A stretch of DNA of 64,000 bases from Cellulosimicrobium cellulans. GTDB taxonomy: Bacteria > Actinomycetota > Actinomycetes > Actinomycetales > Cellulomonadaceae. Position numbers and translations under genes: made by a program. The DNA is taken from NCBI RefSeq assembly GCF_006539945.1, contig NZ_BJNZ01000006.1, positions 62,001-126,000 on the forward strand, in the 5' to 3' direction. The notes below the pieces were generated by a model. The model searched no databases and had not been told where the DNA came from. It saw only the letters and a program-made list of their open reading frames with translations. The first letter of the stretch is position 1. Each line of letters starts with the position of its first letter. Below, piece after piece: positions 1-64,000 of the stretch.

Positions 1-1
1 G

Positions 2-1057
2 CTGGGACTGACCGTGCCCTACCTGGCCTACCTTCCGACCGAGGCGCTCGGTGGCTCGGGCGTCGTCGCCGCGGTCGCCGCCGGGATCGTCTGCGGACGC
101 GGTGCGACGCGCTGGCTGACGCCGGAGCAGCGGATCTCCGACAAGCTCAACTGGCGGACGGTCGAGTTCGTCCTCGAGGGCGCGGTCTTCCTGGCGATGG
201 GCCTCGAGCTCTACGGGATCGTCTCCCACGGCGACGCCGACGGGGCGCACCTGCTGCGTGCGCTGTGGATCGCGCCGGCCGCGCTCGTCATCCTGACGGG
301 CATCCGCGCCGCCTACGTGTTCCCGATGCTCGGCCTGCACAACGTGCGGGTCCGCAGGTCGGTCGACAAGCGCCTCGCCGCACGGGAGAAGGCGTTGCGC
401 GACGGAGACGATCCACCTCGACCACTGGTGGTCCTCGGCGAGCGACGGAACGCGAGCGCACCGGAGTCCATCCGTCGCCTGCGCAACGACATCGACTACT
501 ACGAAGCGGCGCCGTTGACGAGGAAGGACAGCACCATCGTCGTCTGGGCGGGCATGCGGGGCGTGGTGACCCTCGCGGCGGCCCAGACGCTCCCGGAGCA
601 GACCCCGGCACGGGACCTGCTGGTCTTCATCGCGTTCCTCGTGGCGGCCGGGAGCCTGATGCTCCAAGGTCTCACCCTGCCGGCTCTCGTCCGTCGGCTC
701 AGCGGTCCGGGCGCCGACCGCGACGCGCCCGACGACGTGCGCCTCATCCATGCCGACCTGCACGACGTGGCCGAGCGAGCCGTCGCTCGTCGCACGGTGG
801 CACGCCCCGACTCGACGGCGTTCCCGCCGGAGCTCTACCAGTCGTCGCGGCCGTGGTTCTTCGAGATAGGTCGTGCTCGGCACGACGCCGGTCCCGACGC
901 GCTCGAGTTCGAGCTGGCGCTGGTCGGCATCATGAGAGAGCGCCTGCGCGGCCTCACGTCCTCCGGACAGTACGACAGCGGTGCCGCGCAGTACGTCTTC
1001 GACGAGCTCGACGCGTACGAGATCACGCTGCGGCTCCACCTCGCCGGCGGCGAGTGA
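2..1057 (+). CDS. Na+/H+ antiporter of the CPA1/NhaP type, 5' end outside window
   Basis: This is the C-terminal part of a membrane cation/proton antiporter that would exchange Na+ (or K+) for H+ to control cytoplasmic pH and salt. The frame is open from base 2, so the true start lies upstream, and about 352 residues are visible. The hydrophobic segment ending in VFLAMGLELYGIV and the later segment with WAGMRGVVTLAAAQTLP match the conserved late transmembrane helices of the family, whose members are usually 500 or more residues. Between them is a charged cytoplasmic insert of about 70 residues (ERRNASAPESIRR), and after the last helix there is a soluble tail of about 120 residues. It converges on the phosphatase gene with only 9 bp between the stop codons. 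Family assignment is good; the ion specificity cannot be read from the sequence. Confidence 0.85.
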   Translation: MGLTVPYLAYLPTEALGGSGVVAAVAAGIVCGRGATRWLTPEQRISDKLNWRTVEFVLEGAVFLAMGLELYGIVSHGDADGAHLLRALWIAPAALVILTGIRAAYVFPMLGLHNVRVRRSVDKRLAAREKALRDGDDPPRPLVVLGERRNASAPESIRRLRNDIDYYEAAPLTRKDSTIVVWAGMRGVVTLAAAQTLPEQTPARDLLVFIAFLVAAGSLMLQGLTLPALVRRLSGPGADRDAPDDVRLIHADLHDVAERAVARRTVARPDSTAFPPELYQSSRPWFFEIGRARHDAGPDALEFELALVGIMRERLRGLTSSGQYDSGAAQYVFDELDAYEITLRLHLAGGE

Positions 1058-1066
1058 CGAAGAACC

Positions 1067-1696
1067 TCACCCAGCGAGGCGTCGCCGGACGGTGCTCAGC
1101 TCGCGAGGCGTGAGACCGCCCGACATCAGGTACTCCGCGCTCCCGCCGCTGGCGCCGACCCACGCGAGCGCCTGCTGGATCGCGGACGGGGGCGTCCCGG
1201 TGGCCAGCGTCCGCAGCTGCGGCGTGACGGTGATGCCGAGCGACTCGATCATGTGGATCATGCCGTCCGCCCACGGACCGGCGAGATGACGCTGGGACTC
1301 CGCGTAGTCGTCGACGGTCGCCGTGCGCTCGACCCCCACGGCGTCGAGGAGCAGCGCGACGGCCACGCCGGTCCTGTCCTTGCCGGCGGTGCAGTGGACG
1401 ACCACTGCCGTGGGAGCGCCGTCGTGCGAGGCCGCGACGATGCGCGCGACCTCGGCGAACGCCGCGGCGGACCGCTGAAGCATCCAGACGTAGAGGTCGC
1501 CCAGTGCCGGCAACGCCTCGACGCCCGCACGGACGTCGTCCGACGACGGCGCACCCGTCGGGTCCACCAAGGCACCGATCTGCTCGCCGACGGCCCCCTG
1601 GGCGATCGCCAGCCGGACCGTGTCGAACGGCCTCGTGCTCGGCAGCCGGTCGGGCGCGGCCTCGCGTTCGGCGGAGGTGCGGAGGTCCGCGACCAC
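1067..1696 (-). CDS. Tyrosine/serine protein phosphatase (Y_phosphatase3-like), possibly 5'-truncated
   Basis: Cysteine-based phosphatase with a clear P-loop, HCTAGKDRTG, in which Cys102 (counting from the GTG at 1696) would be the nucleophile and Arg108 the phosphate-binding residue. The later part (GITVTPQLRTLATG, then a helical C-terminus) fits the bacterial tyrosine-phosphatase family that includes Mycobacterium PtpB and LipA-like enzymes. Oddity: members normally begin with an NFRDLGG-like segment and an LYRS motif about 40 residues before VVADLRT. Here the frame is open upstream as far as a stop at 1769-1771 and encodes a plausible LTDQGVAQLAATEIG continuation, but I find no ATG/GTG/TTG start in it, and the N-terminal motif is absent. 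The gene may be a 5'-truncated remnant or use a non-standard start. The divergent DUF1254 gene begins only 180 bp away. Confidence 0.7.
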   Translation of the reverse strand: MVADLRTSAEREAAPDRLPSTRPFDTVRLAIAQGAVGEQIGALVDPTGAPSSDDVRAGVEALPALGDLYVWMLQRSAAAFAEVARIVAASHDGAPTAVVVHCTAGKDRTGVAVALLLDAVGVERTATVDDYAESQRHLAGPWADGMIHMIESLGITVTPQLRTLATGTPPSAIQQALAWVGASGGSAEYLMSGGLTPRELSTVRRRLAG

Positions 1697-1875
1697 ACCG
1701 ATCTCGGTCGCGGCGAGCTGGGCGACTCCCTGGTCGGTGAGGCCCTCGGGCCCGCCCCAGGGGCAGGGTCAAGCCTCCTTCCGGTGGCGGTGCGGTGGCC
1801 CGCGGCCTACGGTCGGCGCAGCCGCTCGGCGTCGAGCGCGCGTGCCGTGCACCGATCGACGGAGGAGCCTGAGCC

Positions 1876-3345
1876 ATGTCCGACGCGAGCACCGGGTCGA
1901 GCCCCGACGAGAGCACGGCGACGAGCGCCGGGGACGACGCCCTGGCCGCTGCGGTCGCCGCGGTGAGCACGCCCTCCCCGGTGGACACCCCGCTCGGGCG
2001 GTTCGACCTGGTCGACGGGGTGCCGACCCCGGAGTCCGTCGAGCGGCTCTACGACTCGCTGGACTTCCTGCGCGGCGTGGAGGCGTTCCTCAGCACGATG
2101 CCCGGTGCGTCGCTCGTGGCGATGCGGCGCGGGTTCCGCGAGCTCGGCCTCCTCCGCTCGAACCAGGTCGGCTACACCGACCCGCGGGCCGACTCGGGCG
2201 GCATCTTCCTCACGCCGAACACGGCGACCACGTACGGGTCGCTCTTCGTCGACCTTCGCGAGACGGGCCCGCTCGTCATCGAGCCCCCCAAGAGCTCGCT
2301 GTGCGTGGTGGACGACTTCTGGTTCCGCTACGTCGCCGACATGGGCATCGCGGGTCCGGACCGCGGCGAGGGCGGTCGCTACCTGTTCCTCCCGCCCGGC
2401 TACGACGGCGAGGTCCCGGACGGCTACTTCGTCTACCGGACGCCGACGTTCACCAACTGGGTCGTGCTGCGCGCGCTGGGCGGCGTGCCGGCGATGAAGG
2501 AGACGCGGATCTACCCGCTCGCCGACGCGGGGGACCCGCCCCCGACCGAGTTCGTCAACATCGCGGGCACGCGCGTGAACACCGTCCACGCCAACGACGC
2601 CTCGTTCTTCGACGAGGTCGCCGAGATCGTCGCGGAGGAGCCGACGAGCGCGCTCGACCCCGAGCGCGCCGGGCTGCTGCGCGCCGTCGGCATCGTGCCC
2701 GGGCGTGCGTTCGCCCCGAGCCCGGAGCTGCGCGCGACGCTCGACACGGCGGCACGGGCGGGGGCGGCGATCAGCCGCGCGCTGGTCTACTCGCCGCGCG
2801 ATCCCGAGGCGCGGGTCGCGCCCGGGTCGAGCTGGCTCCAGGCGTTCCTCGGGGGGTCGTACGAGTTCCTCGCCGACGGGGCGCGCCTGCTCGACGCGCG
2901 CGCGCAGTTCCACTTCTTCGCCACCGTCATCACGCCGGCGATGGCGCACGCCCAGGTCGGGGCCGGGTCCGCCTACGCCTACACGGCCCACGACGCGCAG
3001 GGCCGCATCCTCGACGGCGCGCGCACGTACCGGCTCGTGCTCCCCCCGAACCCGCCCGCGAAGAACTTCTGGTCGGTGGACCTCTACGACACCCAGACCC
3101 GGTCGCTGCTCCAGACCGACGACCCGTACCCGAGTCTCCTGAGCCTGAGCGGGACGGTCGCGACGGAGGAGGACGGCAGCACCGTGCTGTGGTTCGGCCC
3201 GGTGCCCCCGGCGGGACGCGAGTCCAACTGGGTCGGGACCGTCCCGGGCAGGTCGTGGTTCCCCATGCTGCGCCTCTACGGGCCGCTCGAGCCGTGGTTC
3301 GACCGCACGTGGCTCCCGGGGGACCTGGAGCTGGTCGAGGACTGA
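1876..3345 (+). CDS. DUF1254/DUF1214 domain protein
   Basis: A 489-residue protein of the DUF1254 family. The N-terminal DUF1254 half (about residues 40-170) contains the typical run of LYDSLDFLRGVEAFL and the NSTATTYGS-like motif LTPNTATTYGSLF. The C-terminal DUF1214 half (about 370-485) has the hallmark ARTYRLVLPPNPPAKNFWSV, then SLLQTDDPYPSL and WFPMLRLYGPLEPWFDRTW. No signal peptide is obvious: the N-terminus is acidic and Ala/Ser-rich. Members occur in bacteria and giant viruses, and their biochemical role is not established. The ATG is preceded by GGAGG at about 9 bp. It stands alone, divergent from the phosphatase gene. Confidence 0.85.
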   Translation: MSDASTGSSPDESTATSAGDDALAAAVAAVSTPSPVDTPLGRFDLVDGVPTPESVERLYDSLDFLRGVEAFLSTMPGASLVAMRRGFRELGLLRSNQVGYTDPRADSGGIFLTPNTATTYGSLFVDLRETGPLVIEPPKSSLCVVDDFWFRYVADMGIAGPDRGEGGRYLFLPPGYDGEVPDGYFVYRTPTFTNWVVLRALGGVPAMKETRIYPLADAGDPPPTEFVNIAGTRVNTVHANDASFFDEVAEIVAEEPTSALDPERAGLLRAVGIVPGRAFAPSPELRATLDTAARAGAAISRALVYSPRDPEARVAPGSSWLQAFLGGSYEFLADGARLLDARAQFHFFATVITPAMAHAQVGAGSAYAYTAHDAQGRILDGARTYRLVLPPNPPAKNFWSVDLYDTQTRSLLQTDDPYPSLLSLSGTVATEEDGSTVLWFGPVPPAGRESNWVGTVPGRSWFPMLRLYGPLEPWFDRTWLPGDLELVED

Positions 3346-3422
3346 CACCCGCGCAGCACGACACACGCGTCCGGCGCTGGGTCGGCCGCCCCGGGCCCGG
3401 GCCGGCGTGGCCGAGCATCCGC

Positions 3423-3450
3423 GATATCGATCAGCTCCGATCTGATATCC
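3423..3450. promoter_or_regulatory. Candidate operator upstream of the toxin-antitoxin pair
   Basis: Two GATATC half-sites (3423-3428 and 3444-3449) with further partial symmetry between them (GATCAG and CTGAT) lie about 30 bp before the antitoxin start. AT-rich palindromes are rare in this DNA. VapBC-type modules are usually autorepressed by the antitoxin-toxin complex binding such sites. That this palindrome is the operator is inferred from position. Confidence 0.5.
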
Positions 3451-3477
3451 TGGAGGCGGTGTCGAGGGGAGCCGATC

Positions 3478-3822
3478 ATGAGCATGGCGAAACAGCGCAA
3501 GGCCGACGCCCCGGACGGGGCGACGACGGTCAGGACTGTCTCGAAGACCGCCACGCGAGGTCATGTCGACCTGCGGGCCGGTGAGGCCAAGCCCACGGTG
3601 GTGCGCGCGAACCCGCAGGCGTTGGCCCGGGCCAAGAAGCTCCTCGGCTACAAGTCCAACCAAGAGATGGTCATCGATCTCATCCAGAACGCCGTCGACG
3701 AGGAGGAGACGCGCGAGGAGCGAGTCCACGCTCAGCGCAAGGCGCTGTCGATGCTCGACGACCTGGACGTCTCCGACCTCGCGGAGGTCACCCAGTTTCG
3801 ACCCGTCGGACGGACTGTGTGA
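3478..3822 (+). CDS. Putative antitoxin of a VapBC-like module
   Basis: A 114-residue charged protein directly upstream of a PIN-domain toxin gene, with the stop codon only 3 bp before the toxin's GTG. The middle of the protein (PQALARAKKLLGYKSNQEMVID) looks like a ribbon-helix-helix type DNA-binding segment. The C-terminal half (EEETREERVHAQRKALSML) is a strongly charged helix that would wrap the toxin, as VapB tails do. The N-terminal 40 residues are Lys/Thr-rich and likely disordered. The start at 3478 has GAGGGGAG 6 bp upstream; an ATG two codons later is possible. I do not recognise a named subfamily, and the role is inferred mainly from gene order. Confidence 0.65.
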   Translation: MSMAKQRKADAPDGATTVRTVSKTATRGHVDLRAGEAKPTVVRANPQALARAKKLLGYKSNQEMVIDLIQNAVDEEETREERVHAQRKALSMLDDLDVSDLAEVTQFRPVGRTV

Positions 3823-3825
3823 GGC

Positions 3826-4239
3826 GTGGCCGGCTACATCGTCGACAACTCGGTGTGGGGTCGGATCAAGGTCCCCGAGGTTCGGCAGGCAGTGGAGGCC
3901 CTGACCGACGTGATCTACACGGTCACGCCCCAGCGTCTGGAGTTCCTCTACTCGGCCACGTCCCAGGAGGACTTCGACAAGCAGCAGCAGTTCCTCGACG
4001 CCGTCGGGGTGTACCTCGAGCCCGCTGACGACCTCAACGACACCTGCGAGGACATCCAGCGCGCGTTGGCGACACACGGCAAGCTGCGGTCGGTTGGTCC
4101 CGTCGACGTGATGATCGCGGCATACGCCTACCGGCACCGTCTCACCGTGCTGCACTACGACTCCGACTTCAGCGACCACATCGCCGCCTCCATCCAGGGG
4201 TTCCAGCAGGAGTGGGTCGTCCCTCGCGGCTCGCTCTGA
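3826..4239 (+). CDS. PIN-domain ribonuclease toxin (VapC-like)
   Basis: A 137-residue PIN-domain protein. The four expected acidic metal ligands are visible: Asp7 in YIVDNSVWGR, Glu39 in PQRLEFLY, Asp94 in GPVDVMIAAYA and Asp112 in LHYDSDF. VapC toxins use such a site, with Mg2+ or Mn2+, to cut RNA, often tRNA or rRNA, when the antitoxin is lost. Length is normal for the family (about 125-145). The gene begins with GTG almost immediately after the antitoxin stop, so the pair is probably translationally coupled. All active-site residues are intact, so the toxin is likely functional. Confidence 0.85.
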   Translation: MAGYIVDNSVWGRIKVPEVRQAVEALTDVIYTVTPQRLEFLYSATSQEDFDKQQQFLDAVGVYLEPADDLNDTCEDIQRALATHGKLRSVGPVDVMIAAYAYRHRLTVLHYDSDFSDHIAASIQGFQQEWVVPRGSL

Positions 4240-4331
4240 CCGAGGACCAGGCCCTCCCGACGACCGACTCTCTCGTCTGCACCCGGTCGTTGGACGACGC
4301 GACGCGCAGGTTCGCGACGAGATGGACACCC

Positions 4332-5159
4332 TCATGGCAGCCCGACGGCGAGCGCGACCTCCGCGACGATCGCGTCCGGCTCGTCGGACCACGGGACGGC
4401 GTACACCTCGCGCGACGTGGCGTGCGCCAGCCCGGTCCCGACGCGCAGCGCGTCGAGGTACCCGACGATCTGCGGGAAGCGGCAGTCGCGCGAGGGGACC
4501 TCGACGTACGCCTCCGTGCGGGCCGGGTCCTCGCGGAGCACGACCGGCCCCGCGGGGACGACCGCCCCGCGGTACGGGACGCACGCCTCGACGCGACCGG
4601 GGACGTCGCGTCCGACGGGCGAGTGGTAGATCACCCAGTGCGCGGCGCCCGCCTCCGCGCCGGCCGCGGCGAGATGCGCCCGGATCGTCAGCAGGTCGGC
4701 GCTGAACGTGGGCACGAGGTCGGCCTGGGTCGTGGACGACGTGATCGTGGCGACCGTGCACGCGGGGACCTCGCGCCACCGGACCTCGGCGTCGCCGCGC
4801 CGCACGGCGAGCCGCCGCGCGAGCTCCTCGGCGGTCGCGCGCTGCTCCGCGAGCGCCTGCTGCTGCTCGTCCCACCAGCCGAGGAGGACGTCGCGCACGT
4901 CGCGCGGGTCGGCGTCGAGCACCTCCGGGACGCGCGCGAGCGGCACGTCGATCCGGCGCAGCAGCGCCAGGGCGCGAGCCCGCTCCACCTGCTCGGGCGC
5001 GTACGCGCGGTAGCCCGTGCGGGGGTCGACGCCGGCCGGGACGAGCAGGCCGTTGGCGTCGTAGAGCCGCAGCGCCTTGATGGACAGCCCCGACGCGCGC
5101 ACCATCTCGCCGCTCGTGAGCGTGTCCGCCGTCGGGCGCTCCCCCTGCTCCTGCGTCAC
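4332..5159 (-). CDS. MerR-family regulator with GyrI-like effector-binding domain
   Basis: A 275-residue transcription factor. Residues 15-90 form a MerR winged helix (SGEMVRASGLSIKALRLYDANGLL, then GYRAYAPEQVERARALALLRR). A dimerising coiled coil of about 40 residues follows. From about residue 120 a GyrI/AraC-effector-like domain is seen (EVRWREVPACTVATI ... ADLLTIRAHLAAAG ... VEACVPY ... AYVEVPSRDCRFPQIVGYLDAL). This is the layout of BmrR/TipA-type regulators that sense small, often cationic or antibiotic-like molecules. It is divergent from the S9 peptidase gene (start 5233), which may be its target. Neither ligand nor target can be read directly. Confidence 0.85.
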   Translation of the reverse strand: MTQEQGERPTADTLTSGEMVRASGLSIKALRLYDANGLLVPAGVDPRTGYRAYAPEQVERARALALLRRIDVPLARVPEVLDADPRDVRDVLLGWWDEQQQALAEQRATAEELARRLAVRRGDAEVRWREVPACTVATITSSTTQADLVPTFSADLLTIRAHLAAAGAEAGAAHWVIYHSPVGRDVPGRVEACVPYRGAVVPAGPVVLREDPARTEAYVEVPSRDCRFPQIVGYLDALRVGTGLAHATSREVYAVPWSDEPDAIVAEVALAVGLP

Positions 5160-5232
5160 GCGTCGAGCGTAACGACGGGCGCACGTCGTGCCACGGCGAC
5201 GGCGCGTCGCCCGGCGGCACTACCCTGGCCAG

Positions 5233-7593
5233 ATGCCTGACGACCTCACGCAGACCGCCACGCCGACCCCCGCGGAGCGGGAGGAGCCGCCGGCGCCCGT
5301 CGCCCCGCGCCGCCCGGCGCCGCGCACGCACCACGGGGAGACCGTGGACGACGACTACGAGTGGCTGCGGGAGAAGGAGTCGCCCGAGGTCGTCGCGCAC
5401 CTCGAGGCCGAGAACGCGTACACCGAGGCGCGGCTCGCGCACCTCGAGCCGCTGCGCGAGCGGATCTTCGAGGAGATCAAGGCGCGCACGCTCGAGACCG
5501 ACCTGTCCGTGCCCGTGCGCCAGGGCGCGCACTGGTACTACGCGCGCACGGTCGAGGGCTCGCAGTACCCGATCCGGGCGCGCGCGCCGATCGACGCGAG
5601 CGTCGGCAGCGACGCGCCGTCGTCCTGGGTTCCGCCCGTGCTGGAGCCCGGCGTGCCCGTGCCGGGCGAGCAGGTGCTGCTCGACGACAACGTCGAGGCC
5701 GAGGGGCACGACTTCTTCTCGCTCGGGTCGTTCGACGTGTCGGTCGACGGGACGCGGCTCGCGTACGCGGTCGACGTCGTCGGCGACGAGCGGTACACGC
5801 TGCGCATCCGCGACCTGGACACGGGCACGGACCTCGTCGACGAGGTCCCGGGGACGTTCCCGGGAGCCGTCTTCTCCCCGGACGGGCGGTACGTCTTCTA
5901 CCCGACGGTCGACGACGCGTGGCGACCCTGGCGCGTGTGGCGCCACGAGGTGGGTACCCCGGCGACGCAGGACGTCGTGGTGTTCGAGGAGCCCGACGAG
6001 CGCTACTGGGTCGGGGTGGGCGTCTCGCGCTCGCAGCGGTTCGTGCAGATCGACGTCGGCTCGAAGATCACGTCGGAGACGTGGCTGATCGACGCCGCGG
6101 ACCCGACCGGTGACCCCCGGGTCGTGTGGCCGCGCCGCGAGGGCGTCGAGTACACGGTCGAGCACGCGGTCCTGCCGAGCACGTGGTTCCCCGCCGTCGA
6201 GCACGAGGAGAGCGGCGGAGAGGCGGCGAGGACGACAGCGACGTCGGGTTCGGCGGGAGAGCGACGAGACGTGCTGCTCGTGCTGCACAACGACGGCGCG
6301 GAGAACTTCGAGCTCGTCGTGACCGGCGTGCCCGAGGGCGGCGGGTCGGTCGGGCCGGGCGACGCGACCGTCGTCGTGCCGCACGACCCGGAGACGCGGC
6401 TCGAGGGCGTCGACGCGTTCGCCGGGCACCTCGTGGTGTCCTACCGGCGCGACGCGTTGTCGCGGGTCGGGGTGATCGACCTCGCGTCGGCCGAGCCGCC
6501 GCGCCCCGTCGGCCTGCCGACGCCGATCCGCACGGGCGACACCCCGGCGCCCTCGGGCGACCACTGGCACGTGCACGAGGTCGCGTTCGACGAGCCCCTG
6601 TACACCGCCGCGCTCGCCGGGAACCCCGAGTGGGACCAGCCGAACGTCCGCCTGTCGTACGCGAGCTTCGTGACGCCGTCGACCGTGTACGACCTGCGCG
6701 TCGAGACCGACGAGCTCACGCTGCTCAAGCAGCAGCCCGTGCTCGGCGGGTACGACGCCGCGGACTACGTGCAGCGCCGCGAGTGGGCCACGGCTGAGGA
6801 CGGGACCCAGGTGCCGGTCTCGCTCGTGTGGCGGCGCGACGCCGTCGGGCTCGACGCGACGGGCACGGGTGCGGAGCCCGCGCCGCTGCTGCTCTACGGG
6901 TACGGGTCGTACGAGATCAGCATCGACCCGGGGTTCTCGATCGCGCGCCTGTCGCTGCTGGACCGCGGGGTCGTGTTCGCGGTCGCGCACGTGCGCGGCG
7001 GCGGCGAGATGGGGCGCCGCTGGTACGACGAGGGCAAGACGCTCGCCAAGCGCACCACGTTCACCGACTTCGTCGCCGTCGCGCGGCACCTCGTCGACGC
7101 GGGCTGGACGAGCCCCGAGCGCCTCGTGGCGCAGGGCGGCTCCGCGGGCGGCCTGCTCATGGGCGCGGTGACCAACCTCGCGCCCGAGCTGTTCGCGGGC
7201 GTGCTCGCGCAGGTCCCGTTCGTCGACGCGCTCACGTCGATCCTCGACCCCTCCCTGCCACTGACCGTCGTCGAGTGGGACGAGTGGGGCGACCCCCTGC
7301 ACGACCCCGAGGTCTACCGGTACATGCGCACGTACACGCCGTACGAGAACGTGCCCGACGACGCGGCCCACTACCCGCGGATCCTCGCCGTGACGTCGCT
7401 CCACGACACGCGCGTGCTCTACGTCGAGCCGGCCAAGTGGGTCGCGCGCCTGCGTGCCGCCGGGGCGCCCGCCCTGCTGAAGATCGAGATGCACGCCGGG
7501 CACGGCGGCGTCTCGGGCCGGTACGAGGGCTGGCGCGAGGTCGCGTACGAGGACGCCTGGGTGCTCGACGTGCTCGGGCTCGCGGCGCGGTGA
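5233..7593 (+). CDS. ptrB: Oligopeptidase B-like prolyl oligopeptidase (family S9)
   Basis: A 786-residue serine peptidase of family S9A. It has an N-terminal beta-propeller domain (about residues 40-480, with WLREKESPEV near the start as in oligopeptidase B) and a C-terminal alpha/beta-hydrolase domain. The catalytic triad is visible: Ser637 in GGSAGGLLMG, Asp725 in SLHDTRVLYVEP and His757 in MHAGHGG. Oligopeptidase B cuts short peptides after Arg/Lys. Length is slightly above usual (about 690-720) because of a Pro-rich N-terminus and a Ser/Gly/Glu-rich insert near residue 330. No signal peptide, so cytoplasmic. I chose the ATG at 5233 because the upstream in-frame sequence is not family-like. 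Confidence 0.9.
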   Translation: MPDDLTQTATPTPAEREEPPAPVAPRRPAPRTHHGETVDDDYEWLREKESPEVVAHLEAENAYTEARLAHLEPLRERIFEEIKARTLETDLSVPVRQGAHWYYARTVEGSQYPIRARAPIDASVGSDAPSSWVPPVLEPGVPVPGEQVLLDDNVEAEGHDFFSLGSFDVSVDGTRLAYAVDVVGDERYTLRIRDLDTGTDLVDEVPGTFPGAVFSPDGRYVFYPTVDDAWRPWRVWRHEVGTPATQDVVVFEEPDERYWVGVGVSRSQRFVQIDVGSKITSETWLIDAADPTGDPRVVWPRREGVEYTVEHAVLPSTWFPAVEHEESGGEAARTTATSGSAGERRDVLLVLHNDGAENFELVVTGVPEGGGSVGPGDATVVVPHDPETRLEGVDAFAGHLVVSYRRDALSRVGVIDLASAEPPRPVGLPTPIRTGDTPAPSGDHWHVHEVAFDEPLYTAALAGNPEWDQPNVRLSYASFVTPSTVYDLRVETDELTLLKQQPVLGGYDAADYVQRREWATAEDGTQVPVSLVWRRDAVGLDATGTGAEPAPLLLYGYGSYEISIDPGFSIARLSLLDRGVVFAVAHVRGGGEMGRRWYDEGKTLAKRTTFTDFVAVARHLVDAGWTSPERLVAQGGSAGGLLMGAVTNLAPELFAGVLAQVPFVDALTSILDPSLPLTVVEWDEWGDPLHDPEVYRYMRTYTPYENVPDDAAHYPRILAVTSLHDTRVLYVEPAKWVARLRAAGAPALLKIEMHAGHGGVSGRYEGWREVAYEDAWVLDVLGLAAR

Positions 7594-7600
7594 CGGTCGG

Positions 7601-8584
7601 GTGAGCGGCCCGGCGCCCGCGCCCGACCCGCGGACCTCGCGCGACGCGACGCCCCCGGGGACGGCGGCGCTGCTGCTGCGCCCGGTCGGCTACCTCGCGA
7701 TCGGGCTCGTGTGGACGACGATCGGGCTGTTCGTCGTCGGGCTCTCCGTCGCGCTCGCGGCGTACGGGCTGTTCGAGCCGCCGGCCGACCAGGAGCCGTG
7801 GGCCGAGCTCGTCGCGTCACCGGGTGCCGTGCTCGGGCGCCTCGCCGTGATCGCGCCGATCGCCGTGGTGCTCGCCGGGCCGGTCGCCTGGTACCTGTCG
7901 TGCGCGATCTGGCCGCTCGCGGCGCTGTCCTTCGTGTACGCCGGGCGGGCGCTGCGGCCGTCGTACCGCGGCGACCGGCTGTCCTTCACGAGCCACGTCG
8001 CGGCGGGGACGACGGTCGGCCCGCCGGTGCCCGGGCCGGTGGCGATGTCGCTCCAGCCGCAGCGGCGCTCGCGGCTCACGGACACGCTGGTGCGCTTCTC
8101 CGCCTGCGGGTGGAACCCCGACCTCCGAGAGTTCTGGCCCGCCGTCCCGGCGGGGATCGCGTGGGCGCTCGCGAGTGTCGGGGCGTCGACGGCGCTGCCG
8201 CCCGGCTGGCGGGTCGGGCTCGTGGTCGCCGCGGTCCCGTTCGCGCTCTGGTCCGTGGTCGCGCTGCGCCGGGCCTGGACGTGGCGGTTCCATCGCGAGC
8301 GCGCACGCCTGGCGGCGCAGCGGCGTCTCGAGCGCCACGGCGACCGGTACCGGATCGACCCGCGCGTCGTCCGGACACGTCCGCAGTCGGCCGAGCACCG
8401 GGCCGCCGTCGAGGCCGAGCGTGCCGAGTCGCGCGTCGCGCAGGACCGCCTGACGAGCCTCACGAGCGACGAGATCGGGGAGCGCCGCGAGGCCGTGCTC
8501 CGCGCGCGCCGGGACCGCGAGGCGCGGGAGGCTCGCGAGGGGGCTCGTCGGGACCGGCGGGGCGGGACGCCGTCGGACCGCTGA
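7601..8584 (+). CDS. Membrane protein of unknown function
   Basis: A 327-residue protein beginning with GTG 7 bp after the peptidase stop, so probably co-transcribed. The first 120 residues contain two or three hydrophobic helices (AIGLVWTTIGLFVVGLSVAL; LAVIAPIAVVLAGPVAWYLS). A second pair lies near residues 185-225. The C-terminal 100 residues are very rich in Arg, Glu and Ala (REARRDREAREAREG), likely a soluble charged helix facing the cytoplasm. I do not recognise the family. Its link to the peptidase is positional only. Confidence 0.7.
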   Translation: MSGPAPAPDPRTSRDATPPGTAALLLRPVGYLAIGLVWTTIGLFVVGLSVALAAYGLFEPPADQEPWAELVASPGAVLGRLAVIAPIAVVLAGPVAWYLSCAIWPLAALSFVYAGRALRPSYRGDRLSFTSHVAAGTTVGPPVPGPVAMSLQPQRRSRLTDTLVRFSACGWNPDLREFWPAVPAGIAWALASVGASTALPPGWRVGLVVAAVPFALWSVVALRRAWTWRFHRERARLAAQRRLERHGDRYRIDPRVVRTRPQSAEHRAAVEAERAESRVAQDRLTSLTSDEIGERREAVLRARRDREAREAREGARRDRRGGTPSDR

Positions 8585-8596
8585 GCCCGCCGCCCT

Positions 8597-8623
8597 CGGT
8601 CCGGACGGCCTGGGCTCGGACCG
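8597..8623. terminator. Weak bidirectional hairpin between convergent genes
   Basis: CGGTCCG at 8597-8603 pairs with CGGACCG at 8617-8623 across a 13-base loop. It sits between the convergent membrane-protein and zinc-ribbon genes, which end 46 bp apart. There is no U-tract. Confidence 0.4.
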
Positions 8624-8630
8624 CCGGCGT

Positions 8631-9275
8631 TCAGGCGGCCTGCGGGCTGCCGCACTCGGCGCAGAACCTCGCGCCCGCGGCGTTCTGCGTGCCGCACTCG
8701 CGGCACGCGGCGACCTGCGCGAGGCGCTCGCCGCACTCGGGGCAGAACTTGCCGCCGTCGACCTTGGCCGAGCACGACGCGCACTGCGTGACGACCGGCG
8801 TCCGCAGGTCCGTACCGCCGACCAGGTCGGTCGTCCGGAGCTGCTCCTGGAGCTGGTGGCGGCGGGCCTCGGCCTGGAGCTGGGCGAGCTCCTCCGCCTG
8901 CTGGGGCGAGCAGCGCACGCACTGCCCCACGGCGTCGTTCCAGCAGACCTCGTGGCACATCCAGTCGCCGCACCCGTGGCACTGGCGGAACGCGTCGCGG
9001 ACCTCGCCGACGGCGGCGTCGAGCGCCTTGTCCTTCGCCGACGAGTTGGTCTGCCGGTCGGCGGCCCACGACCCCGCCGCGTACGACAGGTCGGCCACCT
9101 TGCCGCCGAAGAACCGGCCCGCCGCCTGGATGAGGCTGCTGCCCTTGGCGACCACGTCCGTCTGGTAGGCCGAGCGGTAGCCGTTGCCGCACCGCTCGCA
9201 CCGGAACTCGAACTGGTACCCACCGGCGTTCGACAGGTCGCGGACGTTGTCGGTGAAGGCGATGGGCGCGCTCAT
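8631..9275 (-). CDS. Zinc-ribbon protein
   Basis: A 214-residue protein with at least five CxxC knuckles. The N-terminal pair is FRCERCG (Cys26, Cys29). The middle has CHGCGDWMCHEVCW and CVRC, and two typical C-terminal zinc ribbons follow (CASC ... FCPECGERL and CRECGTQNAAGARFCAECG). Between them lies a helical segment (PQQAEELAQLQAEARRHQLQEQL). Such multi-ribbon proteins bind several Zn2+ and often act as scaffolds, but no enzymatic function is visible. The frame is open further upstream, but the ATG at 9275, with GAGG upstream, starts the conserved part. Convergent with the preceding membrane protein. Confidence 0.75.
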   Translation of the reverse strand: MSAPIAFTDNVRDLSNAGGYQFEFRCERCGNGYRSAYQTDVVAKGSSLIQAAGRFFGGKVADLSYAAGSWAADRQTNSSAKDKALDAAVGEVRDAFRQCHGCGDWMCHEVCWNDAVGQCVRCSPQQAEELAQLQAEARRHQLQEQLRTTDLVGGTDLRTPVVTQCASCSAKVDGGKFCPECGERLAQVAACRECGTQNAAGARFCAECGSPQAA

Positions 9276-9464
9276 GGCAGGGACCTCGGCAGGCTCGGGT
9301 GTCGGCGTCCCCGCAGGCCAGGCCCGCGGGAGGGGAAGGTCATGGGGATCCCGTGACCGCAGCGATGCTACCCACGGACCCTCGTCGCCCGGGCGGACCA
9401 CCCGGGTGAAATCGGGGCAGACCGCGCGGTCCGGTGCCCCGAGAGGGTCGCGGTGCGCGACGGG

Positions 9465-10391
9465 TCAGGGGCGGACGAGCCGGAGCGGGGTGTCGGCGGT
9501 GCGGACGGTGACGGTCTGGCCCCAGGCGGCGACGAGGCGGTCGTCCTCCATGCCGTCGCCGAACGCGACGAGCCGGTCCGAGGCGACGGTGAGGGCGACG
9601 TCCGCGCCGTCGTCCACGACACCCTCCGTGAGCGTGGCGCCCGTCGTGGGCGACGGCCATGCCTCGCGGACGAACCAGCCGAGCCGGTGCTCCGTGCGCC
9701 CCGGTGCGGGGCGGCGGCCGCCGCGGTCGTGCGCGAGCGACGCCCACCAGCCCGTCGCGCCGGTCCCCGTCGCGACGAGCACGCCCGACGACGACTGCCG
9801 CTCCTCGCCCGCCGCGCACCGCAGCGTGTAGCGCGCGCTCTGGTGGCTCGGGTGCCCGACGAACACCTCGTTGAGCGCCGTGAGGTGCTGCCCGTCGTCG
9901 AGGTCGGCGCGCACCATGGTCAGCGCGTCGACGGGCAGGACCGCCACCCGGTCGGGTGCGCCGCCTGGTGCCTCGGCCTCGGCTCCGAGCCCACGCAGGA
10001 GGGTCGTCGCCGCCGCCACCGTGTGCCGCACGAGCACGCCGACGTTCACGCCCGGCTCCGGGTCGACGCCGAGGACCGGCTGGCCGTGCAGGTACTTCGC
10101 GACGTTCGCGACGAGGCCGTCCTGCCCCACGACCACCACCACGTCCTCGGGCGCGACGAGGAACCGCGACAGGTCCGCGCGCTCGACGTCGGCACGTGCC
10201 CAGCCTGCGGGCAGGGCGGCCACGACGGCGTCGCGCGCGGCGGCGAGGGCGTCGTGCCGCGCCTGCACCTCGGCCAGCGACCGGCCGCGCGACCGGAGGA
10301 AGAACTCCGCCTGGCCGCGCGTCCCGTGCCGGTCGAGCAGGTCGTCGAGCTCGGTGCGCCGGTGCACGACGACGGCGCGTCGCCGGAGCAT
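9465..10391 (-). CDS. NAD kinase-like protein with altered GGDG motif
   Basis: A 308-residue protein whose C-terminal two thirds match the ATP-NAD kinase fold. Visible are a VVVVVGQDGLVANVAKYL stretch where NAD kinases have GGDGT, then QPVLGVDPEPGVNVGVL (family PVLGINxGxLGFL), ALNEVFVGH (the conserved NE of the substrate site), and SSSGVLVATGTGATGW (family DGxxxSTPTGSTA). NAD kinases phosphorylate NAD+ to NADP+. Here GGDG is GQDG and the following Thr is Leu, so activity may be weakened, shifted or lost. The ATG lies 2 bp after the stop of the SPFH gene, so the two are co-translated, and both face an NrtR-like regulator. Probably cytoplasmic or recruited to the membrane by the SPFH partner (inference). 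Confidence 0.75.
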   Translation of the reverse strand: MLRRRAVVVHRRTELDDLLDRHGTRGQAEFFLRSRGRSLAEVQARHDALAAARDAVVAALPAGWARADVERADLSRFLVAPEDVVVVVGQDGLVANVAKYLHGQPVLGVDPEPGVNVGVLVRHTVAAATTLLRGLGAEAEAPGGAPDRVAVLPVDALTMVRADLDDGQHLTALNEVFVGHPSHQSARYTLRCAAGEERQSSSGVLVATGTGATGWWASLAHDRGGRRPAPGRTEHRLGWFVREAWPSPTTGATLTEGVVDDGADVALTVASDRLVAFGDGMEDDRLVAAWGQTVTVRTADTPLRLVRP

Positions 10392-10393
10392 CG

Positions 10394-11437
10394 TCAGGCC
10401 GCCTTCCCGGGCGCCGCGGCGGGCGACCCGCCGTCCGGGCCGAGCCCGCGTGCCAGGGTCGACAGCACCCCGGTGAGCAGGTCGGGCGTGATGGTGAGGT
10501 TCTGCACGTCCGGCAGCGACCCGGCGGCCTCGCGCAGCGCGAGCGCGAGCAGCGTGCCCTGCCCGGCGCTCGCGTAGACGTCCATGCGGGCCTGCTCGGC
10601 GGCGGCCTCGGCCGCGCCGACGACGCGCACCTGCTCGGCCTTCGCGTCCGTCGCGAGCCGCGCACGCTCGGCGGTCGCGCGGGCGTCGACCAGCGCGGCG
10701 GCAGCCTTCTCCTCCGCCTCGCGCCGGGCGTTCGCGCCGTCCTGGGCGACGAGGCGCTCGCGGCGCGTCGCGAGCTCGATCTTGCTCGCCAGCTCGTTCT
10801 CCGCGATCGCGCGCTCGCGCTCGACGGCGAGGGCCCGGCGCTCGTACGTCGCGCGGTCGGCCTCGGCCTGCACCCGCTCGCGCGCCGGCGTCTGGAGCGC
10901 GCGCTCGACGTCCTTCTCGGGCCGGACGGCGAGCACCTGGACGCCGATGACGACGATCCCGGTCGCGGTGAGGCGGGGGTCCGTGGTCAGCGCCTCGGCG
11001 AGCACGTCGCGCACGCGGAGCACGCCGGCCGTCAGGGCGTCGGCGAGAGGCATCGCCGCGAGCGCGTCGGCGGCGCGGCTCTGCGCGAGCCGTCCGACGA
11101 TGCTCGTCACCTGGTCCCGGCCCGCGGTGCTCGTCTCCCCGCTGCCCGGGTCGACGGCGAAGTCGAGGCGCTGCGAGACGGTCACGGGATCGGCGAACCG
11201 GTACGTGACCCCGGCCTGGACGGTGACGTCCTGGTGGTCGGCGGTCACGGCGTGGAAGAAGACGGGCAGCTCCTGGTCGTCGACGGGGACCTCCGAGAGG
11301 ACCGACGTCGTCGGGCGGAACCAGAACGCCTGCCCGACACCCTCGTGCGCGACGCGCCCGCGGCGCAGGTGCACGACGTGCCCGGTGGGGCTGCCGAGGA
11401 AGTGCCGGGTCCACGGGTAGGCGCGGATGGTGGCCAT
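10394..11437 (-). CDS. SPFH/Band 7 (flotillin-stomatin family) protein
   Basis: A 347-residue SPFH-domain protein. Residues 1-180 form the SPFH core (GVTYRFADPVTVSQRLDF; ADALTAGVLRVRDVLAEAL; GIVVIGVQVLAVRPEKDVERALQ). From about 180 to 285 there is a long Ala/Glu/Arg-rich coiled coil (RERVQAEADRATYERRALAVERERAI), and the C-terminus is a flexible Gly/Pro/Ala tail. No transmembrane helix or signal is obvious, so membrane contact would be peripheral. Family members make membrane-associated oligomers that scaffold partners. First gene of a two-gene unit with the NAD-kinase-like protein, divergent from the Nudix regulator, with two palindromes in between. Confidence 0.85.
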   Translation of the reverse strand: MATIRAYPWTRHFLGSPTGHVVHLRRGRVAHEGVGQAFWFRPTTSVLSEVPVDDQELPVFFHAVTADHQDVTVQAGVTYRFADPVTVSQRLDFAVDPGSGETSTAGRDQVTSIVGRLAQSRAADALAAMPLADALTAGVLRVRDVLAEALTTDPRLTATGIVVIGVQVLAVRPEKDVERALQTPARERVQAEADRATYERRALAVERERAIAENELASKIELATRRERLVAQDGANARREAEEKAAAALVDARATAERARLATDAKAEQVRVVGAAEAAAEQARMDVYASAGQGTLLALALREAAGSLPDVQNLTITPDLLTGVLSTLARGLGPDGGSPAAAPGKAA

Positions 11438-11452
11438 GGTCGTCTCCGATCG

Positions 11453-11473
11453 TTTTCGTCGTTCTGACGATAA
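11453..11473. promoter_or_regulatory. Palindrome 1, candidate NrtR-type operator
   Basis: TTTTCGTC (11453-11460) and GACGATAA (11466-11473) are inverted with one mismatch around position 11463. It lies 16 bp upstream of the SPFH start in the 95-bp divergent gap. Same core (TCGTC) as palindrome 2. That the Nudix regulator binds here is inferred from position and symmetry. Confidence 0.5.
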
Positions 11474-11493
11474 TGACGCTAGTCCGATCCAGG

Positions 11494-11516
11494 ATTCTCG
11501 TCAACTTGACATGAAT
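11494..11516. promoter_or_regulatory. Palindrome 2, candidate NrtR-type operator
   Basis: An AT-containing 23-bp palindrome: ATTC..GTCAA / TTGAC..GAAT around C11505, with 9 of 11 positions pairing. It lies 16 bp upstream of the regulator's ATG at 11533, as expected for autoregulation. Shares the GTC core with palindrome 1, the two centres being 42 bp (four helical turns) apart. Confidence 0.55.
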
Positions 11517-11532
11517 GTGCGACGATGACCGC

Positions 11533-12384
11533 ATGACGCCGCCTGCGAGCCCGACCCCCGACGTCCCGCCGACCGCCGCGCTGCTGCCCGTCACGGTCGA
11601 CGTCGTCACGCTCACGGTCCGCGACGACGCCCTGCACGTGCTGCTCGTCGAGCGCGGCATCGCACCGTTCCGCGGTGCGCTCGCGCTCCCGGGCGGGTTC
11701 GTGCTGCCCGAGGAAGGGCTCGCCCGGGCGGCCCGGCGCGAGCTCGCGGAGGAGACCGGCGTCCGCCCGCCCGGTCACCTGGAGCAGCTCCGCACCTACG
11801 GGCCGCTCGGTCGTGACCCGCGCGGCCCGGTCCTCTCGGTCGCCTACCTCCTCCTCGCGCCGGAGTTCGGCGTCGTCCACGCAGGGTCCGACGCCGGGGG
11901 AGCGGCCTGGTACCCCGTCGCGCCCCTGCTCGCGCCCGCCGCGGGCGGGCCGACGGCGTCGGGCGACCGGTCGCCGTCGGGCACCGGCCTCGCGTTCGAC
12001 CACGCGCGGATCCTCGCCGACGGCGTCGAGCGCGCCCGCGCCAAGCTCGAGTACTCGGCGCTCGCGACGGCGTTCTGCCCGCCCGAGTTCACCGTCGCCG
12101 ACCTGCGGCGCGTCTACGAGGCGGTGTGGGGCGTGCGGCTCGACCCCCGCAACTTCTCGCGCAAGGCCACGACCACCCCGGGGTTCCTCGAGGACACCGG
12201 TCGCACGACGTCGGGCGGCACCGGCCGCCCCGCGACCCTCTACCGCGCCGCGCCGAACCCGGGGATGTCGCCGGGCTCGGCGTCGGACGTGACCACGACC
12301 CCGGGTTCGGCGGCCGACCCCGACCTCGCGCCCGCGAGCGTGCCCGCCGTCCTCGACCCGCCGCTCATGCGTCCGCGCCGCTGA
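11533..12384 (+). CDS. nrtR: NrtR-type Nudix-domain transcriptional regulator
   Basis: A 283-residue protein with an N-terminal Nudix domain and a C-terminal winged helix, the layout of NrtR regulators of NAD metabolism. The Nudix box is complete: GGFVLPEEGLARAARRELAE followed by ETGV, with all the acidic metal ligands, so ADP-ribose or similar hydrolysis may be retained. The C-terminal part (LATAFCPPEFTVADLRRVYE, then GVRLDPRNFSRKATTTPGFL) is the typical NrtR DNA-binding wing; a Gly/Thr-rich tail follows. NrtR proteins sense ADP-ribose as a signal of NAD turnover. It faces the SPFH/NAD-kinase-like pair, which it probably controls. An in-frame ATG at 11515 overlaps palindrome 2, so 11533 is preferred. 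Confidence 0.85.
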   Translation: MTPPASPTPDVPPTAALLPVTVDVVTLTVRDDALHVLLVERGIAPFRGALALPGGFVLPEEGLARAARRELAEETGVRPPGHLEQLRTYGPLGRDPRGPVLSVAYLLLAPEFGVVHAGSDAGGAAWYPVAPLLAPAAGGPTASGDRSPSGTGLAFDHARILADGVERARAKLEYSALATAFCPPEFTVADLRRVYEAVWGVRLDPRNFSRKATTTPGFLEDTGRTTSGGTGRPATLYRAAPNPGMSPGSASDVTTTPGSAADPDLAPASVPAVLDPPLMRPRR

Positions 12385-12452
12385 CCGCCGCGGCGCGGGC
12401 CGGGGGAGAACTCCCCCTCGACAGCGGGGCAGGGCTGAGTACGCTCGCGCGC

Positions 12453-14204
12453 ATGTCGACCTACAGCTACTGGCGCAGCGACCAGGGCAACATGCAGGCC
12501 CTCTCGGACGAGCTCGCCGCGCAGGCCGCGATGGCGCGGTCGCGGGAGGCGTCGCTCAGCCGGCGGCTGCGCTCGCTCGAGGGCGACCTCTCGAGCCGCG
12601 TGGAGGTGCTCACCCGCCTCGTCAACGCGCTCATCGAGCTGGGCGAGGTGCGCGAGGAGCTCGCGCTCTTCACCCCCGCCCGACGCGCCCGGGACGCGGC
12701 GCGCGCCCTGACGCGCGCGGTCGTGGCGGGCGAGGGCGACGTGTCGCACCTGCGCCGGTCGCCCGACCTCGCCGACGTGCCGGGTTACTGGCTCGTCCCC
12801 GCGGCGCTCGCCGTCGCCGAGCTGCCCGGGGGGCGCCTCGACCCCGAGGCGGCACAGGAGGCGCTGCTGCGCGACCGCCGACGGGCCGCGACGTACCTCG
12901 TCGCGGTCTGCGCGCTCGTCGGGCAGCCCGGTCTCGCGCGCGAGTGGACTCCCTGGGTGCTCGACGCCCCCGTCCTCCCGGCGGCCGGCTGGGGCAGCGC
13001 CGACGGCGCGCCGGAGGCGGCGCCGGAACGCCCCGCCGAGGCGCCGGACGAGGTCCTCGTGACGACCTCCGAGCGAGCGCTGTGGGGCGCGGCGGCCGCG
13101 GGGCACCTCGGGGACGACGGCGTCGCGGTCGTGCGCGCGGCGCTCGCGGAGCGCGTGGCCCTGCTCGACGACGACGCGCACGCCCGCTGGCGCGCCCGGC
13201 TCCTCGAGGCGGCGCCCGCTCTCCCCGGGAGCGGGGACGACTGGGGCTCGCCCGAGGCCGGGGCGGCCGACGGGTCCGGCACGCGTCGCCGGGCCGCGGC
13301 ACCCGACGCCCTGCCGCTGCTGCGATCCTGGACCGCGTGGTCGCGGGCCGTCGTCGCCGGTGAGGTGGCCCTGCCCGCGGCGGCGCCCGGTCCGCTCGCG
13401 CTCGGGGCGTCGTCGGGCACCACCGGCGACACGGGCACGCTGCCGGGCGCCGCCGCGACGCCGAGCGGCGCCCCGGCCCCGGGCGTGGCGCTGCTGCGGG
13501 TCGTCGGGTCGCTCGTGAACGAGGGGGCGCCCGTGGAGCGCGGCCTCCTCGAGCGGGCGGAGCTGCTGGCCGACCGCGTGGGCCGTGCGCCCGAGGACGA
13601 CGGCCCGGAGTGGGACGCGTCCGCGGGGACGCTCGTCGACCTGCTCGTGGACGACGCGCGCGGCACCGACCCGGGGCTCGCGGCGCTCGCCGCCCCGCTG
13701 CTCGTCGACGACCTGCGCGTCGCGAGCCACGCGCGGGCCTCCGAGCTCGCGGCCACCCCCGCGCCGTCGCGCGTGCTGCGCCTCGCCGGCCGGACCGTCA
13801 CCGTGACGCCGGCCGACGACGGTGCGGCGCTCGCCGCGACGGCACGGTCGGAGCTCCTGGCGCGCCCCGTCGACGGGGCGTCGTGGGGCGTCGTCGGCGG
13901 GGTCGGGGCGATCGCGCTGGTGACGCTCGTGCTGGGCATCGCGGTCGCGCCGGCCTGGTTCGCGGTCACCGTCGTGGCGGGCGTGGTCGCCGCGTGGCAG
14001 TGGTTCTCGGGCGAGCAGCGCGCGCGGGACCAGCGCTCGGCCGCGCAGGCGAGCGCCCAGCGGTTCGACGCCGAGCTGGCCGAGGCGCGCACCGCCGTCG
14101 CGGCGGAGGCGGAGCGTGCGCGGACGCAGCGCGAGGCGGTCGCGACCGTCGTCGACGACCTCGACGACGCCCTCGCCGACCTGGGCGCGCCGACCCCCGC
14201 CTGA
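12453..14204 (+). CDS. Large protein of unknown function with a C-terminal membrane hairpin
   Basis: A 583-residue protein that I cannot place in a known family. It starts MSTYSYWRSDQGNMQALSDE; residues 20-60 (EASLSRRLRSLEGDLSSR) look like a coiled coil. The middle is alpha-helical and Ala/Leu-rich with long low-complexity linkers (about residues 185-205 and 265-350). Near residues 475-510 are two close hydrophobic helices (GVVGGVGAIALVTLVLGIAV; WFAVTVVAGVVAAWQW), followed by a charged coiled coil (ARTAVAAEAERARTQREAV). This suggests a membrane-anchored structural or scaffolding protein. It lies 68 bp after nrtR in the same direction. The ATG at 12453 is chosen because the upstream frame overlaps nrtR and is not protein-like. 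Confidence 0.65.
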   Translation: MSTYSYWRSDQGNMQALSDELAAQAAMARSREASLSRRLRSLEGDLSSRVEVLTRLVNALIELGEVREELALFTPARRARDAARALTRAVVAGEGDVSHLRRSPDLADVPGYWLVPAALAVAELPGGRLDPEAAQEALLRDRRRAATYLVAVCALVGQPGLAREWTPWVLDAPVLPAAGWGSADGAPEAAPERPAEAPDEVLVTTSERALWGAAAAGHLGDDGVAVVRAALAERVALLDDDAHARWRARLLEAAPALPGSGDDWGSPEAGAADGSGTRRRAAAPDALPLLRSWTAWSRAVVAGEVALPAAAPGPLALGASSGTTGDTGTLPGAAATPSGAPAPGVALLRVVGSLVNEGAPVERGLLERAELLADRVGRAPEDDGPEWDASAGTLVDLLVDDARGTDPGLAALAAPLLVDDLRVASHARASELAATPAPSRVLRLAGRTVTVTPADDGAALAATARSELLARPVDGASWGVVGGVGAIALVTLVLGIAVAPAWFAVTVVAGVVAAWQWFSGEQRARDQRSAAQASAQRFDAELAEARTAVAAEAERARTQREAVATVVDDLDDALADLGAPTPA

Positions 14205-14274
14205 CGCGAGCGACCCGGGCCGTCCGGCCCCGCTCGGCACCTGCTCGAAGGGGGCTCGACAGCCGTTCGAACAG

Positions 14275-14307
14275 CGGCTTCGAACACCGGATGAACTGTC
14301 GGTGAAC
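14275..14307 (-). promoter_or_regulatory. Candidate PHO box upstream of pit
   Basis: On the minus strand three units begin with GTTC at exact 11-bp spacing: GTTCACCGACA, GTTCATCCGGT and GTTCGAAGCCG. Tandem GTTCAYC-type 11-mers are the hallmark of actinobacterial PhoP binding sites. It ends 53 bp before the Pit start, but is oriented away from it. Not tested with a weight matrix. Confidence 0.5.
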
Positions 14308-14360
14308 AGTGGCGGAAGAATCCACAGGATGGTCGAGCGCGCTCCGGGGATGACCCCACC

Positions 14361-15659
14361 ATGGACGACGTGACCGAGACGCTCCTGCTGGTGCTCGTCG
14401 TCGTGACCGCACTGGCCTTCGACTTCACCAACGGCTTCCACGACACGGGCAACGCGATGGCTACGTCCATCGCCACCAAGGCCCTCAAGCCCAAGACCGC
14501 CGTCGCCCTCTCCGCCGTCCTCAACATGGTCGGGGCGTTCCTCTCCCTGGCCGTCGCGGCGACCATCGCGAAGGGTCTGGTCGACGCGAACGTCATCACC
14601 CTCGAGGTCGTCCTCGCGGGGCTCGTGGGCGGCATCACCTGGAACCTCCTGACCTGGTTGCTCGGCATCCCGTCGAGCTCGTCGCACGCCCTCATCGGCG
14701 GCGTCGTGGGCTCGGTGCTCGCGGCCGTCGGCACGCAGGGCGTCATCTGGAGCGGCGTCGCCGCGAAGGTGCTCATCCCCGCGCTCCTGGCCCCGCTCGT
14801 CGCGGTGGGCGTCGCGAGCGTCGGCACGTGGGCGGTCGCCCGCCTCACGCGCGACGTCCCCGAGGACGTCTCGACGCGGGCGTTCCGCTGGGGCCAGGTC
14901 GGCTCGGCCTCGCTCGTCTCGCTCGCGCACGGCACCAACGACGCGCAGAAGTCGATGGGCATCATCCTGCTCGCGCTCATCGCGGCGGGCGCCGTCCCGG
15001 CGGACTCGGGCGTGCCGTTCTGGGTGATCCTCGCCTGCGCGTCCTTCATGGCCCTCGGCACGTACCTGGGCGGCTGGCGCATCATCCGCACGCTCGGCAA
15101 GGGCCTCGTCGAGATCGACACCCGCCAGGGCATGGCCGCCGAGACGTCGTCCGCGGCCGTCATCCTCATGTCCGGCCTGTTCGGCTACTCGCTCTCGACG
15201 ACGCACGTCGCGACCGGCTCGATCCTCGGCTCGGGCGTCGGGATGCCGGGCGCCAAGGTCCGCTGGGGCGTCGCGGGCCGCATGCTCGCCGCGTGGGGCC
15301 TGACGCTCCCGGCCGCCGGTCTGGTCGGCGCGGCCTGCTACGGCATCCAGCACGGGATCGGCGGCACGGCCGGCACGGTCGTGGTGTTCGCGATCCTCGT
15401 CGCGACGTCCGTCGCCATCTGGGTCGCGTCGCGCCGCAAGCCCGTGGACCACAACAACGTCAACGACGCCTGGGAGGAGGGCGCGGTGGACGCCGGGCTC
15501 GAGACCGAGGTCGTCGAGGCGCGCGAGGCCGCGCTGGAGCGCCGCCTCGACGCGGCCGACCCGTTCACCGACGCCGAGCCGCAGGCCGCGTCGTCCGTGC
15601 CCGCCTCGGGCGCACCCACCGTGACCCCGACCGCCGCGCGCCAGCGCGCGAGCGTCTGA
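14361..15659 (+). CDS. pit: Low-affinity inorganic phosphate transporter, PiT family
   Basis: A 432-residue PiT permease that imports metal-phosphate complexes with H+. Both family signature repeats are present: FDFTNGFHDTGNAMAT near residue 20 and SLAHGTNDAQKSMGI near residue 190. About ten hydrophobic segments follow the PiT pattern, including GIPSSSSHALIGG and FGYSLSTTHVATGSILGSG. A central hydrophilic loop (RLTRDVPEDVSTRAF) and a long charged C-terminal tail are cytoplasmic. The small membrane protein 25 bp downstream is probably co-transcribed. A PHO-box-like repeat array lies upstream, suggesting phosphate control. Confidence 0.92.
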   Translation: MDDVTETLLLVLVVVTALAFDFTNGFHDTGNAMATSIATKALKPKTAVALSAVLNMVGAFLSLAVAATIAKGLVDANVITLEVVLAGLVGGITWNLLTWLLGIPSSSSHALIGGVVGSVLAAVGTQGVIWSGVAAKVLIPALLAPLVAVGVASVGTWAVARLTRDVPEDVSTRAFRWGQVGSASLVSLAHGTNDAQKSMGIILLALIAAGAVPADSGVPFWVILACASFMALGTYLGGWRIIRTLGKGLVEIDTRQGMAAETSSAAVILMSGLFGYSLSTTHVATGSILGSGVGMPGAKVRWGVAGRMLAAWGLTLPAAGLVGAACYGIQHGIGGTAGTVVVFAILVATSVAIWVASRRKPVDHNNVNDAWEEGAVDAGLETEVVEAREAALERRLDAADPFTDAEPQAASSVPASGAPTVTPTAARQRASV

Positions 15660-15684
15660 CCCCGGCAGCCCGGAGGAGAGAACC

Positions 15685-15963
15685 GTGTTCGTCGAGATCG
15701 ACTCGCTGCTCAAGGTCGTCGTCGCCGGCCTCGTCGTCGGCGCGGGCCTGCCCGCCCTCTTCGCGCTCGGGGTCCGGCTCGCCGCCGGCCGCGCCGTGCC
15801 CGTGGAGGTCGGCACCCCGGACGGCCGCTTCACGTCCGACGGCCGCACCGTGCGCGTCGAGCGCACCACCCGCGGTCGCCAGGTGGGCGCGCTCGTGTGC
15901 TTCGCCGTCGTCGTCGTCGCGATCGCTGTGGGCATCGCCTTCATCGCGAGCGGCGGCCACTGA
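15685..15963 (+). CDS. Small two-helix membrane protein downstream of pit
   Basis: A 92-residue protein beginning with GTG, 8 bp after GGAGAG. It has one hydrophobic helix at each end (LLKVVVAGLVVGAGLPALFALG; LVCFAVVVVAIAVGIAFIA) and a polar 35-residue loop between (GTPDGRFTSDGRTVRVERTT). No known family recognised. The position right after pit suggests a role in phosphate uptake or its control, but nothing in the sequence shows it. Confidence 0.7.
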   Translation: MFVEIDSLLKVVVAGLVVGAGLPALFALGVRLAAGRAVPVEVGTPDGRFTSDGRTVRVERTTRGRQVGALVCFAVVVVAIAVGIAFIASGGH

Positions 15964-15976
15964 CCGGCTCAGCCCC

Positions 15977-16040
15977 CGCTGAGTGCATGAATTAGTCGCG
16001 GTCGAACCGGTTCGACCGCGACTAATTCATGCACTCAGCG
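15977..16040. terminator. Perfect 64-bp palindrome, probable bidirectional terminator
   Basis: CGCTGAGTGCATGAATTAG and onward is mirrored exactly to CTAATTCATGCACTCAGCG over 32 bp per arm, with no unpaired centre (AACCGGTT). It lies between the convergent pit-operon and LacI genes, 14 bp after one stop and 10 bp after the other. Its AT-rich core is unlike flanking DNA. Confidence 0.7.
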
Positions 16041-16049
16041 CGGGGGAGG

Positions 16050-17102
16050 TCAGGCGGAGTCGCGGACGACGAGGCTCGGGTCGAACAGGACGGAGCGGGC
16101 CTCGGTCTCCGGGTCGTCGATGGCCGCGAGCAGGAGGCGCGCCATCTCGGCCGCCATCTCCTCCACCGGCTGCCTGACGGTCGTGAGCGGCGGGTGCGCC
16201 TGGCGGGCGACCGTCGAGTCGTCGAAGCCCACGACGGCGACGTCCTCCGGCACGCGGCGCCCGGCCTCCTGGAGGACCGTGGACGTGCCGTCGGCCATGA
16301 GGTCGCTCGCGCCGAACACGCCGTCGACGTCGGGGCGTGCCGCGAGGAGCTCGCGCGCGGCCGCCTCGCCGCCCGCGCGCGTGAAGTCGCCCTCCACGAC
16401 GAACGGCTCGGAGAGACCCGCGGCCCGCACGGCGTCGAGGAACCCCTCGAGCCGGGCGCGCGCGAAGGGGACGTCGGAGGGTCCCGCGACGGTCGCCAGG
16501 CGCGTCCTGCCCCGCGACACCAGGTGCTCGGCCGCGAGCCGGCCGCCCGCCGCCTGGTCGAGGTCGACCCAGCTCACGCCGGCCGACTCGTCCGCGCCGT
16601 GGAGGTGCGTCGAGAGCACGACCGGCACGGGCAGCGCCGCGAACCGCGCGGGGAGCGGGTCTCCGGAGCTCGACGTGATGAGCAGGACGCCGTCGACGTG
16701 ACCCTGGCGCACGTACCGCACGACCTGGTCGTGCGCGGGCGGGTCGGCGGGCAGGATCGCGAGGTGGATGTCGCGCGGGCGGAGCACCTGCTGCGCCCCT
16801 GCCGTCACGCGCCCGATGAAGGGGTCCGTGAACAGGCGCTCCAGGAAGGGGCTGGCGTGCGGCCGCTCCGTCGGCTCGGAGACGACGAGCGCGACCGACC
16901 CGGTCCGCCGGGTGACGAGCGTGCGCGCCGCGAGGTTGGGGACGTAGCCCGTCTCGTCGATCGCCTTCTCGACGACCTCGACGATCGCCGGGTCGACCGT
17001 CGGCACGCCGTTGATGACGCGGGACACGGTGGCTCGGGAGACGCCCGCGACGGCCGCGACGGCCTCGAGCGTCGGGCGGGGGGTGGGGCGACGGTCAGCC
17101 AT
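16050..17102 (-). CDS. LacI-family transcriptional regulator
   Basis: A 350-residue LacI/GalR repressor. The N-terminal helix-turn-helix is clear (LEAVAAVAGVSRATVSRVIN) with the hinge GYVPNLAARTLVTRRTGSVA. The periplasmic-binding-like domain follows (GHVDGVLLITSSS; GAGVSWVDLD-type motif seen as SAGVSWVDLDQAAGG; GVFGASDLMADG; VAVVGFDDSTVARQAHPPLTTVRQP). Members bind a sugar-like effector. It starts 24 bp after the stop of the GH3-like gene, so the two probably form one unit, and a sugar released by that enzyme is a plausible effector (inference). Confidence 0.9.
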   Translation of the reverse strand: MADRRPTPRPTLEAVAAVAGVSRATVSRVINGVPTVDPAIVEVVEKAIDETGYVPNLAARTLVTRRTGSVALVVSEPTERPHASPFLERLFTDPFIGRVTAGAQQVLRPRDIHLAILPADPPAHDQVVRYVRQGHVDGVLLITSSSGDPLPARFAALPVPVVLSTHLHGADESAGVSWVDLDQAAGGRLAAEHLVSRGRTRLATVAGPSDVPFARARLEGFLDAVRAAGLSEPFVVEGDFTRAGGEAAARELLAARPDVDGVFGASDLMADGTSTVLQEAGRRVPEDVAVVGFDDSTVARQAHPPLTTVRQPVEEMAAEMARLLLAAIDDPETEARSVLFDPSLVVRDSA

Positions 17103-17126
17103 GGCGTCAGTTATACCGCCCGGCGC

Positions 17127-18401
17127 TCAGCCCAGCCGCTGCTTCGCGGCGAGCACGCGGACGACGGCGGCGTCGACCTTCGCGGCGAACGCGGGGTCCG
17201 TCGTCGCGCGCTCGACGACGGCCGCGACCATGGGCTGCACGACGCTCGGGTCGGCGGACGCGAGCACCATGTCGCCGCCCGCGTCGATCGTCAGGACGGC
17301 GCGGTCGGCGGGCGACCACGCCTGCACCTGCTGCGCCGCGGACACGTCGTCCGTGATGACGACGCCGTCGAACCCCAGGTCGCCGCGCAGCATCCCGTCG
17401 ACGACGACGGGCGAGAACGCCGCGGGCAGCGACCCGTCGATCTGCGAGTAGACGGCTGTGGACGTCATGACGAACGCGGCGCCCGCCTCGATCCCCGAGG
17501 CGAAGACGGCGACGGACGGGTCGTCGCGCGTCGTCACGTCGTCCGTGACGCCCGCGTCGGTGTCGGTGTTCTCGGTGACGCGGCCCAGCCCCGGGAAGTG
17601 CTTGATCGTCACGTCCACCCCGGACGCCTCCATGCCGGCGCTGAAGGCGTTCGCGTGCGCCGTCACCGTGTCCGGCGTGGTGCCGTAGTTCCGCTGGAAG
17701 TACCCGATCGGCGGGTTCTGCGCCTCCGTCCCCTCGGGAACCAGGTCCATCACCGGCGCGAGGTTGAGGTTCACGCCCGCGGCGGCGAGCTCGCCGCCCC
17801 ACGTCGTCGCGTCGGCCTGGAGCGCCGCGGGGTCGAGGCCCGCCTGGTCCGTGGCCGTGGGGATCTGCGAGAACCCGGGACCGCGCAGCACCTGGACGTA
17901 GCCGCCCTCCTGGTCGGTCGCGACGAACAGCGGCGTGCCGTTCGTGGTCTCCGGCGAGACGAGCGCCGTGAAGCCCGCGACGAGGTCCGCCGTCGGGCCG
18001 GTGCCCGCCTGCGACCGCCCGGCGAGGAACACGTTGCCGACGTGGAGCTGCGACACCGCGTCGTAGCTCACCTGCTGCGGGTCGCTCACGTCGACGCCGA
18101 CCATGAAGAGCTGGCCGACCTTCTGCTCGAGCGTCCACCCGGCGAGCGGGTCCTCGGGCGGGGTGGACGGCGTCGGGGGGGTGCCCGACGGCGACGGCTC
18201 GGGGGAGGCGCTCGGCGCGCCCGAGGGCGACGGAGCCGGGGCGGGGGCGGGGCGGGTGAGGTACCACGCGACCGCGGAGACGGCGGCGAGCGTGGTGACG
18301 ACGGCGACGACGATCCAGATGGTCCGGGCACGGGTGGTCACAGGGCGGGCACCTCCAGCGGCCACCGTAGCCCGCTCCGTCGCGCCGGAGGTCGTGGACA
18401 C
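17127..18401 (-). CDS. GH3 N-terminal-domain protein (NagZ-like) lacking the catalytic His loop
   Basis: A 424-residue protein with a membrane anchor near residues 28-50 (IWIVVAVVTTLAAVSAVAWYL), a Pro/Ser/Ala linker and a GH3 TIM-barrel domain from about residue 90 (WTLEQKVGQLFMVG; FVATDQEGG). The nucleophile Asp is present in FDGVVITDDVSAA. In true beta-N-acetylhexosaminidases of the NagZ type the loop reads KHFPGHG followed by DSH, where His is the acid/base. Here it reads KHFPGLGRVTENTDTD, so that His is missing. This sequence type may be inactive as a hexosaminidase or use other chemistry. Extracytoplasmic. Upstream of, and probably co-transcribed with, the LacI gene. Confidence 0.8.
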   Translation of the reverse strand: MSTTSGATERATVAAGGARPVTTRARTIWIVVAVVTTLAAVSAVAWYLTRPAPAPAPSPSGAPSASPEPSPSGTPPTPSTPPEDPLAGWTLEQKVGQLFMVGVDVSDPQQVSYDAVSQLHVGNVFLAGRSQAGTGPTADLVAGFTALVSPETTNGTPLFVATDQEGGYVQVLRGPGFSQIPTATDQAGLDPAALQADATTWGGELAAAGVNLNLAPVMDLVPEGTEAQNPPIGYFQRNYGTTPDTVTAHANAFSAGMEASGVDVTIKHFPGLGRVTENTDTDAGVTDDVTTRDDPSVAVFASGIEAGAAFVMTSTAVYSQIDGSLPAAFSPVVVDGMLRGDLGFDGVVITDDVSAAQQVQAWSPADRAVLTIDAGGDMVLASADPSVVQPMVAAVVERATTDPAFAAKVDAAVVRVLAAKQRLG

Positions 18402-18496
18402 GTCCGTGCCGCGTGCTGACCGGAGCCGCGGTTATGACGCGCATCACCTCGACGTTCCCGTCATGATCCTCACGGGGGGCCGTCTCGTGTGTGAGG

Positions 18497-18520
18497 GGTA
18501 CGGCCCGATCGGGCCGTGCC
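18497..18520. promoter_or_regulatory. Palindrome in the leader of the surface-protein gene
   Basis: GGTACGGCCCGATCGGGCCG with continuation TGCC is a near-perfect 24-bp palindrome 25 bp before the start at 18546. It could be an operator or a leader hairpin; the sequence alone does not decide. Confidence 0.4.
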
Positions 18521-18545
18521 GCATCGTCCGACCTTGGAGCCAGGC

Positions 18546-21500
18546 ATGACCCACCGACCGCCCGCACGTACCGTCGCCATGGGAGAGCGTGCCCGCCGCG
18601 TCGTCGCGGCGACGCTCGCCGCCGTCCTCGCCCTCGTCGGGGCGGTCGTCCTCGTCGCGGGGCCGCAGGCCCGGTCCGCCTCGGCGGCCATCGGCTTCTG
18701 CCCTGACCCGGACGACTTCCCGAACATCGGCCCGTTGCCGATCTTCACGGACAACAACGTCGCCGTGTACGCGGGCGGGGACTACACGGCGGCCGGGACC
18801 TCGGCCGAGAGCGAGGGCGTGCTCGTCGTGCGCGGGGACGCGTCGTTCGAGACCCCGGGGAGCTTCAACGTGGGCTCGGTCGGTGCCGGGTCGGGCATCA
18901 CCCCCGCGCCGGGGTCGCCCATGCTCCACGTCGGCGGCGTGATGAGCATCGCCGCCGGGACCAACGTGATCGTGGGCGCGAACCTCGACGGCGGCGGTGC
19001 GGTGCACGTCGGCGGCGACCTGGCGAACGCGGGCGGGCTCGACACCAACGGCGCTGCGATCGAGACGAACATGGGCGCCGACGCCGCGCTGGCCCCGTGG
19101 CAGGGGTTCCAGGACGCGGTCGTCGACACGTCGGCCGTCCTGGGCGCCGCGCCGGACACGGGCTCGGCGGCGCGCGCCGGGAACCGCGTCACGTTCACCA
19201 GCAACGACCCGGCCAACACGGCGCTCCAGGCGTTCACGGTCTCGGCGACCCACCTCGACGGCGCGTCGGAGTTCTTCTTCGAGGGTATCCCGGACGGGGC
19301 GCCGATCGTCGTCAACGTCGTCGGCGACGAGCCCCTCACCGTCTCCGCCACCTACGTCGACATCAACGGCGAGCGCGTCGACGACCCCGCGAACATCGGG
19401 AACGCGGCCGCGCGGACCCTGTGGAACTTCACCGGCACGGGCGACCTCACCGTGAGCGGTTCGGGCCAGTGGGTGGGTTCGATCCTCGTGCCGTCGGCCG
19501 ACCAGGTGACGATCACGTCGAGCACAAACGGGCGCGTCTACGCGGGCAACGACCTCACGACGTCAGGCATCGGCAACGAGCAGCACAACTACCCCTGGAT
19601 CGGGCCGGGGCCGTTCGACTGCATCCCGTCGGCGAGCTTCGTCGTCCAGAAGACGGTGACGGGTGAGGCTGCGGCCGACGTGCCCGCCGGCACGACGTTC
19701 GAGGTCGAGTACACGTACGAGGCGCCGGACGGGACGACCGGTGGCGACACGCTCGTCGTGCCGATCAGCGGTGCGCTCGTGAACGGTCCGACGCTGCCGG
19801 TCGGCACCGTCGTGACGGTCACCGAGACGGACCTTCCTTCCGTGCCCGGCGTCGAGTGGGGAACGCCCGTGATCCAGGTGAACGGCGAGCCGCTGGGCGA
19901 CCCCGCGCAGTTCACGATCCAGGAGAACCAGACCGTCACGGTGACCGTGGTGAACACGGCGAACGGCGGCGTCCCGGCGGCGGGAGGGTTCTCGGTGGCC
20001 AAGGCCGTGACGGGAGACGCCGCGGGGCTCGTCCCCGCCGACACCGCGTTCCTCGTCGACTGGGAGGCAGGGCTCCCCGAGGGGGCCACGTACGAGGGCG
20101 CCCTGTCCGGCACGCTGACCGTCCTCGCGGACGGGACCGTGACGAACGGCCCCTCCGACCTGCCCGTCGGTACCACCGTCGCGTTCGCCGAGCGGACGCC
20201 GCTGCCCGAGGTGGACGGCGTCGAGTGGGGGGATCCGGTGCTCAGCCCGGCGTCGCCCGTCACGATCGTCGAGGGCGCGGCCGGGGTGGCGCTGACGGTC
20301 ACCAACGTCGCGGACGCCGCCGTCGGGGGATTCACGGTCCAGAAGGCTCTCGAGGGAGGCGCGGCGAGCGCCGTCCCCGGTGACACCGCGTTCCTCGTCG
20401 ACTGGACCGCGACCGTCCCTGCGGGCGTCGCGTACGACGGCGCCACGTCGGGCACGCTGACGGTGCTCGCCGACGGGACCGTGGCGAGCGGCCCGACCGA
20501 CCTGCCGGTCGGCACGACGGTGACGCTCGCCGAGCAGCAGCCGCTGCCCGAGATCTCGGGCGTGGTGTGGGGTGTACCGACGCTCGAGCCTGCCTCCCCG
20601 ATCACGATCGTCGAGGGACCGAGCGGTGTCGCGGTGACCGTGACGAACACGGCGGACGCGCCCGCGGAGATCGGCGGGTTCGCGGTGCAGAAGTCCGTCA
20701 CGGGTGACGCGTCCGGGGCGGTGCCGCCGGACACCGCGTTCGTCGTCGCGTGGGAGGCCGAGCTCCCCCCGGACTCCGGCTACGAGGGAGCGACCTCCGG
20801 GACGCTCACCGTGCTCGCGGACGGGACCGTGGTGGACGGGCCGCAGGACCTGCCCGAGGGCACCGTCGTGACGTTCACCGAGCAGACGATCCCCGACGTC
20901 CCCGGCGTCGACTGGGGCACGCCCACCGTGTCGCCCGGCACCGTGACGATCGGTGACGGCGACGCTGTCGCGGGGGTCGTGGTGACGAACATGGCGACCG
21001 CGCAGACGGGCGGGTTCTCCGTCGCGAAGGCGGTCGAGGGCGGCCTCGCCGGGAGCGTGCCGCCGGGCACGCAGTTCGAGGTCGAGTGGTCCGCGACCCT
21101 GCCCGCGGGCTTCACGTACGACGGCCCGCTGACGGGGGCGCTCACCGTGCTCGCGGACGGCATCGTCGTCGACGGCCCGCAGGACCTCCCGGTGGGGACG
21201 GTCGTGACGTTCACCGAGATCAACCTGCCGGAGGTCGACGGCGTCGTCTGGGGTCCCCCCACGTTCTCCCCGGAGTCGGTGACGGTCGGGGACGGCGCGA
21301 ACACCCTCGTCACGCTGACCAACACCACGCAGGACGTGGCCGAGGTCGGCGGGTTCTCCGTGGCCAAGGAGGTGACCGGCGACCGCGCGGAGCTCGTGCC
21401 CGCCGACACCCTGTTCACCGTCGCGTACTCGTACGAGCTCGAGGGCACCCTCGTCGGCGGCTACCTCCAGGTCCCGGCCGACGGGACGGTCGTCGCCGGG

Positions 21501-22106
21501 CCGCAGAACCTCCCGGTCGGCACGGTCGTCACCTACACGGAGGCCGACCTGCCCGACGTCACCGGCGTCGCGTGGGGCGTCCCGACGTTCAGCCCGCAGT
21601 CGGTGGTCGTCGGCGACGGGGACGACACTCTCGTCACCGTGACGAACACGGCGAACCAGGCGGCCGGCGGGTTCTCGCTGGTCAAGCGGGTGACCGGCGA
21701 GGCGTCCGCCGCCGTCCCCGCGACCACGGAGTTCGTCGTGGCCTACGCGTACGACGCGCCCGCCGGGACGGTCACCGGGACGCTGACCGTCCGCGCCGAC
21801 GGGGTCCCGGTCGAGGGGCCGCAGGACCTCCCGGCCGGGACCGTCGTCCGGCTCACCGAGACGGAGCTGCCCGAGATCGGTGGGGTCGACTGGGGTGCGC
21901 CGGCGTTCACCGTGGACGGCACGGCGGTCACCGAGGTGACGGTGGGCGACGGCACGGTGGTCGTGACGCTCACGAACACGGCGGGGGAGCAGGGTCTCGC
22001 GGTCACGGGATCCGACGCGGTGCTCGTGACGACGCTCGCGCTGCTGTTCCTCGGGACCGGCGCCGCGCTCCTCGCGATCCGCGCCCGCCGCGGCCGCACC
22101 GCCTGA
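18546..22106 (+). CDS. LAXTG-anchored surface protein: choice-of-anchor A domain plus seven DUF5979-like repeats
   Basis: An 1186-residue cell-wall protein. A signal peptide is at residues 15-50 (VVAATLAAVLALVGAVVLVA, cleavage near ASAA). Residues 50-350 are a choice-of-anchor A domain (NVAVYAGGDYTAAGTSAESE; MLHVGGVMSI; GSILVPSADQVTI). Then seven repeats of 105-115 residues begin at about 19632, 19981, 20323, 20671, 21007, 21346 and 21664. Each opens with GGFSVAKAVTG-like sequence, carries LTVLADGTV..GP.DLPVGT and ends in VTVTNTA, as in DUF5979/prealbumin-like adhesin stalks. The C-terminus has LAVTG, a hydrophobic helix and RARRGR, a class E sortase signal. Probably an adhesive stalk. Start at 18546 chosen for GGAG 7 bp upstream. 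Confidence 0.88.
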   Translation: MTHRPPARTVAMGERARRVVAATLAAVLALVGAVVLVAGPQARSASAAIGFCPDPDDFPNIGPLPIFTDNNVAVYAGGDYTAAGTSAESEGVLVVRGDASFETPGSFNVGSVGAGSGITPAPGSPMLHVGGVMSIAAGTNVIVGANLDGGGAVHVGGDLANAGGLDTNGAAIETNMGADAALAPWQGFQDAVVDTSAVLGAAPDTGSAARAGNRVTFTSNDPANTALQAFTVSATHLDGASEFFFEGIPDGAPIVVNVVGDEPLTVSATYVDINGERVDDPANIGNAAARTLWNFTGTGDLTVSGSGQWVGSILVPSADQVTITSSTNGRVYAGNDLTTSGIGNEQHNYPWIGPGPFDCIPSASFVVQKTVTGEAAADVPAGTTFEVEYTYEAPDGTTGGDTLVVPISGALVNGPTLPVGTVVTVTETDLPSVPGVEWGTPVIQVNGEPLGDPAQFTIQENQTVTVTVVNTANGGVPAAGGFSVAKAVTGDAAGLVPADTAFLVDWEAGLPEGATYEGALSGTLTVLADGTVTNGPSDLPVGTTVAFAERTPLPEVDGVEWGDPVLSPASPVTIVEGAAGVALTVTNVADAAVGGFTVQKALEGGAASAVPGDTAFLVDWTATVPAGVAYDGATSGTLTVLADGTVASGPTDLPVGTTVTLAEQQPLPEISGVVWGVPTLEPASPITIVEGPSGVAVTVTNTADAPAEIGGFAVQKSVTGDASGAVPPDTAFVVAWEAELPPDSGYEGATSGTLTVLADGTVVDGPQDLPEGTVVTFTEQTIPDVPGVDWGTPTVSPGTVTIGDGDAVAGVVVTNMATAQTGGFSVAKAVEGGLAGSVPPGTQFEVEWSATLPAGFTYDGPLTGALTVLADGIVVDGPQDLPVGTVVTFTEINLPEVDGVVWGPPTFSPESVTVGDGANTLVTLTNTTQDVAEVGGFSVAKEVTGDRAELVPADTLFTVAYSYELEGTLVGGYLQVPADGTVVAGPQNLPVGTVVTYTEADLPDVTGVAWGVPTFSPQSVVVGDGDDTLVTVTNTANQAAGGFSLVKRVTGEASAAVPATTEFVVAYAYDAPAGTVTGTLTVRADGVPVEGPQDLPAGTVVRLTETELPEIGGVDWGAPAFTVDGTAVTEVTVGDGTVVVTLTNTAGEQGLAVTGSDAVLVTTLALLFLGTGAALLAIRARRGRTA

Positions 22107-22135
22107 CCCTCGGGACGTCGTCGCCACCACGACGC

Positions 22136-22175
22136 ACGACGGGCCGGTCACCCCGCGGGGTGACCGGCCCGTCGT
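22136..22175. terminator. Strong bidirectional terminator hairpin
   Basis: A perfect 40-bp palindrome, ACGACGGGCCGGTCACCCCG mirrored by its complement, lies between the convergent surface-protein and SRPBCC genes, 29 bp from either stop. Confidence 0.8.
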
Positions 22176-22203
22176 CGTACCGCTCGCGCGAGGGTGCCCG
22201 GCC

Positions 22204-22632
22204 TCAGTCGTGGCCTGCGAGCGTCGCGAGCGCCTTGCTCCACAGCGCGTGCGCGCGCTCGGCACGCTCGCCCGTCTCGATGTTGCGCTCGACGACGCGC
22301 ACGCGCGTCCCGGAGTCGTCCGGCTCGAGCGTGATGGTGATGTCGTGGTAGTTCTCCGGGACGTCGGGCAGGCCCATCGTCGGGGAGAAGTGCGTGAAGT
22401 GCAGCAGCCGCGGGCGCTCGACCGCGACGACGGTGCCCCAGTCCGCGAACTCGCGGCCCATGTAGTGGCCCTCGAACGTCACGGGGCTGCCGGGCATGAA
22501 GTCGGTCTCGACGTTCATGCCGAGCATCCAGCGGGCGCTCGGGTGCATGAGCTCGGCCCACACGACCTGCGGGGGTCGTGCGACGTGGATCTCGGCGGTC
22601 GTGCTGTGGTCGGTCAGGGTGGGGTCGCTCAT
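22204..22632 (-). CDS. SRPBCC-fold protein (polyketide cyclase/AHSA1-like)
   Basis: A 142-residue START-like protein. The N-terminal strand and helix (TAEIHVARPPQVVWAELMHPSARW) and the C-terminal long helix (RAERAHALWSKALATLAGHD) are typical, with a beta-sheet in between (SPVTFEGHYMGREF; DITITLEPDDSGTRVRVVERN). The fold holds a hydrophobic ligand; the substrate is unknown. Short cytoplasmic protein, divergent from the alpha/beta hydrolase gene with an 84-bp gap. Confidence 0.8.
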   Translation of the reverse strand: MSDPTLTDHSTTAEIHVARPPQVVWAELMHPSARWMLGMNVETDFMPGSPVTFEGHYMGREFADWGTVVAVERPRLLHFTHFSPTMGLPDVPENYHDITITLEPDDSGTRVRVVERNIETGERAERAHALWSKALATLAGHD

Positions 22633-22716
22633 GGGTACCTCGGGGGCTCGGGGGCTCGCTCCTGGGGCCGACGGTAGACCCTCCGGGCGACACCGGCAGC
22701 CGGTAGGTTCGGGCAC

Positions 22717-23631
22717 GTGACCCGACTCGTGCTCGTCCACGGCCGCGACAACCAGGGCCTCGACGCCGACGTCCTCGACCGCACGTGGACCGCCGTGCTG
22801 GACGCGGGCCTGAGCGCGGCGGGGTCCGGCCGCGTGCTGCACGACGACGACACGTCGTTCGTCTTCTACGGCGACGCCCTCGCGGGGCTCGTCGCGGGCG
22901 ACGCCGAGCCGCCGCCGGTGACCGTGCACGCGCTGGCGGCCCTGCCCGACGACGAGCTCGCGTTCGTCGCCGACGTCGCCGAGGAGGTGCTGCGCGCGGC
23001 GGGCGCGATGGTGCCCGCGCGCCCGCAGGGTGCCGCGCCGGCGGGCGGGGTCGACGTCGGGGCATGGCTGAACCTGCTGCTGTCCGCGCTCGACCGGTAC
23101 GTGCCCGGCCTGAGCAGCGGCGTCGTCGTGCTGCTCGCGCGCGACGTGTGGGCGTACCTGCACGACGACGCCGTGCGCACGAGGATCGACGACGCCGTCG
23201 CGGCGGCGATCCCCACGGACGGCCCGGCCGTCGTGGTCGCGCACTCGCTCGGGTCCGTCGTGGCGTACTCGGTGCTGCGCGAGCACCCCGACGCCGCGCG
23301 GTGGGACGTGCCCCTGCTGCTCACGCTCGGTTCCCCGCTCGCGATCCGGGCGATCCGGGACGTCCTCGCCGCCCGCGCCCCGCTGCGCGTGCCCGCCCCG
23401 GTGCGGCGCTGGGTCGCGGTGCGCGACCGCCGGGACGCGCTCGCGCTGCACGGCCTCGGCCCGGACGCGTTCCCGCTCGACCCGGCGACGCCGGCGATCG
23501 AGGACCTCGTCGTCGCGAACGCGGCGCCCGGGCACCACGCGGCGGCCGTGCTGCTCGCCGACGGCAGCCCGGCGGGCTACCTCGCGCTCCCGGAGGTCGC
23601 GGGCGCGGTGGCGGCTGCGCTGGACGGCTGA
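22717..23631 (+). CDS. Alpha/beta-hydrolase (lipase-like serine hydrolase)
   Basis: A 304-residue protein starting with GTG. It opens with TRLVLVHGRDNQG, the oxyanion-hole strand of alpha/beta hydrolases. The nucleophile elbow is AHSLGSVVAYS with Ser177; the acid may be Asp in RDRRDALAL and the base His in APGHHAAA near the end. Similar proteins are annotated as putative serine esterases or PGAP1-like hydrolases. No signal peptide, so cytoplasmic. The substrate is not evident. Confidence 0.75.
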   Translation: MTRLVLVHGRDNQGLDADVLDRTWTAVLDAGLSAAGSGRVLHDDDTSFVFYGDALAGLVAGDAEPPPVTVHALAALPDDELAFVADVAEEVLRAAGAMVPARPQGAAPAGGVDVGAWLNLLLSALDRYVPGLSSGVVVLLARDVWAYLHDDAVRTRIDDAVAAAIPTDGPAVVVAHSLGSVVAYSVLREHPDAARWDVPLLLTLGSPLAIRAIRDVLAARAPLRVPAPVRRWVAVRDRRDALALHGLGPDAFPLDPATPAIEDLVVANAAPGHHAAAVLLADGSPAGYLALPEVAGAVAAALDG

Positions 23632-23656
23632 CGCGACCTGCCGGCGCGAGGTCGCG
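23632..23656. terminator. Bidirectional terminator hairpin
   Basis: CGCGACCT (23632-23639) pairs perfectly with AGGTCGCG (23649-23656) across a 9-base loop, directly after the hydrolase stop and 28 bp from the stop of the convergent deaminase gene. Confidence 0.6.
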
Positions 23657-23684
23657 GCAGGGTGCGGCGTCGTGCCCGCCAGGT

Positions 23685-24179
23685 TCAGGCCGCGCCGTGC
23701 AGGCGCGCGTGCAGGGTCCGGATCTCGGGCGCGAGCTCGTACGCCGGGCCGCGGACGGAGATGCCGGGGGCGACGTCGCCGATCGCGAGCGGGCGCACGG
23801 GTCCGGGCGCCACGCCCCACTCGTCGAGCCACCCGACGAGCTGCGTCGTGCTCGACGCGTAGACGATCGGGCCGAGCCCGACCCAGGCGTGGGCCGCGCT
23901 GCACATCGCGCAGTGCTCGCCCGACGTGTACACGGTCGCGGCGCGCCGCTCGTCGGGCGTGAGGTGCTCCGCGGCCCAGCGAGCGATCTCGAGCTCGGGG
24001 TGCCGGGTCGCGTCGCCGTCCTTCACGCGGTTGCGGTCCTCGAACCGGACGACGCCGTCGCGGTCGACGAGGAGGGAGCCGAACGGCTCGTCGCCGTCGT
24101 CGAGCGCCTCGCGCGCGAGCTCGACGCAGCGGCGCAGGTGCACGAGGTCCTCGGGGGTGGGCAGCGTGTCGGGAGTCAT
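23685..24179 (-). CDS. Zinc-dependent nucleoside/base deaminase
   Basis: A 164-residue cytidine/deoxycytidylate-deaminase-fold protein. The zinc site is complete: His60 and the proton-shuttling Glu62 in RHPELE, and Cys90/Cys93 in SGEHCAMC. The HPE and EHCAMC variants of HAE and PCxxC are seen in guanine-deaminase-like and generic nucleoside deaminases rather than in tRNA editing enzymes. Cytoplasmic purine or pyrimidine salvage is likely; the exact base is unknown. I prefer the ATG at 24179 (GAGG 9 bp upstream) over 24188. Begins about 20 bp after the threonine aldolase gene on the same strand, so probably one operon. Confidence 0.85.
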   Translation of the reverse strand: MTPDTLPTPEDLVHLRRCVELAREALDDGDEPFGSLLVDRDGVVRFEDRNRVKDGDATRHPELEIARWAAEHLTPDERRAATVYTSGEHCAMCSAAHAWVGLGPIVYASSTTQLVGWLDEWGVAPGPVRPLAIGDVAPGISVRGPAYELAPEIRTLHARLHGAA

Positions 24180-24198
24180 GGCGCCCATCCTCGCCCGG

Positions 24199-25335
24199 TC
24201 AGCGCGCGACCGCGAGGACGCTGCGCACGTCCGCGACGAACCCGTCCACGTCGTCCGGGGTCGTGTCCCACGCGCACATCCAGCGGACCTCGACCCGGTC
24301 GGGCGTCTCGCCCGGCCCCCAGTCGTAGAAGCGGTGCCGCTCGCGCAGGCGCGCGACGGCGGCGCGGGGGAGCGTCGCGAAGACCGCGTTGACGAGCGTG
24401 GGCTGCGTGAAGGCGAGGCCCGACGTCGGCGCGGGGACGGCGTCGTCGGGTCCGAGCGCCGCGGGGACGACGACGTCCGCGAGCCCGGCGCGCAACCGCC
24501 CGGCCATCGCGTTGGCGTGCCGCGCGTTGCGCAGCCACAGCTCGTCCTCGTCCGCGATCTCGTCGACCTCGGCGACGGCGTCGCCCACCGGCTCGAACAG
24601 CGCGAGGAGCTGCGCGGAGACGTAGCGCATCTTCGACGCGAGCTGCATCGTCGCCTTGCGCACGAACTCGACGCCGTCGACGGCCGACGGGTCGAGCACG
24701 ACGACCGCCTCCCCGAGCGCGAGCCCGTTCTTGGTGCCGCCGAACGACAGCACGTCCACGCCCGCGTCCGTGGTCAGCGCGCGCAGCGGGACGTCGAGCG
24801 CCGCGGCGGCGTTCGCGACGCGCGACCCGTCGAGGTGCACGCGCATGCCGCGGGCGTGCGCGGCGTCGGCCACCGCGCGGATCTCGTCGGGCGTGTAGAG
24901 CGTGCCGAGCTCGGTCGACTGCGTGAGCGACACGACGAGCGGCTGCGCACGGTGCGGGTCGCCGAGGTCGCCTGCGAACCGCTCCACGGCGTCGGGCGTG
25001 AGCTTGCCGTCCGGCGCCGGGACGGCGAGCACCTTGACCCCGCCGACACGCTCGGGCGCGCCGTTCTCGTCGGTGTTGAGGTGCGCGTGCTCGGTCGCGA
25101 CGACCGCGCCCCAGCGCGGCAGCATCGCCATGAGCGCGACGACGTTCGCGCCCGTCCCGGTGAGCACCGGGTAGGCCGCGGCGTCCGGGCCGAAGCGGGA
25201 CCGCACGGCGTCCTGGAGGCGCGCGGTCCACGGGTCCTCGCCGTAGGAGATCTCATGGCCGGCGCTCGCCGCGGCGAGCGCGGCGAGGACGTCGGGGTGG
25301 GCGGGGGAGTAGTTGTCCGAGGCGAACGACGTCAC
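24199..25335 (-). CDS. ltaE: Low-specificity threonine aldolase (PLP-dependent)
   Basis: A 378-residue fold-type I PLP enzyme that splits L-threonine or allo-threonine into glycine and acetaldehyde. Family features: FASDNYSPAHPDVLAALAAA at the start, GEDPWTARLQ, then VHLDGSRVANAAAAL with the cofactor Asp, and SFGGTKNG with the PLP lysine at 202. A cytoplasmic enzyme of glycine/threonine metabolism. It is upstream of the deaminase gene in the same direction. Length is slightly above the usual 340-360. Confidence 0.87.
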   Translation of the reverse strand: MTSFASDNYSPAHPDVLAALAAASAGHEISYGEDPWTARLQDAVRSRFGPDAAAYPVLTGTGANVVALMAMLPRWGAVVATEHAHLNTDENGAPERVGGVKVLAVPAPDGKLTPDAVERFAGDLGDPHRAQPLVVSLTQSTELGTLYTPDEIRAVADAAHARGMRVHLDGSRVANAAAALDVPLRALTTDAGVDVLSFGGTKNGLALGEAVVVLDPSAVDGVEFVRKATMQLASKMRYVSAQLLALFEPVGDAVAEVDEIADEDELWLRNARHANAMAGRLRAGLADVVVPAALGPDDAVPAPTSGLAFTQPTLVNAVFATLPRAAVARLRERHRFYDWGPGETPDRVEVRWMCAWDTTPDDVDGFVADVRSVLAVAR

Positions 25336-25359
25336 GTCCCCAGGGTAGGCCGCCGCCGG

Positions 25360-25755
25360 TCACGCGACGAAGGTCCGCCAGGCGCCGCAGTCCTTGATCG
25401 GGCCGCCCGCCGAGAGGTCCTGCCGGCACGCGCGGACCGACACGGACTTCCCCTTCGACATGCCGCCCGAGTACCAGTACACGCTCGAGCCGACCCCGTC
25501 GCTCGCACGGACGGTCTTCGTCGTCCCGTCGAACCGGACCTGCGCGACGGCGCTGGCGCCGTCCTTGCGGTTGTCGACGACCGCGACGTACGCACTGTGG
25601 CGGCCCGGGTCGTTGGGGGCGAACGTCGCCCTCGCGTAGTACGGGCTGCCGGCGCTGTACACGGTGCCGGAGGTGCCCGCGGAGGCACCGATCGCGGTCC
25701 CGAGCACCAGGGCGCCGGTCATGACGGCGGTAGCGACGAGCTGACGAGTCCTCAT
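25360..25755 (-). CDS. Small secreted protein of unknown function
   Basis: A 131-residue exported protein. The signal peptide is clear (MRTRQLVATAVMTGALVLG, cleavage near ASAG). The mature part of about 105 residues has Tyr/Gly-rich beta-like sequence (VYSAGSPYYARATFAP; SVYWYSGGMSKGKSVSV) and one Cys pair (RACRQDL ... KDCGAW), probably a disulfide near the C-terminus. Similar small secreted proteins are frequent in actinomycetes; function unknown. The 230 bp upstream carry no gene but contain CCCCATGGGG (25859-25868), a short palindrome. Confidence 0.75.
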   Translation of the reverse strand: MRTRQLVATAVMTGALVLGTAIGASAGTSGTVYSAGSPYYARATFAPNDPGRHSAYVAVVDNRKDGASAVAQVRFDGTTKTVRASDGVGSSVYWYSGGMSKGKSVSVRACRQDLSAGGPIKDCGAWRTFVA

Positions 25756-25985
25756 GCGTGCTCCTTCCAGAGGCCGCTCCGTCCGGAGCGGCGAACAGCC
25801 TGACGGCGGACGTCCGGATCGTAGGCACCACCGGCTCGGACCGGCCATGGGCACCCGTCCCCATGGGGGACGAGCGGCGGTCCCGCCGCGCGCGAGCGGG
25901 GCGCGGCGCGCCGAGCGTCGAGGAGGGACGCCGCGGGCGTCCCGAGGAGCCGTACCGAGCAGCGCGGAGGTGCAGCCCGGCCGGC

Positions 25986-27689
25986 TCACAGGAGCCGGCG
26001 CGAGCCCGGGTGCGTGACGCGCAGCCAGCGGTAGCCGTAGCCGTCGAGCCGGACCTCGGCGCTCCCGTCGGGGTCCGGCTCGACGTCGTCCGCGTCGAGC
26101 AGGTCGACGAGGCGCGCCTCCGCAGGCAGCTCCCCGAGCGCGAGCCGGACCACGACCGGGGCCGGGGACAGGTTGTGGACGGTGACCATCGACGCCTCCT
26201 GCCACGTGCTGCGCAGCGCGAGGACCGACGGCTCCGGCTGGTCGAGCACGTCGACGTCGCCCCAGCCGAGCTCGGGGCACTCGCGGTAGCGGTGCGCGAG
26301 CAGGCGCACGAAGGTCAGCAGCGAGTCGGGGTCGCGCCGCTGGTCCGCGACGTTGACGTGCTCGGGCGCGTAGCCGTCGCCGGGAACGGGCCCCGCGAGC
26401 CGGCGCGCGGGCGCACGCGAGAACCCGCCGTTGCGTTCCGACGTCCACTGCATCGGCGTCCGCACGGCGAGCCGCCCGTCCGCCGCGAGGTTCTCGCCCA
26501 TGCCGATCTCCTCGCCGTAGTAGAGGACGGGCGTCCCCGGGAGCGCGAAGAGCAGCGAGTACACCATCCGCACGCGCCGCGGGTCACCGCCCAGCATGGG
26601 CGGGAGCCGACGGCGCAGCCCGCGCCCGTAGAGCTGCATGTCCTCCTCGGGCCCGAACGCGGCGAAGACCTCCTGGCGCTCGTCGTCGGAGAGCTTGTCG
26701 AGCGTCAGCTCGTCGTGGTTGCGCACGAACGTCGCCCACTGCGCGTCGTGGGGGATCGGGGGGCGTGCGGCGAGCGACGCGGCGAGCGGCCCGGCGTCGT
26801 GCCGCGCGAGCGACAGGTACAGCGCCTGCATGCCGTTGAAGTCGAACTGGAGCGTCAGCTCGGAGCTCGACGGTCCGGACTCGCTCCCGTCGCCCTCCCC
26901 GTCGTCGCCGAAGTAGAGGCGCTGCTCCTCGAACGGCAGGTTGACCTCGCCCATGAGGATCGAGTCCCCGGTGCGGCGCGAGAGGAACGAGCGCAGCGCG
27001 CGCAGGAAGTCGTGCGGGTCCTCGATCTCGTCCGACGGGTTCGCCGCCGCGTCCCCGAGGAAGAACGGGACGGCGTCGACGCGGAACCCCGAGAGCCCGA
27101 GCTGGATCCAGTAGCCCATCGTCTTGGCGATGGCGTCGCGGACGCGCGGGTTGGCGGTGTTGAGGTCCGGCATGTGGCGGTAGAAGCGGTGCCGGTACCA
27201 CTCGCCGGTGCGCTCGTCCTGGGTCCAGATGCTCTCCTCCTGGTCGGGAAAGATGACCTGGTCCTTCGTGGGCGGCGGCTCGTCGGCGCGCCACACGTAG
27301 AAGTCGCGGTACGGGTTGTCCGTGCTGGAGCGCGAGGCCTTGAACCACGGGTGGCGGTCGGACGTGTGGTTGACCACGAGGTCGGCGATGACGCGGATGC
27401 CGCGGTCGTGCGCCGTCCGGATCAGCTCGACCAGGTCCCCGACGTCGCCGAGCCGCGGGTCGACCGCGAGGAAGTCGGTGATGTCGTAGCCGTCGTCGCG
27501 GTCCGCGGTCGGGTAGAACGGCATGAGCCACAGGCACGTGACCCCGAGGTCGGCGAGGTGGTCGAGGCGCTGCACGAGCCCGGCGAAGTCGCCCACGCCG
27601 TCGTCGTCCCAGTCCATGAACGTCTCGACGTCCAGGCAGTAGATCACCGCGTTCTTCCACCACAGGTCGCCGGTGTCGCTGATCCTCAT
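25986..27689 (-). CDS. GH13 alpha-amylase family protein (trehalose synthase-like)
   Basis: A 567-residue GH13 protein with the four conserved regions in order: IADLVVNHTS near residue 102, GFRVDAVP with nucleophile Asp205, ILMGEVNL with acid/base Glu248, and FVRNHDEL with Asp326. The start (WWKNAVIYCLDVETFMDWDD) and TADRDDGYDITDF resemble trehalose synthase and related maltose-acting enzymes. No signal peptide, so intracellular alpha-glucan or trehalose metabolism is likely. The ATG overlaps the stop of the LLM oxidoreductase gene (ATGA). The hairpin GCCGGCTC/GAGCCGGC overlapping its stop (25980-25999) may help end transcription. Confidence 0.87.
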   Translation of the reverse strand: MRISDTGDLWWKNAVIYCLDVETFMDWDDDGVGDFAGLVQRLDHLADLGVTCLWLMPFYPTADRDDGYDITDFLAVDPRLGDVGDLVELIRTAHDRGIRVIADLVVNHTSDRHPWFKASRSSTDNPYRDFYVWRADEPPPTKDQVIFPDQEESIWTQDERTGEWYRHRFYRHMPDLNTANPRVRDAIAKTMGYWIQLGLSGFRVDAVPFFLGDAAANPSDEIEDPHDFLRALRSFLSRRTGDSILMGEVNLPFEEQRLYFGDDGEGDGSESGPSSSELTLQFDFNGMQALYLSLARHDAGPLAASLAARPPIPHDAQWATFVRNHDELTLDKLSDDERQEVFAAFGPEEDMQLYGRGLRRRLPPMLGGDPRRVRMVYSLLFALPGTPVLYYGEEIGMGENLAADGRLAVRTPMQWTSERNGGFSRAPARRLAGPVPGDGYAPEHVNVADQRRDPDSLLTFVRLLAHRYRECPELGWGDVDVLDQPEPSVLALRSTWQEASMVTVHNLSPAPVVVRLALGELPAEARLVDLLDADDVEPDPDGSAEVRLDGYGYRWLRVTHPGSRRLL

Positions 27690-28675
27690 GCCGCACCCCC
27701 CTCGGTCGTCGCGGTCGCCGACCGCAGGAGCGGGAGCAGCGTCGCGCCCGCCGCGTCGAGGAACGCGTCCTGCTGCTGCCCCACGTGGTGCAGGTACACC
27801 TCGTCGAACCCGCACGCCACGAGCTCGGCGACGCGGTCCGCGAACCGCTCGGCGTCGTGCTCGACGAGGACCGTCCCGCGCACCTCCTCCGGACGCACGA
27901 GGTCCGCGACGGCGTCGAACTGCTCCGGGGTCTCGAGGTGCCAGCTCACGCTCGGCGGCAGCAGGTTGGAGCGCCACTGGTCGTGCGCGACGGCGAACGC
28001 CGCGGCGTCGTCGTCACCCCACGCGACGTGCACCTGCAGCGCGAGCGGGCCGCGCCCACCCGCGTCGCGGTACTCGCCGACGACGCGGCGCAGCAACTCG
28101 ACCGGCTGGTTCACGGTGACGAGGCCGTCGGCCCAGTCCGCGTGCCGGCGCGCCGTCGCCGGGGTGACGGCCGGGCCCACGAGGCGCGGGACGACGTCGG
28201 GCAGCGACCAGACGCGCGCGCGGTCCACGGTGACGTGCCCGTGGTGCGTGACCTCCTCGCCCGCCAGGAGCGCGCGGATCACGTCCACGCACTCGCGCAG
28301 GCGGGCGTCCCGGTCGGCCTTGGTGGGCCACGGGTCGCCCGTGACGTGCTCGTTCATCGCCTCGCCGGAGCCGAGCGCGGCCCAGAACCGGCCGGGGAAC
28401 ATCGCGCCGAGCGTCGCGATCGCCTGCGCGACCACCGCGGGGTGGTAGCGCTGACCGGGCGCCGTGACGACGCCGAACGGGAGGTCGGTGCAGGCGAGCG
28501 CGGCGCCGAGCCAGGACCAGGAGTGTCCCGACTCGCCCTGCCTGACGCTCCAGGGCGCGAGGTGGTCGGAGCACATCGCGACGTCGAACCCCACCTCCTG
28601 GGCGCGCCGCGCGGCACCCAGCAGGGGGCCCGGGGCGATCTGCTCGTGGGACGCGTGAAAACCGAGGGAGACCAT
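27686..28675 (-). CDS. LLM-class flavin oxidoreductase (TIGR03885-like)
   Basis: A 329-residue luciferase-like monooxygenase-fold protein. It opens with LGFHASHEQIAPGPLL and has AMCSDHLAPWSVRQGESGHS, FGVVTAPGQRYHPAVVAQAIA and FWAALGSGEAMNEHV, the usual F420/FMN-binding barrel motifs. The family described as a probable non-F420 flavin oxidoreductase is known to sit next to trehalose-synthase-like GH13 genes, exactly as here, with a 4-bp overlap. The reaction is unknown. Cytoplasmic. First gene of the two-gene operon, divergent from the VanZ gene. Confidence 0.83.
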   Translation of the reverse strand: MVSLGFHASHEQIAPGPLLGAARRAQEVGFDVAMCSDHLAPWSVRQGESGHSWSWLGAALACTDLPFGVVTAPGQRYHPAVVAQAIATLGAMFPGRFWAALGSGEAMNEHVTGDPWPTKADRDARLRECVDVIRALLAGEEVTHHGHVTVDRARVWSLPDVVPRLVGPAVTPATARRHADWADGLVTVNQPVELLRRVVGEYRDAGGRGPLALQVHVAWGDDDAAAFAVAHDQWRSNLLPPSVSWHLETPEQFDAVADLVRPEEVRGTVLVEHDAERFADRVAELVACGFDEVYLHHVGQQQDAFLDAAGATLLPLLRSATATTEGGAA

Positions 28676-28793
28676 GGCGCCCAGTGAACCGAGGGTCCGG
28701 GTGCCACGCTCGGTGAGGAGGGGAACGGTGGAGGGTCCGTGCCCGTCCCGAGGATCGCCGCGCGGGCCGTGCCGGCCGCCGTACGCTGACGCG

Positions 28794-29255
28794 ATGCGCC
28801 TGCTGACCTGGACGTTCGCCGCCTACCTCGCCGCCGTCCTCGTCGTGACGCTGTGGCCGTCCCCGCAGTCCACCGACGCGCCGGGCTGGGCGACCGCCAC
28901 CCTGGACTTCCTCCAGGGCCTCGGCATCCCGATCACGCTGCCGGTGCTCGAGGCGCTCGCGAACGTCGTCATGTTCGGGCCGTTCGGCGTGCTCGGGGTG
29001 CCGCTCCTCCGGGGCGCGACCGCACGACGGCGCGGCGCACCGCTGGGCGTGTGGGGCGCGGCAGGGGTCGTGACGGTCGCGGGCTGCGCGCTGTCGGTCG
29101 CGATCGAGCTCACCCAGAACCTCCTGCCCGGCCGCGTCCCGACCGTCCAGGACGTGGTGATGAACACCGCGGGCGCGCTGCTCGGCGCGGCGCTCGTCGC
29201 GGTCGTGCTCGTCGCGGTGCCGGCGCGCCGCCCGGTGGCGCCACGGGTCGGGTGA
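28794..29255 (+). CDS. VanZ-like membrane protein
   Basis: A 153-residue membrane protein with four hydrophobic segments: the N-terminal LTWTFAAYLAAVLVVTLW, ANVVMFGPFGVLGVPLL, GVVTVAGCALSVAIELTQN and ALLGAALVAVVLVAVP. The family signature is visible in NVVMFGPFG, SVAIELTQNLLPGRVPTVQDVVMNTAGALLG. VanZ confers teicoplanin resistance in some enterococci, but most actinobacterial members have no proven role. The ATG at 28794 begins the family-like sequence; the longer frame upstream is rejected. Confidence 0.82.
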   Translation: MRLLTWTFAAYLAAVLVVTLWPSPQSTDAPGWATATLDFLQGLGIPITLPVLEALANVVMFGPFGVLGVPLLRGATARRRGAPLGVWGAAGVVTVAGCALSVAIELTQNLLPGRVPTVQDVVMNTAGALLGAALVAVVLVAVPARRPVAPRVG

Positions 29256-29276
29256 CGTGACCCGCGAGACCGGGCG

Positions 29277-29738
29277 TCAGCCCACGACGCCGTCCGCGTA
29301 GAACCAGCGGTCGCCCTCGCGCACGAACCGGCTGACCTCGTGCAGGCGCCCGCGCTCCGCGGGGTCGGTCCGCGACCGGTGGTGCGCGACGAACTCCACG
29401 ACGCCCGTCGCGTCGAACGGGCCGCCGTCCTCCGTGCGCAGGACGTCGAGCCGGCGCCACTCGAGGTTGTCGTCGAGGTCGAGCGACCGGGGCCGGTTCG
29501 ACGTGTGCCAGGTCGCGAGAAGGTAGGCGGCGTCACCGACGGCGAACGCGCTGTAGCGCGAGCGCATGAGCGCCTCGGCGGTCGGCGCGAACGGGCCCGG
29601 GGTCGTGCCGTCGGCTCGGGGACGCAGGCCCGCGTGGTAGCGGCCGCAGCACGAGCCGTACGTCTCGCCGGACAGGCAGGGGCACCGCGCGTCGTCGGGC
29701 GGGGGAGCGGGTGTCTGGGGGAGCGGGTGTCGCGCCAT
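29277..29738 (-). CDS. YchJ-family protein with SEC-C zinc motif
   Basis: A 153-residue UPF0225/YchJ protein. The N-terminal SEC-C-like zinc motif is CPCLSGETYGSCCGRYH. The rest is the YchJ core (APTAEALMRSRYSAFAVGDAAYLLATWH; WRRLDVLRTEDGG; VEFVAHHRS; HEVSRFVREGDRWFYADG), an NTF2-like fold. Function is unknown; the motif suggests metal or protein binding. Cytoplasmic. Convergent with VanZ, 21 bp between stops. Confidence 0.87.
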   Translation of the reverse strand: MARHPLPQTPAPPPDDARCPCLSGETYGSCCGRYHAGLRPRADGTTPGPFAPTAEALMRSRYSAFAVGDAAYLLATWHTSNRPRSLDLDDNLEWRRLDVLRTEDGGPFDATGVVEFVAHHRSRTDPAERGRLHEVSRFVREGDRWFYADGVVG

Positions 29739-29801
29739 GCCGAGGAGCGTAGCGGCGGCGCCCCGGACCCGGTGCGGCGCGGACGCCTGCGGCCCGGTGC
29801 G

Positions 29802-29841
29802 CGACGGCGCCCGCCCACCGCGAGGTGAGCGGGCGCCGTCG
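29802..29841. terminator. Terminator hairpin downstream of the LVIVD gene
   Basis: CGACGGCGCCCGC (29802-29814) pairs with GCGGGCGCCGTCG (29829-29841), with a short inner helix ACC/GGT capped by a GCGA tetraloop. It begins 41 bp after the stop of the leftward LVIVD-repeat gene. Confidence 0.75.
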
Positions 29842-29881
29842 TCCGCGGCTCACCCGGGCGCGCGGCCCGGGTGCGGTCGCG

Positions 29882-31684
29882 TCAGTCCTGCGGGTCCCAC
29901 GGGCCCCAGCGGTCGCCGGGCTCCTGGTTCCGGGTCCACCACTTCGCGGTGTACTCGGTGCCCTCGTGGGTCACCGTGTCGCCCTTGGTGTAGACGCGGC
30001 TCGGCTTCCACGCGCCGACCCCGTCCGCGTCGACCCCGGCGATCTCCTCCCACGGACCCCACGGGTCACCGGGCGTCTGGCCCTTGGTCCACCACTGGGC
30101 CTGCCAGACGGCGCCCCCGTAGGTGACCGTCGCGCCGCCCTGGTAGGCGGTGCTCTTCGACCACGCCGGCGGCTCGGTGTACGTCGGCTGGGCCTGCGGG
30201 TTGAGCTCGTCCGTCACGACCGACTTCGCGGCGTTGGTCACCGGGTCGTCGAGCAGCAGGACGTCGAGGCCCTGCTGGATGTCGTTCGAGATGATCGCGC
30301 CGTTGTACCAGTACGCCGACCACGAGCCGCCGAGGATCAGGCGCTCCGAGGAGAGCGGGCCGCGGTCGAACCACGCGATCTCGACCGGGTTCGCCGAGTC
30401 CGTGAAGTCCCACACCGAGATGCCGCCCTGGTACCAGGCCTGGACCATGATGTCGCGGCCCGGGACGGGGATGAGCGAGCCGTTGTGCGCCACGCAGTTC
30501 TCGGTCGCGGCCTGCTCGCGCTCGATCTTGTAGTAGCTCTTGAACACGAGCTCGCCGCCCACGATGTCGTAGATGGCGTCCGCGCCCTTCTCGGGCCCGA
30601 CCGTGGGGTTGCACGTGGGCGCGCCGCCGCCGCCGAGCTCGTCCGTGAAGACGACCTTGGTGCCGGCGTTGTTGAACGTCGCCGAGTGCCAGAAGGCGAA
30701 GTTCGTCGTGTCGCGGACCACCTCGGTGACCACCGGGTGCGCGCGGTCGGAGATGTCCATGAGGATGCCGTCGCCCATGCACGCGCCCGCCGCGAGGTCC
30801 TTCGACGGGTAGGTCGTGATGTCGTGGCAGCCCGACGTCGTGCTCGAGCCGTTGCCGCCCGGGTTGCCGCCCTCGGGGAAGAGGACGGGCGTGGAGACGA
30901 GCTCCGCCGCGGCGGGGTCGTCGAGCGGGATCTGCACGACCGAGATGAGGTCGTGCGGCGGGAGGCAGTCGGGGAACGCCGCGTTGGGGCTGTACGACGA
31001 GACGTAGACGAACAGCTCCTCCCCGTCCTTCGACGGCGCGAGGGAGTGCGTGTGCGAGCCGCACTGCGTCTCGACCGACGACACGTACTCGGGCGACGTC
31101 GGGTCGGAGATGTCGAAGACCTTGATGCCCTCCCACGAGTCCTTGACCGTGGCGCTCTGGGCGACGTTCTCGCACGAGTCGTTGCTGCGCGACGAGTCGG
31201 TGCTGAGGACGAGGAGGTCCCCGTAGACCGAGATGTCGTTCTGCGACCCGGGGCAGACGACCTGGGCGACCTGCTGCGGCGCCGTCGGGTTCGCGACGTC
31301 GTAGACCGTGAACCCGCCGTAGTTGCCGGCGAACGCGTAGCGGCCCTGGAACGCCAGGTCGCTGCTGTACTGGCCCTCGGGCGCGAACGCGCCGTTCTTC
31401 GGGATGTTCGCGACGTGGGTCAGGTTGGGGCTGCCGGCGACCTCTCCGGGCGCCAGGACGTCGGTGGCCTGGGCGAGGGGAGCGAGCCGCTGGGCGGGAA
31501 GGTCGGCGAGCGAGCCGGCGGCCTGCTCGGTGAGAGAGGCCACGGCCTCGGGAGAGCCGTCGGACGGCTCGGCGGCCGCCGACGAGGCGACGGCGAGCGA
31601 GGAGACGGCCAGCGCGGCCGCCATGGACGAGGCGAGCAGGACCCGGCTTCTTTGCCGGCGCGTCTTGTTCGTCGTTCGATGCAC
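29882..31684 (-). CDS. Secreted LVIVD-repeat protein with two C-terminal CBM5/12-type modules
   Basis: A 600-residue exported protein. The signal peptide is residues 12-38 (VLLASSMAAALAVSSLAVAS, cleavage near AAAE). Residues 80-490 are LVIVD/beta-propeller repeats (GGFTVYDVANPTAPQQVAQV; GIKVFDISDPTSPEYVSSVE; GISVWDFTDSANPVEIAWF) with many Cys and His, possibly metal-binding (HTHSL, CHDITTY). The C-terminus carries two chitin/cellulose-binding modules of the CBM5/12 type, each with Trp pairs (WQAQWWTKGQTPGDPWGPW; YTAKWWTRNQEPGDRWGPW). It thus probably sits on chitin or a related polymer. GTG start at 31684 with a full AAGGAGGTG Shine-Dalgarno 8 bp upstream. Divergent from the DUF305 lipoprotein. 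Confidence 0.88.
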   Translation of the reverse strand: MHRTTNKTRRQRSRVLLASSMAAALAVSSLAVASSAAAEPSDGSPEAVASLTEQAAGSLADLPAQRLAPLAQATDVLAPGEVAGSPNLTHVANIPKNGAFAPEGQYSSDLAFQGRYAFAGNYGGFTVYDVANPTAPQQVAQVVCPGSQNDISVYGDLLVLSTDSSRSNDSCENVAQSATVKDSWEGIKVFDISDPTSPEYVSSVETQCGSHTHSLAPSKDGEELFVYVSSYSPNAAFPDCLPPHDLISVVQIPLDDPAAAELVSTPVLFPEGGNPGGNGSSTTSGCHDITTYPSKDLAAGACMGDGILMDISDRAHPVVTEVVRDTTNFAFWHSATFNNAGTKVVFTDELGGGGAPTCNPTVGPEKGADAIYDIVGGELVFKSYYKIEREQAATENCVAHNGSLIPVPGRDIMVQAWYQGGISVWDFTDSANPVEIAWFDRGPLSSERLILGGSWSAYWYNGAIISNDIQQGLDVLLLDDPVTNAAKSVVTDELNPQAQPTYTEPPAWSKSTAYQGGATVTYGGAVWQAQWWTKGQTPGDPWGPWEEIAGVDADGVGAWKPSRVYTKGDTVTHEGTEYTAKWWTRNQEPGDRWGPWDPQD

Positions 31685-31795
31685 GAGCGAAACACCTCCT
31701 TGGTAGTGTTCTGCGAATTCTGTCCGTCAGGTGTGATCTGGACCACCCCAAGAGCGCGCTTCACGGCGAGTTTTTACACGGAGGGAACAGGGCGG

Positions 31796-32518
31796 GTGCA
31801 GAGTTTTCCCAGTGGTAACGCAACCTCGACCGCAGCCGCACGGGCCCTGACCTGCGGCGCGGTCGTGCTCGGGGTGGCGCTGGGCGCGGCGGCGTGCACG
31901 CCCGACCCGGTGCCGACCTCGACACCGTCGAGCGTCGTCGTGCAGCCCGGCCGGCCCGGCGAGGAGGCGACGACGGTCGCGCCCGAGGACTACGACGCCG
32001 CGCCCGACGCAGAGTCCTGGAACCAGGCCGACGCCGCGTTCGTGACCGGGATGATCGAGCACCACCTCCAGGCGCTGGAGATCGCCGCGCTCGCGCCGGA
32101 CCGCGCCGGGTCCGACGCCGTCCGGTCGTTCGCGGAGCGCGTCACCGCCGCGCAGGGCCCGGAGGTCCACGCGCTCGCGTCGTGGCTCCAGGCGCGCGAC
32201 CTCGCCGTCCCGGAGGGAGCGGAGGGCGACGGCGGCACGGGCCCCCGCGCGCCCGAGGGATCGGGGCACGAGCACGGTGACGGAGCGTCCGGGATGCTCA
32301 CGGACGAGCAGCTCGCCGAGATCGAGCGCGCGAGCGGCGCGGAGTTCGACCGCCTCTTCCTCGAGGGGATGATCCAGCACCACGAGGGCGCCCTCGCCAT
32401 GGTCGACGTCGTGCTCGTCGAGGGCCAGGACCTCTTCGCGAACGAGATCGCGGCCGAGACCGCGTCCGGCCAGGGCGGCGAGATCGACCGCATGCGCGAC
32501 CTCCTCGCGGACCTCTGA
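31796..32518 (+). CDS. DUF305 lipoprotein
   Basis: A 240-residue lipoprotein. The GTG start follows GGAGGG by about 10 bp. The signal (ALTCGAVVLGVALGAAAC) ends in a lipobox with Cys32, so the protein is anchored outside the membrane. Two DUF305 halves carry the family's paired histidines: FVTGMIEHHLQALEIAAL and FLEGMIQHHEGALAMVD, in ferritin-like helical hairpins that probably bind metal. Between them is a Gly/His linker (GSGHEHGDG). Members are common in copper- and stress-related loci, but the function is not established. It faces the LVIVD gene across 111 bp. Confidence 0.86.
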   Translation: MQSFPSGNATSTAAARALTCGAVVLGVALGAAACTPDPVPTSTPSSVVVQPGRPGEEATTVAPEDYDAAPDAESWNQADAAFVTGMIEHHLQALEIAALAPDRAGSDAVRSFAERVTAAQGPEVHALASWLQARDLAVPEGAEGDGGTGPRAPEGSGHEHGDGASGMLTDEQLAEIERASGAEFDRLFLEGMIQHHEGALAMVDVVLVEGQDLFANEIAAETASGQGGEIDRMRDLLADL

Positions 32519-32525
32519 CGCGCCT

Positions 32526-32630
32526 GAGCGAGAACCCCGGTCGGCCGAGGGAGAACCCTGGTCCCGCGAGGTAGAACCCTGGTCCCGCGAGGTAGAACGC
32601 TGGTCCCGCGGGGTAGAACGCTGGTCAGCG
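32526..32630. repeat. Five tandem copies of a 21-bp repeat
   Basis: Five direct units of exactly 21 bp share the core AGAACCCTGGTCCCGCGAGG (units start at 32526, 32547, 32568, 32589 and 32610). Units 2-4 are nearly identical; the outer two have diverged. The array begins 8 bp after the DUF305 stop and ends 29 bp before the chitinase terminator, in a gap between convergent genes. Confidence 0.85.
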
Positions 32631-32658
32631 CACCGTCTCGTCGATCGAGGGCTCGCGG

Positions 32659-32692
32659 CCGTGGCCCGCCCCGATGTCGGGACGGGCCACGG
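32659..32692. terminator. Terminator hairpin downstream of chitinase
   Basis: CGTGGCCCG pairs with CGGGCCACG, with one internal mismatch and a further CCCG/CGGG helix, closed by an ATGT loop. It lies 25 bp after the stop of the leftward GH19 gene. Confidence 0.7.
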
Positions 32693-32716
32693 TGGCTCGC
32701 GCGGGAAGGGGCGCGG

Positions 32717-33697
32717 TCAGCAGTAGAGGTTCGCGCCCGTCGTCGTGCCGAGGATCTGCGCGAAGCGCTGGAACGCCGTCACGCGGGACTGGACCTGCGC
32801 GGGGTTGCCGCCGTTGCACTCGATCGAGCCGTTGATCGAGCGGATCGACTCGCCGAAGCCCGCGCCGGAGACGATCGCCTGGTGCCCGGACATCGAGCCC
32901 GCGCCCGACTGCGTGTTCCAGAACCAGAGCCCGGTCTTCCACGCGATAGCGGAGTTCTGCTCCACGAGATACGGGTTGTTGAGCAGGTCGATGCCGAGCG
33001 CGTCGCCCGCGGCCTTGTAGTTGTAGTTCCAGCTCAGCTGGACCGGGCCCTTGCCGTAGTACGCGCTCTGGCCCGCCGGGCAGCCGTAGGGCTGCGAGTA
33101 GTCGCAGTAGTGCGGGTAGTTCGCGGTGTTGATCTCCTTGACGTAGACGAGCCCGCCTGTCTCGTGGTTGACGTTCGCGAGGAACGCCGCGGCCTCGCGC
33201 TTGGCGACCTCCGTGCCACCCGTCGTCGCGAAGCCCGGGTACGCGGACAGCGCGTCGACGAGGCCCTGGTAGGTGTAGAACGGGTTCCGGTTCGGGAACA
33301 TCTGGTTGAACTGGGCCTCGGAGACGACGAAGCCGCTGGGCGTGCCGGGGTTCCCGGGGTTGCCCGGGTCGGTCCCGCCGCCGCACGCGCCCTGCGAGCG
33401 CCAGACGCCCCACTCGCCGGTGGTGCCGGGCGTCTCGCCCTGGGTCCACCAGCCGGCCTTCCAGTTCTGGCCGCCGTGCGAGACGACGGCGCCGCCCAGG
33501 TAGACCGTGCCGGAGCTCCACGCGGGGGCGCAGGTCGCGGCGTGCGCCTGCTGCGCCGGGCCGGCGACCGCCCACGAGAGCGCTCCCACGAGCACGAGGA
33601 GAACGGCGAGGAACAGGGCGAGAGGACGGGACGCGGGCCGTGGGGCGACCACGGCGGACGCCGCGGTGGGAGACGACGCCGGAGCTCGGGTGTGCAT
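32717..33697 (-). CDS. Secreted GH19 chitinase with N-terminal CBM5/12-type module
   Basis: A 326-residue endo-chitinase. The signal peptide covers about residues 24-54 (PLALFLAVLLVLVGALSWAV, cleavage near AHAA). Residues 56-105 are a chitin-binding module with WKAGWWTQGETPGTTGEWGVW, then a GGGTDPGNPGNPGTP linker. The catalytic domain follows from about 122. The catalytic pair is Glu179 in NVNHETGG and Glu188 in YVKEIN, nine residues apart as in Streptomyces ChiG-type enzymes; YYGKGPVQLSWNYNY and SINGSIECNGG are also family motifs. Hydrolyses beta-1,4-GlcNAc chains with inversion. A close paralogue without signal and CBM is at 49147. Divergent from the LacI gene. Confidence 0.93.
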   Translation of the reverse strand: MHTRAPASSPTAASAVVAPRPASRPLALFLAVLLVLVGALSWAVAGPAQQAHAATCAPAWSSGTVYLGGAVVSHGGQNWKAGWWTQGETPGTTGEWGVWRSQGACGGGTDPGNPGNPGTPSGFVVSEAQFNQMFPNRNPFYTYQGLVDALSAYPGFATTGGTEVAKREAAAFLANVNHETGGLVYVKEINTANYPHYCDYSQPYGCPAGQSAYYGKGPVQLSWNYNYKAAGDALGIDLLNNPYLVEQNSAIAWKTGLWFWNTQSGAGSMSGHQAIVSGAGFGESIRSINGSIECNGGNPAQVQSRVTAFQRFAQILGTTTGANLYC

Positions 33698-33868
33698 CGG
33701 TGCACCTTTCGTCGGTGGTCGGGTCGGTTCGAGCCTTGCGGCGCCTCACCGTGGTGGACAACCCCCGTACGCAGAACCCCGTACTCGTGGACGATGCGAG
33801 GCAGAGCCTCGTGGGGCGTGCGGTGGGGTTGACGCCCGGGCGGGCGGGTGCGAGAGTGTGCGCATCCC

Positions 33869-33880
33869 GGAAACGTTTCC
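33869..33880. promoter_or_regulatory. LacI-type operator O1
   Basis: A perfect 12-bp palindrome GGAAACGTTTCC, the consensus half-sites of LacI/CcpA-like regulators, 72 bp before the LacI start at 33952. Confidence 0.85.
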
Positions 33881-33902
33881 AGGTCCGTCGAGGCCGTCAG
33901 TC

Positions 33903-33916
33903 TGGAAACGTTTCCA
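33903..33916. promoter_or_regulatory. LacI-type operator O2
   Basis: A perfect 14-bp palindrome TGGAAACGTTTCCA, 36 bp before the LacI start. Its centre is 35 bp from that of O1. Two identical operators close together suggest cooperative autorepression of the operon that follows, and possibly an effect on the divergent chitinase gene. Confidence 0.87.
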
Positions 33917-33951
33917 AACGCGACGGTCCTTCGACGACGAGGTGGACGACA

Positions 33952-35061
33952 GTGACGTCATCACGCGCCACGCTGATCCAGGTGGCACAGCGGGCCGGGG
34001 TCTCCCTGGCCTCGACCTCCCGCGCCCTGCACGGGACGGGCGCGAGCCCGGCGATGGTCGAGCGCGTGCGCGCCGCGGCCACGGAGCTGGGCTACAGCCC
34101 GGACGCGATCGGGCGGTCGCTGCGCCTGAAGAAGACGTTCCAGGTCGCGTTCGCCGTCGCCGACATCGGCAACCCCGTCTACGTCGAGATGATGACGGCG
34201 ATCCACGAGGTCCTCGCGCCGCACGGCTACCGCGTCGTCGTCATGACGACCGGGGACACGACGTCCTCGACCGTCGAGCTCGTGCGCAGCCTGTCGCGCG
34301 GCTTCGTCGACGCGATGATCCTCAGCCCCTTGCGCACCGACGACGAGCTCGTCGAGGAGATCCGGCAGGCGCCGGTCCCGGTCGTCGTCATCGGTCGCAC
34401 CCTCGCCGACCGCGGCATCGACTCCGTCTCCACCGACTCGGCGGGCGGCATCGGCGATGCGGTGCGCCACCTGCTCGGCCTCGGCCGCCGCCGGCTCGCG
34501 TTCCTCAACGGCCCGCTCGACACCACCCCGGGCGAGGCGCGCCAGCGCGGCTTCGACGCCGCGACGCGCGCCGCCGAGTTCACGGGGGAGCGCGCGGACG
34601 CCGTCGTCGCGACGGACTTCACCGTGGCCGCGGGCCTCGCCGCGACGCGCGAGCTCCTCGACGGGTCCGACGGCGGCGCGCGCCCGGACGCGATCGTCGC
34701 GGCCAACGACCTGCTCGCCATCGGGGCGATCCGGGCCGTGCGCGAGCGTGGCCTGTCGGTCCCCGAGGACGTCGCGGTGACCGGGATGGACGACACCGAG
34801 ATCGGCCGGGTGTTCCAGCCCAGCCTCACGAGCGTCTCGCTCGGCTCGACCGAGCGCGGGCGGATCGCCGCGGAGCTCGTGGTCGACCTCGTGGACGGCG
34901 ACGCGCAGGCCGGGCGCCACACCGCGGTCGGTCCGCGCCTCGTCGTGCGCGAGTCGACCGCCGCGCCGGCCGCGACGCCCGAGGCGTCCGGGCAGCACGA
35001 GGCGAGCGACGCCGTCGGGCACGGGGCGAGCGCCGACGCCGCGGGAGGGGTGACCCGATGA
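33952..35061 (+). CDS. LacI-family repressor of the ribosylglycohydrolase operon
   Basis: A 369-residue LacI/GalR repressor. The HTH is LIQVAQRAGVSLASTSRALH, the hinge GYSPDAIGRSLRLKKTF, and the ligand domain has FAVADIGNPVYVEMMTAI, GFVDAMILSPLR, STDSAGGIGDAVRHLLG, RLAFLNGPLD, IVAANDLLAIGAI and VAVTGMDDTEIGRVFQPSLTSV. A 30-residue Ala/His-rich tail is extra. The GTG at 33952 has GAGGTGG upstream. It overlaps the permease gene by 4 bp (ATGA), so it is the first cistron, and two perfect operators lie in its leader. Confidence 0.92.
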   Translation: MTSSRATLIQVAQRAGVSLASTSRALHGTGASPAMVERVRAAATELGYSPDAIGRSLRLKKTFQVAFAVADIGNPVYVEMMTAIHEVLAPHGYRVVVMTTGDTTSSTVELVRSLSRGFVDAMILSPLRTDDELVEEIRQAPVPVVVIGRTLADRGIDSVSTDSAGGIGDAVRHLLGLGRRRLAFLNGPLDTTPGEARQRGFDAATRAAEFTGERADAVVATDFTVAAGLAATRELLDGSDGGARPDAIVAANDLLAIGAIRAVRERGLSVPEDVAVTGMDDTEIGRVFQPSLTSVSLGSTERGRIAAELVVDLVDGDAQAGRHTAVGPRLVVRESTAAPAATPEASGQHEASDAVGHGASADAAGGVTR

Positions 35062-36020
35062 GCGCACCGACCCTCGCGGGCGACCCGCACGCCGCGGCCG
35101 CGCGTCGACCCGACCGCGGCGCCCCGCGCCGGACCGGCGGGATGGCCCGCGCCAAGCGGCGCGAGGCGATCGCGCTCGTCATGCCGTCGCTCCTGCCGAT
35201 CCTCGTGCTCAGCGTCGCGCCGCTCGTCATGGGTGTCGCGCTCGCGTTCACGGACGCGCGGCTCGTGCGCCACCCGGACTACCAGTTCGTGGGCGTCGAC
35301 AACTTCGTGCGCCTCGCGGACAACTCGTTCTTCTGGGACTCGTTCCGCATCGGCATGATCTGGGCCGTCTCGGTGACGCTGCTCCAGCTCGTCGCCGCGA
35401 TGGGACTCGCGCTCCTGCTCAACTCCGGGCTGCGGCTCCAGGGGCTGACGCGCGTCCTCGCACTCATCCCCTGGGCCATGCCCCCGGTCGTCGTGGCGAT
35501 CATGTGGCAGATGATCTACTCGCCCAACGCCGGGCCGCTCAACGCGTTCCTCGGCGCCCTCGGGCTCCCGGACGACATCAACTGGCTCGCCGACTTCTCG
35601 ACCGCGCTGCCCGCGGTGATCGTCGTCGGCGTCTGGGTCGGCATGCCGCAGACCACCGTGACGCTGCTCGCCGGTCTCCAGCAGATCCCGGACGAGCTGC
35701 ACGAGGCCGCCGCGATGGACGGTGCGGGCGCGTGGCGCCGCTTCACCGCGGTGACGCTCCCGAGCCTGCGCCCGATCATCACGTCGATCACGTCGCTGAA
35801 CTTCATCTGGAACTTCAACTCGTTCTCGCTGGTCTACGTGCTCACCGAGGGCGGGCCGGGCGGCCGGACCATGCTGCCGATGCTCTTCACGTACCTGGAG
35901 GCGTTCAAGAACCGGAACATCGGGTACGCCGCCGCGATGGGCGTGGTCCTCGTGGTGGTCGTCGTCCTCCTGCTCGCGATCTACCTGCGGTCGCAGTTCC
36001 GCTCCGAGAAGGAGAGCTGA
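35058..36020 (+). CDS. ABC sugar importer permease, MalF/UgpA type
   Basis: A 320-residue inner-membrane permease of the carbohydrate CUT1 family. After a basic N-terminal tail come six hydrophobic helices, beginning AIALVMPSLLPILVLSVAPL. The EAA loop that contacts the ATPase is LHEAAAMDGAGAWRRFTAVTLPSLRP, residues near 210-235. Pairs with the next permease (3-bp gap) and the binding lipoprotein. No ATPase gene is in the operon, so a shared MsiK-type ATPase encoded elsewhere is expected, as is usual in actinomycetes. Confidence 0.92.
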   Translation: MSAPTLAGDPHAAAARRPDRGAPRRTGGMARAKRREAIALVMPSLLPILVLSVAPLVMGVALAFTDARLVRHPDYQFVGVDNFVRLADNSFFWDSFRIGMIWAVSVTLLQLVAAMGLALLLNSGLRLQGLTRVLALIPWAMPPVVVAIMWQMIYSPNAGPLNAFLGALGLPDDINWLADFSTALPAVIVVGVWVGMPQTTVTLLAGLQQIPDELHEAAAMDGAGAWRRFTAVTLPSLRPIITSITSLNFIWNFNSFSLVYVLTEGGPGGRTMLPMLFTYLEAFKNRNIGYAAAMGVVLVVVVVLLLAIYLRSQFRSEKES

Positions 36021-36023
36021 CCC

Positions 36024-36851
36024 GTGCGCGCACTCGTCCGCCCGGCCCAGTACGTGGCCCTCGCGTTCTACATCCTCTTCCTCGGCTTCCCGCTGCTGTG
36101 GCTCATCTCGGCGTCGCTCAAGTCGTCGGGCGAGCTCAACTCGCTGACCGTGAGCCTGATCCCGCAGGACTTCCACTGGGAGAACTACTCGCAGGCGCTC
36201 TCGCGGCAGGGCCTCGTGCGCTCGGCGTGGAACAGCGCGATCGTCGCGGTCGTCTCGACGGCGCTCGTCATCGTCATCGCGCTGCCCGCGTCGTACGTGC
36301 TCGCGCGCCTGCGCGGCAAGATCCGCGCGGCGGGCGTGGGCTGGATCCTCGTGAGCCAGGTGTTCCCGGTGATCCTCATCATCCTTCCGCTGTTCCTCAT
36401 CCTGCGGACCGTCGGCCTCACGGACTCGTTGGTCGGGCTCACGCTCGTCCACACCACCTACACCCTGCCGTTCGCGCTGTGGATGATGCAGGGCTACGTC
36501 TCCGCGATCCCGGTCGACCTCGAGGAGGCGGGCTCCATGGACGGCGCGAGCCGGTTCACCGTGCTCCGCAGGATCGTCTTCCCGCTGCTCATGCCGGGCG
36601 TCGTCGCGACGGCGATGTTCAGCTTCGTCTCCTCGTGGAACGAGTTCTTCTTCGCGCTCGTCCTGCTCCAGTCGCCCGAGAACTACACGCTGCCCATCAC
36701 GCTGAAGATGTTCATCGGCGGCGAGGGCAAGGTGGCGCTCGGTCCGCTCGCCGCGGGCTCCGTGCTCGCGGCCATCCCCAGCATCGTCTTCTTCTCGATC
36801 ATGCAGAAGAAGCTCACCGGCGGCCTGCTCTCGGGCGCGGTGAAGGGCTGA
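36024..36851 (+). CDS. ABC sugar importer permease, MalG/UgpE type
   Basis: A 275-residue permease, second half of the heterodimer. It has six helices (YVALAFYILFLGFPLLWLIS first) and the EAA motif IPVDLEEAGSMDGASRFTVLRRIVFPL cut here as LEEAGSMDGASRFTVL. The large external loop LNSLTVSLIPQDFHWENYSQ is typical of MalG-like subunits. GTG start, 3 bp after the previous stop, so translationally coupled. Confidence 0.92.
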   Translation: MRALVRPAQYVALAFYILFLGFPLLWLISASLKSSGELNSLTVSLIPQDFHWENYSQALSRQGLVRSAWNSAIVAVVSTALVIVIALPASYVLARLRGKIRAAGVGWILVSQVFPVILIILPLFLILRTVGLTDSLVGLTLVHTTYTLPFALWMMQGYVSAIPVDLEEAGSMDGASRFTVLRRIVFPLLMPGVVATAMFSFVSSWNEFFFALVLLQSPENYTLPITLKMFIGGEGKVALGPLAAGSVLAAIPSIVFFSIMQKKLTGGLLSGAVKG

Positions 36852-36922
36852 CCGTGATCCCCTCCACGCCCGGTCCCGCCCCCAGGCTCTCCCGACCCCA
36901 CCCCCACCCGAAAGGTAGAACC

Positions 36923-38212
36923 ATGAAGACTCGTGGTGCGTCCATCGCCGCATGCCTCACGATCACGACCCTGCTCGTCGCGTCCTGCTCCAGCGGGGGC
37001 GGCAGCGGGGACGACGGCGCCGACGGCGGCCCGGTGACGCTGAAGTTCCAGTCGCTGTCCGACCAGCCCGCCGCGATCGAGGCGACCGAGAAGATCGTCG
37101 CCGACTGGAACGAGGCCAACCCCGACGTCCAGGTCGAGATCGTGCCCGCGGGCTGGGACGGGATCTACGACAAGCTCATCACCCAGTTCAACGGCGGCGC
37201 CGCGCCGGACATCATCCACTACGAGGCCGCGAGCATCGTGCCCTTCGCCGTGGACGGCTACCTCGCCGACCTGTCCGAGTACATGTCGGACGAGAAGCGC
37301 GCCGACATCCCCGAGGGCATCCTCGACTCCGTGACGGTCGACGACCAGGTCATCGCGTACCCGACCGAGCTCCAGTCCTACATGGTGTTCGCGAACAAGA
37401 CGATGCTCGAGGCTGCGGGCGTCGAGATCCCCACGGGCGACACGATGACGTGGGACGAGCTGCGCGAGATCGCGAAGGCCACCACGAAGGACGGCGCGTA
37501 CGGGCTCGGGTGGGGGCTCGCGAGCCCGACGGCCGCGTTCATGGCCATGGCGCCCGGGTTCGGCGGTCAGTACTTCGAGGGCACCGGCGCCGACGCGATC
37601 ATCACCATCGGCGAGGGCGAGATGGCCCTGCCGGAGCTCGTCGACGAGATGGCGCACACCGACAGCACCGTGCTGCCGGTGACGCTCACGCAGTCCGGCT
37701 CGGAGACGCTCGCGTCGTTCTACGCGGGGCAGGTCGCGATGACGGTCCAGGGCTCGTTCCAGGCCGCGAACATCGCGAACGACGCACCCGAGGGCTTCGA
37801 CTGGGTCGTGCTGCCCCCGCTCGAGGGCCCCGACGGCGCCGAGCAGGCCGCCAACCCGCAGACGCTCTCGGTGAACATCGACTCCGAGCACGTCGAGGAG
37901 TCCGCGGAGTTCATCGAGTTCTTCACCGACACGGAGAACCTCGCCGCGCTCAACGAGGCGGACGCGCTCATCCCGGCCACGACGTCGGCGCAGGAGGCCA
38001 TGGCGGCCTCGCTCGGCGACGAGAACGGCTGGTCGACGATCCTCTCGTCCGGCCAGTACCTCACGTCGGCGCCGTACCTGTTCGTCGACGCGTACGCGCA
38101 GTGGAAGGACACGGTCGCGACGCCCGCGTACCAGAAGTTCCTCGCCCAGGAGATCGACGCCGACCAGCTCGCGACCGAGCTCGAGGCCGGCTGGGACGAG
38201 ATCACCAAGTAG
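36923..38212 (+). CDS. ABC importer substrate-binding lipoprotein
   Basis: A 429-residue extracytoplasmic solute-binding protein (family 1). The lipoprotein signal is SIAACLTITTLLVASCSS with the lipidated Cys near residue 21, followed by a Gly/Asp-rich linker. The binding fold has VTLKFQSLSDQPAAIEATEK, VDGYLADLSEYM, YPTELQSYMVFANK, MTWDELREIAKA, GQVAMTVQGSFQ and AAEFIEFF-like ESAEFIEFFTDTENLAAL. The tail LEAGWDEI is usual. A strong hairpin directly follows the gene and probably makes it the most abundant product. Ligand not readable; context suggests a ribosylated compound or sugar. Confidence 0.92.
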   Translation: MKTRGASIAACLTITTLLVASCSSGGGSGDDGADGGPVTLKFQSLSDQPAAIEATEKIVADWNEANPDVQVEIVPAGWDGIYDKLITQFNGGAAPDIIHYEAASIVPFAVDGYLADLSEYMSDEKRADIPEGILDSVTVDDQVIAYPTELQSYMVFANKTMLEAAGVEIPTGDTMTWDELREIAKATTKDGAYGLGWGLASPTAAFMAMAPGFGGQYFEGTGADAIITIGEGEMALPELVDEMAHTDSTVLPVTLTQSGSETLASFYAGQVAMTVQGSFQAANIANDAPEGFDWVVLPPLEGPDGAEQAANPQTLSVNIDSEHVEESAEFIEFFTDTENLAALNEADALIPATTSAQEAMAASLGDENGWSTILSSGQYLTSAPYLFVDAYAQWKDTVATPAYQKFLAQEIDADQLATELEAGWDEITK

Positions 38213-38218
38213 CAGCGA

Positions 38219-38248
38219 CCGGGGCGGTCGCGCACGCGACCGCCCCGG
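38219..38248. terminator. Intra-operon hairpin after the binding-protein gene
   Basis: CCGGGGCGGTCGCG (38219-38232) pairs perfectly with CGCGACCGCCCCGG (38235-38248) across a 2-base gap, 7 bp after the stop of the binding-protein gene. It may stabilise the upstream mRNA or partly terminate, with read-through into the catabolic genes. Confidence 0.7.
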
Positions 38249-38319
38249 CCGGGAACCGCGACCCGACGGGTCGCACCGGGCGCGTCGCGCGCCGAGGAGA
38301 GATCGACAGGGAGTGGACC

Positions 38320-39549
38320 GTGACCTGGCTGGACGACCGAGCGGTGGCAGTGATCACCGGAGCGGCGGTGGGGGACGCGCTGGGGGGCGCCACCGAGGGC
38401 TGGACCCCCGAGCAGATCGAGGAGCGCCACGGGGGGCGCGTGACGGGGATCGTCGAGCCCTGGTACCCGAACTGGCAGGACGCGCGTCCGATCGCGCCCT
38501 ACCACAAGGGTGACGGGCACATCACGGACGACACCCTCATGACGCGCGCGCTCGTGGAGGTGTACGCGAAGCGCCGCGAGCACCTCGACGCGTACGCGAT
38601 GGCCGAGGACCTCGTGCCCCTCATGATCGGCGAGCCGCGCTGGATCCCCGAGCTGGAGTCGACCGCGCTGCTGCTCCAGCGCGTGTTCCTCGCCGAGAAG
38701 TGGATCGTCGCGCGCCTGCACTACGGGCACGTCGACCCGCGCGAGGCGGGCGTCGGGAACGTCGTCAACTGCGGCGCCGCGATGTACGTCGCGCCCGTCG
38801 GGCTCGCGAACGCGGGCGACCCGCGCGGCGCGTACGCCGAGGCGATCGACCTCACGGGCGCGCACCAGTCGAGCTACGGCCGCGAGGCCGCGGGCGTGTT
38901 CGCGGCCATGGTCGCCGCGTCGGTCGCACCCGGGGCGACGGTCGACGACGTCGTGCACGCCGCGCTCGACGTCGCGCACGACGGCACGGCCGCCGCGCTC
39001 CAGGCCGTCGTCGAGGCGTTCGACGGCTGGACGACGGCGCCCACGACGGACGAGGAGGAGCGCGCCCTCGCGCGGCTGATCCGGGAGACGGTCGCGCCGT
39101 TCGACTCCGTCGGGCCCGCGTACCGGCAGATGTCGATGGACGCGCGACGCCCGTCGCGCACCAAGTCCATCGAGGAGCTGCCCGCGGCGCTCGGCTTCGT
39201 GCTCGGGCACCGCGGCGACTTCCGCGGCGCGGTCCTCGGCGCGGTGAACTACGGGCGCGACGCCGACTCGATCGCCGTGATGGCCGGCGCGGTGTGCGCG
39301 GGCCTCGGCGGGACGGCCGTCGTGCCCGACGAGTGGCTCGACGCGATCGAGGAGGCGAGCCGCATGGACGTCCGCGAGACGGGTCGCCTCATGGCGTCCG
39401 CCGCGCAGGACATCCTCCGCGCCGACCGCGAGCGCGCGACGTCGCGCCTGCGCGCGCTCGCCGAGCTCGGCGGGGCGTCCGTGGACGGCGCCGGTCTCGG
39501 CGTGCACGACGGCGAGGCGCGCGCCGCGCGGGCGGGTGACCCGGCGTGA
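38320..39549 (+). CDS. ADP-ribosylglycohydrolase-family protein 1
   Basis: A 409-residue DraG/ARH-fold protein with the binuclear-metal motifs intact: GAAVGDALGGATEGW at the start, GDGHITDDTLMTRAL (family TDDT) near residue 70, and NYGRDADSIAVMAGAVCAGLGGT near 315. These enzymes remove ADP-ribose, or ribose-like groups, from proteins or small molecules with Mg2+. GTG start with GGGAG 7 bp upstream. The last bases overlap the second hydrolase gene (GTGA). Cytoplasmic. In this operon the likely job is cleavage of an imported glycoside rather than protein repair (inference). Confidence 0.85.
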   Translation: MTWLDDRAVAVITGAAVGDALGGATEGWTPEQIEERHGGRVTGIVEPWYPNWQDARPIAPYHKGDGHITDDTLMTRALVEVYAKRREHLDAYAMAEDLVPLMIGEPRWIPELESTALLLQRVFLAEKWIVARLHYGHVDPREAGVGNVVNCGAAMYVAPVGLANAGDPRGAYAEAIDLTGAHQSSYGREAAGVFAAMVAASVAPGATVDDVVHAALDVAHDGTAAALQAVVEAFDGWTTAPTTDEEERALARLIRETVAPFDSVGPAYRQMSMDARRPSRTKSIEELPAALGFVLGHRGDFRGAVLGAVNYGRDADSIAVMAGAVCAGLGGTAVVPDEWLDAIEEASRMDVRETGRLMASAAQDILRADRERATSRLRALAELGGASVDGAGLGVHDGEARAARAGDPA

Positions 39550-41039
39550 GGCTCACGTGGGCCCAGCCCGAGGACCTGCTCGCCCACGAGCTCGTCCAGG
39601 CGGCGGCGGAGGGCAAGGACGCCGCGGCGCTCGCGGACGTGCGCGAGCGCTGGACCGCTGCGGGCGGCGACCCCGTCCCCGCGGTGAGCGGGGCCGGCCC
39701 GGTCCCCGCGACCCCGGCGCTGCGCGCGCTCGCGCGCGACCTGCTCGTGGAGCTCGACGCGCTGCCCGCGGCGCCCGCGCCGCACGAGCCCGACGACTGG
39801 GACGCGATCCTCGCCACGCTCCCGGCGGCGCCCGGCCTGCCCACCCGCCCGGGCGCCGTCGGGTCCTCCGGCGGCTTCGCGGCCGGTGCGCCGACCGGAA
39901 CCGCCGCCGACGCCGCGTACGCGGACCGCGTGCTCGGCGCGTGGACCGGGCGCGCGGCGGGCTGCCTGCTCGGCAAGCCCGTGGAGAAGATCCCGCGCGC
40001 CGGGATCGAGGAGATCCTGCGCGCGACGGGCCGGTGGCCGCTCGACCGCTGGTTCACCGCCGTCGGCCTGCCCGACGACGTCGCCGCGCGCTGGCCGTGG
40101 AACCGGCGCAGCGCCCCGACGTCGCTCGAGGAGAACATCGACGGGATGCCCGAGGACGACGACCTCAACTACCCGATCCTCGCGCTCGCCCTGCTGGAGC
40201 GGCACGGGCGCGGCTTCACGACGGACGACGTCGCGCAGCTCTGGCTCGACGCTCTGCCCGCGGGCCGGGTGTTCACGGCCGAGCGCGCCGCGTACCGCAA
40301 CATCCTCGACGCGCGGCCCGTGCCGGAGACGGCGACGCACCACAACCCGTTCCGGGAGTGGATCGGCGCGCTCATCCGCACGGACGTGCTCGGCTGGGTC
40401 TCGCCGGGCGACGTGCGCGAGGCCGCACGCCTCGCGTGGACGGACGCGCGCCTGAGCCACACGCGCAACGGCGTGTACGGCGCGATGTGGGCGGCCGCGC
40501 TCGCGTCCGCGGCGATGGTCTGCGAGACGGTGGACGAGGTGCTCGACGCGGCGGACGCCGTCGTGCCGCCGGGCAGCCGCCTGGCCGCCGCGATCCGGCT
40601 CGGCCGCGACGCGGGCCGCGACGGCGACGCGTCCGAGGCGGGCGTGCGAGCCGGGCTCGACACGATCCACGCCGCGTACGGCGACCTGCACTGGGTGCAC
40701 GTGCTCGACAACGCCGCGGTGATCGCCTACGCGCTCACCGCGGGGCGCGGCGCGGACGGCCGCGGCGACTTCGGCGCGAGCGTCGCGATCGCCGTCACCG
40801 CGGGCTGGGACACCGACTCCGCGGGGGCGACGGTCGGCGGCGTGGTGGGTGCGCTGCAGGGCGTCGAGGGCATCGGCCAGCGGTGGACGCGCCCGCTCGA
40901 CGGCCACATCGCGACCTCGCTGCCCGGCGGCGAGCAGAGGATCGTGGACCTCGCGGCGCGGACGGTCGCGCTCGCGACGGTCCCGGTCGTGGTGGCCGGG
41001 GGAGCCGTGCAGGGTCCCACGGAGGAGGCACAGGCATGA
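39546..41039 (+). CDS. ADP-ribosylglycohydrolase-family protein 2
   Basis: A 497-residue second member of the family, only distantly similar to the first. Residues 1-110 are an extra N-terminal region (MRLTWAQPEDLLAHELVQAA, then a Pro/Ala linker). The hydrolase fold begins at about 118 (AYADRVLGAWTGRAAGCLLG). Where the family has TDDT it reads MPEDDDLNYPILALALLE, so metal ligands are changed but still acidic. The later motif GWDTDSAGATVGGVVGAL is intact. GTG start overlapping the previous stop by 4 bp, and its own stop overlaps ribokinase ATG. Two non-identical hydrolases suggest two linkages or substrates. Confidence 0.83.
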   Translation: MRLTWAQPEDLLAHELVQAAAEGKDAAALADVRERWTAAGGDPVPAVSGAGPVPATPALRALARDLLVELDALPAAPAPHEPDDWDAILATLPAAPGLPTRPGAVGSSGGFAAGAPTGTAADAAYADRVLGAWTGRAAGCLLGKPVEKIPRAGIEEILRATGRWPLDRWFTAVGLPDDVAARWPWNRRSAPTSLEENIDGMPEDDDLNYPILALALLERHGRGFTTDDVAQLWLDALPAGRVFTAERAAYRNILDARPVPETATHHNPFREWIGALIRTDVLGWVSPGDVREAARLAWTDARLSHTRNGVYGAMWAAALASAAMVCETVDEVLDAADAVVPPGSRLAAAIRLGRDAGRDGDASEAGVRAGLDTIHAAYGDLHWVHVLDNAAVIAYALTAGRGADGRGDFGASVAIAVTAGWDTDSAGATVGGVVGALQGVEGIGQRWTRPLDGHIATSLPGGEQRIVDLAARTVALATVPVVVAGGAVQGPTEEAQA

Positions 41040-42016
41040 GCACGACGGCGGACGGGGAGCAGGGCGCCACGGTCCCGGGCGGGTCGGGACGGGTCGTGGT
41101 GGTCGGGTCGGCGAACGTCGACCTCGTCGTCGACGTTCCGCGCCACCCCGGCGGCGGAGAGACCATCCTCGGCGGCGAGCTGCGGCGCAACCCCGGCGGC
41201 AAGGGCGCAAACCAGGCGGTCGGCGCGGCGCGTGCGGGCGGTGCCGACACGACGTTCGTCGGCGCGCTCGGGCACGACGACGCGGCGGACCTGCTGCTCG
41301 CGTCGCTCCACCGCGGCGGCGTGCGGACCGACCTCGTCGAGCGCGTGGACGCCGCGACGGGCACCGCGCTCATCACCGTCTCGCCCGACGGCGAGAACGC
41401 GATCGTCGTCGCGCCCGGCGCGAACTCGCACGTGACGGTCGGCGCGGCACAGGCGGAGCGGATCGCTGCGGCGGACGTCGTCCTCGCGCAGCTCGAGATC
41501 CCGCTCGACGTCGTGCGCGCCGCCGCCGCGGCACGCCGCCCGGGCGCGCTGCTGGTCCTCAACGCGGCGCCGTCGCGCGACCTGCCCGACGACGTCTGGG
41601 CCGCGCTCGACGTGCTCGTCGTCAACGAGCACGAGGCGGCGGACCTGGCGGGCGCCGCCGGCGACGCCGACCCGAGCGCGCTCGCGGGGCTGCTGCTGGA
41701 GCGCGTGCCGGCCGTCGTCGTGACGCTGGGCGGCCGGGGGAGCCTCGTGCTCGAACGACTGCCCGGCGGCAATCTGCAGTTCCTCGTGCCTGCGGTCCCC
41801 GTTGAGGCGGTCGACACGACCGGCGCGGGCGACACGTTCTGCGGCGTCCTCGCCGCGGCGCTCGCGCGCGGCGCGGACCTGCCCGACGCCGCGCGGCTGG
41901 CCGCCGCCGCGGGTGCGCTCGCGGTGACCCGCCCCGGGGCGCAGGACGCCGTGCCCGACGCGGCGGACGTCGTCGCGCTCGCCGAGCGCGCCGAGAACCC
42001 CGCCCGACCGACCTGA
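41036..42016 (+). CDS. rbsK: Ribokinase-like PfkB sugar kinase
   Basis: A 326-residue PfkB-family kinase, closest in motifs to ribokinase: VVVVGSANVDLVVDVPRHPGG, RRNPGGKGANQAVGAARAG and the C-terminal catalytic signature VDTTGAGDTFCGVLAAAL with the base Asp. It would phosphorylate D-ribose to ribose-5-phosphate with ATP. Start ATG overlaps the upstream stop and has GGAGGAGG. Its place right after two ADP-ribosylglycohydrolases suggests it captures the ribose they release. Other pentose or nucleoside substrates are possible within the family. Confidence 0.87.
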   Translation: MSTTADGEQGATVPGGSGRVVVVGSANVDLVVDVPRHPGGGETILGGELRRNPGGKGANQAVGAARAGGADTTFVGALGHDDAADLLLASLHRGGVRTDLVERVDAATGTALITVSPDGENAIVVAPGANSHVTVGAAQAERIAAADVVLAQLEIPLDVVRAAAAARRPGALLVLNAAPSRDLPDDVWAALDVLVVNEHEAADLAGAAGDADPSALAGLLLERVPAVVVTLGGRGSLVLERLPGGNLQFLVPAVPVEAVDTTGAGDTFCGVLAAALARGADLPDAARLAAAAGALAVTRPGAQDAVPDAADVVALAERAENPARPT

Positions 42017-42069
42017 GCCACTCCGCAGCACGTCCGAGCGCGGGCCCGGCCCGCCGAGGGAAAGGCACC

Positions 42070-44265
42070 ATGACCTACACGTTCGACCCGCTCGTCCCGC
42101 GTCCGATCGACCTGCCGACCGAGGTCGCGCTCGACGGGCCGCTCACGCCCGAGCAGTCCCTCGCGCTCGACGAGGCGAAGATCTTCGTCGGCCCGGCCGA
42201 CCCCGCCGACCGCCCGGCCTGGCGCGAGCGCCTCGCCGCGTGGCGCGACGACGCGCGCCGCCGCCACGGGTACACGGGCGCCGCGTACGACCGCCCGGAC
42301 GCCGCGTGGGCCGCCGGGTGCTCGACGGTCGCCCAGGTCTGGCTGTGGGACGAGCTGCTGTACTCGTTCGAGGAGCACCGGTTCACGCCCGAGCGGTTCC
42401 TCACCGACGCGCGCGAGCGGTTCGGCGGCCTCGACGCCGTCGTGCTGTGGCACGCGTACCCCGTCATCGGGATCGACGACCGCAACCAGTGGGACTTCTA
42501 CCGCGACGTCCCGGGGATCGTCGACCTCGTGCGGACGTTCCACGACGCGGGCCTGCACGTGTTCGTCGACTACAACCCGTGGGACGTCGGCACGCGTCGC
42601 GGCGACGACGACCTCACCGAGCTCGCGGCCGTCGTGCGCGACCTCGGCGCCGACGGCGTCTTCCTCGACACGCTGAAGAAGGCCGAGCCGGAGCTCGTGG
42701 CGCGGCTCGAGGCCGCGCGCCCGGGGATCGTCCTGGAGGGCGAGTCCAAGCTCCCGGTCGAGCGCATCGAGGACCACTCGTCGTCGTGGGCGCAGTTCTT
42801 CGCCGACTCGCCCGTGCCCGGCGTGCTGCGCGCGCACTGGTACGAGCGGCGGCACATGCAGCACCACGTGCGCCGCTGGCACCGCGACCACTCCGAGGAG
42901 CTCCAGTCCGCGTGGCTCAACGGCGTGGGCGTCATGGTGTGGGAGGTCGTGTTCGGCGTGTGGGTCGGCTGGTCGGCGCGCGACGCGGCGACGGTGAAGC
43001 GCCTGGTCACGGTCCAGCGCGCGGCCCGGCCGCTCCTGCTGGACGGCGAGTGGACGCCGCTCACCGAGCTCGCCCCCGAGGCGGAGGAGGCCGGTGTCTA
43101 CGCGTCGCGCTGGGAGCTCGACGGCGTGACCCTGTGGACGCTGGTCAACCGAGGCGCCGCTGACTACGCCGGCCCCCTCCTCCCGCCCGACCACCCCTCC
43201 CGCCGAACCCGGGACTCCGTGGCACCCGAGGCGCTGGGTGACGTGCAACCCGGGGTTCGCCAGGGCGCGGATGACGCTCGGACCCGGGTTCGGCCCTGCG
43301 GGGGTGTCGACGGCGTGCGGGTGCCCGCGCGGGGCGTCGCCGCGGTGCTGCACGTGGCCGACGGCGCGCCCGAGCCCGCGTGGCTGCCGCACCTGCGCGA
43401 CGTGGTCGCCTCGCTCGACGAGTCCGCGCGCCACGACCCCGACGCGCGGTTCCCGCACCGGCTCGCGCGCCGCCTCCACGCGTCACCAGCCGCGTCGCCC
43501 GCCGCGTCCGCGGCCTCGGCGGTGTCGATCGAGGCGACGGACCCGACCGGGTCGAGCGCCGCCGTCGAACAGGGCAGGACCGGGGCGACGGGCGCGCCCG
43601 AGCCGGGGGCCGTCGTCGTCCCCGCGGGGCCGTACGTGCTGACCGTCCGGTACCGCGCGCGCGAGACCGGGATGTACCAGGGCGCGCCGTACGTGGACGA
43701 GTGGAAGCCGCTCCCGCCGCGCCTGCACGACGCGCGGACCCTCCAGCGCGACGGCGAGCTCGCCGCCCCGGTGGCGGTGGGCCGCGACGTGACGAACGCG
43801 GAGTTCGCGGAGTTCCTCGCTGCCACCGGGTACGTGCCCGCCGTCGCGCACCGCTTCCTCGCCCACTGGGTCGACGGGCGTCCCGCGCCCGGCACGGAGG
43901 ACGAGCCGGTGACCTTCGTCGACCTCGACGACGCGCGCACGTTCTGCGCGTGGCGCGGCGGACGCCTGCCCACCGAGGACGAGTGGCAGCTCGCGGCCGA
44001 GCAGCCCGGCTGGGCGCGCGGCGAGCCCGCCGTGTGGAGCTGGACGGGCTCCGAGCACTCCGACGGCCGGACCCGGTTCGTCATGCTCAAGGGCGGCAGC
44101 GACTACCGCGCCGAGGGCTCCGACTGGTACGTCGAGGGCGGGCGCCACGCCCCTGACTACGCGGTCAAGCTCCTCGTCCCCGGCCTGGGGCTCGCGCGCG
44201 GCGCGACCGTCGGGTTCCGCTGCGCGTGGGACCTCGCCGACGACGCGAGGGAGGTGACGGCATGA
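42070..44265 (+). CDS. Fusion of a TIM-barrel hydrolase-like domain and an FGE/SUMF1-like domain
   Basis: A 731-residue two-domain protein. Residues 60-365 look like a glycosidase-type TIM barrel: AQVWLWDELLYSFEEHRF, AVVLWHAYPVIGIDDRN, HVFVDYNPWDVGTRR, GADGVFLDTLKKAEPE and IVLEGESKL, with Asp and Glu in catalytic-like positions. From about residue 520 there is a formylglycine-generating-enzyme-like domain: VGRDVTNAEFAEFLAATGYV, PVTFVDLDDARTFCAWRGGR, LPTEDEWQLAAE, WSWTGSEHSDG, MLKGGSDYRAEG and VGFRCAWDLA. The active-site Cys pair of true FGE is not evident. Between the domains is a low-complexity stretch with a DNA inverted repeat (43202-43294). No signal peptide. Overlaps the CoA-transferase ATG by 4 bp. 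Confidence 0.75.
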   Translation: MTYTFDPLVPRPIDLPTEVALDGPLTPEQSLALDEAKIFVGPADPADRPAWRERLAAWRDDARRRHGYTGAAYDRPDAAWAAGCSTVAQVWLWDELLYSFEEHRFTPERFLTDARERFGGLDAVVLWHAYPVIGIDDRNQWDFYRDVPGIVDLVRTFHDAGLHVFVDYNPWDVGTRRGDDDLTELAAVVRDLGADGVFLDTLKKAEPELVARLEAARPGIVLEGESKLPVERIEDHSSSWAQFFADSPVPGVLRAHWYERRHMQHHVRRWHRDHSEELQSAWLNGVGVMVWEVVFGVWVGWSARDAATVKRLVTVQRAARPLLLDGEWTPLTELAPEAEEAGVYASRWELDGVTLWTLVNRGAADYAGPLLPPDHPSRRTRDSVAPEALGDVQPGVRQGADDARTRVRPCGGVDGVRVPARGVAAVLHVADGAPEPAWLPHLRDVVASLDESARHDPDARFPHRLARRLHASPAASPAASAASAVSIEATDPTGSSAAVEQGRTGATGAPEPGAVVVPAGPYVLTVRYRARETGMYQGAPYVDEWKPLPPRLHDARTLQRDGELAAPVAVGRDVTNAEFAEFLAATGYVPAVAHRFLAHWVDGRPAPGTEDEPVTFVDLDDARTFCAWRGGRLPTEDEWQLAAEQPGWARGEPAVWSWTGSEHSDGRTRFVMLKGGSDYRAEGSDWYVEGGRHAPDYAVKLLVPGLGLARGATVGFRCAWDLADDAREVTA
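43202..43294. repeat. Inverted repeat inside the fusion gene
   Basis: GCCGAACCCGGG (43202-43213) is inverted exactly as CCCGGGTTCGGC (43283-43294), with a third AACCCGGGGTT in the middle (43247-43257). It encodes an in-frame linker of unusual composition (SRRTRDSVAPEALGDVQPG). This looks like a small palindromic element inserted in frame within the coding region. Confidence 0.55.
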
Positions 44266-45482
44266 CGGACGCACCGCGCGTCTCGCGCGATCCTGCCGCC
44301 GGCGCGCTCGCGGGCCTGCGCGTCGTCGACGCGTCGACGCTGTTCGCCGGGCCCATGGCAGCGATGCACCTCGGCGACCTGGGCGCCGACGTCGTCAAGG
44401 TCGAGCACCCCACGAAGCCCGACCCGTCGCGGACGCACGGCGCCGCGAAGGACGGCGTGAACCTGTGGTGGAAGACGCTCGGGCGCAACAAGCGCACCGT
44501 CACCGCGAACCTCGGGAGCGACGGCGGCCGCGAGGTGTTCCTCGCGCTCGTCGCCGACGCGGACGTCGTCGTCGAGAACTTCCGGCCCGGCACGCTCGAG
44601 CGCTGGGGCCTCGGCTACGACGAGCTGTCCGCGCGCAACCCGCGGCTCGTGCTCGCGCGCGTGAGCGGGTTCGGGCAGGTCGGGCCGTACCGCACCCGCC
44701 CCGGGTTCGGCACGCTCGCCGAGGCGATGAGCGGGTTCGCCGCGATGACCGGCGAGCCCGACGGCCCGCCGACCCTCCCGCCGTTCGGGCTCGCCGACGG
44801 CGTCGCGTCGCTCGCGACCGCGTTCGCCGTCATGGTCGCGCTGTCGACGCGCGAGCGCACCGGGCACGGGCAGGTCGTCGACACGGCGATCATCGAGCCC
44901 ATCCTCGCGATGCTCGGGCCGCAGATCACGCGCTGGGACCAGCTCCGCACCGTGCAGCCGCGCACCGGCAACCGGTCCGCGAACAACGCGCCCCGCAACA
45001 CCTACCGCACGCGCGACGGGCAGTGGGTCGCCGTGTCGACGTCGGCGCAGTCCATCGCCGAGCGCGTCATGCGCCTCGTCGGGCGCCCCGAGATCGTCGA
45101 CGAGCCGTGGTTCGCGAGCGGCGTCGAGCGCGCGCAGCACGCCGACCTGCTCGACGAGGCCGTCGGCGGCTGGATCGCGCAGCGCACGCGCGACGAGGTC
45201 GTCGCCGCGTTCGAGGAGGCGCAGGCCGCCGTCGCGCCGATCTACGACGCCCACGACATCGTCGACGACCCGCAGTTCCGCGCGCTCGGCACGATCCACG
45301 AGATCGAGGACCCCGAGCTCGGACCGATGCTCATGCAGGGCCCGCTGTTCCGGATGTCCGAGAACGACGGCGTCATCCGCTTCACCGGCCGCGCGCACGG
45401 CGCCGACACCGACGCCGTGCTGGGCGAGCTGGGCTTCTCGCCCGAGCGCGTCGCGGAGCTCCGGGCCGAGGGGGCGGTATGA
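44262..45482 (+). CDS. Class III CoA-transferase (CaiB/BaiF family)
   Basis: A 406-residue family III CoA-transferase. Motifs: LRVVDASTLFAGPMAAMHLGDLGADVVKVE, then GRNKRTVTANL, VVVENFRPGTLERWGLGYDEL, LVLARVSGFGQVGPYRTRPGFG, and LADGVASLATAF with the likely catalytic Asp near 184. These enzymes move CoA between carboxylic acids through a covalent Asp intermediate. Two 4-bp overlaps bind it to its neighbours. Together with the lyase downstream it suggests breakdown of a hydroxy- or branched dicarboxylic acid as its CoA thioester. Confidence 0.9.
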   Translation: MTDAPRVSRDPAAGALAGLRVVDASTLFAGPMAAMHLGDLGADVVKVEHPTKPDPSRTHGAAKDGVNLWWKTLGRNKRTVTANLGSDGGREVFLALVADADVVVENFRPGTLERWGLGYDELSARNPRLVLARVSGFGQVGPYRTRPGFGTLAEAMSGFAAMTGEPDGPPTLPPFGLADGVASLATAFAVMVALSTRERTGHGQVVDTAIIEPILAMLGPQITRWDQLRTVQPRTGNRSANNAPRNTYRTRDGQWVAVSTSAQSIAERVMRLVGRPEIVDEPWFASGVERAQHADLLDEAVGGWIAQRTRDEVVAAFEEAQAAVAPIYDAHDIVDDPQFRALGTIHEIEDPELGPMLMQGPLFRMSENDGVIRFTGRAHGADTDAVLGELGFSPERVAELRAEGAV

Positions 45483-46342
45483 CGGGGCGGGGCGACCGGC
45501 TGGGCGCCGCGCCGCCGCTGACGCTGCTGTACGTCCCCGCGGACCGGCCCGACCGGGTCGCGAAAGCGCTCGGGTCCGCGGCCGACGTCGTGCTCGTGGA
45601 CCTCGAGGACGCCGTCGCCCCGGCGCGCAAGGACGAGGCGCGGGCGCACGCCGTCGCGCTGCTCGACGACGCGGCGGCCGCGCGCGGGGTCCAGGTGCGG
45701 ATCAACCACCCCGCGACGCCGTGGCACGCCACCGACGTCGCGGCCCTCGCCGGGCTGCCGCTCGCCGTCGGGGCGCGCGCCCCCAAGGTCGAGTCGGCCG
45801 ACGAGGTGCGCGCGATCGCCGCGGCGCTCCCCGGGCGGGCGCTGCACCTGCTGGTCGAGTCGGCGCTCGGCGTCGAGCGCGCGTTCGAGCTCGCGACGGC
45901 GTCGCCGCAGGTCGCGTCTCTCGGGCTCGGCGAGGCCGACCTCCGCTCCGACCTGCGGGTCGACGACGAGGCCGGGCTCGCGTGGGCGCGCAGCCGGGTC
46001 GTCGTCGCGGCCCGGGCGGCGGGGCTGCCGTCGCCCGCGATGTCCGCGTTCACGCACGTGCGCGACCTCGACGGGCTCGCGGCGTCGTGCCGCGCCGGGC
46101 GGGCGCTCGGGTTCTGCGGCCGCACCGCGATCCACCCCGCGCAGCTCGACACCATCCGTGACACCTTCCTCCCGACCCCGGACGAGGTGGACCGCGCGCG
46201 CGAGGTCGTCGAGCGCGTCGGCGACGCGGCGGCGTCGGGCACGGGCGTCGTGGCGCTCGCGGACGGCACGTTCCTCGACGTCGCGATGGTCGAGCGCGCG
46301 CGCACGGTACTGGCACTGGCGGATCGTCGCCCGCCCGGCTAG
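45479..46342 (+). CDS. CitE-like acyl-CoA lyase (HpcH/HpaI family)
   Basis: A 287-residue CitE-like protein. Motifs: LYVPADRPDRVAKAL, VLVDLEDAVAPARKDEARA, VRINHPATPWHATDV, RAPKVESADEVRAI, LHLLVESALGVERAFELA with the metal Glu, LGLGEADLRSDLRV and GFCGRTAIHPAQ. Stand-alone members split citramalyl-, malyl- or beta-hydroxyacyl-CoA, or act as thioesterases. It overlaps the CoA-transferase gene by 4 bp and ends the operon, 46 bp before a palindromic repeat. Confidence 0.87.
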   Translation: MTGRGDRLGAAPPLTLLYVPADRPDRVAKALGSAADVVLVDLEDAVAPARKDEARAHAVALLDDAAAARGVQVRINHPATPWHATDVAALAGLPLAVGARAPKVESADEVRAIAAALPGRALHLLVESALGVERAFELATASPQVASLGLGEADLRSDLRVDDEAGLAWARSRVVVAARAAGLPSPAMSAFTHVRDLDGLAASCRAGRALGFCGRTAIHPAQLDTIRDTFLPTPDEVDRAREVVERVGDAAASGTGVVALADGTFLDVAMVERARTVLALADRRPPG

Positions 46343-46387
46343 CGCGGCCCAGGCGTGCGCCACGCCGAGCACGACCCCGCCCGCGGT

Positions 46388-46442
46388 CGAACACGACATG
46401 AACGTCGCTATCGGCGCGATAACGACCCCCATGTCGTGCTCG
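46388..46442. repeat. 55-bp palindromic repeat, copy A
   Basis: CGAACACGACATG (46388-46400) pairs with CATGTCGTGCTCG (46430-46442) with one mismatch; the inner part (GTCG, TATCG / CGATA, CGAC) also pairs. Between the lyase stop and the esterase start (both rightward). Same element as copies B and C; here the inner arms have drifted most. Confidence 0.85.
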
Positions 46443-46528
46443 GCGGGTGGGGGTGGGGGGCAGGGGGAGGGGGCAGGGGGAGAGGGGCGCGGGGGGCAGG
46501 TATCGCAGGATCTCGATGAGGAGACAGC

Positions 46529-49042
46529 ATGGACGCAGCACGACGGCCGCTCCGGCGGCCCGGGACGACGGCGGCGCTCGCCGCGCTCGCGGTGAGCGCG
46601 ACGATCGGCGGGGCGGCGCTCGCGCTGCCCGCGACCGCCGCGGAGCAGGGCACGGTGGAAGCGGGGCGGGTCGCGGACTCCGCGGCCGGCCCGATCGACT
46701 ACACGGTCTACCTGCCGCCCGGCTACGACGACGCCGAGCAGGAGTACCCGACGCTCTACCTGCTGCACGGCCGCGGCGACACGCAGGCCGCGTGGCAGCA
46801 GGTCACGGGCGACCTCGACGAGCTCATCGGGGCGGGCGAGATCCAGCCGATGGTCGTCGTCATGCCCGACGCGCCGTGGAACGACCGCGGCTCCTGGTAC
46901 ACGGACTCGCTGTACACCGGGGACGCGACGGGCGCGGGCGCCGGCACCGCCGTCGAGACGGCGTTCACGCGCGACCTCGTCGCGCACGTCGACGCGACCT
47001 ACCGCACGGTCGAGCACCGCGAGGCGCGCGCCGTCGGCGGCTACTCCATGGGTGGCGCGGGCGCGCTGCGGTTCACGCTCGCGCACCAGGACACGTTCTC
47101 CGCGGGCATCGTGCTGAGCCCCGCCGTGTACGTGCCGCAGCCGCCCGCGGACTCCTCGGCCCGCGACCACGGCGGCTACGGCGTCGGCACCGCGCCGTTC
47201 GACGCCGACCGGTACACCGCGCTGTCCTACCCGGCGGCGCTCGCGGCGCTCGACCCGGCGCTCCCGGTGCACCTGTTCGTCGCCGTCGGCGACGACGAGT
47301 GGGCCAACCCCGACCCCGCCGAGGCCACGCACGACATCGACTTCGAGTCCGCGCGCCTCTACAACCAGGCGCGCCGCGTCCCGGGCGTGACGGCCGAGCT
47401 GCGCGTGCTCGACGGCGGCCACGACTGGGACGTCTGGCGGCCCGCGTTCCGCGAGGGCGTCGTCGACGTCTCGGCGCGCCTGCGCACCACGCCCGCCGCT
47501 CCGTGGGACGCCGAGCTCCTCGGCTCCGCGGGCGACGACCGCGCGGGCGGGGTGGCGGCCCTGCCCGACGGCGGCACCGCCGTCGCGCTGAACCTCGCCG
47601 GTGCGTGGGACGGGTACGAGCCCGCGGGCGGGCTCGACACGGTCGTCGTGCGACGCGACGCCGACGGCGCCGAGGTCTGGCGGCACGCGGTCGCGACGGC
47701 CGCGGACGACCGCGCGTACGGCGTCGTGCCGGGCGCGGACGGCGGCGTGCTCGTCGCCGGGTACACGAAGGGCGACCTCGACGGCGCCCACGCGGGCACG
47801 ACGCGCGACGACGGGTTCGTCGCGGCCGTCACCGCCGACGGCGAGCGGGCCTGGACGCTGCAGACCGGCGACCCCGGCGCGGCCGACCGCTTCTACGCCG
47901 TCGCACCCGACGGCGCCGGCGGCGCCTACGTCGCCGGGTACACGAGCGGCGCCGTCGGCGACGCGCCGAGCGCCGGGGACAAGGACGCGCTGGTCGGGCG
48001 GGTCTCCGCGGCGGGCGAGCTGCTGTGGCTGCGCCAGGTGGGCGGGCCCGGCGAGGACAAGGCGCTCGCGGTCGCGGCCTCGCCCGACGGCGCGGTGTAC
48101 GTGGGCGGGGTGTCGGGCGGCGGGATGCCCGGGACGGAGCACGCGGGCGCGAACGACGGCTGGGTCGCGCGCTACGCCGCGGACGGCGAGCAGGAGTGGC
48201 TGCGCGCCGTCTCGACGAGCGAGAACGACCAGGTCAACGGCCTCGTGGCGCGCTCGGACGGGTCGGTCGTCGCGGTCGGGCACACGCGCGGGGCGCTCGG
48301 CGAGGACGGCAACCTCGGGGACAACGACGTCGTCGTGCGCGCCCTCGACGTCGCGGGCGAGGTCCTGTGGACGACGCAGGTCGGGACGTCGACCGACGAC
48401 CGCGGCGTGACGGGCGTGCTCGGCGCCGACGACGCGGTGCTCGTCGTCGGCACGACGTACGGCGCGCTGGGGACGGCCGTCGGCGGGGTCGACGTCGTGA
48501 CGTTCCCCGTCGCGGTCGACGGCACCCCGGGCGAGGCCACGCAGACCGGGTCGCGCGAGCGCGACGGAGCCGACGAGTGGGACGACGCGAACCTGTTGGC
48601 GGCCCCGGCCCCCGCCTCCTCCGGTCCGGACGCAGCCGGCGCGATCGGCGAGGGAGCCGCGCTGCTCACGGGGCTCACGTACGGCGCCCCCGCGGGGACG
48701 ACCAACACGGGCGCCGCGGACGTGTTCGTCGCGCGCGTGCCGTGGGACGCCGTCGTGCCGGGTTCCGGACCGGGCGAGCCGCCGCTGACCGCGACCGCCG
48801 AGGCGCGGTGCCTGGCCGGGAAGGCCTACGTCGCGGTGCGCGCGACGAGCACGGCGGACGCTCCGGTCGACGTCGAGCTCGCGACGCCGTTCGGCACGCG
48901 GGTCGTCGCGGAGGTCGCCCCCGGGGCGAGCGCGTACCAGTCGTTCCCGGTCCGGGCGGCGACCGTCCCCGCGGGCGAGGCGACCGCGACCGCGGACGGC
49001 CGCACCGCCGTCGTCCCGTACGACGCGCTCACCTGCCCCTGA
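46529..49042 (+). CDS. Secreted esterase with SBBP-type beta-propeller and C-terminal module
   Basis: An 837-residue exported enzyme. The signal peptide is residues 14-37 (AALAALAVSATIGGAALALP, cleavage near TAAE). Residues 50-325 form an esterase-D/CE1-like alpha/beta hydrolase: YPTLYLLHGRGDTQAAW, VVMPDAP and the nucleophile GGYSMGGAGA, with the base His in LDGGHDWDVW. From about 330 to 745 are propeller repeats with DGGVLVAGYTKG, AAYVAGYTSG-like GGAYVAGYTSG and AVYVGGVSGG strands. Residues 753-837 form a compact module with a likely Cys761-Cys836 pair, similar to that of the asparaginase nearby. GAGGAGA 6 bp upstream of the ATG. Possibly removes acyl groups from polysaccharides. Confidence 0.82.
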   Translation: MDAARRPLRRPGTTAALAALAVSATIGGAALALPATAAEQGTVEAGRVADSAAGPIDYTVYLPPGYDDAEQEYPTLYLLHGRGDTQAAWQQVTGDLDELIGAGEIQPMVVVMPDAPWNDRGSWYTDSLYTGDATGAGAGTAVETAFTRDLVAHVDATYRTVEHREARAVGGYSMGGAGALRFTLAHQDTFSAGIVLSPAVYVPQPPADSSARDHGGYGVGTAPFDADRYTALSYPAALAALDPALPVHLFVAVGDDEWANPDPAEATHDIDFESARLYNQARRVPGVTAELRVLDGGHDWDVWRPAFREGVVDVSARLRTTPAAPWDAELLGSAGDDRAGGVAALPDGGTAVALNLAGAWDGYEPAGGLDTVVVRRDADGAEVWRHAVATAADDRAYGVVPGADGGVLVAGYTKGDLDGAHAGTTRDDGFVAAVTADGERAWTLQTGDPGAADRFYAVAPDGAGGAYVAGYTSGAVGDAPSAGDKDALVGRVSAAGELLWLRQVGGPGEDKALAVAASPDGAVYVGGVSGGGMPGTEHAGANDGWVARYAADGEQEWLRAVSTSENDQVNGLVARSDGSVVAVGHTRGALGEDGNLGDNDVVVRALDVAGEVLWTTQVGTSTDDRGVTGVLGADDAVLVVGTTYGALGTAVGGVDVVTFPVAVDGTPGEATQTGSRERDGADEWDDANLLAAPAPASSGPDAAGAIGEGAALLTGLTYGAPAGTTNTGAADVFVARVPWDAVVPGSGPGEPPLTATAEARCLAGKAYVAVRATSTADAPVDVELATPFGTRVVAEVAPGASAYQSFPVRAATVPAGEATATADGRTAVVPYDALTCP

Positions 49043-49081
49043 CCCTGCCGCACGGCTGCCGACCACGACCCCACCCGCGGT

Positions 49082-49136
49082 CGAGCACGACATGAGGGTC
49101 GCTATCGGCCGGATAGCGACCCTCATGTCGTGTTCG
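49082..49136. repeat. 55-bp palindromic repeat, copy B
   Basis: Arms of 25 bp (49082-49106 and 49112-49136) pair with a single mismatch around a GGCCG loop; the outer arm reads CGAGCACGACATGAGGGTCG. It lies between the convergent esterase and GH19 genes (40 and 10 bp from their stops), so it would serve as a bidirectional terminator. Confidence 0.9.
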
Positions 49137-49146
49137 GCGCCGGGGG

Positions 49147-49812
49147 TCAGCAGGTGAGGTGGTCGCCCGTCGTGGTGCCGACGATCTCGACGTAGTGGCG
49201 GAAGAGGCGGACGCGGTTGTTCATCTGGCGGGGGTTGCCGCCCTCGCACTCGAGCGGGCCGTTGATGGAGCGGATCGTCTCGGCGAAGCCGTGCTCGCCG
49301 ACGATCGCGTCGTGGCACGTCATCGACGCGGTGCCGGGCTGCGTGTTCCAGTACCAGAGCGCGGTCTGCCACGCGACGGTCGGGTCCTGCTCGACGAGCC
49401 ACGGGTCGGTGAGGAGGTCGATCCCCAGCGCCTCGCCGGCCGCCCGGTAGTTGACGTTCCAGGAGAGCTGGAGCGGGCCGCGGCCGTAGTAGGCGTCCTG
49501 CCCGGCGGGGCACCCGAACGGCTGGGCGGGGTCGCAGTAGTGGGGGTAGTTGGCGGTGGTCACCTCGACCACGTGCACCAGCCCGTGCGTCTCGTGGCTC
49601 ACGTTCGCGAGGAACGCGGCGGCCTCGCGTCGGGCCAGCCGGTCGCCGCCCGTCGTCGCGAACTCCGGGTACGCGACCGTCGCGGCGACGAGTCCGGCGT
49701 AGGTGTAGAACGGGCTCCGCTCGGGGAACATCGCGTCGAACTGCTGCTCGGTCACGACGAACGTCGGCGCGAGCGAGGGCGTCGGGTCGAGCGAGGGCGT
49801 CGGGTCGGCCAT
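49147..49812 (-). CDS. GH19 chitinase-like enzyme without signal peptide or CBM
   Basis: A 221-residue GH19 catalytic domain, close to the C-terminal part of the chitinase at 32717. The catalytic pair is Glu74 in VSHETHG and Glu83 in VVEVTT; DAYYGRGPLQLSWNVNY and SINGPLECEGG are intact. It starts MADPTPSLDPTPSLAPTF with a short repeat, and neither this start nor the in-frame DNA upstream contains a hydrophobic signal. It may be cytoplasmic, released by lysis, or exported another way. GAAGGGGA 4 bp upstream of ATG. Ends in a Cys as the secreted paralogue does. Confidence 0.87.
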   Translation of the reverse strand: MADPTPSLDPTPSLAPTFVVTEQQFDAMFPERSPFYTYAGLVAATVAYPEFATTGGDRLARREAAAFLANVSHETHGLVHVVEVTTANYPHYCDPAQPFGCPAGQDAYYGRGPLQLSWNVNYRAAGEALGIDLLTDPWLVEQDPTVAWQTALWYWNTQPGTASMTCHDAIVGEHGFAETIRSINGPLECEGGNPRQMNNRVRLFRHYVEIVGTTTGDHLTC

Positions 49813-49950
49813 GGGGTCCCCTTCGTCGGCGGCGAGCCGCGACGTCGCGGCCGCAGCCACCCTACGCGATTCGTGAGGAACCCTGCGCAATTCCTCCCCG
49901 AGCGGTCCGACGGCACCCCACCGCCGCTCGACCCCGACACCGCCCGCCCT

Positions 49951-50005
49951 CGAGCACGACATGAGGGTCGCTATCGGCTCGACAACGACCCTCATGTCGT
50001 GCTCG
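49951..50005. repeat. 55-bp palindromic repeat, copy C
   Basis: CGAGCACGACATGAGGGTCG (49951-49970) pairs perfectly with its complement at 49986-50005; the inner 15 bp are unpaired. It lies 30 bp after the asparaginase stop (leftward) and 139 bp upstream of the GH19 gene start. Confidence 0.9.
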
Positions 50006-50034
50006 GCGGGGTTGGGGGGTCGGGGGTCAGAGGG

Positions 50035-51654
50035 TCAGCCGCAGGTCGTGTCCGGGTACGGGGCCGTGCCCTCCGCCTGGACGCCCTTTCCGTCGACGGT
50101 CTTGTACGCGACGAGAGACACCTCACCGGCGTCGAGCGTCTTGCCCTTGACCGCGAACGTCTTCTCGACCGTCTCCCCGGCGGGGATCTTCGTGAACTTG
50201 TGCTCGCCCGAGACCGTCGTGACCCGGACGTCGATCGGCACCGTGTCGGTGTTCGTCACCGAGGCGGTCAGCCAGAGCTGCTTGCCCGCCGCCTTGCACG
50301 ACGGCGTCGCGGTACCGGAGAAGAGCACCGCGGTCGCGCCCGGCTCGGCGCCGATCTCGTCCGCCGTCGCCGACTGGTCGAACGAGGCGTTGCCGTACGT
50401 CGCGAACCAGCCCCGCGCCGTCGCGAAGTCCTCGGTGAAGGCGCGCGACAGGAGCAGCAGGAGCCGGGCCTTGACGGCCGTGAGGTCGCCGCCCGCGATG
50501 ATGCCGTTGCCGCCCCCGTACGACGACCCCGACCCGGTGCGCGTCGTCGAGACGAACCACACGCCCTTGTCGCGGATCGCCGCGGTGCGCGCCTGGCTCA
50601 TCGCGGACGAGATGCCGCCCGCGCCGGTGCCCGCGGTGACGATGCCCTGGACCCCGGCATTCGCGAACGCGGCGACGCCCTCGCCGCCCGCCTGCTGGTA
50701 GGACGTGACGATCTCGACGCGCGGGAGCGTCTTGGCGTCGACCGTCGCGAGGTCGAACGGCGTGAACCACTCCTCGGTGTCGCACGACAGCACGCGAGCC
50801 GGCGCGCGGCCCAGGGTGATGTTGTCGCCGTCGATCCAGCCGAGCACGCCGTACTCGCGCGTCTGGAACGTGTCGGTGCGGTACGAGTTCGTCTTGGTGA
50901 CCTCGCGGGCCGCCTGGATCTCGTCGTTGAGCATGAGCACGGTGCCGAAGCAGAACGTCTGCTGCGACGCCGCGACCTTGATCGCGTTGTAGAGGTTCGC
51001 GGGCGCGTCCGTGCCGAACACGAGGCTCGAGTCCGGCCCGGCGCCCGACCCCCACGGGCGCATCGAGCCGGACGTGACGACGGGCTTGCGCGACCGCACC
51101 GTGAGGTCGAGCCAGTACGCGAACTCCTCCTGCGTGTCGGTGCCCGTCGTGACGACGACGGCGTCGGCGGTCTTCAGCTGCTTCTCGACCTCGAGCGTGA
51201 GCGCGTGGAACTGCTCCATCGAGTAGCCGGACGAACCGGCGTTGCCGAACTGGACGGCCGTGACGTCGGCGACCGCGTCGAGCTCGGGACGCAGCGTGTC
51301 CAGCATGTCCTCCATGAGGTACGTGCCGGCGCGGTAGCTCGTGAACGTGTCGCGGCCGGTCGCCTTGCCGGCCATGGTGCCGCCGGTCGCGACGACGACG
51401 ACCTTCGGCTTCTCCGTGGTGGCGGTCGCCGTCGCGGTCGCGTACTGCGCGGACGTGATGCCGAGCGGGTTGGCCGGGGCGGTCCCGGCGGCGAGCACCG
51501 GTGCCGCGGCGCCCTCGGCGCGTGCGGCGGCGGCCGACGCCCGGGAGTCGGCGACGGTGTACGCGACCGTCGCGGCGAGGGCCGCGCACGCCAGGACGAG
51601 CGCGACGACGGCCGCGACGGCGCGGCCGGACAGGGTCAGGGTGAACGTTCTCAA
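50035..51654 (-). CDS. ansB: Extracytoplasmic type II L-asparaginase with C-terminal module
   Basis: A 539-residue asparaginase. A signal anchor is at residues 12-34 (AVAAVVALVLACAALAATVA). The enzyme starts near residue 83 with VVVVATGGTMAGKATG (Thr93). The second active Thr172-Asp173 is in TTGTDTQEEFAYW, and Lys254 in REVTKTNSY, giving the complete type II set. It turns Asn into Asp and NH3 outside the cell. Residues 450-539 are an extra domain with Cys453 and Cys538, like the tail of the esterase at 46529. No ATG is available at the proper site; TTG at 51654, with GGAAGG 7 bp upstream, is the most likely start. Divergent from the PLP decarboxylase gene. Confidence 0.88.
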   Translation of the reverse strand: MRTFTLTLSGRAVAAVVALVLACAALAATVAYTVADSRASAAAARAEGAAAPVLAAGTAPANPLGITSAQYATATATATTEKPKVVVVATGGTMAGKATGRDTFTSYRAGTYLMEDMLDTLRPELDAVADVTAVQFGNAGSSGYSMEQFHALTLEVEKQLKTADAVVVTTGTDTQEEFAYWLDLTVRSRKPVVTSGSMRPWGSGAGPDSSLVFGTDAPANLYNAIKVAASQQTFCFGTVLMLNDEIQAAREVTKTNSYRTDTFQTREYGVLGWIDGDNITLGRAPARVLSCDTEEWFTPFDLATVDAKTLPRVEIVTSYQQAGGEGVAAFANAGVQGIVTAGTGAGGISSAMSQARTAAIRDKGVWFVSTTRTGSGSSYGGGNGIIAGGDLTAVKARLLLLLSRAFTEDFATARGWFATYGNASFDQSATADEIGAEPGATAVLFSGTATPSCKAAGKQLWLTASVTNTDTVPIDVRVTTVSGEHKFTKIPAGETVEKTFAVKGKTLDAGEVSLVAYKTVDGKGVQAEGTAPYPDTTCG

Positions 51655-51838
51655 CAGGGGGCCTTCCGTCGGGGGAACATCTGGCCCGCCCGACGCTAGG
51701 GACGCCGTGTTGCCGGGTGATTGCCTGGGCGTAAGAAGTACGCGCGTACCGGATCGCCGCCCCGCGGTTGACCGCGGCCCGGCGCGGGTCCAGCCTGGCG
51801 GGAGGGCCGGCGCGGGTCCGGCCCGGTCAGGAGCGGTC

Positions 51839-53236
51839 ATGGACGATCGCGACGCCGCCCTCCTGCGGGCGCACGAGCACGCCGCCGCGTGGCTCGACTC
51901 CCTCGCGACACGGCCCGTCCCGCCGCGGGCGAGCGTGGCCGACGTCGTCGCCGCGCTGGGCACCGACCTGCCCGACGGCCCGACGACGGCCGCGGACGTC
52001 GTCGACCTGCTCGCCACGGCGTGCGGCCCCGGGCTCACGGCCATGCCGTCCGGCCGCTTCTACGGCATGGTCATCGGCGGGAGCCACCCCGCGGCGCTCG
52101 CGGCCGACTGGCTCACGAGCGCGTGGGACCAGAACTCCGCGCTGCGCACGGTGACCCCCGCCCACACCGCCGTCGAGGACGTGACGAGCGCGTGGCTCCT
52201 CGACCTGCTGGGCCTGCCCGCCACGGGCGCGGTCGGGTTCGTCACCGGCGCGACGACCGCGAACTTCACGGCGCTCGCGGCGGCGCGCGGCGAGGTCCTG
52301 CGACGCGCCGGGTGGGACGTGCGCCGCGACGGCCTGACGGGAGCCCCGCGCGTCCGCGTCCTCGTGGGCGCCGAACGGCACGAGTCGGTCGACCTCGCGC
52401 TGTCCTACCTCGGGCTCGGCGCGCCCGAGGTCGTGGCCGCCGACGACCAGGGCCGCATCTCGGTCGCCGCGCTCGACGAGGCGCTGAGCGCGTCCGTCGA
52501 CCAGGGCTCTCCCTCGGCCGGGGGGACCGGCGGCCCGACGATCGTCGTGCTCCAGGCGGGCAACGTGCACTCGGGCGCGTTCGACCCGTTCGCCGCCGCG
52601 GTCGAGGTGGCGCACCGGCACGGCGCGTGGGTGCACGTCGACGGCGCGTTCGGGCTCTTCGCCGCCGCGTCGCCGTCGTACCGGCACCTCGTCGCGGGGT
52701 ACGAGGCCGCGGACTCCTGGGCGACCGACGCGCACAAGACGCTCAACGTCCCGTACGACTGCGGGCTCGCGATCGTCGCGGACCCCGCGCCGCTGCGCGC
52801 CGCGATGGGGATGCACGGGGACTACCTCATCCAGAGCGACGCGGGCGACCCGCTCGACAAGGTGCCCGAGCTGTCGCGCCGTGGTCGCGCGTTCCCCGTG
52901 TGGGCGGTGCTGCGCGCGCTCGGGCGCTCAGGCGTCGCGGACCTCGTCGACGGCTTCTGCCGGCACGCGACGACGTTCGCGGAGGGGATGCGCGCGCTCG
53001 ACGGCGCGGTCGTGCTCAACGACGTCGTCTTCACCCAGGTGTGCGCGTCGTTCGGCAGCGACGAGCGGACGCAGGAGGTGGTGCGGCGTGTGCTCGCCGA
53101 CGGCACGGCCTGGATGTCCGGCTCACGATGGCACGACCGCGCGGTGCTGCGCGTGTCGGTGAGCTCGTGGGCGACGACGGACGACGACGTCCGGATGAGC
53201 CTCGATGCGCTGCGCCGCGCGGCGTCGTCGGACTGA
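51839..53236 (+). CDS. PLP-dependent group II decarboxylase-like protein
   Basis: A 465-residue PLP enzyme of the aromatic-amino-acid/glutamate decarboxylase superfamily. Motifs: GRFYGMVIGGSHPAALAADW, GFVTGATTANFTALAAAR, VHVDGAFGLFAA with Asp268 to the PLP nitrogen, and SWATDAHKTLNVPYDCG with the Schiff-base Lys300. Substrate uncertain: such actinobacterial proteins are also annotated as aspartate aminotransferase family. AGGAG 6 bp upstream of the ATG at 51839. Cytoplasmic, alone on its strand. Confidence 0.85.
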   Translation: MDDRDAALLRAHEHAAAWLDSLATRPVPPRASVADVVAALGTDLPDGPTTAADVVDLLATACGPGLTAMPSGRFYGMVIGGSHPAALAADWLTSAWDQNSALRTVTPAHTAVEDVTSAWLLDLLGLPATGAVGFVTGATTANFTALAAARGEVLRRAGWDVRRDGLTGAPRVRVLVGAERHESVDLALSYLGLGAPEVVAADDQGRISVAALDEALSASVDQGSPSAGGTGGPTIVVLQAGNVHSGAFDPFAAAVEVAHRHGAWVHVDGAFGLFAAASPSYRHLVAGYEAADSWATDAHKTLNVPYDCGLAIVADPAPLRAAMGMHGDYLIQSDAGDPLDKVPELSRRGRAFPVWAVLRALGRSGVADLVDGFCRHATTFAEGMRALDGAVVLNDVVFTQVCASFGSDERTQEVVRRVLADGTAWMSGSRWHDRAVLRVSVSSWATTDDDVRMSLDALRRAASSD

Positions 53237-53343
53237 CCTCCTCGCCCGACACACGAGCCGCCCCGGAACGGCGAGGCCCGGACGGCCCCGCCGCAGCGGG
53301 GGCGCCCGGGCCCAGCGGCGGGCCGGTCAGCGGCCCTCTGCCG

Positions 53344-54489
53344 TCACCGACCGCGGTGCTTGCCGAGGTCGACGCGCACGAGGTGCCCGTCGGGCGGCGT
53401 CGTCTCGTCAGCAGGCAGCGCGTTCGTCGTGGCGAGCAGGCCCCTGCCGTCCCACTCGAGCCCTGCGGGCAGCGGGACCTCGACGACCGTGCTCGGGCCG
53501 CGCTTGCCGACCTGCGAGATCCTGCCGCCGAAGAGCTCGGCCACGTAGACGGTGCCCTTGTCCGTCACGGCGAGGTTCGTCGCGCCCACGAACCCGGTCC
53601 CGACCTGGCGCACCTTCCCCTTCCACGGGTCCACCGTGTAGACGGCGCCGCGTGCGCCGAGGCTCGCGTCCTCGGGCCCGCCGGGGAGCGTCGTCACGTA
53701 GAGCACGCCGCGCGGGCCCACCTCGACGTCCGTGGGGACGGGCTCGAACCAGTAGGTCTCGCCGACGACGCAGTCGGGCCACCCGATGGCGGCCGCGGCC
53801 TCCGCGGTGACCACCGCGGGCTGGGCCGGCAGGACGGCCACGGTGCGGATCGTGCCGCGGTCGCTGATCGACAGGATCGCGTTCGCGCCCGCGTCGGCGA
53901 CGTAGGTCGTGCCGCGCGACGTGGTCGTCGCGTACGGGTGGGAGTCGGCGATGCCCGTGTAGAGGCCCGGGACCGGCACCGGAGGTACCTGGGCGACGCA
54001 CGCCGGGTCGGTCTCGCGCAGGCCGTACGTCACGCCTGCGTCGGGGTTCTTCGCCTGCTCGTACGCGAACGTGTCCGCGAGGACACGGGGCGTGCCCGTC
54101 GGGTTCCCCCAGCGGTCCGTGCGCAGCGTCGAGACCTCCGACGCGACCGGCCCCTCCTCGCCGAGCTGCGTCTCGGTGAACGTGATCCGACGGTCCGCGT
54201 AGGAGACGCCGCCCACCTCACCGCCGTCGGGCGACACGTAGAGCACGCTCGGCGTGCCGTCGCGCCCGACGGCCGTGAGCAGGCCGGGGAAGTTCTGGGT
54301 GACGTAGGTCGTGCCGCGCGGACCGACCGCGAGGCTGAGCGGGGTGACGAGCCCGGTCGCGACGTCGGTGACGGTGGGCGGGCGCGGGTCGTGCCTGCCG
54401 CCGTGCGCGACGGCGGGGCTCGCGACGAGGACGAGGGCGGCGGTCGCTGCGGCGACGCCTGCGGGCAGGGCGGTACGGAGTCTTCTCAT
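53344..54489 (-). CDS. Secreted ScyD/ScyE-family beta-propeller protein
   Basis: A 381-residue exported protein. The signal peptide is residues 1-28 (AGVAAATAALVLVASPAVAH). The mature part is a six-bladed propeller typical of ScyD/ScyE proteins: VTPLSLAVGPRGTTYVTQNF, GLYTGIADSHPYATTT, TYVADAGANAILSI, FEPVPTDVEVGPRGVLYVTT, GFVGATNLAVTDKGTVYVAELFGGRIS. Cyanobacterial relatives are encoded with the scytonemin pathway, but the actinobacterial ones have no known role. The N-terminal nine residues SPAVAHGG are shared, also at DNA level, with the neighbouring nuclease gene. Lacks visible catalytic residues. Confidence 0.83.
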   Translation of the reverse strand: MRRLRTALPAGVAAATAALVLVASPAVAHGGRHDPRPPTVTDVATGLVTPLSLAVGPRGTTYVTQNFPGLLTAVGRDGTPSVLYVSPDGGEVGGVSYADRRITFTETQLGEEGPVASEVSTLRTDRWGNPTGTPRVLADTFAYEQAKNPDAGVTYGLRETDPACVAQVPPVPVPGLYTGIADSHPYATTTSRGTTYVADAGANAILSISDRGTIRTVAVLPAQPAVVTAEAAAAIGWPDCVVGETYWFEPVPTDVEVGPRGVLYVTTLPGGPEDASLGARGAVYTVDPWKGKVRQVGTGFVGATNLAVTDKGTVYVAELFGGRISQVGKRGPSTVVEVPLPAGLEWDGRGLLATTNALPADETTPPDGHLVRVDLGKHRGR

Positions 54490-54734
54490 GGGTGCTCCAG
54501 GTCCGGCGGTCCCGGGGCGCGGCGGGGGTGTCGTCGCCGTGCTGCGGGGCAGCACGCGTGCGCGTCGCGCCGGGGACGTGGGTGAGGTGGTCGTCGGGCC
54601 GGACGACGTGGCGCGCCACGGGTGTGCCGGGGGCGTGCCGTGCGACCGGCGAGGCGCCGGCCGGGAGTCTGCTGTGCGTCGGCGGTGAGCACAGACCTCC
54701 GAGTGTGCACCCGACGGCGTGCCGGGTCCAGGAC

Positions 54735-54767
54735 CGTCGCCCCGGGCGACGAGCGCCCGGGGCGACG
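54735..54767. terminator. Terminator hairpin downstream of the EEP-family gene
   Basis: CGTCGCCCCGGGCG (54735-54748) pairs perfectly with CGCCCGGGGCGACG (54754-54767) over a 5-base ACGAG loop, 12 bp after the stop at 54779. Confidence 0.8.
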
Positions 54768-54778
54768 GCGGGACGGGG

Positions 54779-56086
54779 TCAGCCGCGGACGGCCAGGTCC
54801 ACCCAGACGAGCCGGTGGTCGCTGCTCGGGAACGGGAAGACTCCGGTGAGGCGCGACAGCGGGTCCGCCTGGACCGGCCAGAACACCCCGGCGTCGCGCA
54901 CGCGCAGGTCGCGCGACGGCAGCACGTAGTCCGCGCGCAGGTTGCCGGGCGCGGTGTCCGCGAAGTCGGCGGTGTCGAGCGCGGGGTCGCCCCGGTGGGT
55001 CGCGTTCGCGCCGCCCTGGAGCGCGGCGGCCTCGGTGCCGCCGGACGAGCGGGGTGCCGGGTCCTGGACGCGCCGGTGGTCGAGGAGCTGGTCGATCGCG
55101 GCGTCGACCGAGTCGCCGTCGAGCGGGTCGGCGTTCTGGTCGCCCAGGACGACGAAGCTCTCGCCGGGGTGCAGGCCGCCGCGGCGGCCGGCGTCGTCGT
55201 ACACGTACCGCGACGCCTTGCCGGGCGTCACGTAGTCCGCCCAGAACCGGATCTCGTCGTGGTTGCGCCGCCCGTTGCGGTCCTCGGGGCCGTCGAACGT
55301 GGGCGGCGTGGGGTGGGACGCGAGCACGTGGACCGTCTGGCGACCGACCCGCACGGGAACGTCCCAGTGCGACTTGCTGGACAGCCGCACGACCTCGAGC
55401 TCCTCGGGCGTGAACCAGTCCGCGGGTGCGGCGGTCGCGGGGTCGTCGGGGAGCAGAGCGCCGGGCATGTCCTTCCACAGGAAGTGCTGGAACGTGCGGA
55501 CGCCGCGCCTGTCGATCGGGTACCGCGACAGCACGACCATGCCGTACTGGCCCTCGAACACCCCGAAGCCGAACGCGTCGTCGCCCCCGCCGACCGTGCC
55601 GTCGTTGTTGAGGTCGAACCCGCTGGGCACGCCCGTGTTCGACGGCGCGACGTACGCGTAGCGGTACTCGATCGGCGTCGCGCCGCCCTGGGCGACCTCG
55701 AGGTAGTTGTCGCGGAACAGGTCGACGGCGCGCTGGTCGGGCACGTGGTCGAACTCGTTGAGCAGCACGACGTCGGGCCGGGTGCGCTGGAGCACCTCGG
55801 CGATCGTCGCCGCCTGCGGGTCGTCGAGGGTAGAGAGGTCGGCCTCGAGCTCTCCCGCCGCGGCGCGGTTGAGGCTCGCGTTGTACGTCGCGACGCGCAG
55901 CGTCCCGCGGTCGTGGCCGTTCCCGTGGCCGTGCCCGTGGCCGCCGTGCGCGACGGCGGGGCTCGCGGCAGCGCCGGCGACTCCCCCGCTGAGAGTGACG
56001 GCCAGCGCGACGGGTACGGCGAGGGCGGCGGCCAGGACGGTGCGTGCGGTGCGGGGCTCGGCCGGGTGAACAGGTCTCGTGGACAC
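54779..56086 (-). CDS. Secreted endonuclease/exonuclease/phosphatase (EEP) family protein
   Basis: A 435-residue secreted hydrolase. The signal peptide is about residues 14-46, then a His-rich mature N-terminus (AHGGHGHGHGNGHDRG) that may bind metal. The EEP fold shows LRVATYNASLNRAA, VVLLNEFDHVPD with the metal Glu, GQYGMVVLSRYPI, VHVLASHPTPPTF with the catalytic His, FVVLGDQNADP with the Asp-x-Asn and PSSDHRLVWVDL. The family cuts phosphodiesters or removes phosphate; similar secreted proteins are seen in phosphate-limited actinomycetes. PHO-box-like repeats lie 72 bp upstream. EF-hand-like DLNNDGTVGGGDD near residue 160 may bind Ca2+. Confidence 0.87.
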   Translation of the reverse strand: MSTRPVHPAEPRTARTVLAAALAVPVALAVTLSGGVAGAAASPAVAHGGHGHGHGNGHDRGTLRVATYNASLNRAAAGELEADLSTLDDPQAATIAEVLQRTRPDVVLLNEFDHVPDQRAVDLFRDNYLEVAQGGATPIEYRYAYVAPSNTGVPSGFDLNNDGTVGGGDDAFGFGVFEGQYGMVVLSRYPIDRRGVRTFQHFLWKDMPGALLPDDPATAAPADWFTPEELEVVRLSSKSHWDVPVRVGRQTVHVLASHPTPPTFDGPEDRNGRRNHDEIRFWADYVTPGKASRYVYDDAGRRGGLHPGESFVVLGDQNADPLDGDSVDAAIDQLLDHRRVQDPAPRSSGGTEAAALQGGANATHRGDPALDTADFADTAPGNLRADYVLPSRDLRVRDAGVFWPVQADPLSRLTGVFPFPSSDHRLVWVDLAVRG

Positions 56087-56157
56087 GGTGGCTCCTCGTC
56101 GTCGGGGACGGTGGTCGTCGAGAGGTTCCCCGCCACCGTACGCACGCCGGTCCCCGC

Positions 56158-56190
56158 GCGGAAGGGCGGCGAGGTGACCGGCGGATGAAC
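56158..56190 (-). promoter_or_regulatory. Candidate PHO box upstream of the EEP-family gene
   Basis: On the strand of the gene, three 11-bp units follow each other: GTTCATCCGCC, GGTCACCTCGC and CGCCCTTCCGC. The first two fit the PhoP repeat GTTCAYC well. It shares TCACCT(C/G)GCCGCCCTTCCG with the phosphodiesterase leader. Confidence 0.5.
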
Positions 56191-56235
56191 GCCGGCCGGC
56201 CCTGCCGACGTGGGCGGCCGGTGGGACCCTGGAGC

Positions 56236-57069
56236 ATGGACACCTCGCAGTCCCGACCCGTCCGCACCTACCCGCACGGCGTGCCGTGCTGGGTGGACAC
56301 CGAGCAGCCCGACGTCGACGCCGCGCTCGCGTTCTACGGCGCCCTCTTCGGGTGGGAGTTCGAGGACAGGCTGCCGCCCGGCACGGGGGAGCGCTACGTC
56401 GTCGCCTCGCTCGGCGGGCTGGACGTCGCGGCGGTCGCGTCGGGGACCGGTGTGCCCGAGTGGATCACGTACGTCGCGGTCGACGACGTGGACGCGTCCT
56501 CCCGGGGCGTCCCCGACCTCGGCGGGGAGGTCCTCGACGGCCCGACGACGATCGGGCCGCCCGGTCGCATGACGTCCGTCCGCGACCCGCAGGGCGCGAC
56601 GTTCCGGCTCTGGCAGCCCGGGACCCGGGTCGGCGCGCAGCGCGTCAACGAGCCCGGCACGTGGAACTTCAGCGTCCTGCACACGCCCGACGTCGCGCGG
56701 GCGCTGCACTTCTACGGCCCCCTCCTCGGGTGGGAGGTGGACCCGGAGCTCGGCGCGGGCATGGCGCGCGTCCAGGGCTACGGCGACCATCTCGCCCGGA
56801 CCGTCTACCCGGAGATCGACGCGAACCAGGAGGGCGCGCCGCCCGGCTTCCGGGACGTCGTGGCCGGCGTGGTCGAGGACGGCGGGCCGGCCCACCACGC
56901 CGTGGTGTTCTCGGTCGCCGACCGGGACGCCGCCGCCGAGGCCGCCGAGCGCGCGGGGGCCACGGTCCTGTCCGCGGAGGTCGGGGAGTGGACCCGCGAG
57001 GTCACGGTCCGCGACCCGCAGGGTGCCGTCCTCACGCTGTCGCAGTTCACCCCGCCCGAGGGCTTCTGA
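56236..57069 (+). CDS. VOC (glyoxalase/bleomycin-resistance) family protein with two domains
   Basis: A 277-residue protein with two tandem vicinal-oxygen-chelate domains. Domain 1 (about 17-135): CWVDTEQPDVDAALAFYGALFGWEFED and MTSVRDPQGATFRLWQPG. Domain 2 (about 148-272): TWNFSVLHTPDVARALHFYGPLLGWEVD and EVTVRDPQGAVLTLSQF. This pattern is typical of actinobacterial stress or antibiotic-binding proteins; the metal-binding residues are only partly conserved. Substrate unknown. Confidence 0.86.
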   Translation: MDTSQSRPVRTYPHGVPCWVDTEQPDVDAALAFYGALFGWEFEDRLPPGTGERYVVASLGGLDVAAVASGTGVPEWITYVAVDDVDASSRGVPDLGGEVLDGPTTIGPPGRMTSVRDPQGATFRLWQPGTRVGAQRVNEPGTWNFSVLHTPDVARALHFYGPLLGWEVDPELGAGMARVQGYGDHLARTVYPEIDANQEGAPPGFRDVVAGVVEDGGPAHHAVVFSVADRDAAAEAAERAGATVLSAEVGEWTREVTVRDPQGAVLTLSQFTPPEGF

Positions 57070-57148
57070 CGGCGGGGCCGCCGCCGGGTCGCGTGCGCGG
57101 CATGGTCGGGCTGCCCCTCCGGCCGCCCGCGTGCGGCATCATGACGCC

Positions 57149-58522
57149 GTGAACGTCGTCACCCGTGCCCCGCACGACCAGGTCGTCGCCCGTCTGCGCG
57201 CCGCGGACCTCGAGTACGGGCGCGTCGGCCCGACGGACGAGCGCGGCTGGACGTTCGCCGAGGTCGACACGGAGGTCGACGCCGCGGCCGGCCGCGAGCC
57301 CGGCGCGCCCGCGGCGGTCGCGGAGGCGCTCGCGCGGGTCGACGAGCTGGTCCCGGCGCCGTGGGTCGTGCAGCTCGACGCCGGGTCGGACCTGCTGCCC
57401 GACGGCGTGAGCGCGATCCTCGCGGCCCGCACCGACCCGGTGGCCCCGCCGGAGGTCGTCACGTGGGCGCCCCTCGACCCGTCCGGGACGAGCACCGACC
57501 ACGCGATGCGCCTCGACGGCGACGCGGGCCCCGTGCTCGCCGCCGTCGCCGCGCTGGTCGGGCTGCGGGACGCGGCGACCGCGCCGGACCGCCTGCGCGA
57601 TCTCGAGCACCCCGACGACCTGCTCGACGCGTTCACCGCGGTCGCCGACCTGCCGGCGACCGACTCGGCGGCGCCCGACGCCGTCGTCCAGCTCGTGCGC
57701 GCCGACGCCGCGTTCGTCCGCGCCGCGGTGCGCCGTGCGGGGGCGGCGTGGGTGCGCGCGACGGACGAGCGCACCGCCGTGTGGACGGTCGAGCGGCCCC
57801 CGTCCCCGGTCCCGGGTGCGCCCGACGACGACGTGCAGGAGGCGTTCACGGCGGCCCTCGCCGGGGAGTTCCGCGCACGGTCGACGATCGAGCGCGGCCT
57901 GCGTCCGGGCGAGGCGATGATCAGCCTCGAGCGCGCGGGGACCGGGGTGTCGTGGACGCTCACGACGCCCGGGCGGCCATGGGTCTTCGGGAGCTGGAAC
58001 GACACGTGGACGGACCTGTCCACCTCCGGGACCGAGGGCGCGTACGACGCGCTCGTCGACACCTTCGGCGAGCCGCGCGACCCGAACCGGTTGCGCGCGC
58101 TGCTCGCCGCGTCGACGTGGCCCGGCGACCCGGTCGCCGACCTCGCCTACCTCCTCGGCCTGCCGTCGGCGGTCGTCGAGGCGGTCGGCGACCCGGCGCG
58201 GTTCCGGCACGGCGCCGAGCGGGTCCAGCCCCTCGGCCCGACGGCGCCGCTCACCCCGGCCGAGAAGGCGGCGCTCGAGGCACGCGCGCCCCGGCGCGGG
58301 ACGGGGAAGACCGTGCGGGACGTCGTCCTGCTCGTTCTGGGCGTCGTGCTGCTCGGCCTCGGGGCGGCGATGCTCGCGACCGACGGCGCCGTCGTCGGGT
58401 CGGACGGCCCGCCCGGGTGGGACGTCGTCGTCTGGGTCGCGGGCGGTGTGCTCGCCCTCGCCGGATGGGCCGGCCTCGGCTCGGCCCGCTCCGACCGGCG
58501 CCGCTTCCTCGCCGACACGTGA
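57149..58522 (+). CDS. Conserved-type protein with C-terminal membrane helices, function unknown
   Basis: A 457-residue protein starting with GTG. The first 390 residues are soluble, acidic and without a recognised domain; one part (GEAMISLERAGTGVSWTLTTPGRPWVFGSW) looks like a beta-sheet ligand domain. Near the C-terminus are two hydrophobic helices (VRDVVLLVLGVVLLGLGAAM; VVVWVAGGVLALAGWAGLG) and a short basic tail. Thus probably a tail-anchored cytoplasmic protein. Follows the VOC gene by 80 bp. Confidence 0.65.
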   Translation: MNVVTRAPHDQVVARLRAADLEYGRVGPTDERGWTFAEVDTEVDAAAGREPGAPAAVAEALARVDELVPAPWVVQLDAGSDLLPDGVSAILAARTDPVAPPEVVTWAPLDPSGTSTDHAMRLDGDAGPVLAAVAALVGLRDAATAPDRLRDLEHPDDLLDAFTAVADLPATDSAAPDAVVQLVRADAAFVRAAVRRAGAAWVRATDERTAVWTVERPPSPVPGAPDDDVQEAFTAALAGEFRARSTIERGLRPGEAMISLERAGTGVSWTLTTPGRPWVFGSWNDTWTDLSTSGTEGAYDALVDTFGEPRDPNRLRALLAASTWPGDPVADLAYLLGLPSAVVEAVGDPARFRHGAERVQPLGPTAPLTPAEKAALEARAPRRGTGKTVRDVVLLVLGVVLLGLGAAMLATDGAVVGSDGPPGWDVVVWVAGGVLALAGWAGLGSARSDRRRFLADT

Positions 58523-58564
58523 GCGGGCCGTCCCCGGTCGCAGCACGACCGGGGACGGGCCGCT
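58522..58564. terminator. Bidirectional terminator hairpin
   Basis: A 19-bp stem with one mismatch (AGCGGGCCGTCCCCGGTCG on the left) closed by a CAGCA loop, beginning at the last base of the membrane-protein gene and ending 28 bp before the convergent phosphodiesterase stop. Confidence 0.8.
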
Positions 58565-58591
58565 CCCGCGGCGCTCGGGAGAGCGGCCGTG

Positions 58592-60475
58592 TCAGCGGCC
58601 GGCGAGGTGGTCGAGCTCCTCGAGCAGGCGCTCGCGCGTCGCCGCGTCGTCGACGAACTTCTCGAGGGTCCGCCGCACCGACTCCCAGCGCCCCGCCTCG
58701 ATCGCGGAGAGCGCGCCCACGAGCTGGCCGGGCGGGAGGTCGAGCACCGCGACGCGGGCGCGCAGACCCTCGGGCGTGACCGTGACGACGACGGTGCGCT
58801 CCGCCGTCGCCTCGCCGCCCGCGCCCCGGGCCGTCGCGGAGACGGTGTGCTCGCCGAGCGCGAGGTCGGCGGCGACGATCGCCGCGCCGTTCTCGACCGG
58901 CTCGTCGTCGAGCGAGACGACGACCTCGTCCGCGTCCGTGGCGCTCGCGGCGACGACGAGCGTGCCGCCGCGCTCGACACCCTCGGCCGGGCTCACGACC
59001 TCGATCGTCGGCGCGGCGGGGGCGGGCGCCTCCTGCTCGCGCGCCTGCTTCCAGCCGATGAACGCGCCCGCACGGTCGGTGATGACGCCGTCGACGCCGA
59101 TCTCGGTGAGCCGGGCCCAGTCGGCCGCGGAGTTCACGGTGTACGGCATCACGGCGATGCCGGCCTCGTTGAGGTCGGCGACGACGCCCGGGCGTGCGAG
59201 CAGCGCGGTCGCGGACGGGTTGTACATGACGGCCCCGAGCTCCTGCGCCACGGCGACGGGGTCGGCGTCGAGGGAGCCGCGCAGGAGGCCGCGCGGGATC
59301 TGCGGTGCGTGCTCGCGCGCGGACCGCAGCGCGGCGACGTCGAACGACTGGAGGACCACGCGGTCCTCGAGCCCGGCCTCGACGACCATGTCCACGACAC
59401 GCTCGACCTCGGCGGACGTCTCCGGGCCCTTGATCTCCAGCAGGAGGGTCGACGAGCCGGTCTCCAGCAGGTCCAGCACCTGCGCGAACGTCGGCAGGTG
59501 CTGGCCGGCGAACGCGGGGGAGAACCACGACCCGGCGTCGAGCGCGGCGACCTGCGCGCCGGGCAGCACGGCGACGTCGCCGGAGCCCTCCGTCGTGCGG
59601 TCCACGGTCTGGTCGTGGAGCACGACAGGGAGCCCGTCCGCCGTGGTGTGCACGTCGATCTCGACGTACTCGGCGCCCGTGCGCATGCCCGCCGTCACGG
59701 CGGCGAGCGTGTTCTCCGGCGCGACCGACGAGTACCCGCGGTGCGCGACCGTGACGGGGAGCTCGCCGTCGTCGCCGACGTAGGACGCGGGCTCGATCTC
59801 GGTGACCGTGACGTCGTCGACGCTCACGGTCGCCCCGGCGGTGACGAAGCCGAGCGCGCCGTCGCGCGACCGGTCGATCCGCCCCTCCAGGAGCGTCCTG
59901 CCGTCGAGCGCGTAGGTGACCGCGGCGCCCTGCACCTCGACCGACAGGCGCACGTCGCGGCCCGTCGCCGCGTCCGCCGGGGCCGACGCCGTGTAGGGGA
60001 CGTTCCACGCGTTCGCGGGCGTCCGCTGCGCGATCTCGACGCCGTTGTGCGCGGTCGTCGAGCTGCGCAGGACCGCCTGCCACCACGGGGCCGCGCCCTC
60101 GGGCGCGACGTCGAGGATCGCGCCGGCCCAGCGCGAGGCGTTGTCCACGCTCTCGAAGCGCAGCGTCGCCTCGAGGCGGTAGTTCTCCGCCGACTGCCCG
60201 AAGACGATGCGCGCGGGCGACGACCCGTCCGGCGCGTCACCGACGAGCCGTCCGTCCCGCACCTGCCAGTCGCCGAGGACGGGCGTCCAGCCCTCGGGGA
60301 GGGCGTCGCCGTCGAACGACTCGGTGAGCAGCACGTCGCCGGGCTCGGCGGCGGCCGGGGCGGCGAACGGGACGGTCGCGGTCGTGGTCGCCGCCACGGC
60401 GAGCGTGCTCGCGAGCAGGGTGCCCGCCAGCGCGGCGGCGGTACCGCGCACGGCGCGGCGTCGGGTGGTCGTCAT
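58592..60475 (-). CDS. Secreted glycerophosphodiester phosphodiesterase
   Basis: A 627-residue secreted enzyme. The signal peptide is residues 8-43. Residues 45-230 form a lectin-like/3-keto-disaccharide hydrolase-type jelly roll (FDGDALPEGWTPVLGDWQVRDGRLVGD). The GDPD barrel spans about 240-490: VAHRGYSSVAPENT (His245, Arg246, Glu254), EIDVHTTADG (Glu272, Asp274), VVLHDQTVDRTT (His287), LLLEIKG and GVDGVITDRAG. It frees glycerol-3-phosphate from phospholipid or teichoic-acid breakdown products. The last 130 residues are a Big-like domain plus a helical tail (FIVE-helix style SVRRTLEKFVDDAATRERLL). Five PHO-box-like 11-mers lie upstream. Confidence 0.9.
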   Translation of the reverse strand: MTTTRRRAVRGTAAALAGTLLASTLAVAATTTATVPFAAPAAAEPGDVLLTESFDGDALPEGWTPVLGDWQVRDGRLVGDAPDGSSPARIVFGQSAENYRLEATLRFESVDNASRWAGAILDVAPEGAAPWWQAVLRSSTTAHNGVEIAQRTPANAWNVPYTASAPADAATGRDVRLSVEVQGAAVTYALDGRTLLEGRIDRSRDGALGFVTAGATVSVDDVTVTEIEPASYVGDDGELPVTVAHRGYSSVAPENTLAAVTAGMRTGAEYVEIDVHTTADGLPVVLHDQTVDRTTEGSGDVAVLPGAQVAALDAGSWFSPAFAGQHLPTFAQVLDLLETGSSTLLLEIKGPETSAEVERVVDMVVEAGLEDRVVLQSFDVAALRSAREHAPQIPRGLLRGSLDADPVAVAQELGAVMYNPSATALLARPGVVADLNEAGIAVMPYTVNSAADWARLTEIGVDGVITDRAGAFIGWKQAREQEAPAPAAPTIEVVSPAEGVERGGTLVVAASATDADEVVVSLDDEPVENGAAIVAADLALGEHTVSATARGAGGEATAERTVVVTVTPEGLRARVAVLDLPPGQLVGALSAIEAGRWESVRRTLEKFVDDAATRERLLEELDHLAGR

Positions 60476-60521
60476 CGGGTCCTCCGAACGTCGGGACGGT
60501 TGCCCCGGCGACGCTACGAAT

Positions 60522-60576
60522 GCCGCGTGACGGTGCGGTGGACGCCGGGCGACGCCGGAAGGGCGGCCAGGTGACG
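60522..60576 (-). promoter_or_regulatory. Candidate PHO box array upstream of the phosphodiesterase gene
   Basis: On the strand of the gene, five consecutive 11-mers: CGTCACCTGGC, CGCCCTTCCGG, CGTCGCCCGGC, GTCCACCGCAC and CGTCACGCGGC. Three carry GTCACC- or TCCACC-type cores. Starts 47 bp before the gene. The match to GTTCAYC is weaker than at the other two sites. Confidence 0.4.
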
Positions 60577-60631
60577 GGACACGAGTCCCCGGCGTCCACC
60601 CCCAGGCTCGCCCCCGAGCGTCACCCGGGCT

Positions 60632-61333
60632 TCACCCGGGCGGACCCGGCACGCGCGTCAGCAGTCGCGCGACGTCGTGCCCGGCCTCCAGCAGCGCGAG
60701 GGTGCGGCGCGCGATCGCGTGGAGCCGCGCGTCGAGTGCGGCGAGCGCGTCTGCGACGTCGGCCGGACCGGTGGCCCCGCGGAGCGCGTCGATCGCGTGC
60801 CGGACCTCCGGGACCCGGTACCCGGCCGCGCGCAGGGCCGCGACGACCCGGGCCTCGCGCACGGCCGCGGGCGGATAGCGGCGTGCCGACACCGTGCCCG
60901 AGCGCGACGCGACGCGCTCCGGCGCGAGCAGCCCCTCGTGCTCCCAGAACCGCAGCGTCGACGCCCGGACGCCCAGCGCGGCGGCGAGCCCCGTGATCGT
61001 GAGGACGGACCCGTCGGTCGCGGCCGCCTCCGGGGCCGGGTTGTCGGCAGAGCCGGCCACGCCGTCGCCCTCCGAGCGGATCGCGAGGAGCACCCGCCGC
61101 GCGACGACCGGCCCGACGGCGGACGCGACGCCGCGGTACGCGCGCAGGGCCAGGACGTGCTCGTCGCCGAACGCGCGGTACCCGTTCGCAGAACGGCCGG
61201 CGGGCGGCAGGACGCCCAGGGCCTCCAGGTCGCGCACCTGCTGGACCGAGCACCCGGCCGCGCGCGCGACGTCGGCCGTCCGCAGCGGCCGCGCCGTCCC
61301 GCCGGCTGTCGCCCCGCGCCCCGAGATCGTCAC
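60632..61333 (-). CDS. Regulator with two tandem MerR domains
   Basis: A 233-residue protein made of two MerR winged helices. The first (about 17-75): LRTADVARAAGCSVQQVRDLEALGVL with GYRAFGDEHVLALRAYRG. The second (about 112-175): LTITGLAAALGVRASTLRFWEHEGLL with ARRYPPAAVREARVVAAL and GYRVPEVRHAI. A short C-terminal coiled coil follows, and no separate ligand domain is seen. GTG start with GGAGGG 6 bp upstream. Divergent from the DUF6194 gene, 39 bp away, which is its likely target. Confidence 0.83.
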   Translation of the reverse strand: MTISGRGATAGGTARPLRTADVARAAGCSVQQVRDLEALGVLPPAGRSANGYRAFGDEHVLALRAYRGVASAVGPVVARRVLLAIRSEGDGVAGSADNPAPEAAATDGSVLTITGLAAALGVRASTLRFWEHEGLLAPERVASRSGTVSARRYPPAAVREARVVAALRAAGYRVPEVRHAIDALRGATGPADVADALAALDARLHAIARRTLALLEAGHDVARLLTRVPGPPG

Positions 61334-61372
61334 GCCAACCCTCCACAAGCACTTCAAGAGCACACTCGAACC

Positions 61373-61831
61373 ATGAGTATGGAGCAGATCCTCGGAACGG
61401 TCCGGTCGCTCGACGGCGTCCTCGTGCTCTCTCCGGGACCCGGCAGCGAGTTCCCCGAGCTCGCGTGGGGCGACCACTTCTTCTACTTCGCCCCCGACGG
61501 CGAGATCCCGCACGGGCAGCCGTACGGCACGATCGTCACCAAGGACTACCCCGACGACGTGGCCTCGCGCCTCGACGAGGAGGGCCGCTGGAGGGTCAAC
61601 GTGCACGTAGGGCGCGGCCGGTTCCGCGACCTGGTCGGCACCGATCCCCGCGACGGGGCGGCGTCGGAGGCGGTGGAGACCGACGTCGTCGTGCCGCACC
61701 CGGTCTACGGCGCGCTCGGCTGGGTGTGCGTCGTCAACCCGGGCGAGCGCACGACGGGGCTCGTCCTCGACCTGCTGCGCGCCGCCCACGACGACGCCCG
61801 CGCCCGCGCCGCCCGCCGCACCGCGCGGTAG
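61373..61831 (+). CDS. DUF6194-like protein
   Basis: A 152-residue protein with family-like features MSMEQILGTVRSLDGVLVLS, GSEFPELAWGDHFFYFAPDG, PYGTIVTKDYPDDVASRLD, WRVNVHVGRGRFRDLVG and ALGWVCVVNPGERT. No catalytic site visible; function unknown. No signal, so cytoplasmic. Divergent from the tandem-MerR regulator across a 39-bp gap that must hold both promoters, so co-regulation is likely. Confidence 0.75.
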   Translation: MSMEQILGTVRSLDGVLVLSPGPGSEFPELAWGDHFFYFAPDGEIPHGQPYGTIVTKDYPDDVASRLDEEGRWRVNVHVGRGRFRDLVGTDPRDGAASEAVETDVVVPHPVYGALGWVCVVNPGERTTGLVLDLLRAAHDDARARAARRTAR

Positions 61832-61851
61832 CGACGGCGCGGGGAGCGGCC

Positions 61852-62526
61852 TCAGGCCGGGACCGCGGCGCTCGCGGGCGCGGGGCGCGCGGCGACGTGG
61901 CCGTGCCCGGCGACGTCGACGCCGACCGCGAGGACGCGCGGGACGCCGTCGGTCACCTCGACGGTGGAGACCGAGGCGTTCGGGAGGGCGACGAGCCCGG
62001 ACGGGTCGAGCGTCGCGAGCCAGGCGCCGAGCGTGAGCCCGTGCCCGACGACGAGCACGTGGCGGTCGAGCACCGCACCGGGGCGGGAGGCGTCGTCGTG
62101 CGCCGCGACGACGCGTGTGAAGACGGCCCGCACGCGCGCCATGAAGTCCTTGCCGGCCTCGCCGCCGCCCACGCCGGGGTGGGCGCCGGCCAGCATGCGC
62201 GGCACGAGCTCGGCCCACGGCTCGATCGCGTCGAGGTGCGACTCCGGGCGCCGCTCGTACGAGCCGAACGAGAGCTCGCGCAGGTCGTGGTCGACCGTGA
62301 GCGGGAGGTCGGGGTGGTGGCGCAGGAGCTCCATCGCGGTGAGGACCGCGCGGCCCTGCGGGGAGGAGTACGCGGCCGCGAAGTCGTGCCGCGCGAGGTG
62401 CTGCGCGGTGACGCGCACGCCCGCGCGCCCCGTGCGGGTCAGGGGGGAGTCGCACGACCCCTGGAGGTGTCGTCGTGCGTTGAGGTAGGTCTGCCCGTGT
62501 CGTACGAGCGTGATCGTCAGGGTCAT
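61852..62526 (-). CDS. Histidine phosphatase family protein (phosphoglycerate mutase-like)
   Basis: A 224-residue phosphohistidine phosphatase. It opens with LVRHGQTYLN (catalytic His10) and has SSPQGRAVLTA, LRELSFGSYE and the second His in VLVVGHGLTLGAW. The family removes phosphate from small molecules or proteins through a phospho-His. Cytoplasmic. Convergent with the DUF6194 gene, 20 bp between stops. The exact substrate cannot be read. Confidence 0.88.
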   Translation of the reverse strand: MTLTITLVRHGQTYLNARRHLQGSCDSPLTRTGRAGVRVTAQHLARHDFAAAYSSPQGRAVLTAMELLRHHPDLPLTVDHDLRELSFGSYERRPESHLDAIEPWAELVPRMLAGAHPGVGGGEAGKDFMARVRAVFTRVVAAHDDASRPGAVLDRHVLVVGHGLTLGAWLATLDPSGLVALPNASVSTVEVTDGVPRVLAVGVDVAGHGHVAARPAPASAAVPA

Positions 62527-62719
62527 CGTCGCTGTGCCCTCTCCGGTCGTCCCGGTCTGCTGGTCACGGCCGACGCTAGGTGGTCCCGGTGTCGTGGCGA
62601 CGACGTCCCGGTGACGAACGCGTGGCAACCAACGGAACGTCGTGGGCCGGACGCGCAGCGGCAGAGCGGCCCTGAGGGGCGGCGGCCCGAACGACCAGCG
62701 GTCTGCCGCCCGGGACCCG

Positions 62720-63958
62720 TCACACGGCCGCGCGGACCTCGTCGCGCTCGGCGCTCGCCGCCCGCTCACGGTCGGAGCGGTCCGAGCCGTCCGAGCCGTC
62801 CGAGCGCTGGGCCGCGTCTGCGGGCCGCGTCGTCGACCCGTCCGCCTCCGTCGGGGCACCCGGCTCGCCCTGGTCGACGGTCGTCTCCGCGGCGGGTGCG
62901 GGCCACGGGTCCTCGGCGTCCCCGGCGGCGTCCGGGACCGGTCCGGCCGCCCGGTGCACGACGACCGCCAGCGGCGCGACGAGGACCCCGCACACCAGGC
63001 CCCACGCGAGACCGGCCTGGAGCACCGGGAGCGCGCGTCCGACGTCGGGCAGGACGCCGCCGGCGGTGACGGTCGAGACGACGACGGGCACCGCCGCGGC
63101 GACGGCCGCGCCGGCGACGCACGCGAACCAGGTGGCGAGCAGGAGCGCCCAGCGGCCCTCCGCCGGGGGCAGCCGGCGCGCGGCGAGCGCGGTGAGCAGC
63201 CCTACGGCCAGCCCGACCCCGAGCGGCAGCGCGAGGTGCACCGGGTCGGCCAGGAGCGCGTCCCGGTCGACGGCGAGCCGTGCGGAGGGCAGCAGCACCA
63301 CGTCCCGTGCGACGCCCCACGGCGACTGCGGGTCGACCGCACCGGGGAGCACGGTCCTCCCGACGCCCGCCGCCGCCCAGAGCGCGCCCGTCGCCGCGCC
63401 CGCCGCGAGGGCCGCCGGCCAGGCGCGCACCGTGGCGGGGGCGCGGGTGTGCCGCGTGCCCGCCGGGTCGTCGCGCCGGTCGGTCAGCGCGCGCGTCACG
63501 ACGACGGCGAGCCCGACGAGCAGGCCGTTCACGAGCCCCCACCAGCCGCCGAGCGCGGTGGCGACGAGCTCGGTGATCGTGTCGGCGCGCCACGGCAGCG
63601 TGACCCCCGCGAACCACGCGGCCGTCGCGGCGGTCGCGGACGCCGCGACGGCCGAGAACCAGACGGCGAGGAACGTCGCCCACCGGCCGGTGCCGGCGGG
63701 CAGGCGCCGCACGGCGAGCTGGGTGCCGGCCGCGACCAGCGCCCCGGCGAGCGCGGCGGTGAGGAGCGTGCTGCCGGAGACGGGCGCCCCCGCCGCGACG
63801 GGCGCGGTCGGGTGGGGGAGCAGCGCGCGGACGACGGCACCCGGCACCGCGAGGGACATCCCGGACGACCAGTCCCCGAGGCGGCCCGTCACCATCCAGA
63901 GGACCGCGGTGAGCGTTCCGGCGACGACGACGGCGGGGACGGTCCTCGATGACGGCAT
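62720..63958 (-). CDS. Membrane protein with internal duplication, function unknown
   Basis: A 412-residue integral membrane protein with about eight to ten hydrophobic segments arranged as two related halves. AVRRLPAGTGRWATFLAVWF (about residues 82-101) matches AARRLPPAEGRWALLLATWF (about 260-279), each followed by an Ala-rich helix and a loop into another helix (GLVNGLLVGLAVVVTRAL / GLVCGVLVAPLAVVVHRA). A central loop (RALTDRRDDPAGTRHTRA) separates the halves. The C-terminal 65 residues are hydrophilic with a short Asp-Gly-Ser/Arg repeat (DGSDGSDRSDRE). I do not recognise the family. Confidence 0.72.
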   Translation of the reverse strand: MPSSRTVPAVVVAGTLTAVLWMVTGRLGDWSSGMSLAVPGAVVRALLPHPTAPVAAGAPVSGSTLLTAALAGALVAAGTQLAVRRLPAGTGRWATFLAVWFSAVAASATAATAAWFAGVTLPWRADTITELVATALGGWWGLVNGLLVGLAVVVTRALTDRRDDPAGTRHTRAPATVRAWPAALAAGAATGALWAAAGVGRTVLPGAVDPQSPWGVARDVVLLPSARLAVDRDALLADPVHLALPLGVGLAVGLLTALAARRLPPAEGRWALLLATWFACVAGAAVAAAVPVVVSTVTAGGVLPDVGRALPVLQAGLAWGLVCGVLVAPLAVVVHRAAGPVPDAAGDAEDPWPAPAAETTVDQGEPGAPTEADGSTTRPADAAQRSDGSDGSDRSDRERAASAERDEVRAAV

Positions 63959-64000
63959 CCTGCGAGGGTAGTGGCAGCCCCGCGCGGGTCGCGACGACGA

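Follow-up and report, generated by a model that had tools for sequence, protein, structure and literature searches.

A LacI-controlled operon of Cellulosimicrobium with two ADP-ribosylglycohydrolase-family genes and a candidate role in the breakdown of a furanosyl-hydroxyacid compound

What might a bacterium do with an operon that joins two ADP-ribosylglycohydrolase (ARH)-family genes to a sugar-type importer, a ribokinase-like kinase, a CoA-transferase and a CitE-like lyase? Such an operon lies in the 64,000-nucleotide stretch of Cellulosimicrobium cellulans DNA analysed here (the window), and searches of the openly licensed PubMed Central literature brought up no description of its gene set among the papers listed. 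We propose, with moderate confidence, that it catabolises an imported furanoside, probably a riboside, joined to a beta-hydroxy acid. D-ribose is the most likely sugar, a malate- or citramalate-like dicarboxylate is our best guess at the acid, and a further sugar is probably attached to the conjugate in this lineage. We infer these substrates, and every reaction proposed below, from the genes, their order and conservation, the operators, the families and the candidate catalytic residues.

A ten-gene operon behind private operators

Ten + strand genes (33952-46342, by ORF calling, with starts picked by start codon and upstream sequence) form one operon behind two perfect LacI operators, as an earlier note on this DNA had reported. 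The first, GGAAACGTTTCC (33869..33880), is an exact palindrome and the second (33904..33915) is an exact copy 35 bp from it. These are the only two such sites in the 4,595,203-base genome, both ahead of the operon (reversed control 0), and about 0.05 would be expected genome-wide from base composition alone. Among 37 fetched family loci with a located LacI gene, the exact operator stands upstream of that gene in 35, and two exact operators are present in 25. Locus L059 has a partial operator match only, and in L025 the LacI start is cut off, so that no match is seen. Since the operators are private to the operon, its inducer is directly searchable with a simple reporter.

The operon opens with a LacI-family regulator (33952..35061; 369 aa, GTG start; PF00356, PF13377), followed by CUT1-type ABC permeases A (35058..36020; PF00528, top NCBIfam match UgpA-like, below cut-off) and B (36024..36851; PF00528) and an extracellular solute-binding protein (36923..38212; PF01547, PF13416) with a lipoprotein signal recognised by eye. 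ARH1, ARH2, the kinase, a fusion protein, the CoA-transferase and the lyase complete the co-directional series, and the families first assigned to the ten genes were borne out by Pfam and NCBIfam. The 3-bp gap first seen in this layout stands (permease A/permease B), but the six 4-bp overlaps reduce to five, at LacI/permease A, ARH1/ARH2, ARH2/kinase, fusion/CoA-transferase and CoA-transferase/lyase; gaps separate the genes at the remaining three junctions, of 71 and 107 bp and, at kinase/fusion, 53 bp. The ABC importer also stands in part: two permeases and a binding protein are present, but Pfam and NCBIfam revealed no ATPase gene among the ten operon proteins. Six UgpC-like ATPase matches at E <= 1e-40 (best 57%) lie elsewhere in the genome. 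LacI would come off its two operators in the presence of the compound or one of its products, and the compound would be taken up through the binding protein and both permeases, powered by an ATPase whose gene lies outside the operon.

A 13-bp perfect inverted repeat with no T run lies 3' of the operon (46363..46445) and is a possible terminator; a search for intrinsic terminators after the operon found none. We did not adopt the secreted esterase gene at 46529-49042 as an eleventh member, because no operator copy is nearby, the inverted repeat intervenes and an esterase relative adjoins the lyase gene in just 18 of the 80 loci listed (same strand in 17, by flank ORF comparison). The esterase may nonetheless be functionally linked to the operon.

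Conservation of the cassette

All ten genes occur in the same order in 77 of the 85 assessable loci among the matches listed (95 distinct), compared with 18 of 80 loci listed for the most widespread flank neighbour. This order spans many actinobacterial families and is far beyond chance. The co-occurrence check proposed in the earlier note, once run, shows the full set recurring across Actinomycetota with its order unchanged, and the reading of the operon as one regulated unit is upheld. Seven of the other assessable loci lack the kinase only and one is decayed, so that among the matches listed the kinase is missing in 8 of 85 and the lyase in 1 of 85, the decayed one. The kinase is the one readily lost cassette member. 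The CoA-transferase/lyase pair accompanies the ARH hydrolases in 84 of 85 assessable loci among those listed, in line with the original pairing; L091 keeps the importer, ARH2 and the fusion and has neither CoA-transferase nor lyase. Loss of kinase or lyase had been named as a test of a single pathway, and its outcome is mixed: both losses are infrequent in the cassette, and wider relatives separate the genes more often.

These counts come from 120 loci, reduced to 95 distinct by removing identical fusion proteins. In the window's own family 42 other genomes had a match, of which we fetched 40 (all but G158 and G133), and of 193 relatives found among genome contigs we used the best 80. A locus was assessable if its contig reached 7.8 kb or more upstream of the fusion and 2.3 kb or more downstream, which excluded ten of the 95 (L045, L071, L074, L094, L112, L115, L118, L124, L134 and L137). 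In three of these, L094, L112 and L137, a kinase is likewise absent between ARH2 and the fusion, and L115, with a seemingly different order, contains 300 N where its assembly is interrupted. The alignments used for residue conservation keep duplicates and exclude rows shorter than 80% of the window protein.

A cassette match is present in 43 of 200 genomes of the window's own family. Phylum-wide, a fusion search that scored three candidates per genome, and so may have missed some, matched 14 of 396 genomes, of which the window's own matched at full length and the other 13 just in the FGE-like part; the cassette is therefore patchy in the phylum, though frequent in its own family. A phylum-wide ARH1 search at E <= 1e-60 matched 8 of 296 genomes, the window's own and seven of one genus.

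Candidate activities of the encoded enzymes

The fusion (42070..44265) had been described as a TIM barrel with an FGE-like domain and no clear role. The FGE-like half holds (PF03781, about residues 515-722), and the barrel half (about 25-455) can now be specified as a GH13-like glycosidase fold (Z 20), which suggests a role after all. The predicted barrel-only model (pLDDT 80, pTM 0.84) has a catalytic barrel and a C-terminal beta domain, and aligns with 2wc7 at Z 20.1 and rmsd 3.8 over 313 residues; it supersedes the fold matches of a whole-fusion model of mean pLDDT 61. At E 0.001 the fusion has no glycoside hydrolase match in Pfam. GH13 enzymes carry the nucleophile Asp after strand 4 and the acid/base Glu after strand 5, and in the model Asp200 and Glu225, their candidate counterparts, invariant in 121/121 aligned rows (duplicates included), lie just after barrel strands 4 and 5, respectively. 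Foldseek also matched fucosidases, a GH30 xylanase, the alpha-galactosidase SpAga and the CD98 heavy chain, a non-enzyme, and a GH13-like fold thus occurs in non-enzymes too. Since the matches span several glycosidase families and CD98, Foldseek alone does not settle the clan of the barrel, for which families beyond the match list stay eligible. The fusion may take off an extra sugar or open an alpha-glycosidic bond, and its FGE-like domain would act as a module for binding, not as an oxidase. Formylglycine-generating enzyme (FGE) uses a pair of catalytic cysteines; FGE activity of the fusion was rejected for want of a conserved pair, Cys occurring within the domain in more than 20% of rows at residues 626 (87/121) and 718 (97/121) only, neither of them invariant.

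The CoA-transferase (44262..45482) belongs to class III (CaiB/BaiF-type; PF02515, 398.7 bits), but Gly150 takes the place of the catalytic Asp of the class, and Gly150 and Glu154 are invariant in 119/119 aligned rows (duplicates included). The five solved chains shown in the alignment, two of which are variants of one enzyme, all have that Asp, and CaiB Asp169 is described as conserved (PMC9196870). The reaction of the window's enzyme is therefore uncertain; it would activate the released acid. The lyase (45479..46342; PF03328, 105.7 bits), whose nearest solved relatives are 9nzb and 8khl, acyl-CoA lyase beta chain, would then split the activated acid into acetyl-CoA and a 2-oxo acid. Its R74, E127 and D154, presumably the active-site Arg, Glu and Asp of CitE-like lyases, are conserved in 118/118 aligned rows (duplicates included). 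Against the RipC equivalog (NF038242) it scores 148.7 bits, below the cut-off of 375. Itaconate degradation was rejected as an account of the full acid branch, since Pfam and NCBIfam detected no itaconyl-CoA hydratase among the ten operon proteins.

The kinase (41036..42016) would produce ribose 5-phosphate. T262, G265 and D266 of the kinase signature are conserved in 104/104 aligned rows (duplicates included), but its TIGR02152 score of 270.3 bits falls about 29 short of the ribokinase equivalog cut-off (299.65), as might be expected if the PfkB kinase phosphorylated some other furanose (arabinofuranose, apiose or a furanose hexose). A Sphingopyxis plasmid, which carries in a row a ribokinase, a fusion homologue, a GH127 beta-L-arabinofuranosidase-type protein and a CoA-transferase (only 34% identical and with the Asp), with no ARH in the stretch, also speaks for such a sugar; a GH127-type protein where the ARH is absent at the same time suggests that the ARHs act as furanosidases. 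We consider another furanose possible but unlikely: ribokinase is by far the best family, at 270 bits compared with 85 for the best other activity, ribose-1-phosphate kinase, and neither Pfam nor NCBIfam finds a redox enzyme or an isomerase for a different pentose among the ten proteins. Moreover, the loci without a kinase are explained most simply by a general ribokinase standing in, and a ribokinase homologue was present elsewhere in the one kinase-less genome tested.

Related loci, ARH function and known systems

ARH1 relatives occur in 22 plasmid records, 20 of them alphaproteobacterial, of which 13 were read together with Nonomuraea (Halalkalicoccus was left out); ARH2 relatives occur in 6 (Nonomuraea, Mycolicibacterium, Halostella and Deinococcus read) and fusion relatives in two, both read. 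All 13 rhizobial loci read encode LacI, two permeases, a binding protein, ARH1 and UgpC, the LacI and permeases being 23-30% identical to the window's. A longer ARH2-type protein is present in 11, and the pairing of CoA-transferase and lyase with ARHs extends to rhizobial plasmids in part, with the former in 7 of the 13 and the latter in 6; all seven CoA-transferases share the Gly-for-Asp motif. One of the 13 has a kinase in line and one has a kinase upstream in the opposite direction. Both Pseudochrobactrum loci have ARH1 as their only enzyme, and Phyllobacterium and Nitratireductor have two ARHs and neither an in-line kinase nor a CoA-transferase. The grouping of importer, ARH hydrolase and ribokinase that was first read in the window recurs in Nonomuraea, Deinococcus, Mycolicibacterium and Agrobacterium, which combine LacI, CUT1, ARH and ribokinase with no CoA-transferase or lyase (in Nonomuraea with no fusion either). 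In Halostella the matches are limited to an ARH2-like protein and, on the opposite strand, a kinase.

The partial sets in Pseudochrobactrum, Phyllobacterium, Nitratireductor and Nonomuraea indicate that the sugar and acid parts are separable. They raise the alternative that sugar and acid come from separate molecules that co-occur, for example in plant litter, and that the operon co-regulates two pathways. The four genera with a kinase and no CoA-transferase or lyase, the absence of an in-line kinase from most rhizobial loci, and the secreted esterase beside some lyase genes, which could free acids extracellularly, are all in keeping with this. We nevertheless hold it to be rather improbable, as there is a single importer, ARH genes accompany the CoA-transferase and lyase in two phyla, and in most loci the two halves are joined by overlapping genes (the ARH2/kinase, kinase/fusion and fusion/CoA-transferase junctions each have a median of -4 bp in loci among the matches listed, against 53 bp at kinase/fusion in the window).

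The pairing of acid genes with ARHs is also complete in seven Streptomyces-like loci, which carry four consecutive ARH genes, a kinase (in 5/7), a CoA-transferase and a CitE-like lyase; one of the four ARHs is 59-61% identical to ARH1 and another 50-53% to ARH2. Their 17-20 kb stretches gave no match to LacI, the importer or the fusion, and the lack of an importer is as compatible with internal recycling as with uptake. Their neighbours, read from raw ORFs, are presumably gltB, lgt and trp genes. From these neighbours and from PMC9411070 and PMC5036795, we infer that the seven genomes (g33) are Streptomyces and that the loci correspond to the SCO2028-SCO2031 region of S. coelicolor.

ARH1 (38320..39549) and ARH2 (39546..41039, with an N-terminal extension of about 130 residues) are firm members of PF03747 (159 and 152 bits; cut-off 26.2). 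E26, T69-D70-D71, D314, D316 and S317 of ARH1 are invariant in 111/111 aligned rows, as are E147, E203-D206, D422, D424 and S425 of ARH2 in 112/112 (duplicates included in both). The acidic residues that bind the binuclear metal centre were placed by motif, with roles usual for the family. Some of these roles are given in PMC7050489. Both metal-site motifs thus appear intact; in the proposed pathway ARH1 and ARH2 would act as small-molecule glycosidases that cut furanosyl bonds. That they are instead true ADP-ribosyl hydrolases, in a cassette for the salvage or repair of ADP-ribose-type compounds, whether ADP-ribosylated small molecules or fragments of NAD, with the kinase taking the ribose, agrees with the family, the motifs and the printed listing of the Streptomyces relatives as DraG/ARH-type, but is very doubtful given a sugar-type importer with its own LacI, the CoA-transferase/lyase pair, the lack of any ADP-ribosyltransferase family match among the ten proteins in Pfam at E 0.001, and, in PMC13036486, the inactivity of SCO2028 and SCO2030 on uracil-linked ADP-ribose, a single substrate. 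An anti-phage defence role was set aside, as five operon proteins tested gave no PADLOC match.

The furanoside pathway proposed here shares the logic of regulator, importer, hydrolase and kinase with ordinary LacI-CUT1 sugar operons and differs in using ARH-family hydrolases and in adding acid-activating and C-C-cleaving genes. In E. coli, yegTUV encodes a transporter, an ADP-ribosylglycohydrolase homologue and a PfkB kinase. It resembles the operon in setting an ARH-family protein beside a sugar/nucleoside kinase and a transporter under a specific regulator; it differs in its MFS-type transporter, its GntR regulator, its one ARH and its lack of a CoA-transferase, lyase and fusion. The Pseudomonas itaconate degradation genes ict-ich-ccl place a CoA-transferase beside a citramalyl-CoA lyase (PMC12290011), much as the operon pairs a CoA-transferase with a lyase nearest to solved acyl-CoA lyase beta chains, but the operon has no hydratase gene, its CoA-transferase is without the usual Asp and its lyase misses the RipC cut-off.

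A further comparison is S. coelicolor, in which SCO2028-SCO2031 are given as four uncharacterised DraG/ARH homologues (PMC9411070) and SCO2028-SCO2030 are listed as DraG/ARH-type (PMC5087735). In the same papers, eight DraG-type hydrolases are listed against three characterised ADP-ribosyltransferases (PMC9411070), and the many hydrolases are read as a sign of lively ADP-ribosylation (PMC5087735). By our correspondence, the four homologues very probably sit in an apparent catabolic unit with a CoA-transferase, a lyase and often a ribokinase, which recasts them as candidate metabolic glycosidases. We tentatively suggest, with less assurance than for the pathway proposed above, that a large "ADP-ribosylglycohydrolase" branch, SCO2028-SCO2031 included, is metabolic and cleaves a common furanosyl-hydroxyacid compound that Actinomycetota and rhizobia use by way of a pathway of its own, and that its CoA-transferase is Asp-independent, using Glu154 instead or forming no covalent carboxylate intermediate. 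If so, part of the S. coelicolor hydrolase surplus would serve metabolism, and soil or plant surfaces would hold a widespread natural compound that, like the pathway of its breakdown, awaits description. The Streptomyces-like loci differ from the operon in two extra ARHs and in stretches free of LacI, importer and fusion matches, but both unite ARHs with a CoA-transferase and a lyase.

Layout, control and conservation of the operon

The operon occupies 33952-46342 on the + strand, in the order LacI, two ABC permeases, binding protein, the ADP-ribosylglycohydrolase-family (PF03747) proteins ARH1 (38320-39549) and ARH2 (39546-41039), ribokinase-like kinase, fusion of a GH13-like barrel with an FGE-like domain (42070-44265), class III CoA-transferase (44262-45482) and CitE-like lyase (45479-46342). 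Among its nine junctions we find the single 3-bp gap reported in the earlier note and 4-bp overlaps at five, not six; the remainder are gaps of 53-107 bp. Immediately 3' of the lyase gene, at 46363-46445, are the two 13-bp arms of a perfect inverted repeat, separated by 57 bp.

The two perfect LacI operators previously described ahead of the operon are exact and are the sole copies genome-wide: GGAAACGTTTCC occurs at 33869 and 33904, and an exact search of the genome's 4,595,203 bases found no other site. About 0.05 sites per genome are expected from base composition, and the reversed control pattern gave 0 sites in the same 4,595,203 bases. At least one exact operator precedes LacI in 35 of 37 fetched family loci with a located LacI gene, and 25 carry two; the match is partial in locus L059 and absent from L025, which is cut off inside LacI. 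Since exact operators occur only ahead of the operon, the LacI regulon probably comprises nothing but the ten genes; the count is of exact sites, and recognition of imperfect ones would widen it.

A search of 200 genomes of the family found the fusion protein in 43, among them the window's own genome. Loci from named genomes with fusion relatives (the best 80 of 193) come from Cellulosimicrobium, Promicromonospora, Georgenia, Amycolatopsis, Nocardiopsis, Microbacterium, Glycomyces, Kribbella and others, the closest to the window being mostly Cellulosimicrobium. Deduplication by identical fusion proteins left 95 loci, 85 with sufficient flanking contig. The co-occurrence of these families in other genomes, for which a search had been proposed, was borne out: all ten genes stand in identical order in 77 of the 85, seven lack the kinase only, and one is reduced. 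The latter (L091, Nocardiopsis coralli, 5513-12034) retains permeases, binding protein, ARH2 and fusion, with no LacI, ARH1, kinase, CoA-transferase or lyase in that interval, and represents a decayed or simplified cassette. Gene order and overlaps persist even where identity to the window has fallen to roughly 40-70% (the value varies among the ten proteins), and the flanking genes vary, which argues that the ten-gene set is selected as a unit, with the kinase its sole readily lost member. The one kinase-less genome examined has a ribokinase homologue elsewhere.

By ORF comparison the commonest shared neighbour, found in 18 of 80 loci next to the lyase gene, is a secreted esterase. The window's copy (46529-49042, + strand) adjoins the operon downstream; its product is a PF00756 esterase that looks secreted and has a beta-propeller-like repeat. 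The exact-site search of the genome found no operator copy near it. Six of 80 relatives have minus-strand ORFs of one family on both sides of the operon, which may mark a duplication or insertion hot spot; the window's flanking minus-strand ORFs are at 32717-33697 and 49147-49995, the downstream one a GH19 chitinase.

Protein features and the predicted pathway

The acidic residues of the metal-site motif are all kept in ARH1 (111/111 rows) and ARH2 (112/112). A third ARH-family gene, with the highest PF03747 score of the three, lies outside the window in the same genome (G000, contig C6, 165875-166762, - strand). The fusion barrel model (pLDDT 80, pTM 0.84) matches GH13-type enzymes with Z up to 20.1 over 313 residues (rmsd 3.8, 13% identity). 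In this model strand 4 ends at Asp200 and strand 5 at Glu225, both invariant; GH13 enzymes carry their nucleophile and acid/base at these strand ends. The fusion matched no Pfam glycosidase model, the non-enzymatic CD98 heavy chain has the same fold as its barrel, and its FGE-like half lacks a conserved cysteine pair. The lyase has acyl-CoA lyase beta chains as its nearest known structures. In the CoA-transferase, Gly150 replaces the Asp of five aligned solved chains; Gly150 and Glu154 are invariant (119/119 rows), and the same Gly is found in 7/7 Streptomyces-like and 7/7 rhizobial relatives. That Asp is described as the covalent catalyst of class III CoA-transferases (PMC9196870). Since it is replaced, this subfamily may deviate from the usual mechanism of CoA transfer.

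We predict that a sugar-acid conjugate would be taken up, an extra sugar removed, the furanoside cleaved by the ARHs, ribose phosphorylated, and the acid activated with CoA and then cleaved. A free acid that has to be activated with CoA before a CitE-type lyase can act, in a set that encodes no hydratase, points to a beta-hydroxy dicarboxylate, for instance citramalate or malate. We give this specific pathway an even chance, because other lineages show that the kinase and the CoA-transferase/lyase are separable from the remaining genes, no importer lies near the Streptomyces-like set, the CoA-transferase is atypical and the kinase scores below the ribokinase cut-off. The weaker claim, that the operon serves the catabolism of an imported glycoside and that its ARH-family proteins are metabolic hydrolases, is very likely to be correct.

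Comparison with related gene sets

Seven genomes of one genus, by context Streptomyces, carry ARHx-ARHy-ARH1-ARH2-(kinase, 5/7)-CoA-transferase-CitE, where ARHx and ARHy are additional ARHs; their 17-20 kb stretches contain no LacI, importer or fusion match. The literature describes S. coelicolor SCO2028-SCO2031 as four consecutively numbered, uncharacterised DraG homologues (PMC9411070), with trp genes numbered just past them (PMC5036795), and by this numbering they very probably correspond to the ARH genes of the Streptomyces-like loci. SCO2028 and SCO2030 are reported to be inactive on uracil-linked ADP-ribose (PMC13036486).

Thirteen of 20 alphaproteobacterial plasmid loci found were examined, and all 13 have LacI, two permeases, binding protein, ARH1 and UgpC, with a longer ARH2-type protein in 11, CoA-transferase in seven and lyase in six. 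The Agrobacterium locus has an in-line ribokinase instead; upstream on the opposite strand, one Rhizobium locus has a ribokinase and the Phyllobacterium locus a 65-residue kinase piece. ARH1 is the sole enzyme in both Pseudochrobactrum loci. As LacI and the permeases are only 23-30% identical to those of the window, they resemble them in layout and family. A Nonomuraea locus combines LacI and an importer with four ARHs and a kinase, and fusion, CoA-transferase and lyase were not found in its stretch; Mycolicibacterium and Deinococcus plasmids carry LacI, importer, ARH and ribokinase. A Sphingopyxis plasmid has consecutive genes for TonB receptor, ribokinase, fusion homologue, GH127 protein and CoA-transferase, with a PEP-mutase-family lyase gene close by on the opposite strand and no ARH found in the stretch. 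The fusion family is also present in a Bacteroidota carbohydrate cluster, where a homologue (30% identity; Spirosoma plasmid locus L158, 13686-15860) adjoins a GH28 gene.

The ten-gene combination was not found among the literature matches listed (openly licensed PubMed Central papers); its constituent families are known, as are LacI-CUT1 sugar operons in general. Across the Streptomyces-like, plasmid and Nonomuraea sets ARH genes recur in two pairings, one with a kinase and one with CoA-transferase/lyase, and the lineage of the window joins both and adds the fusion.
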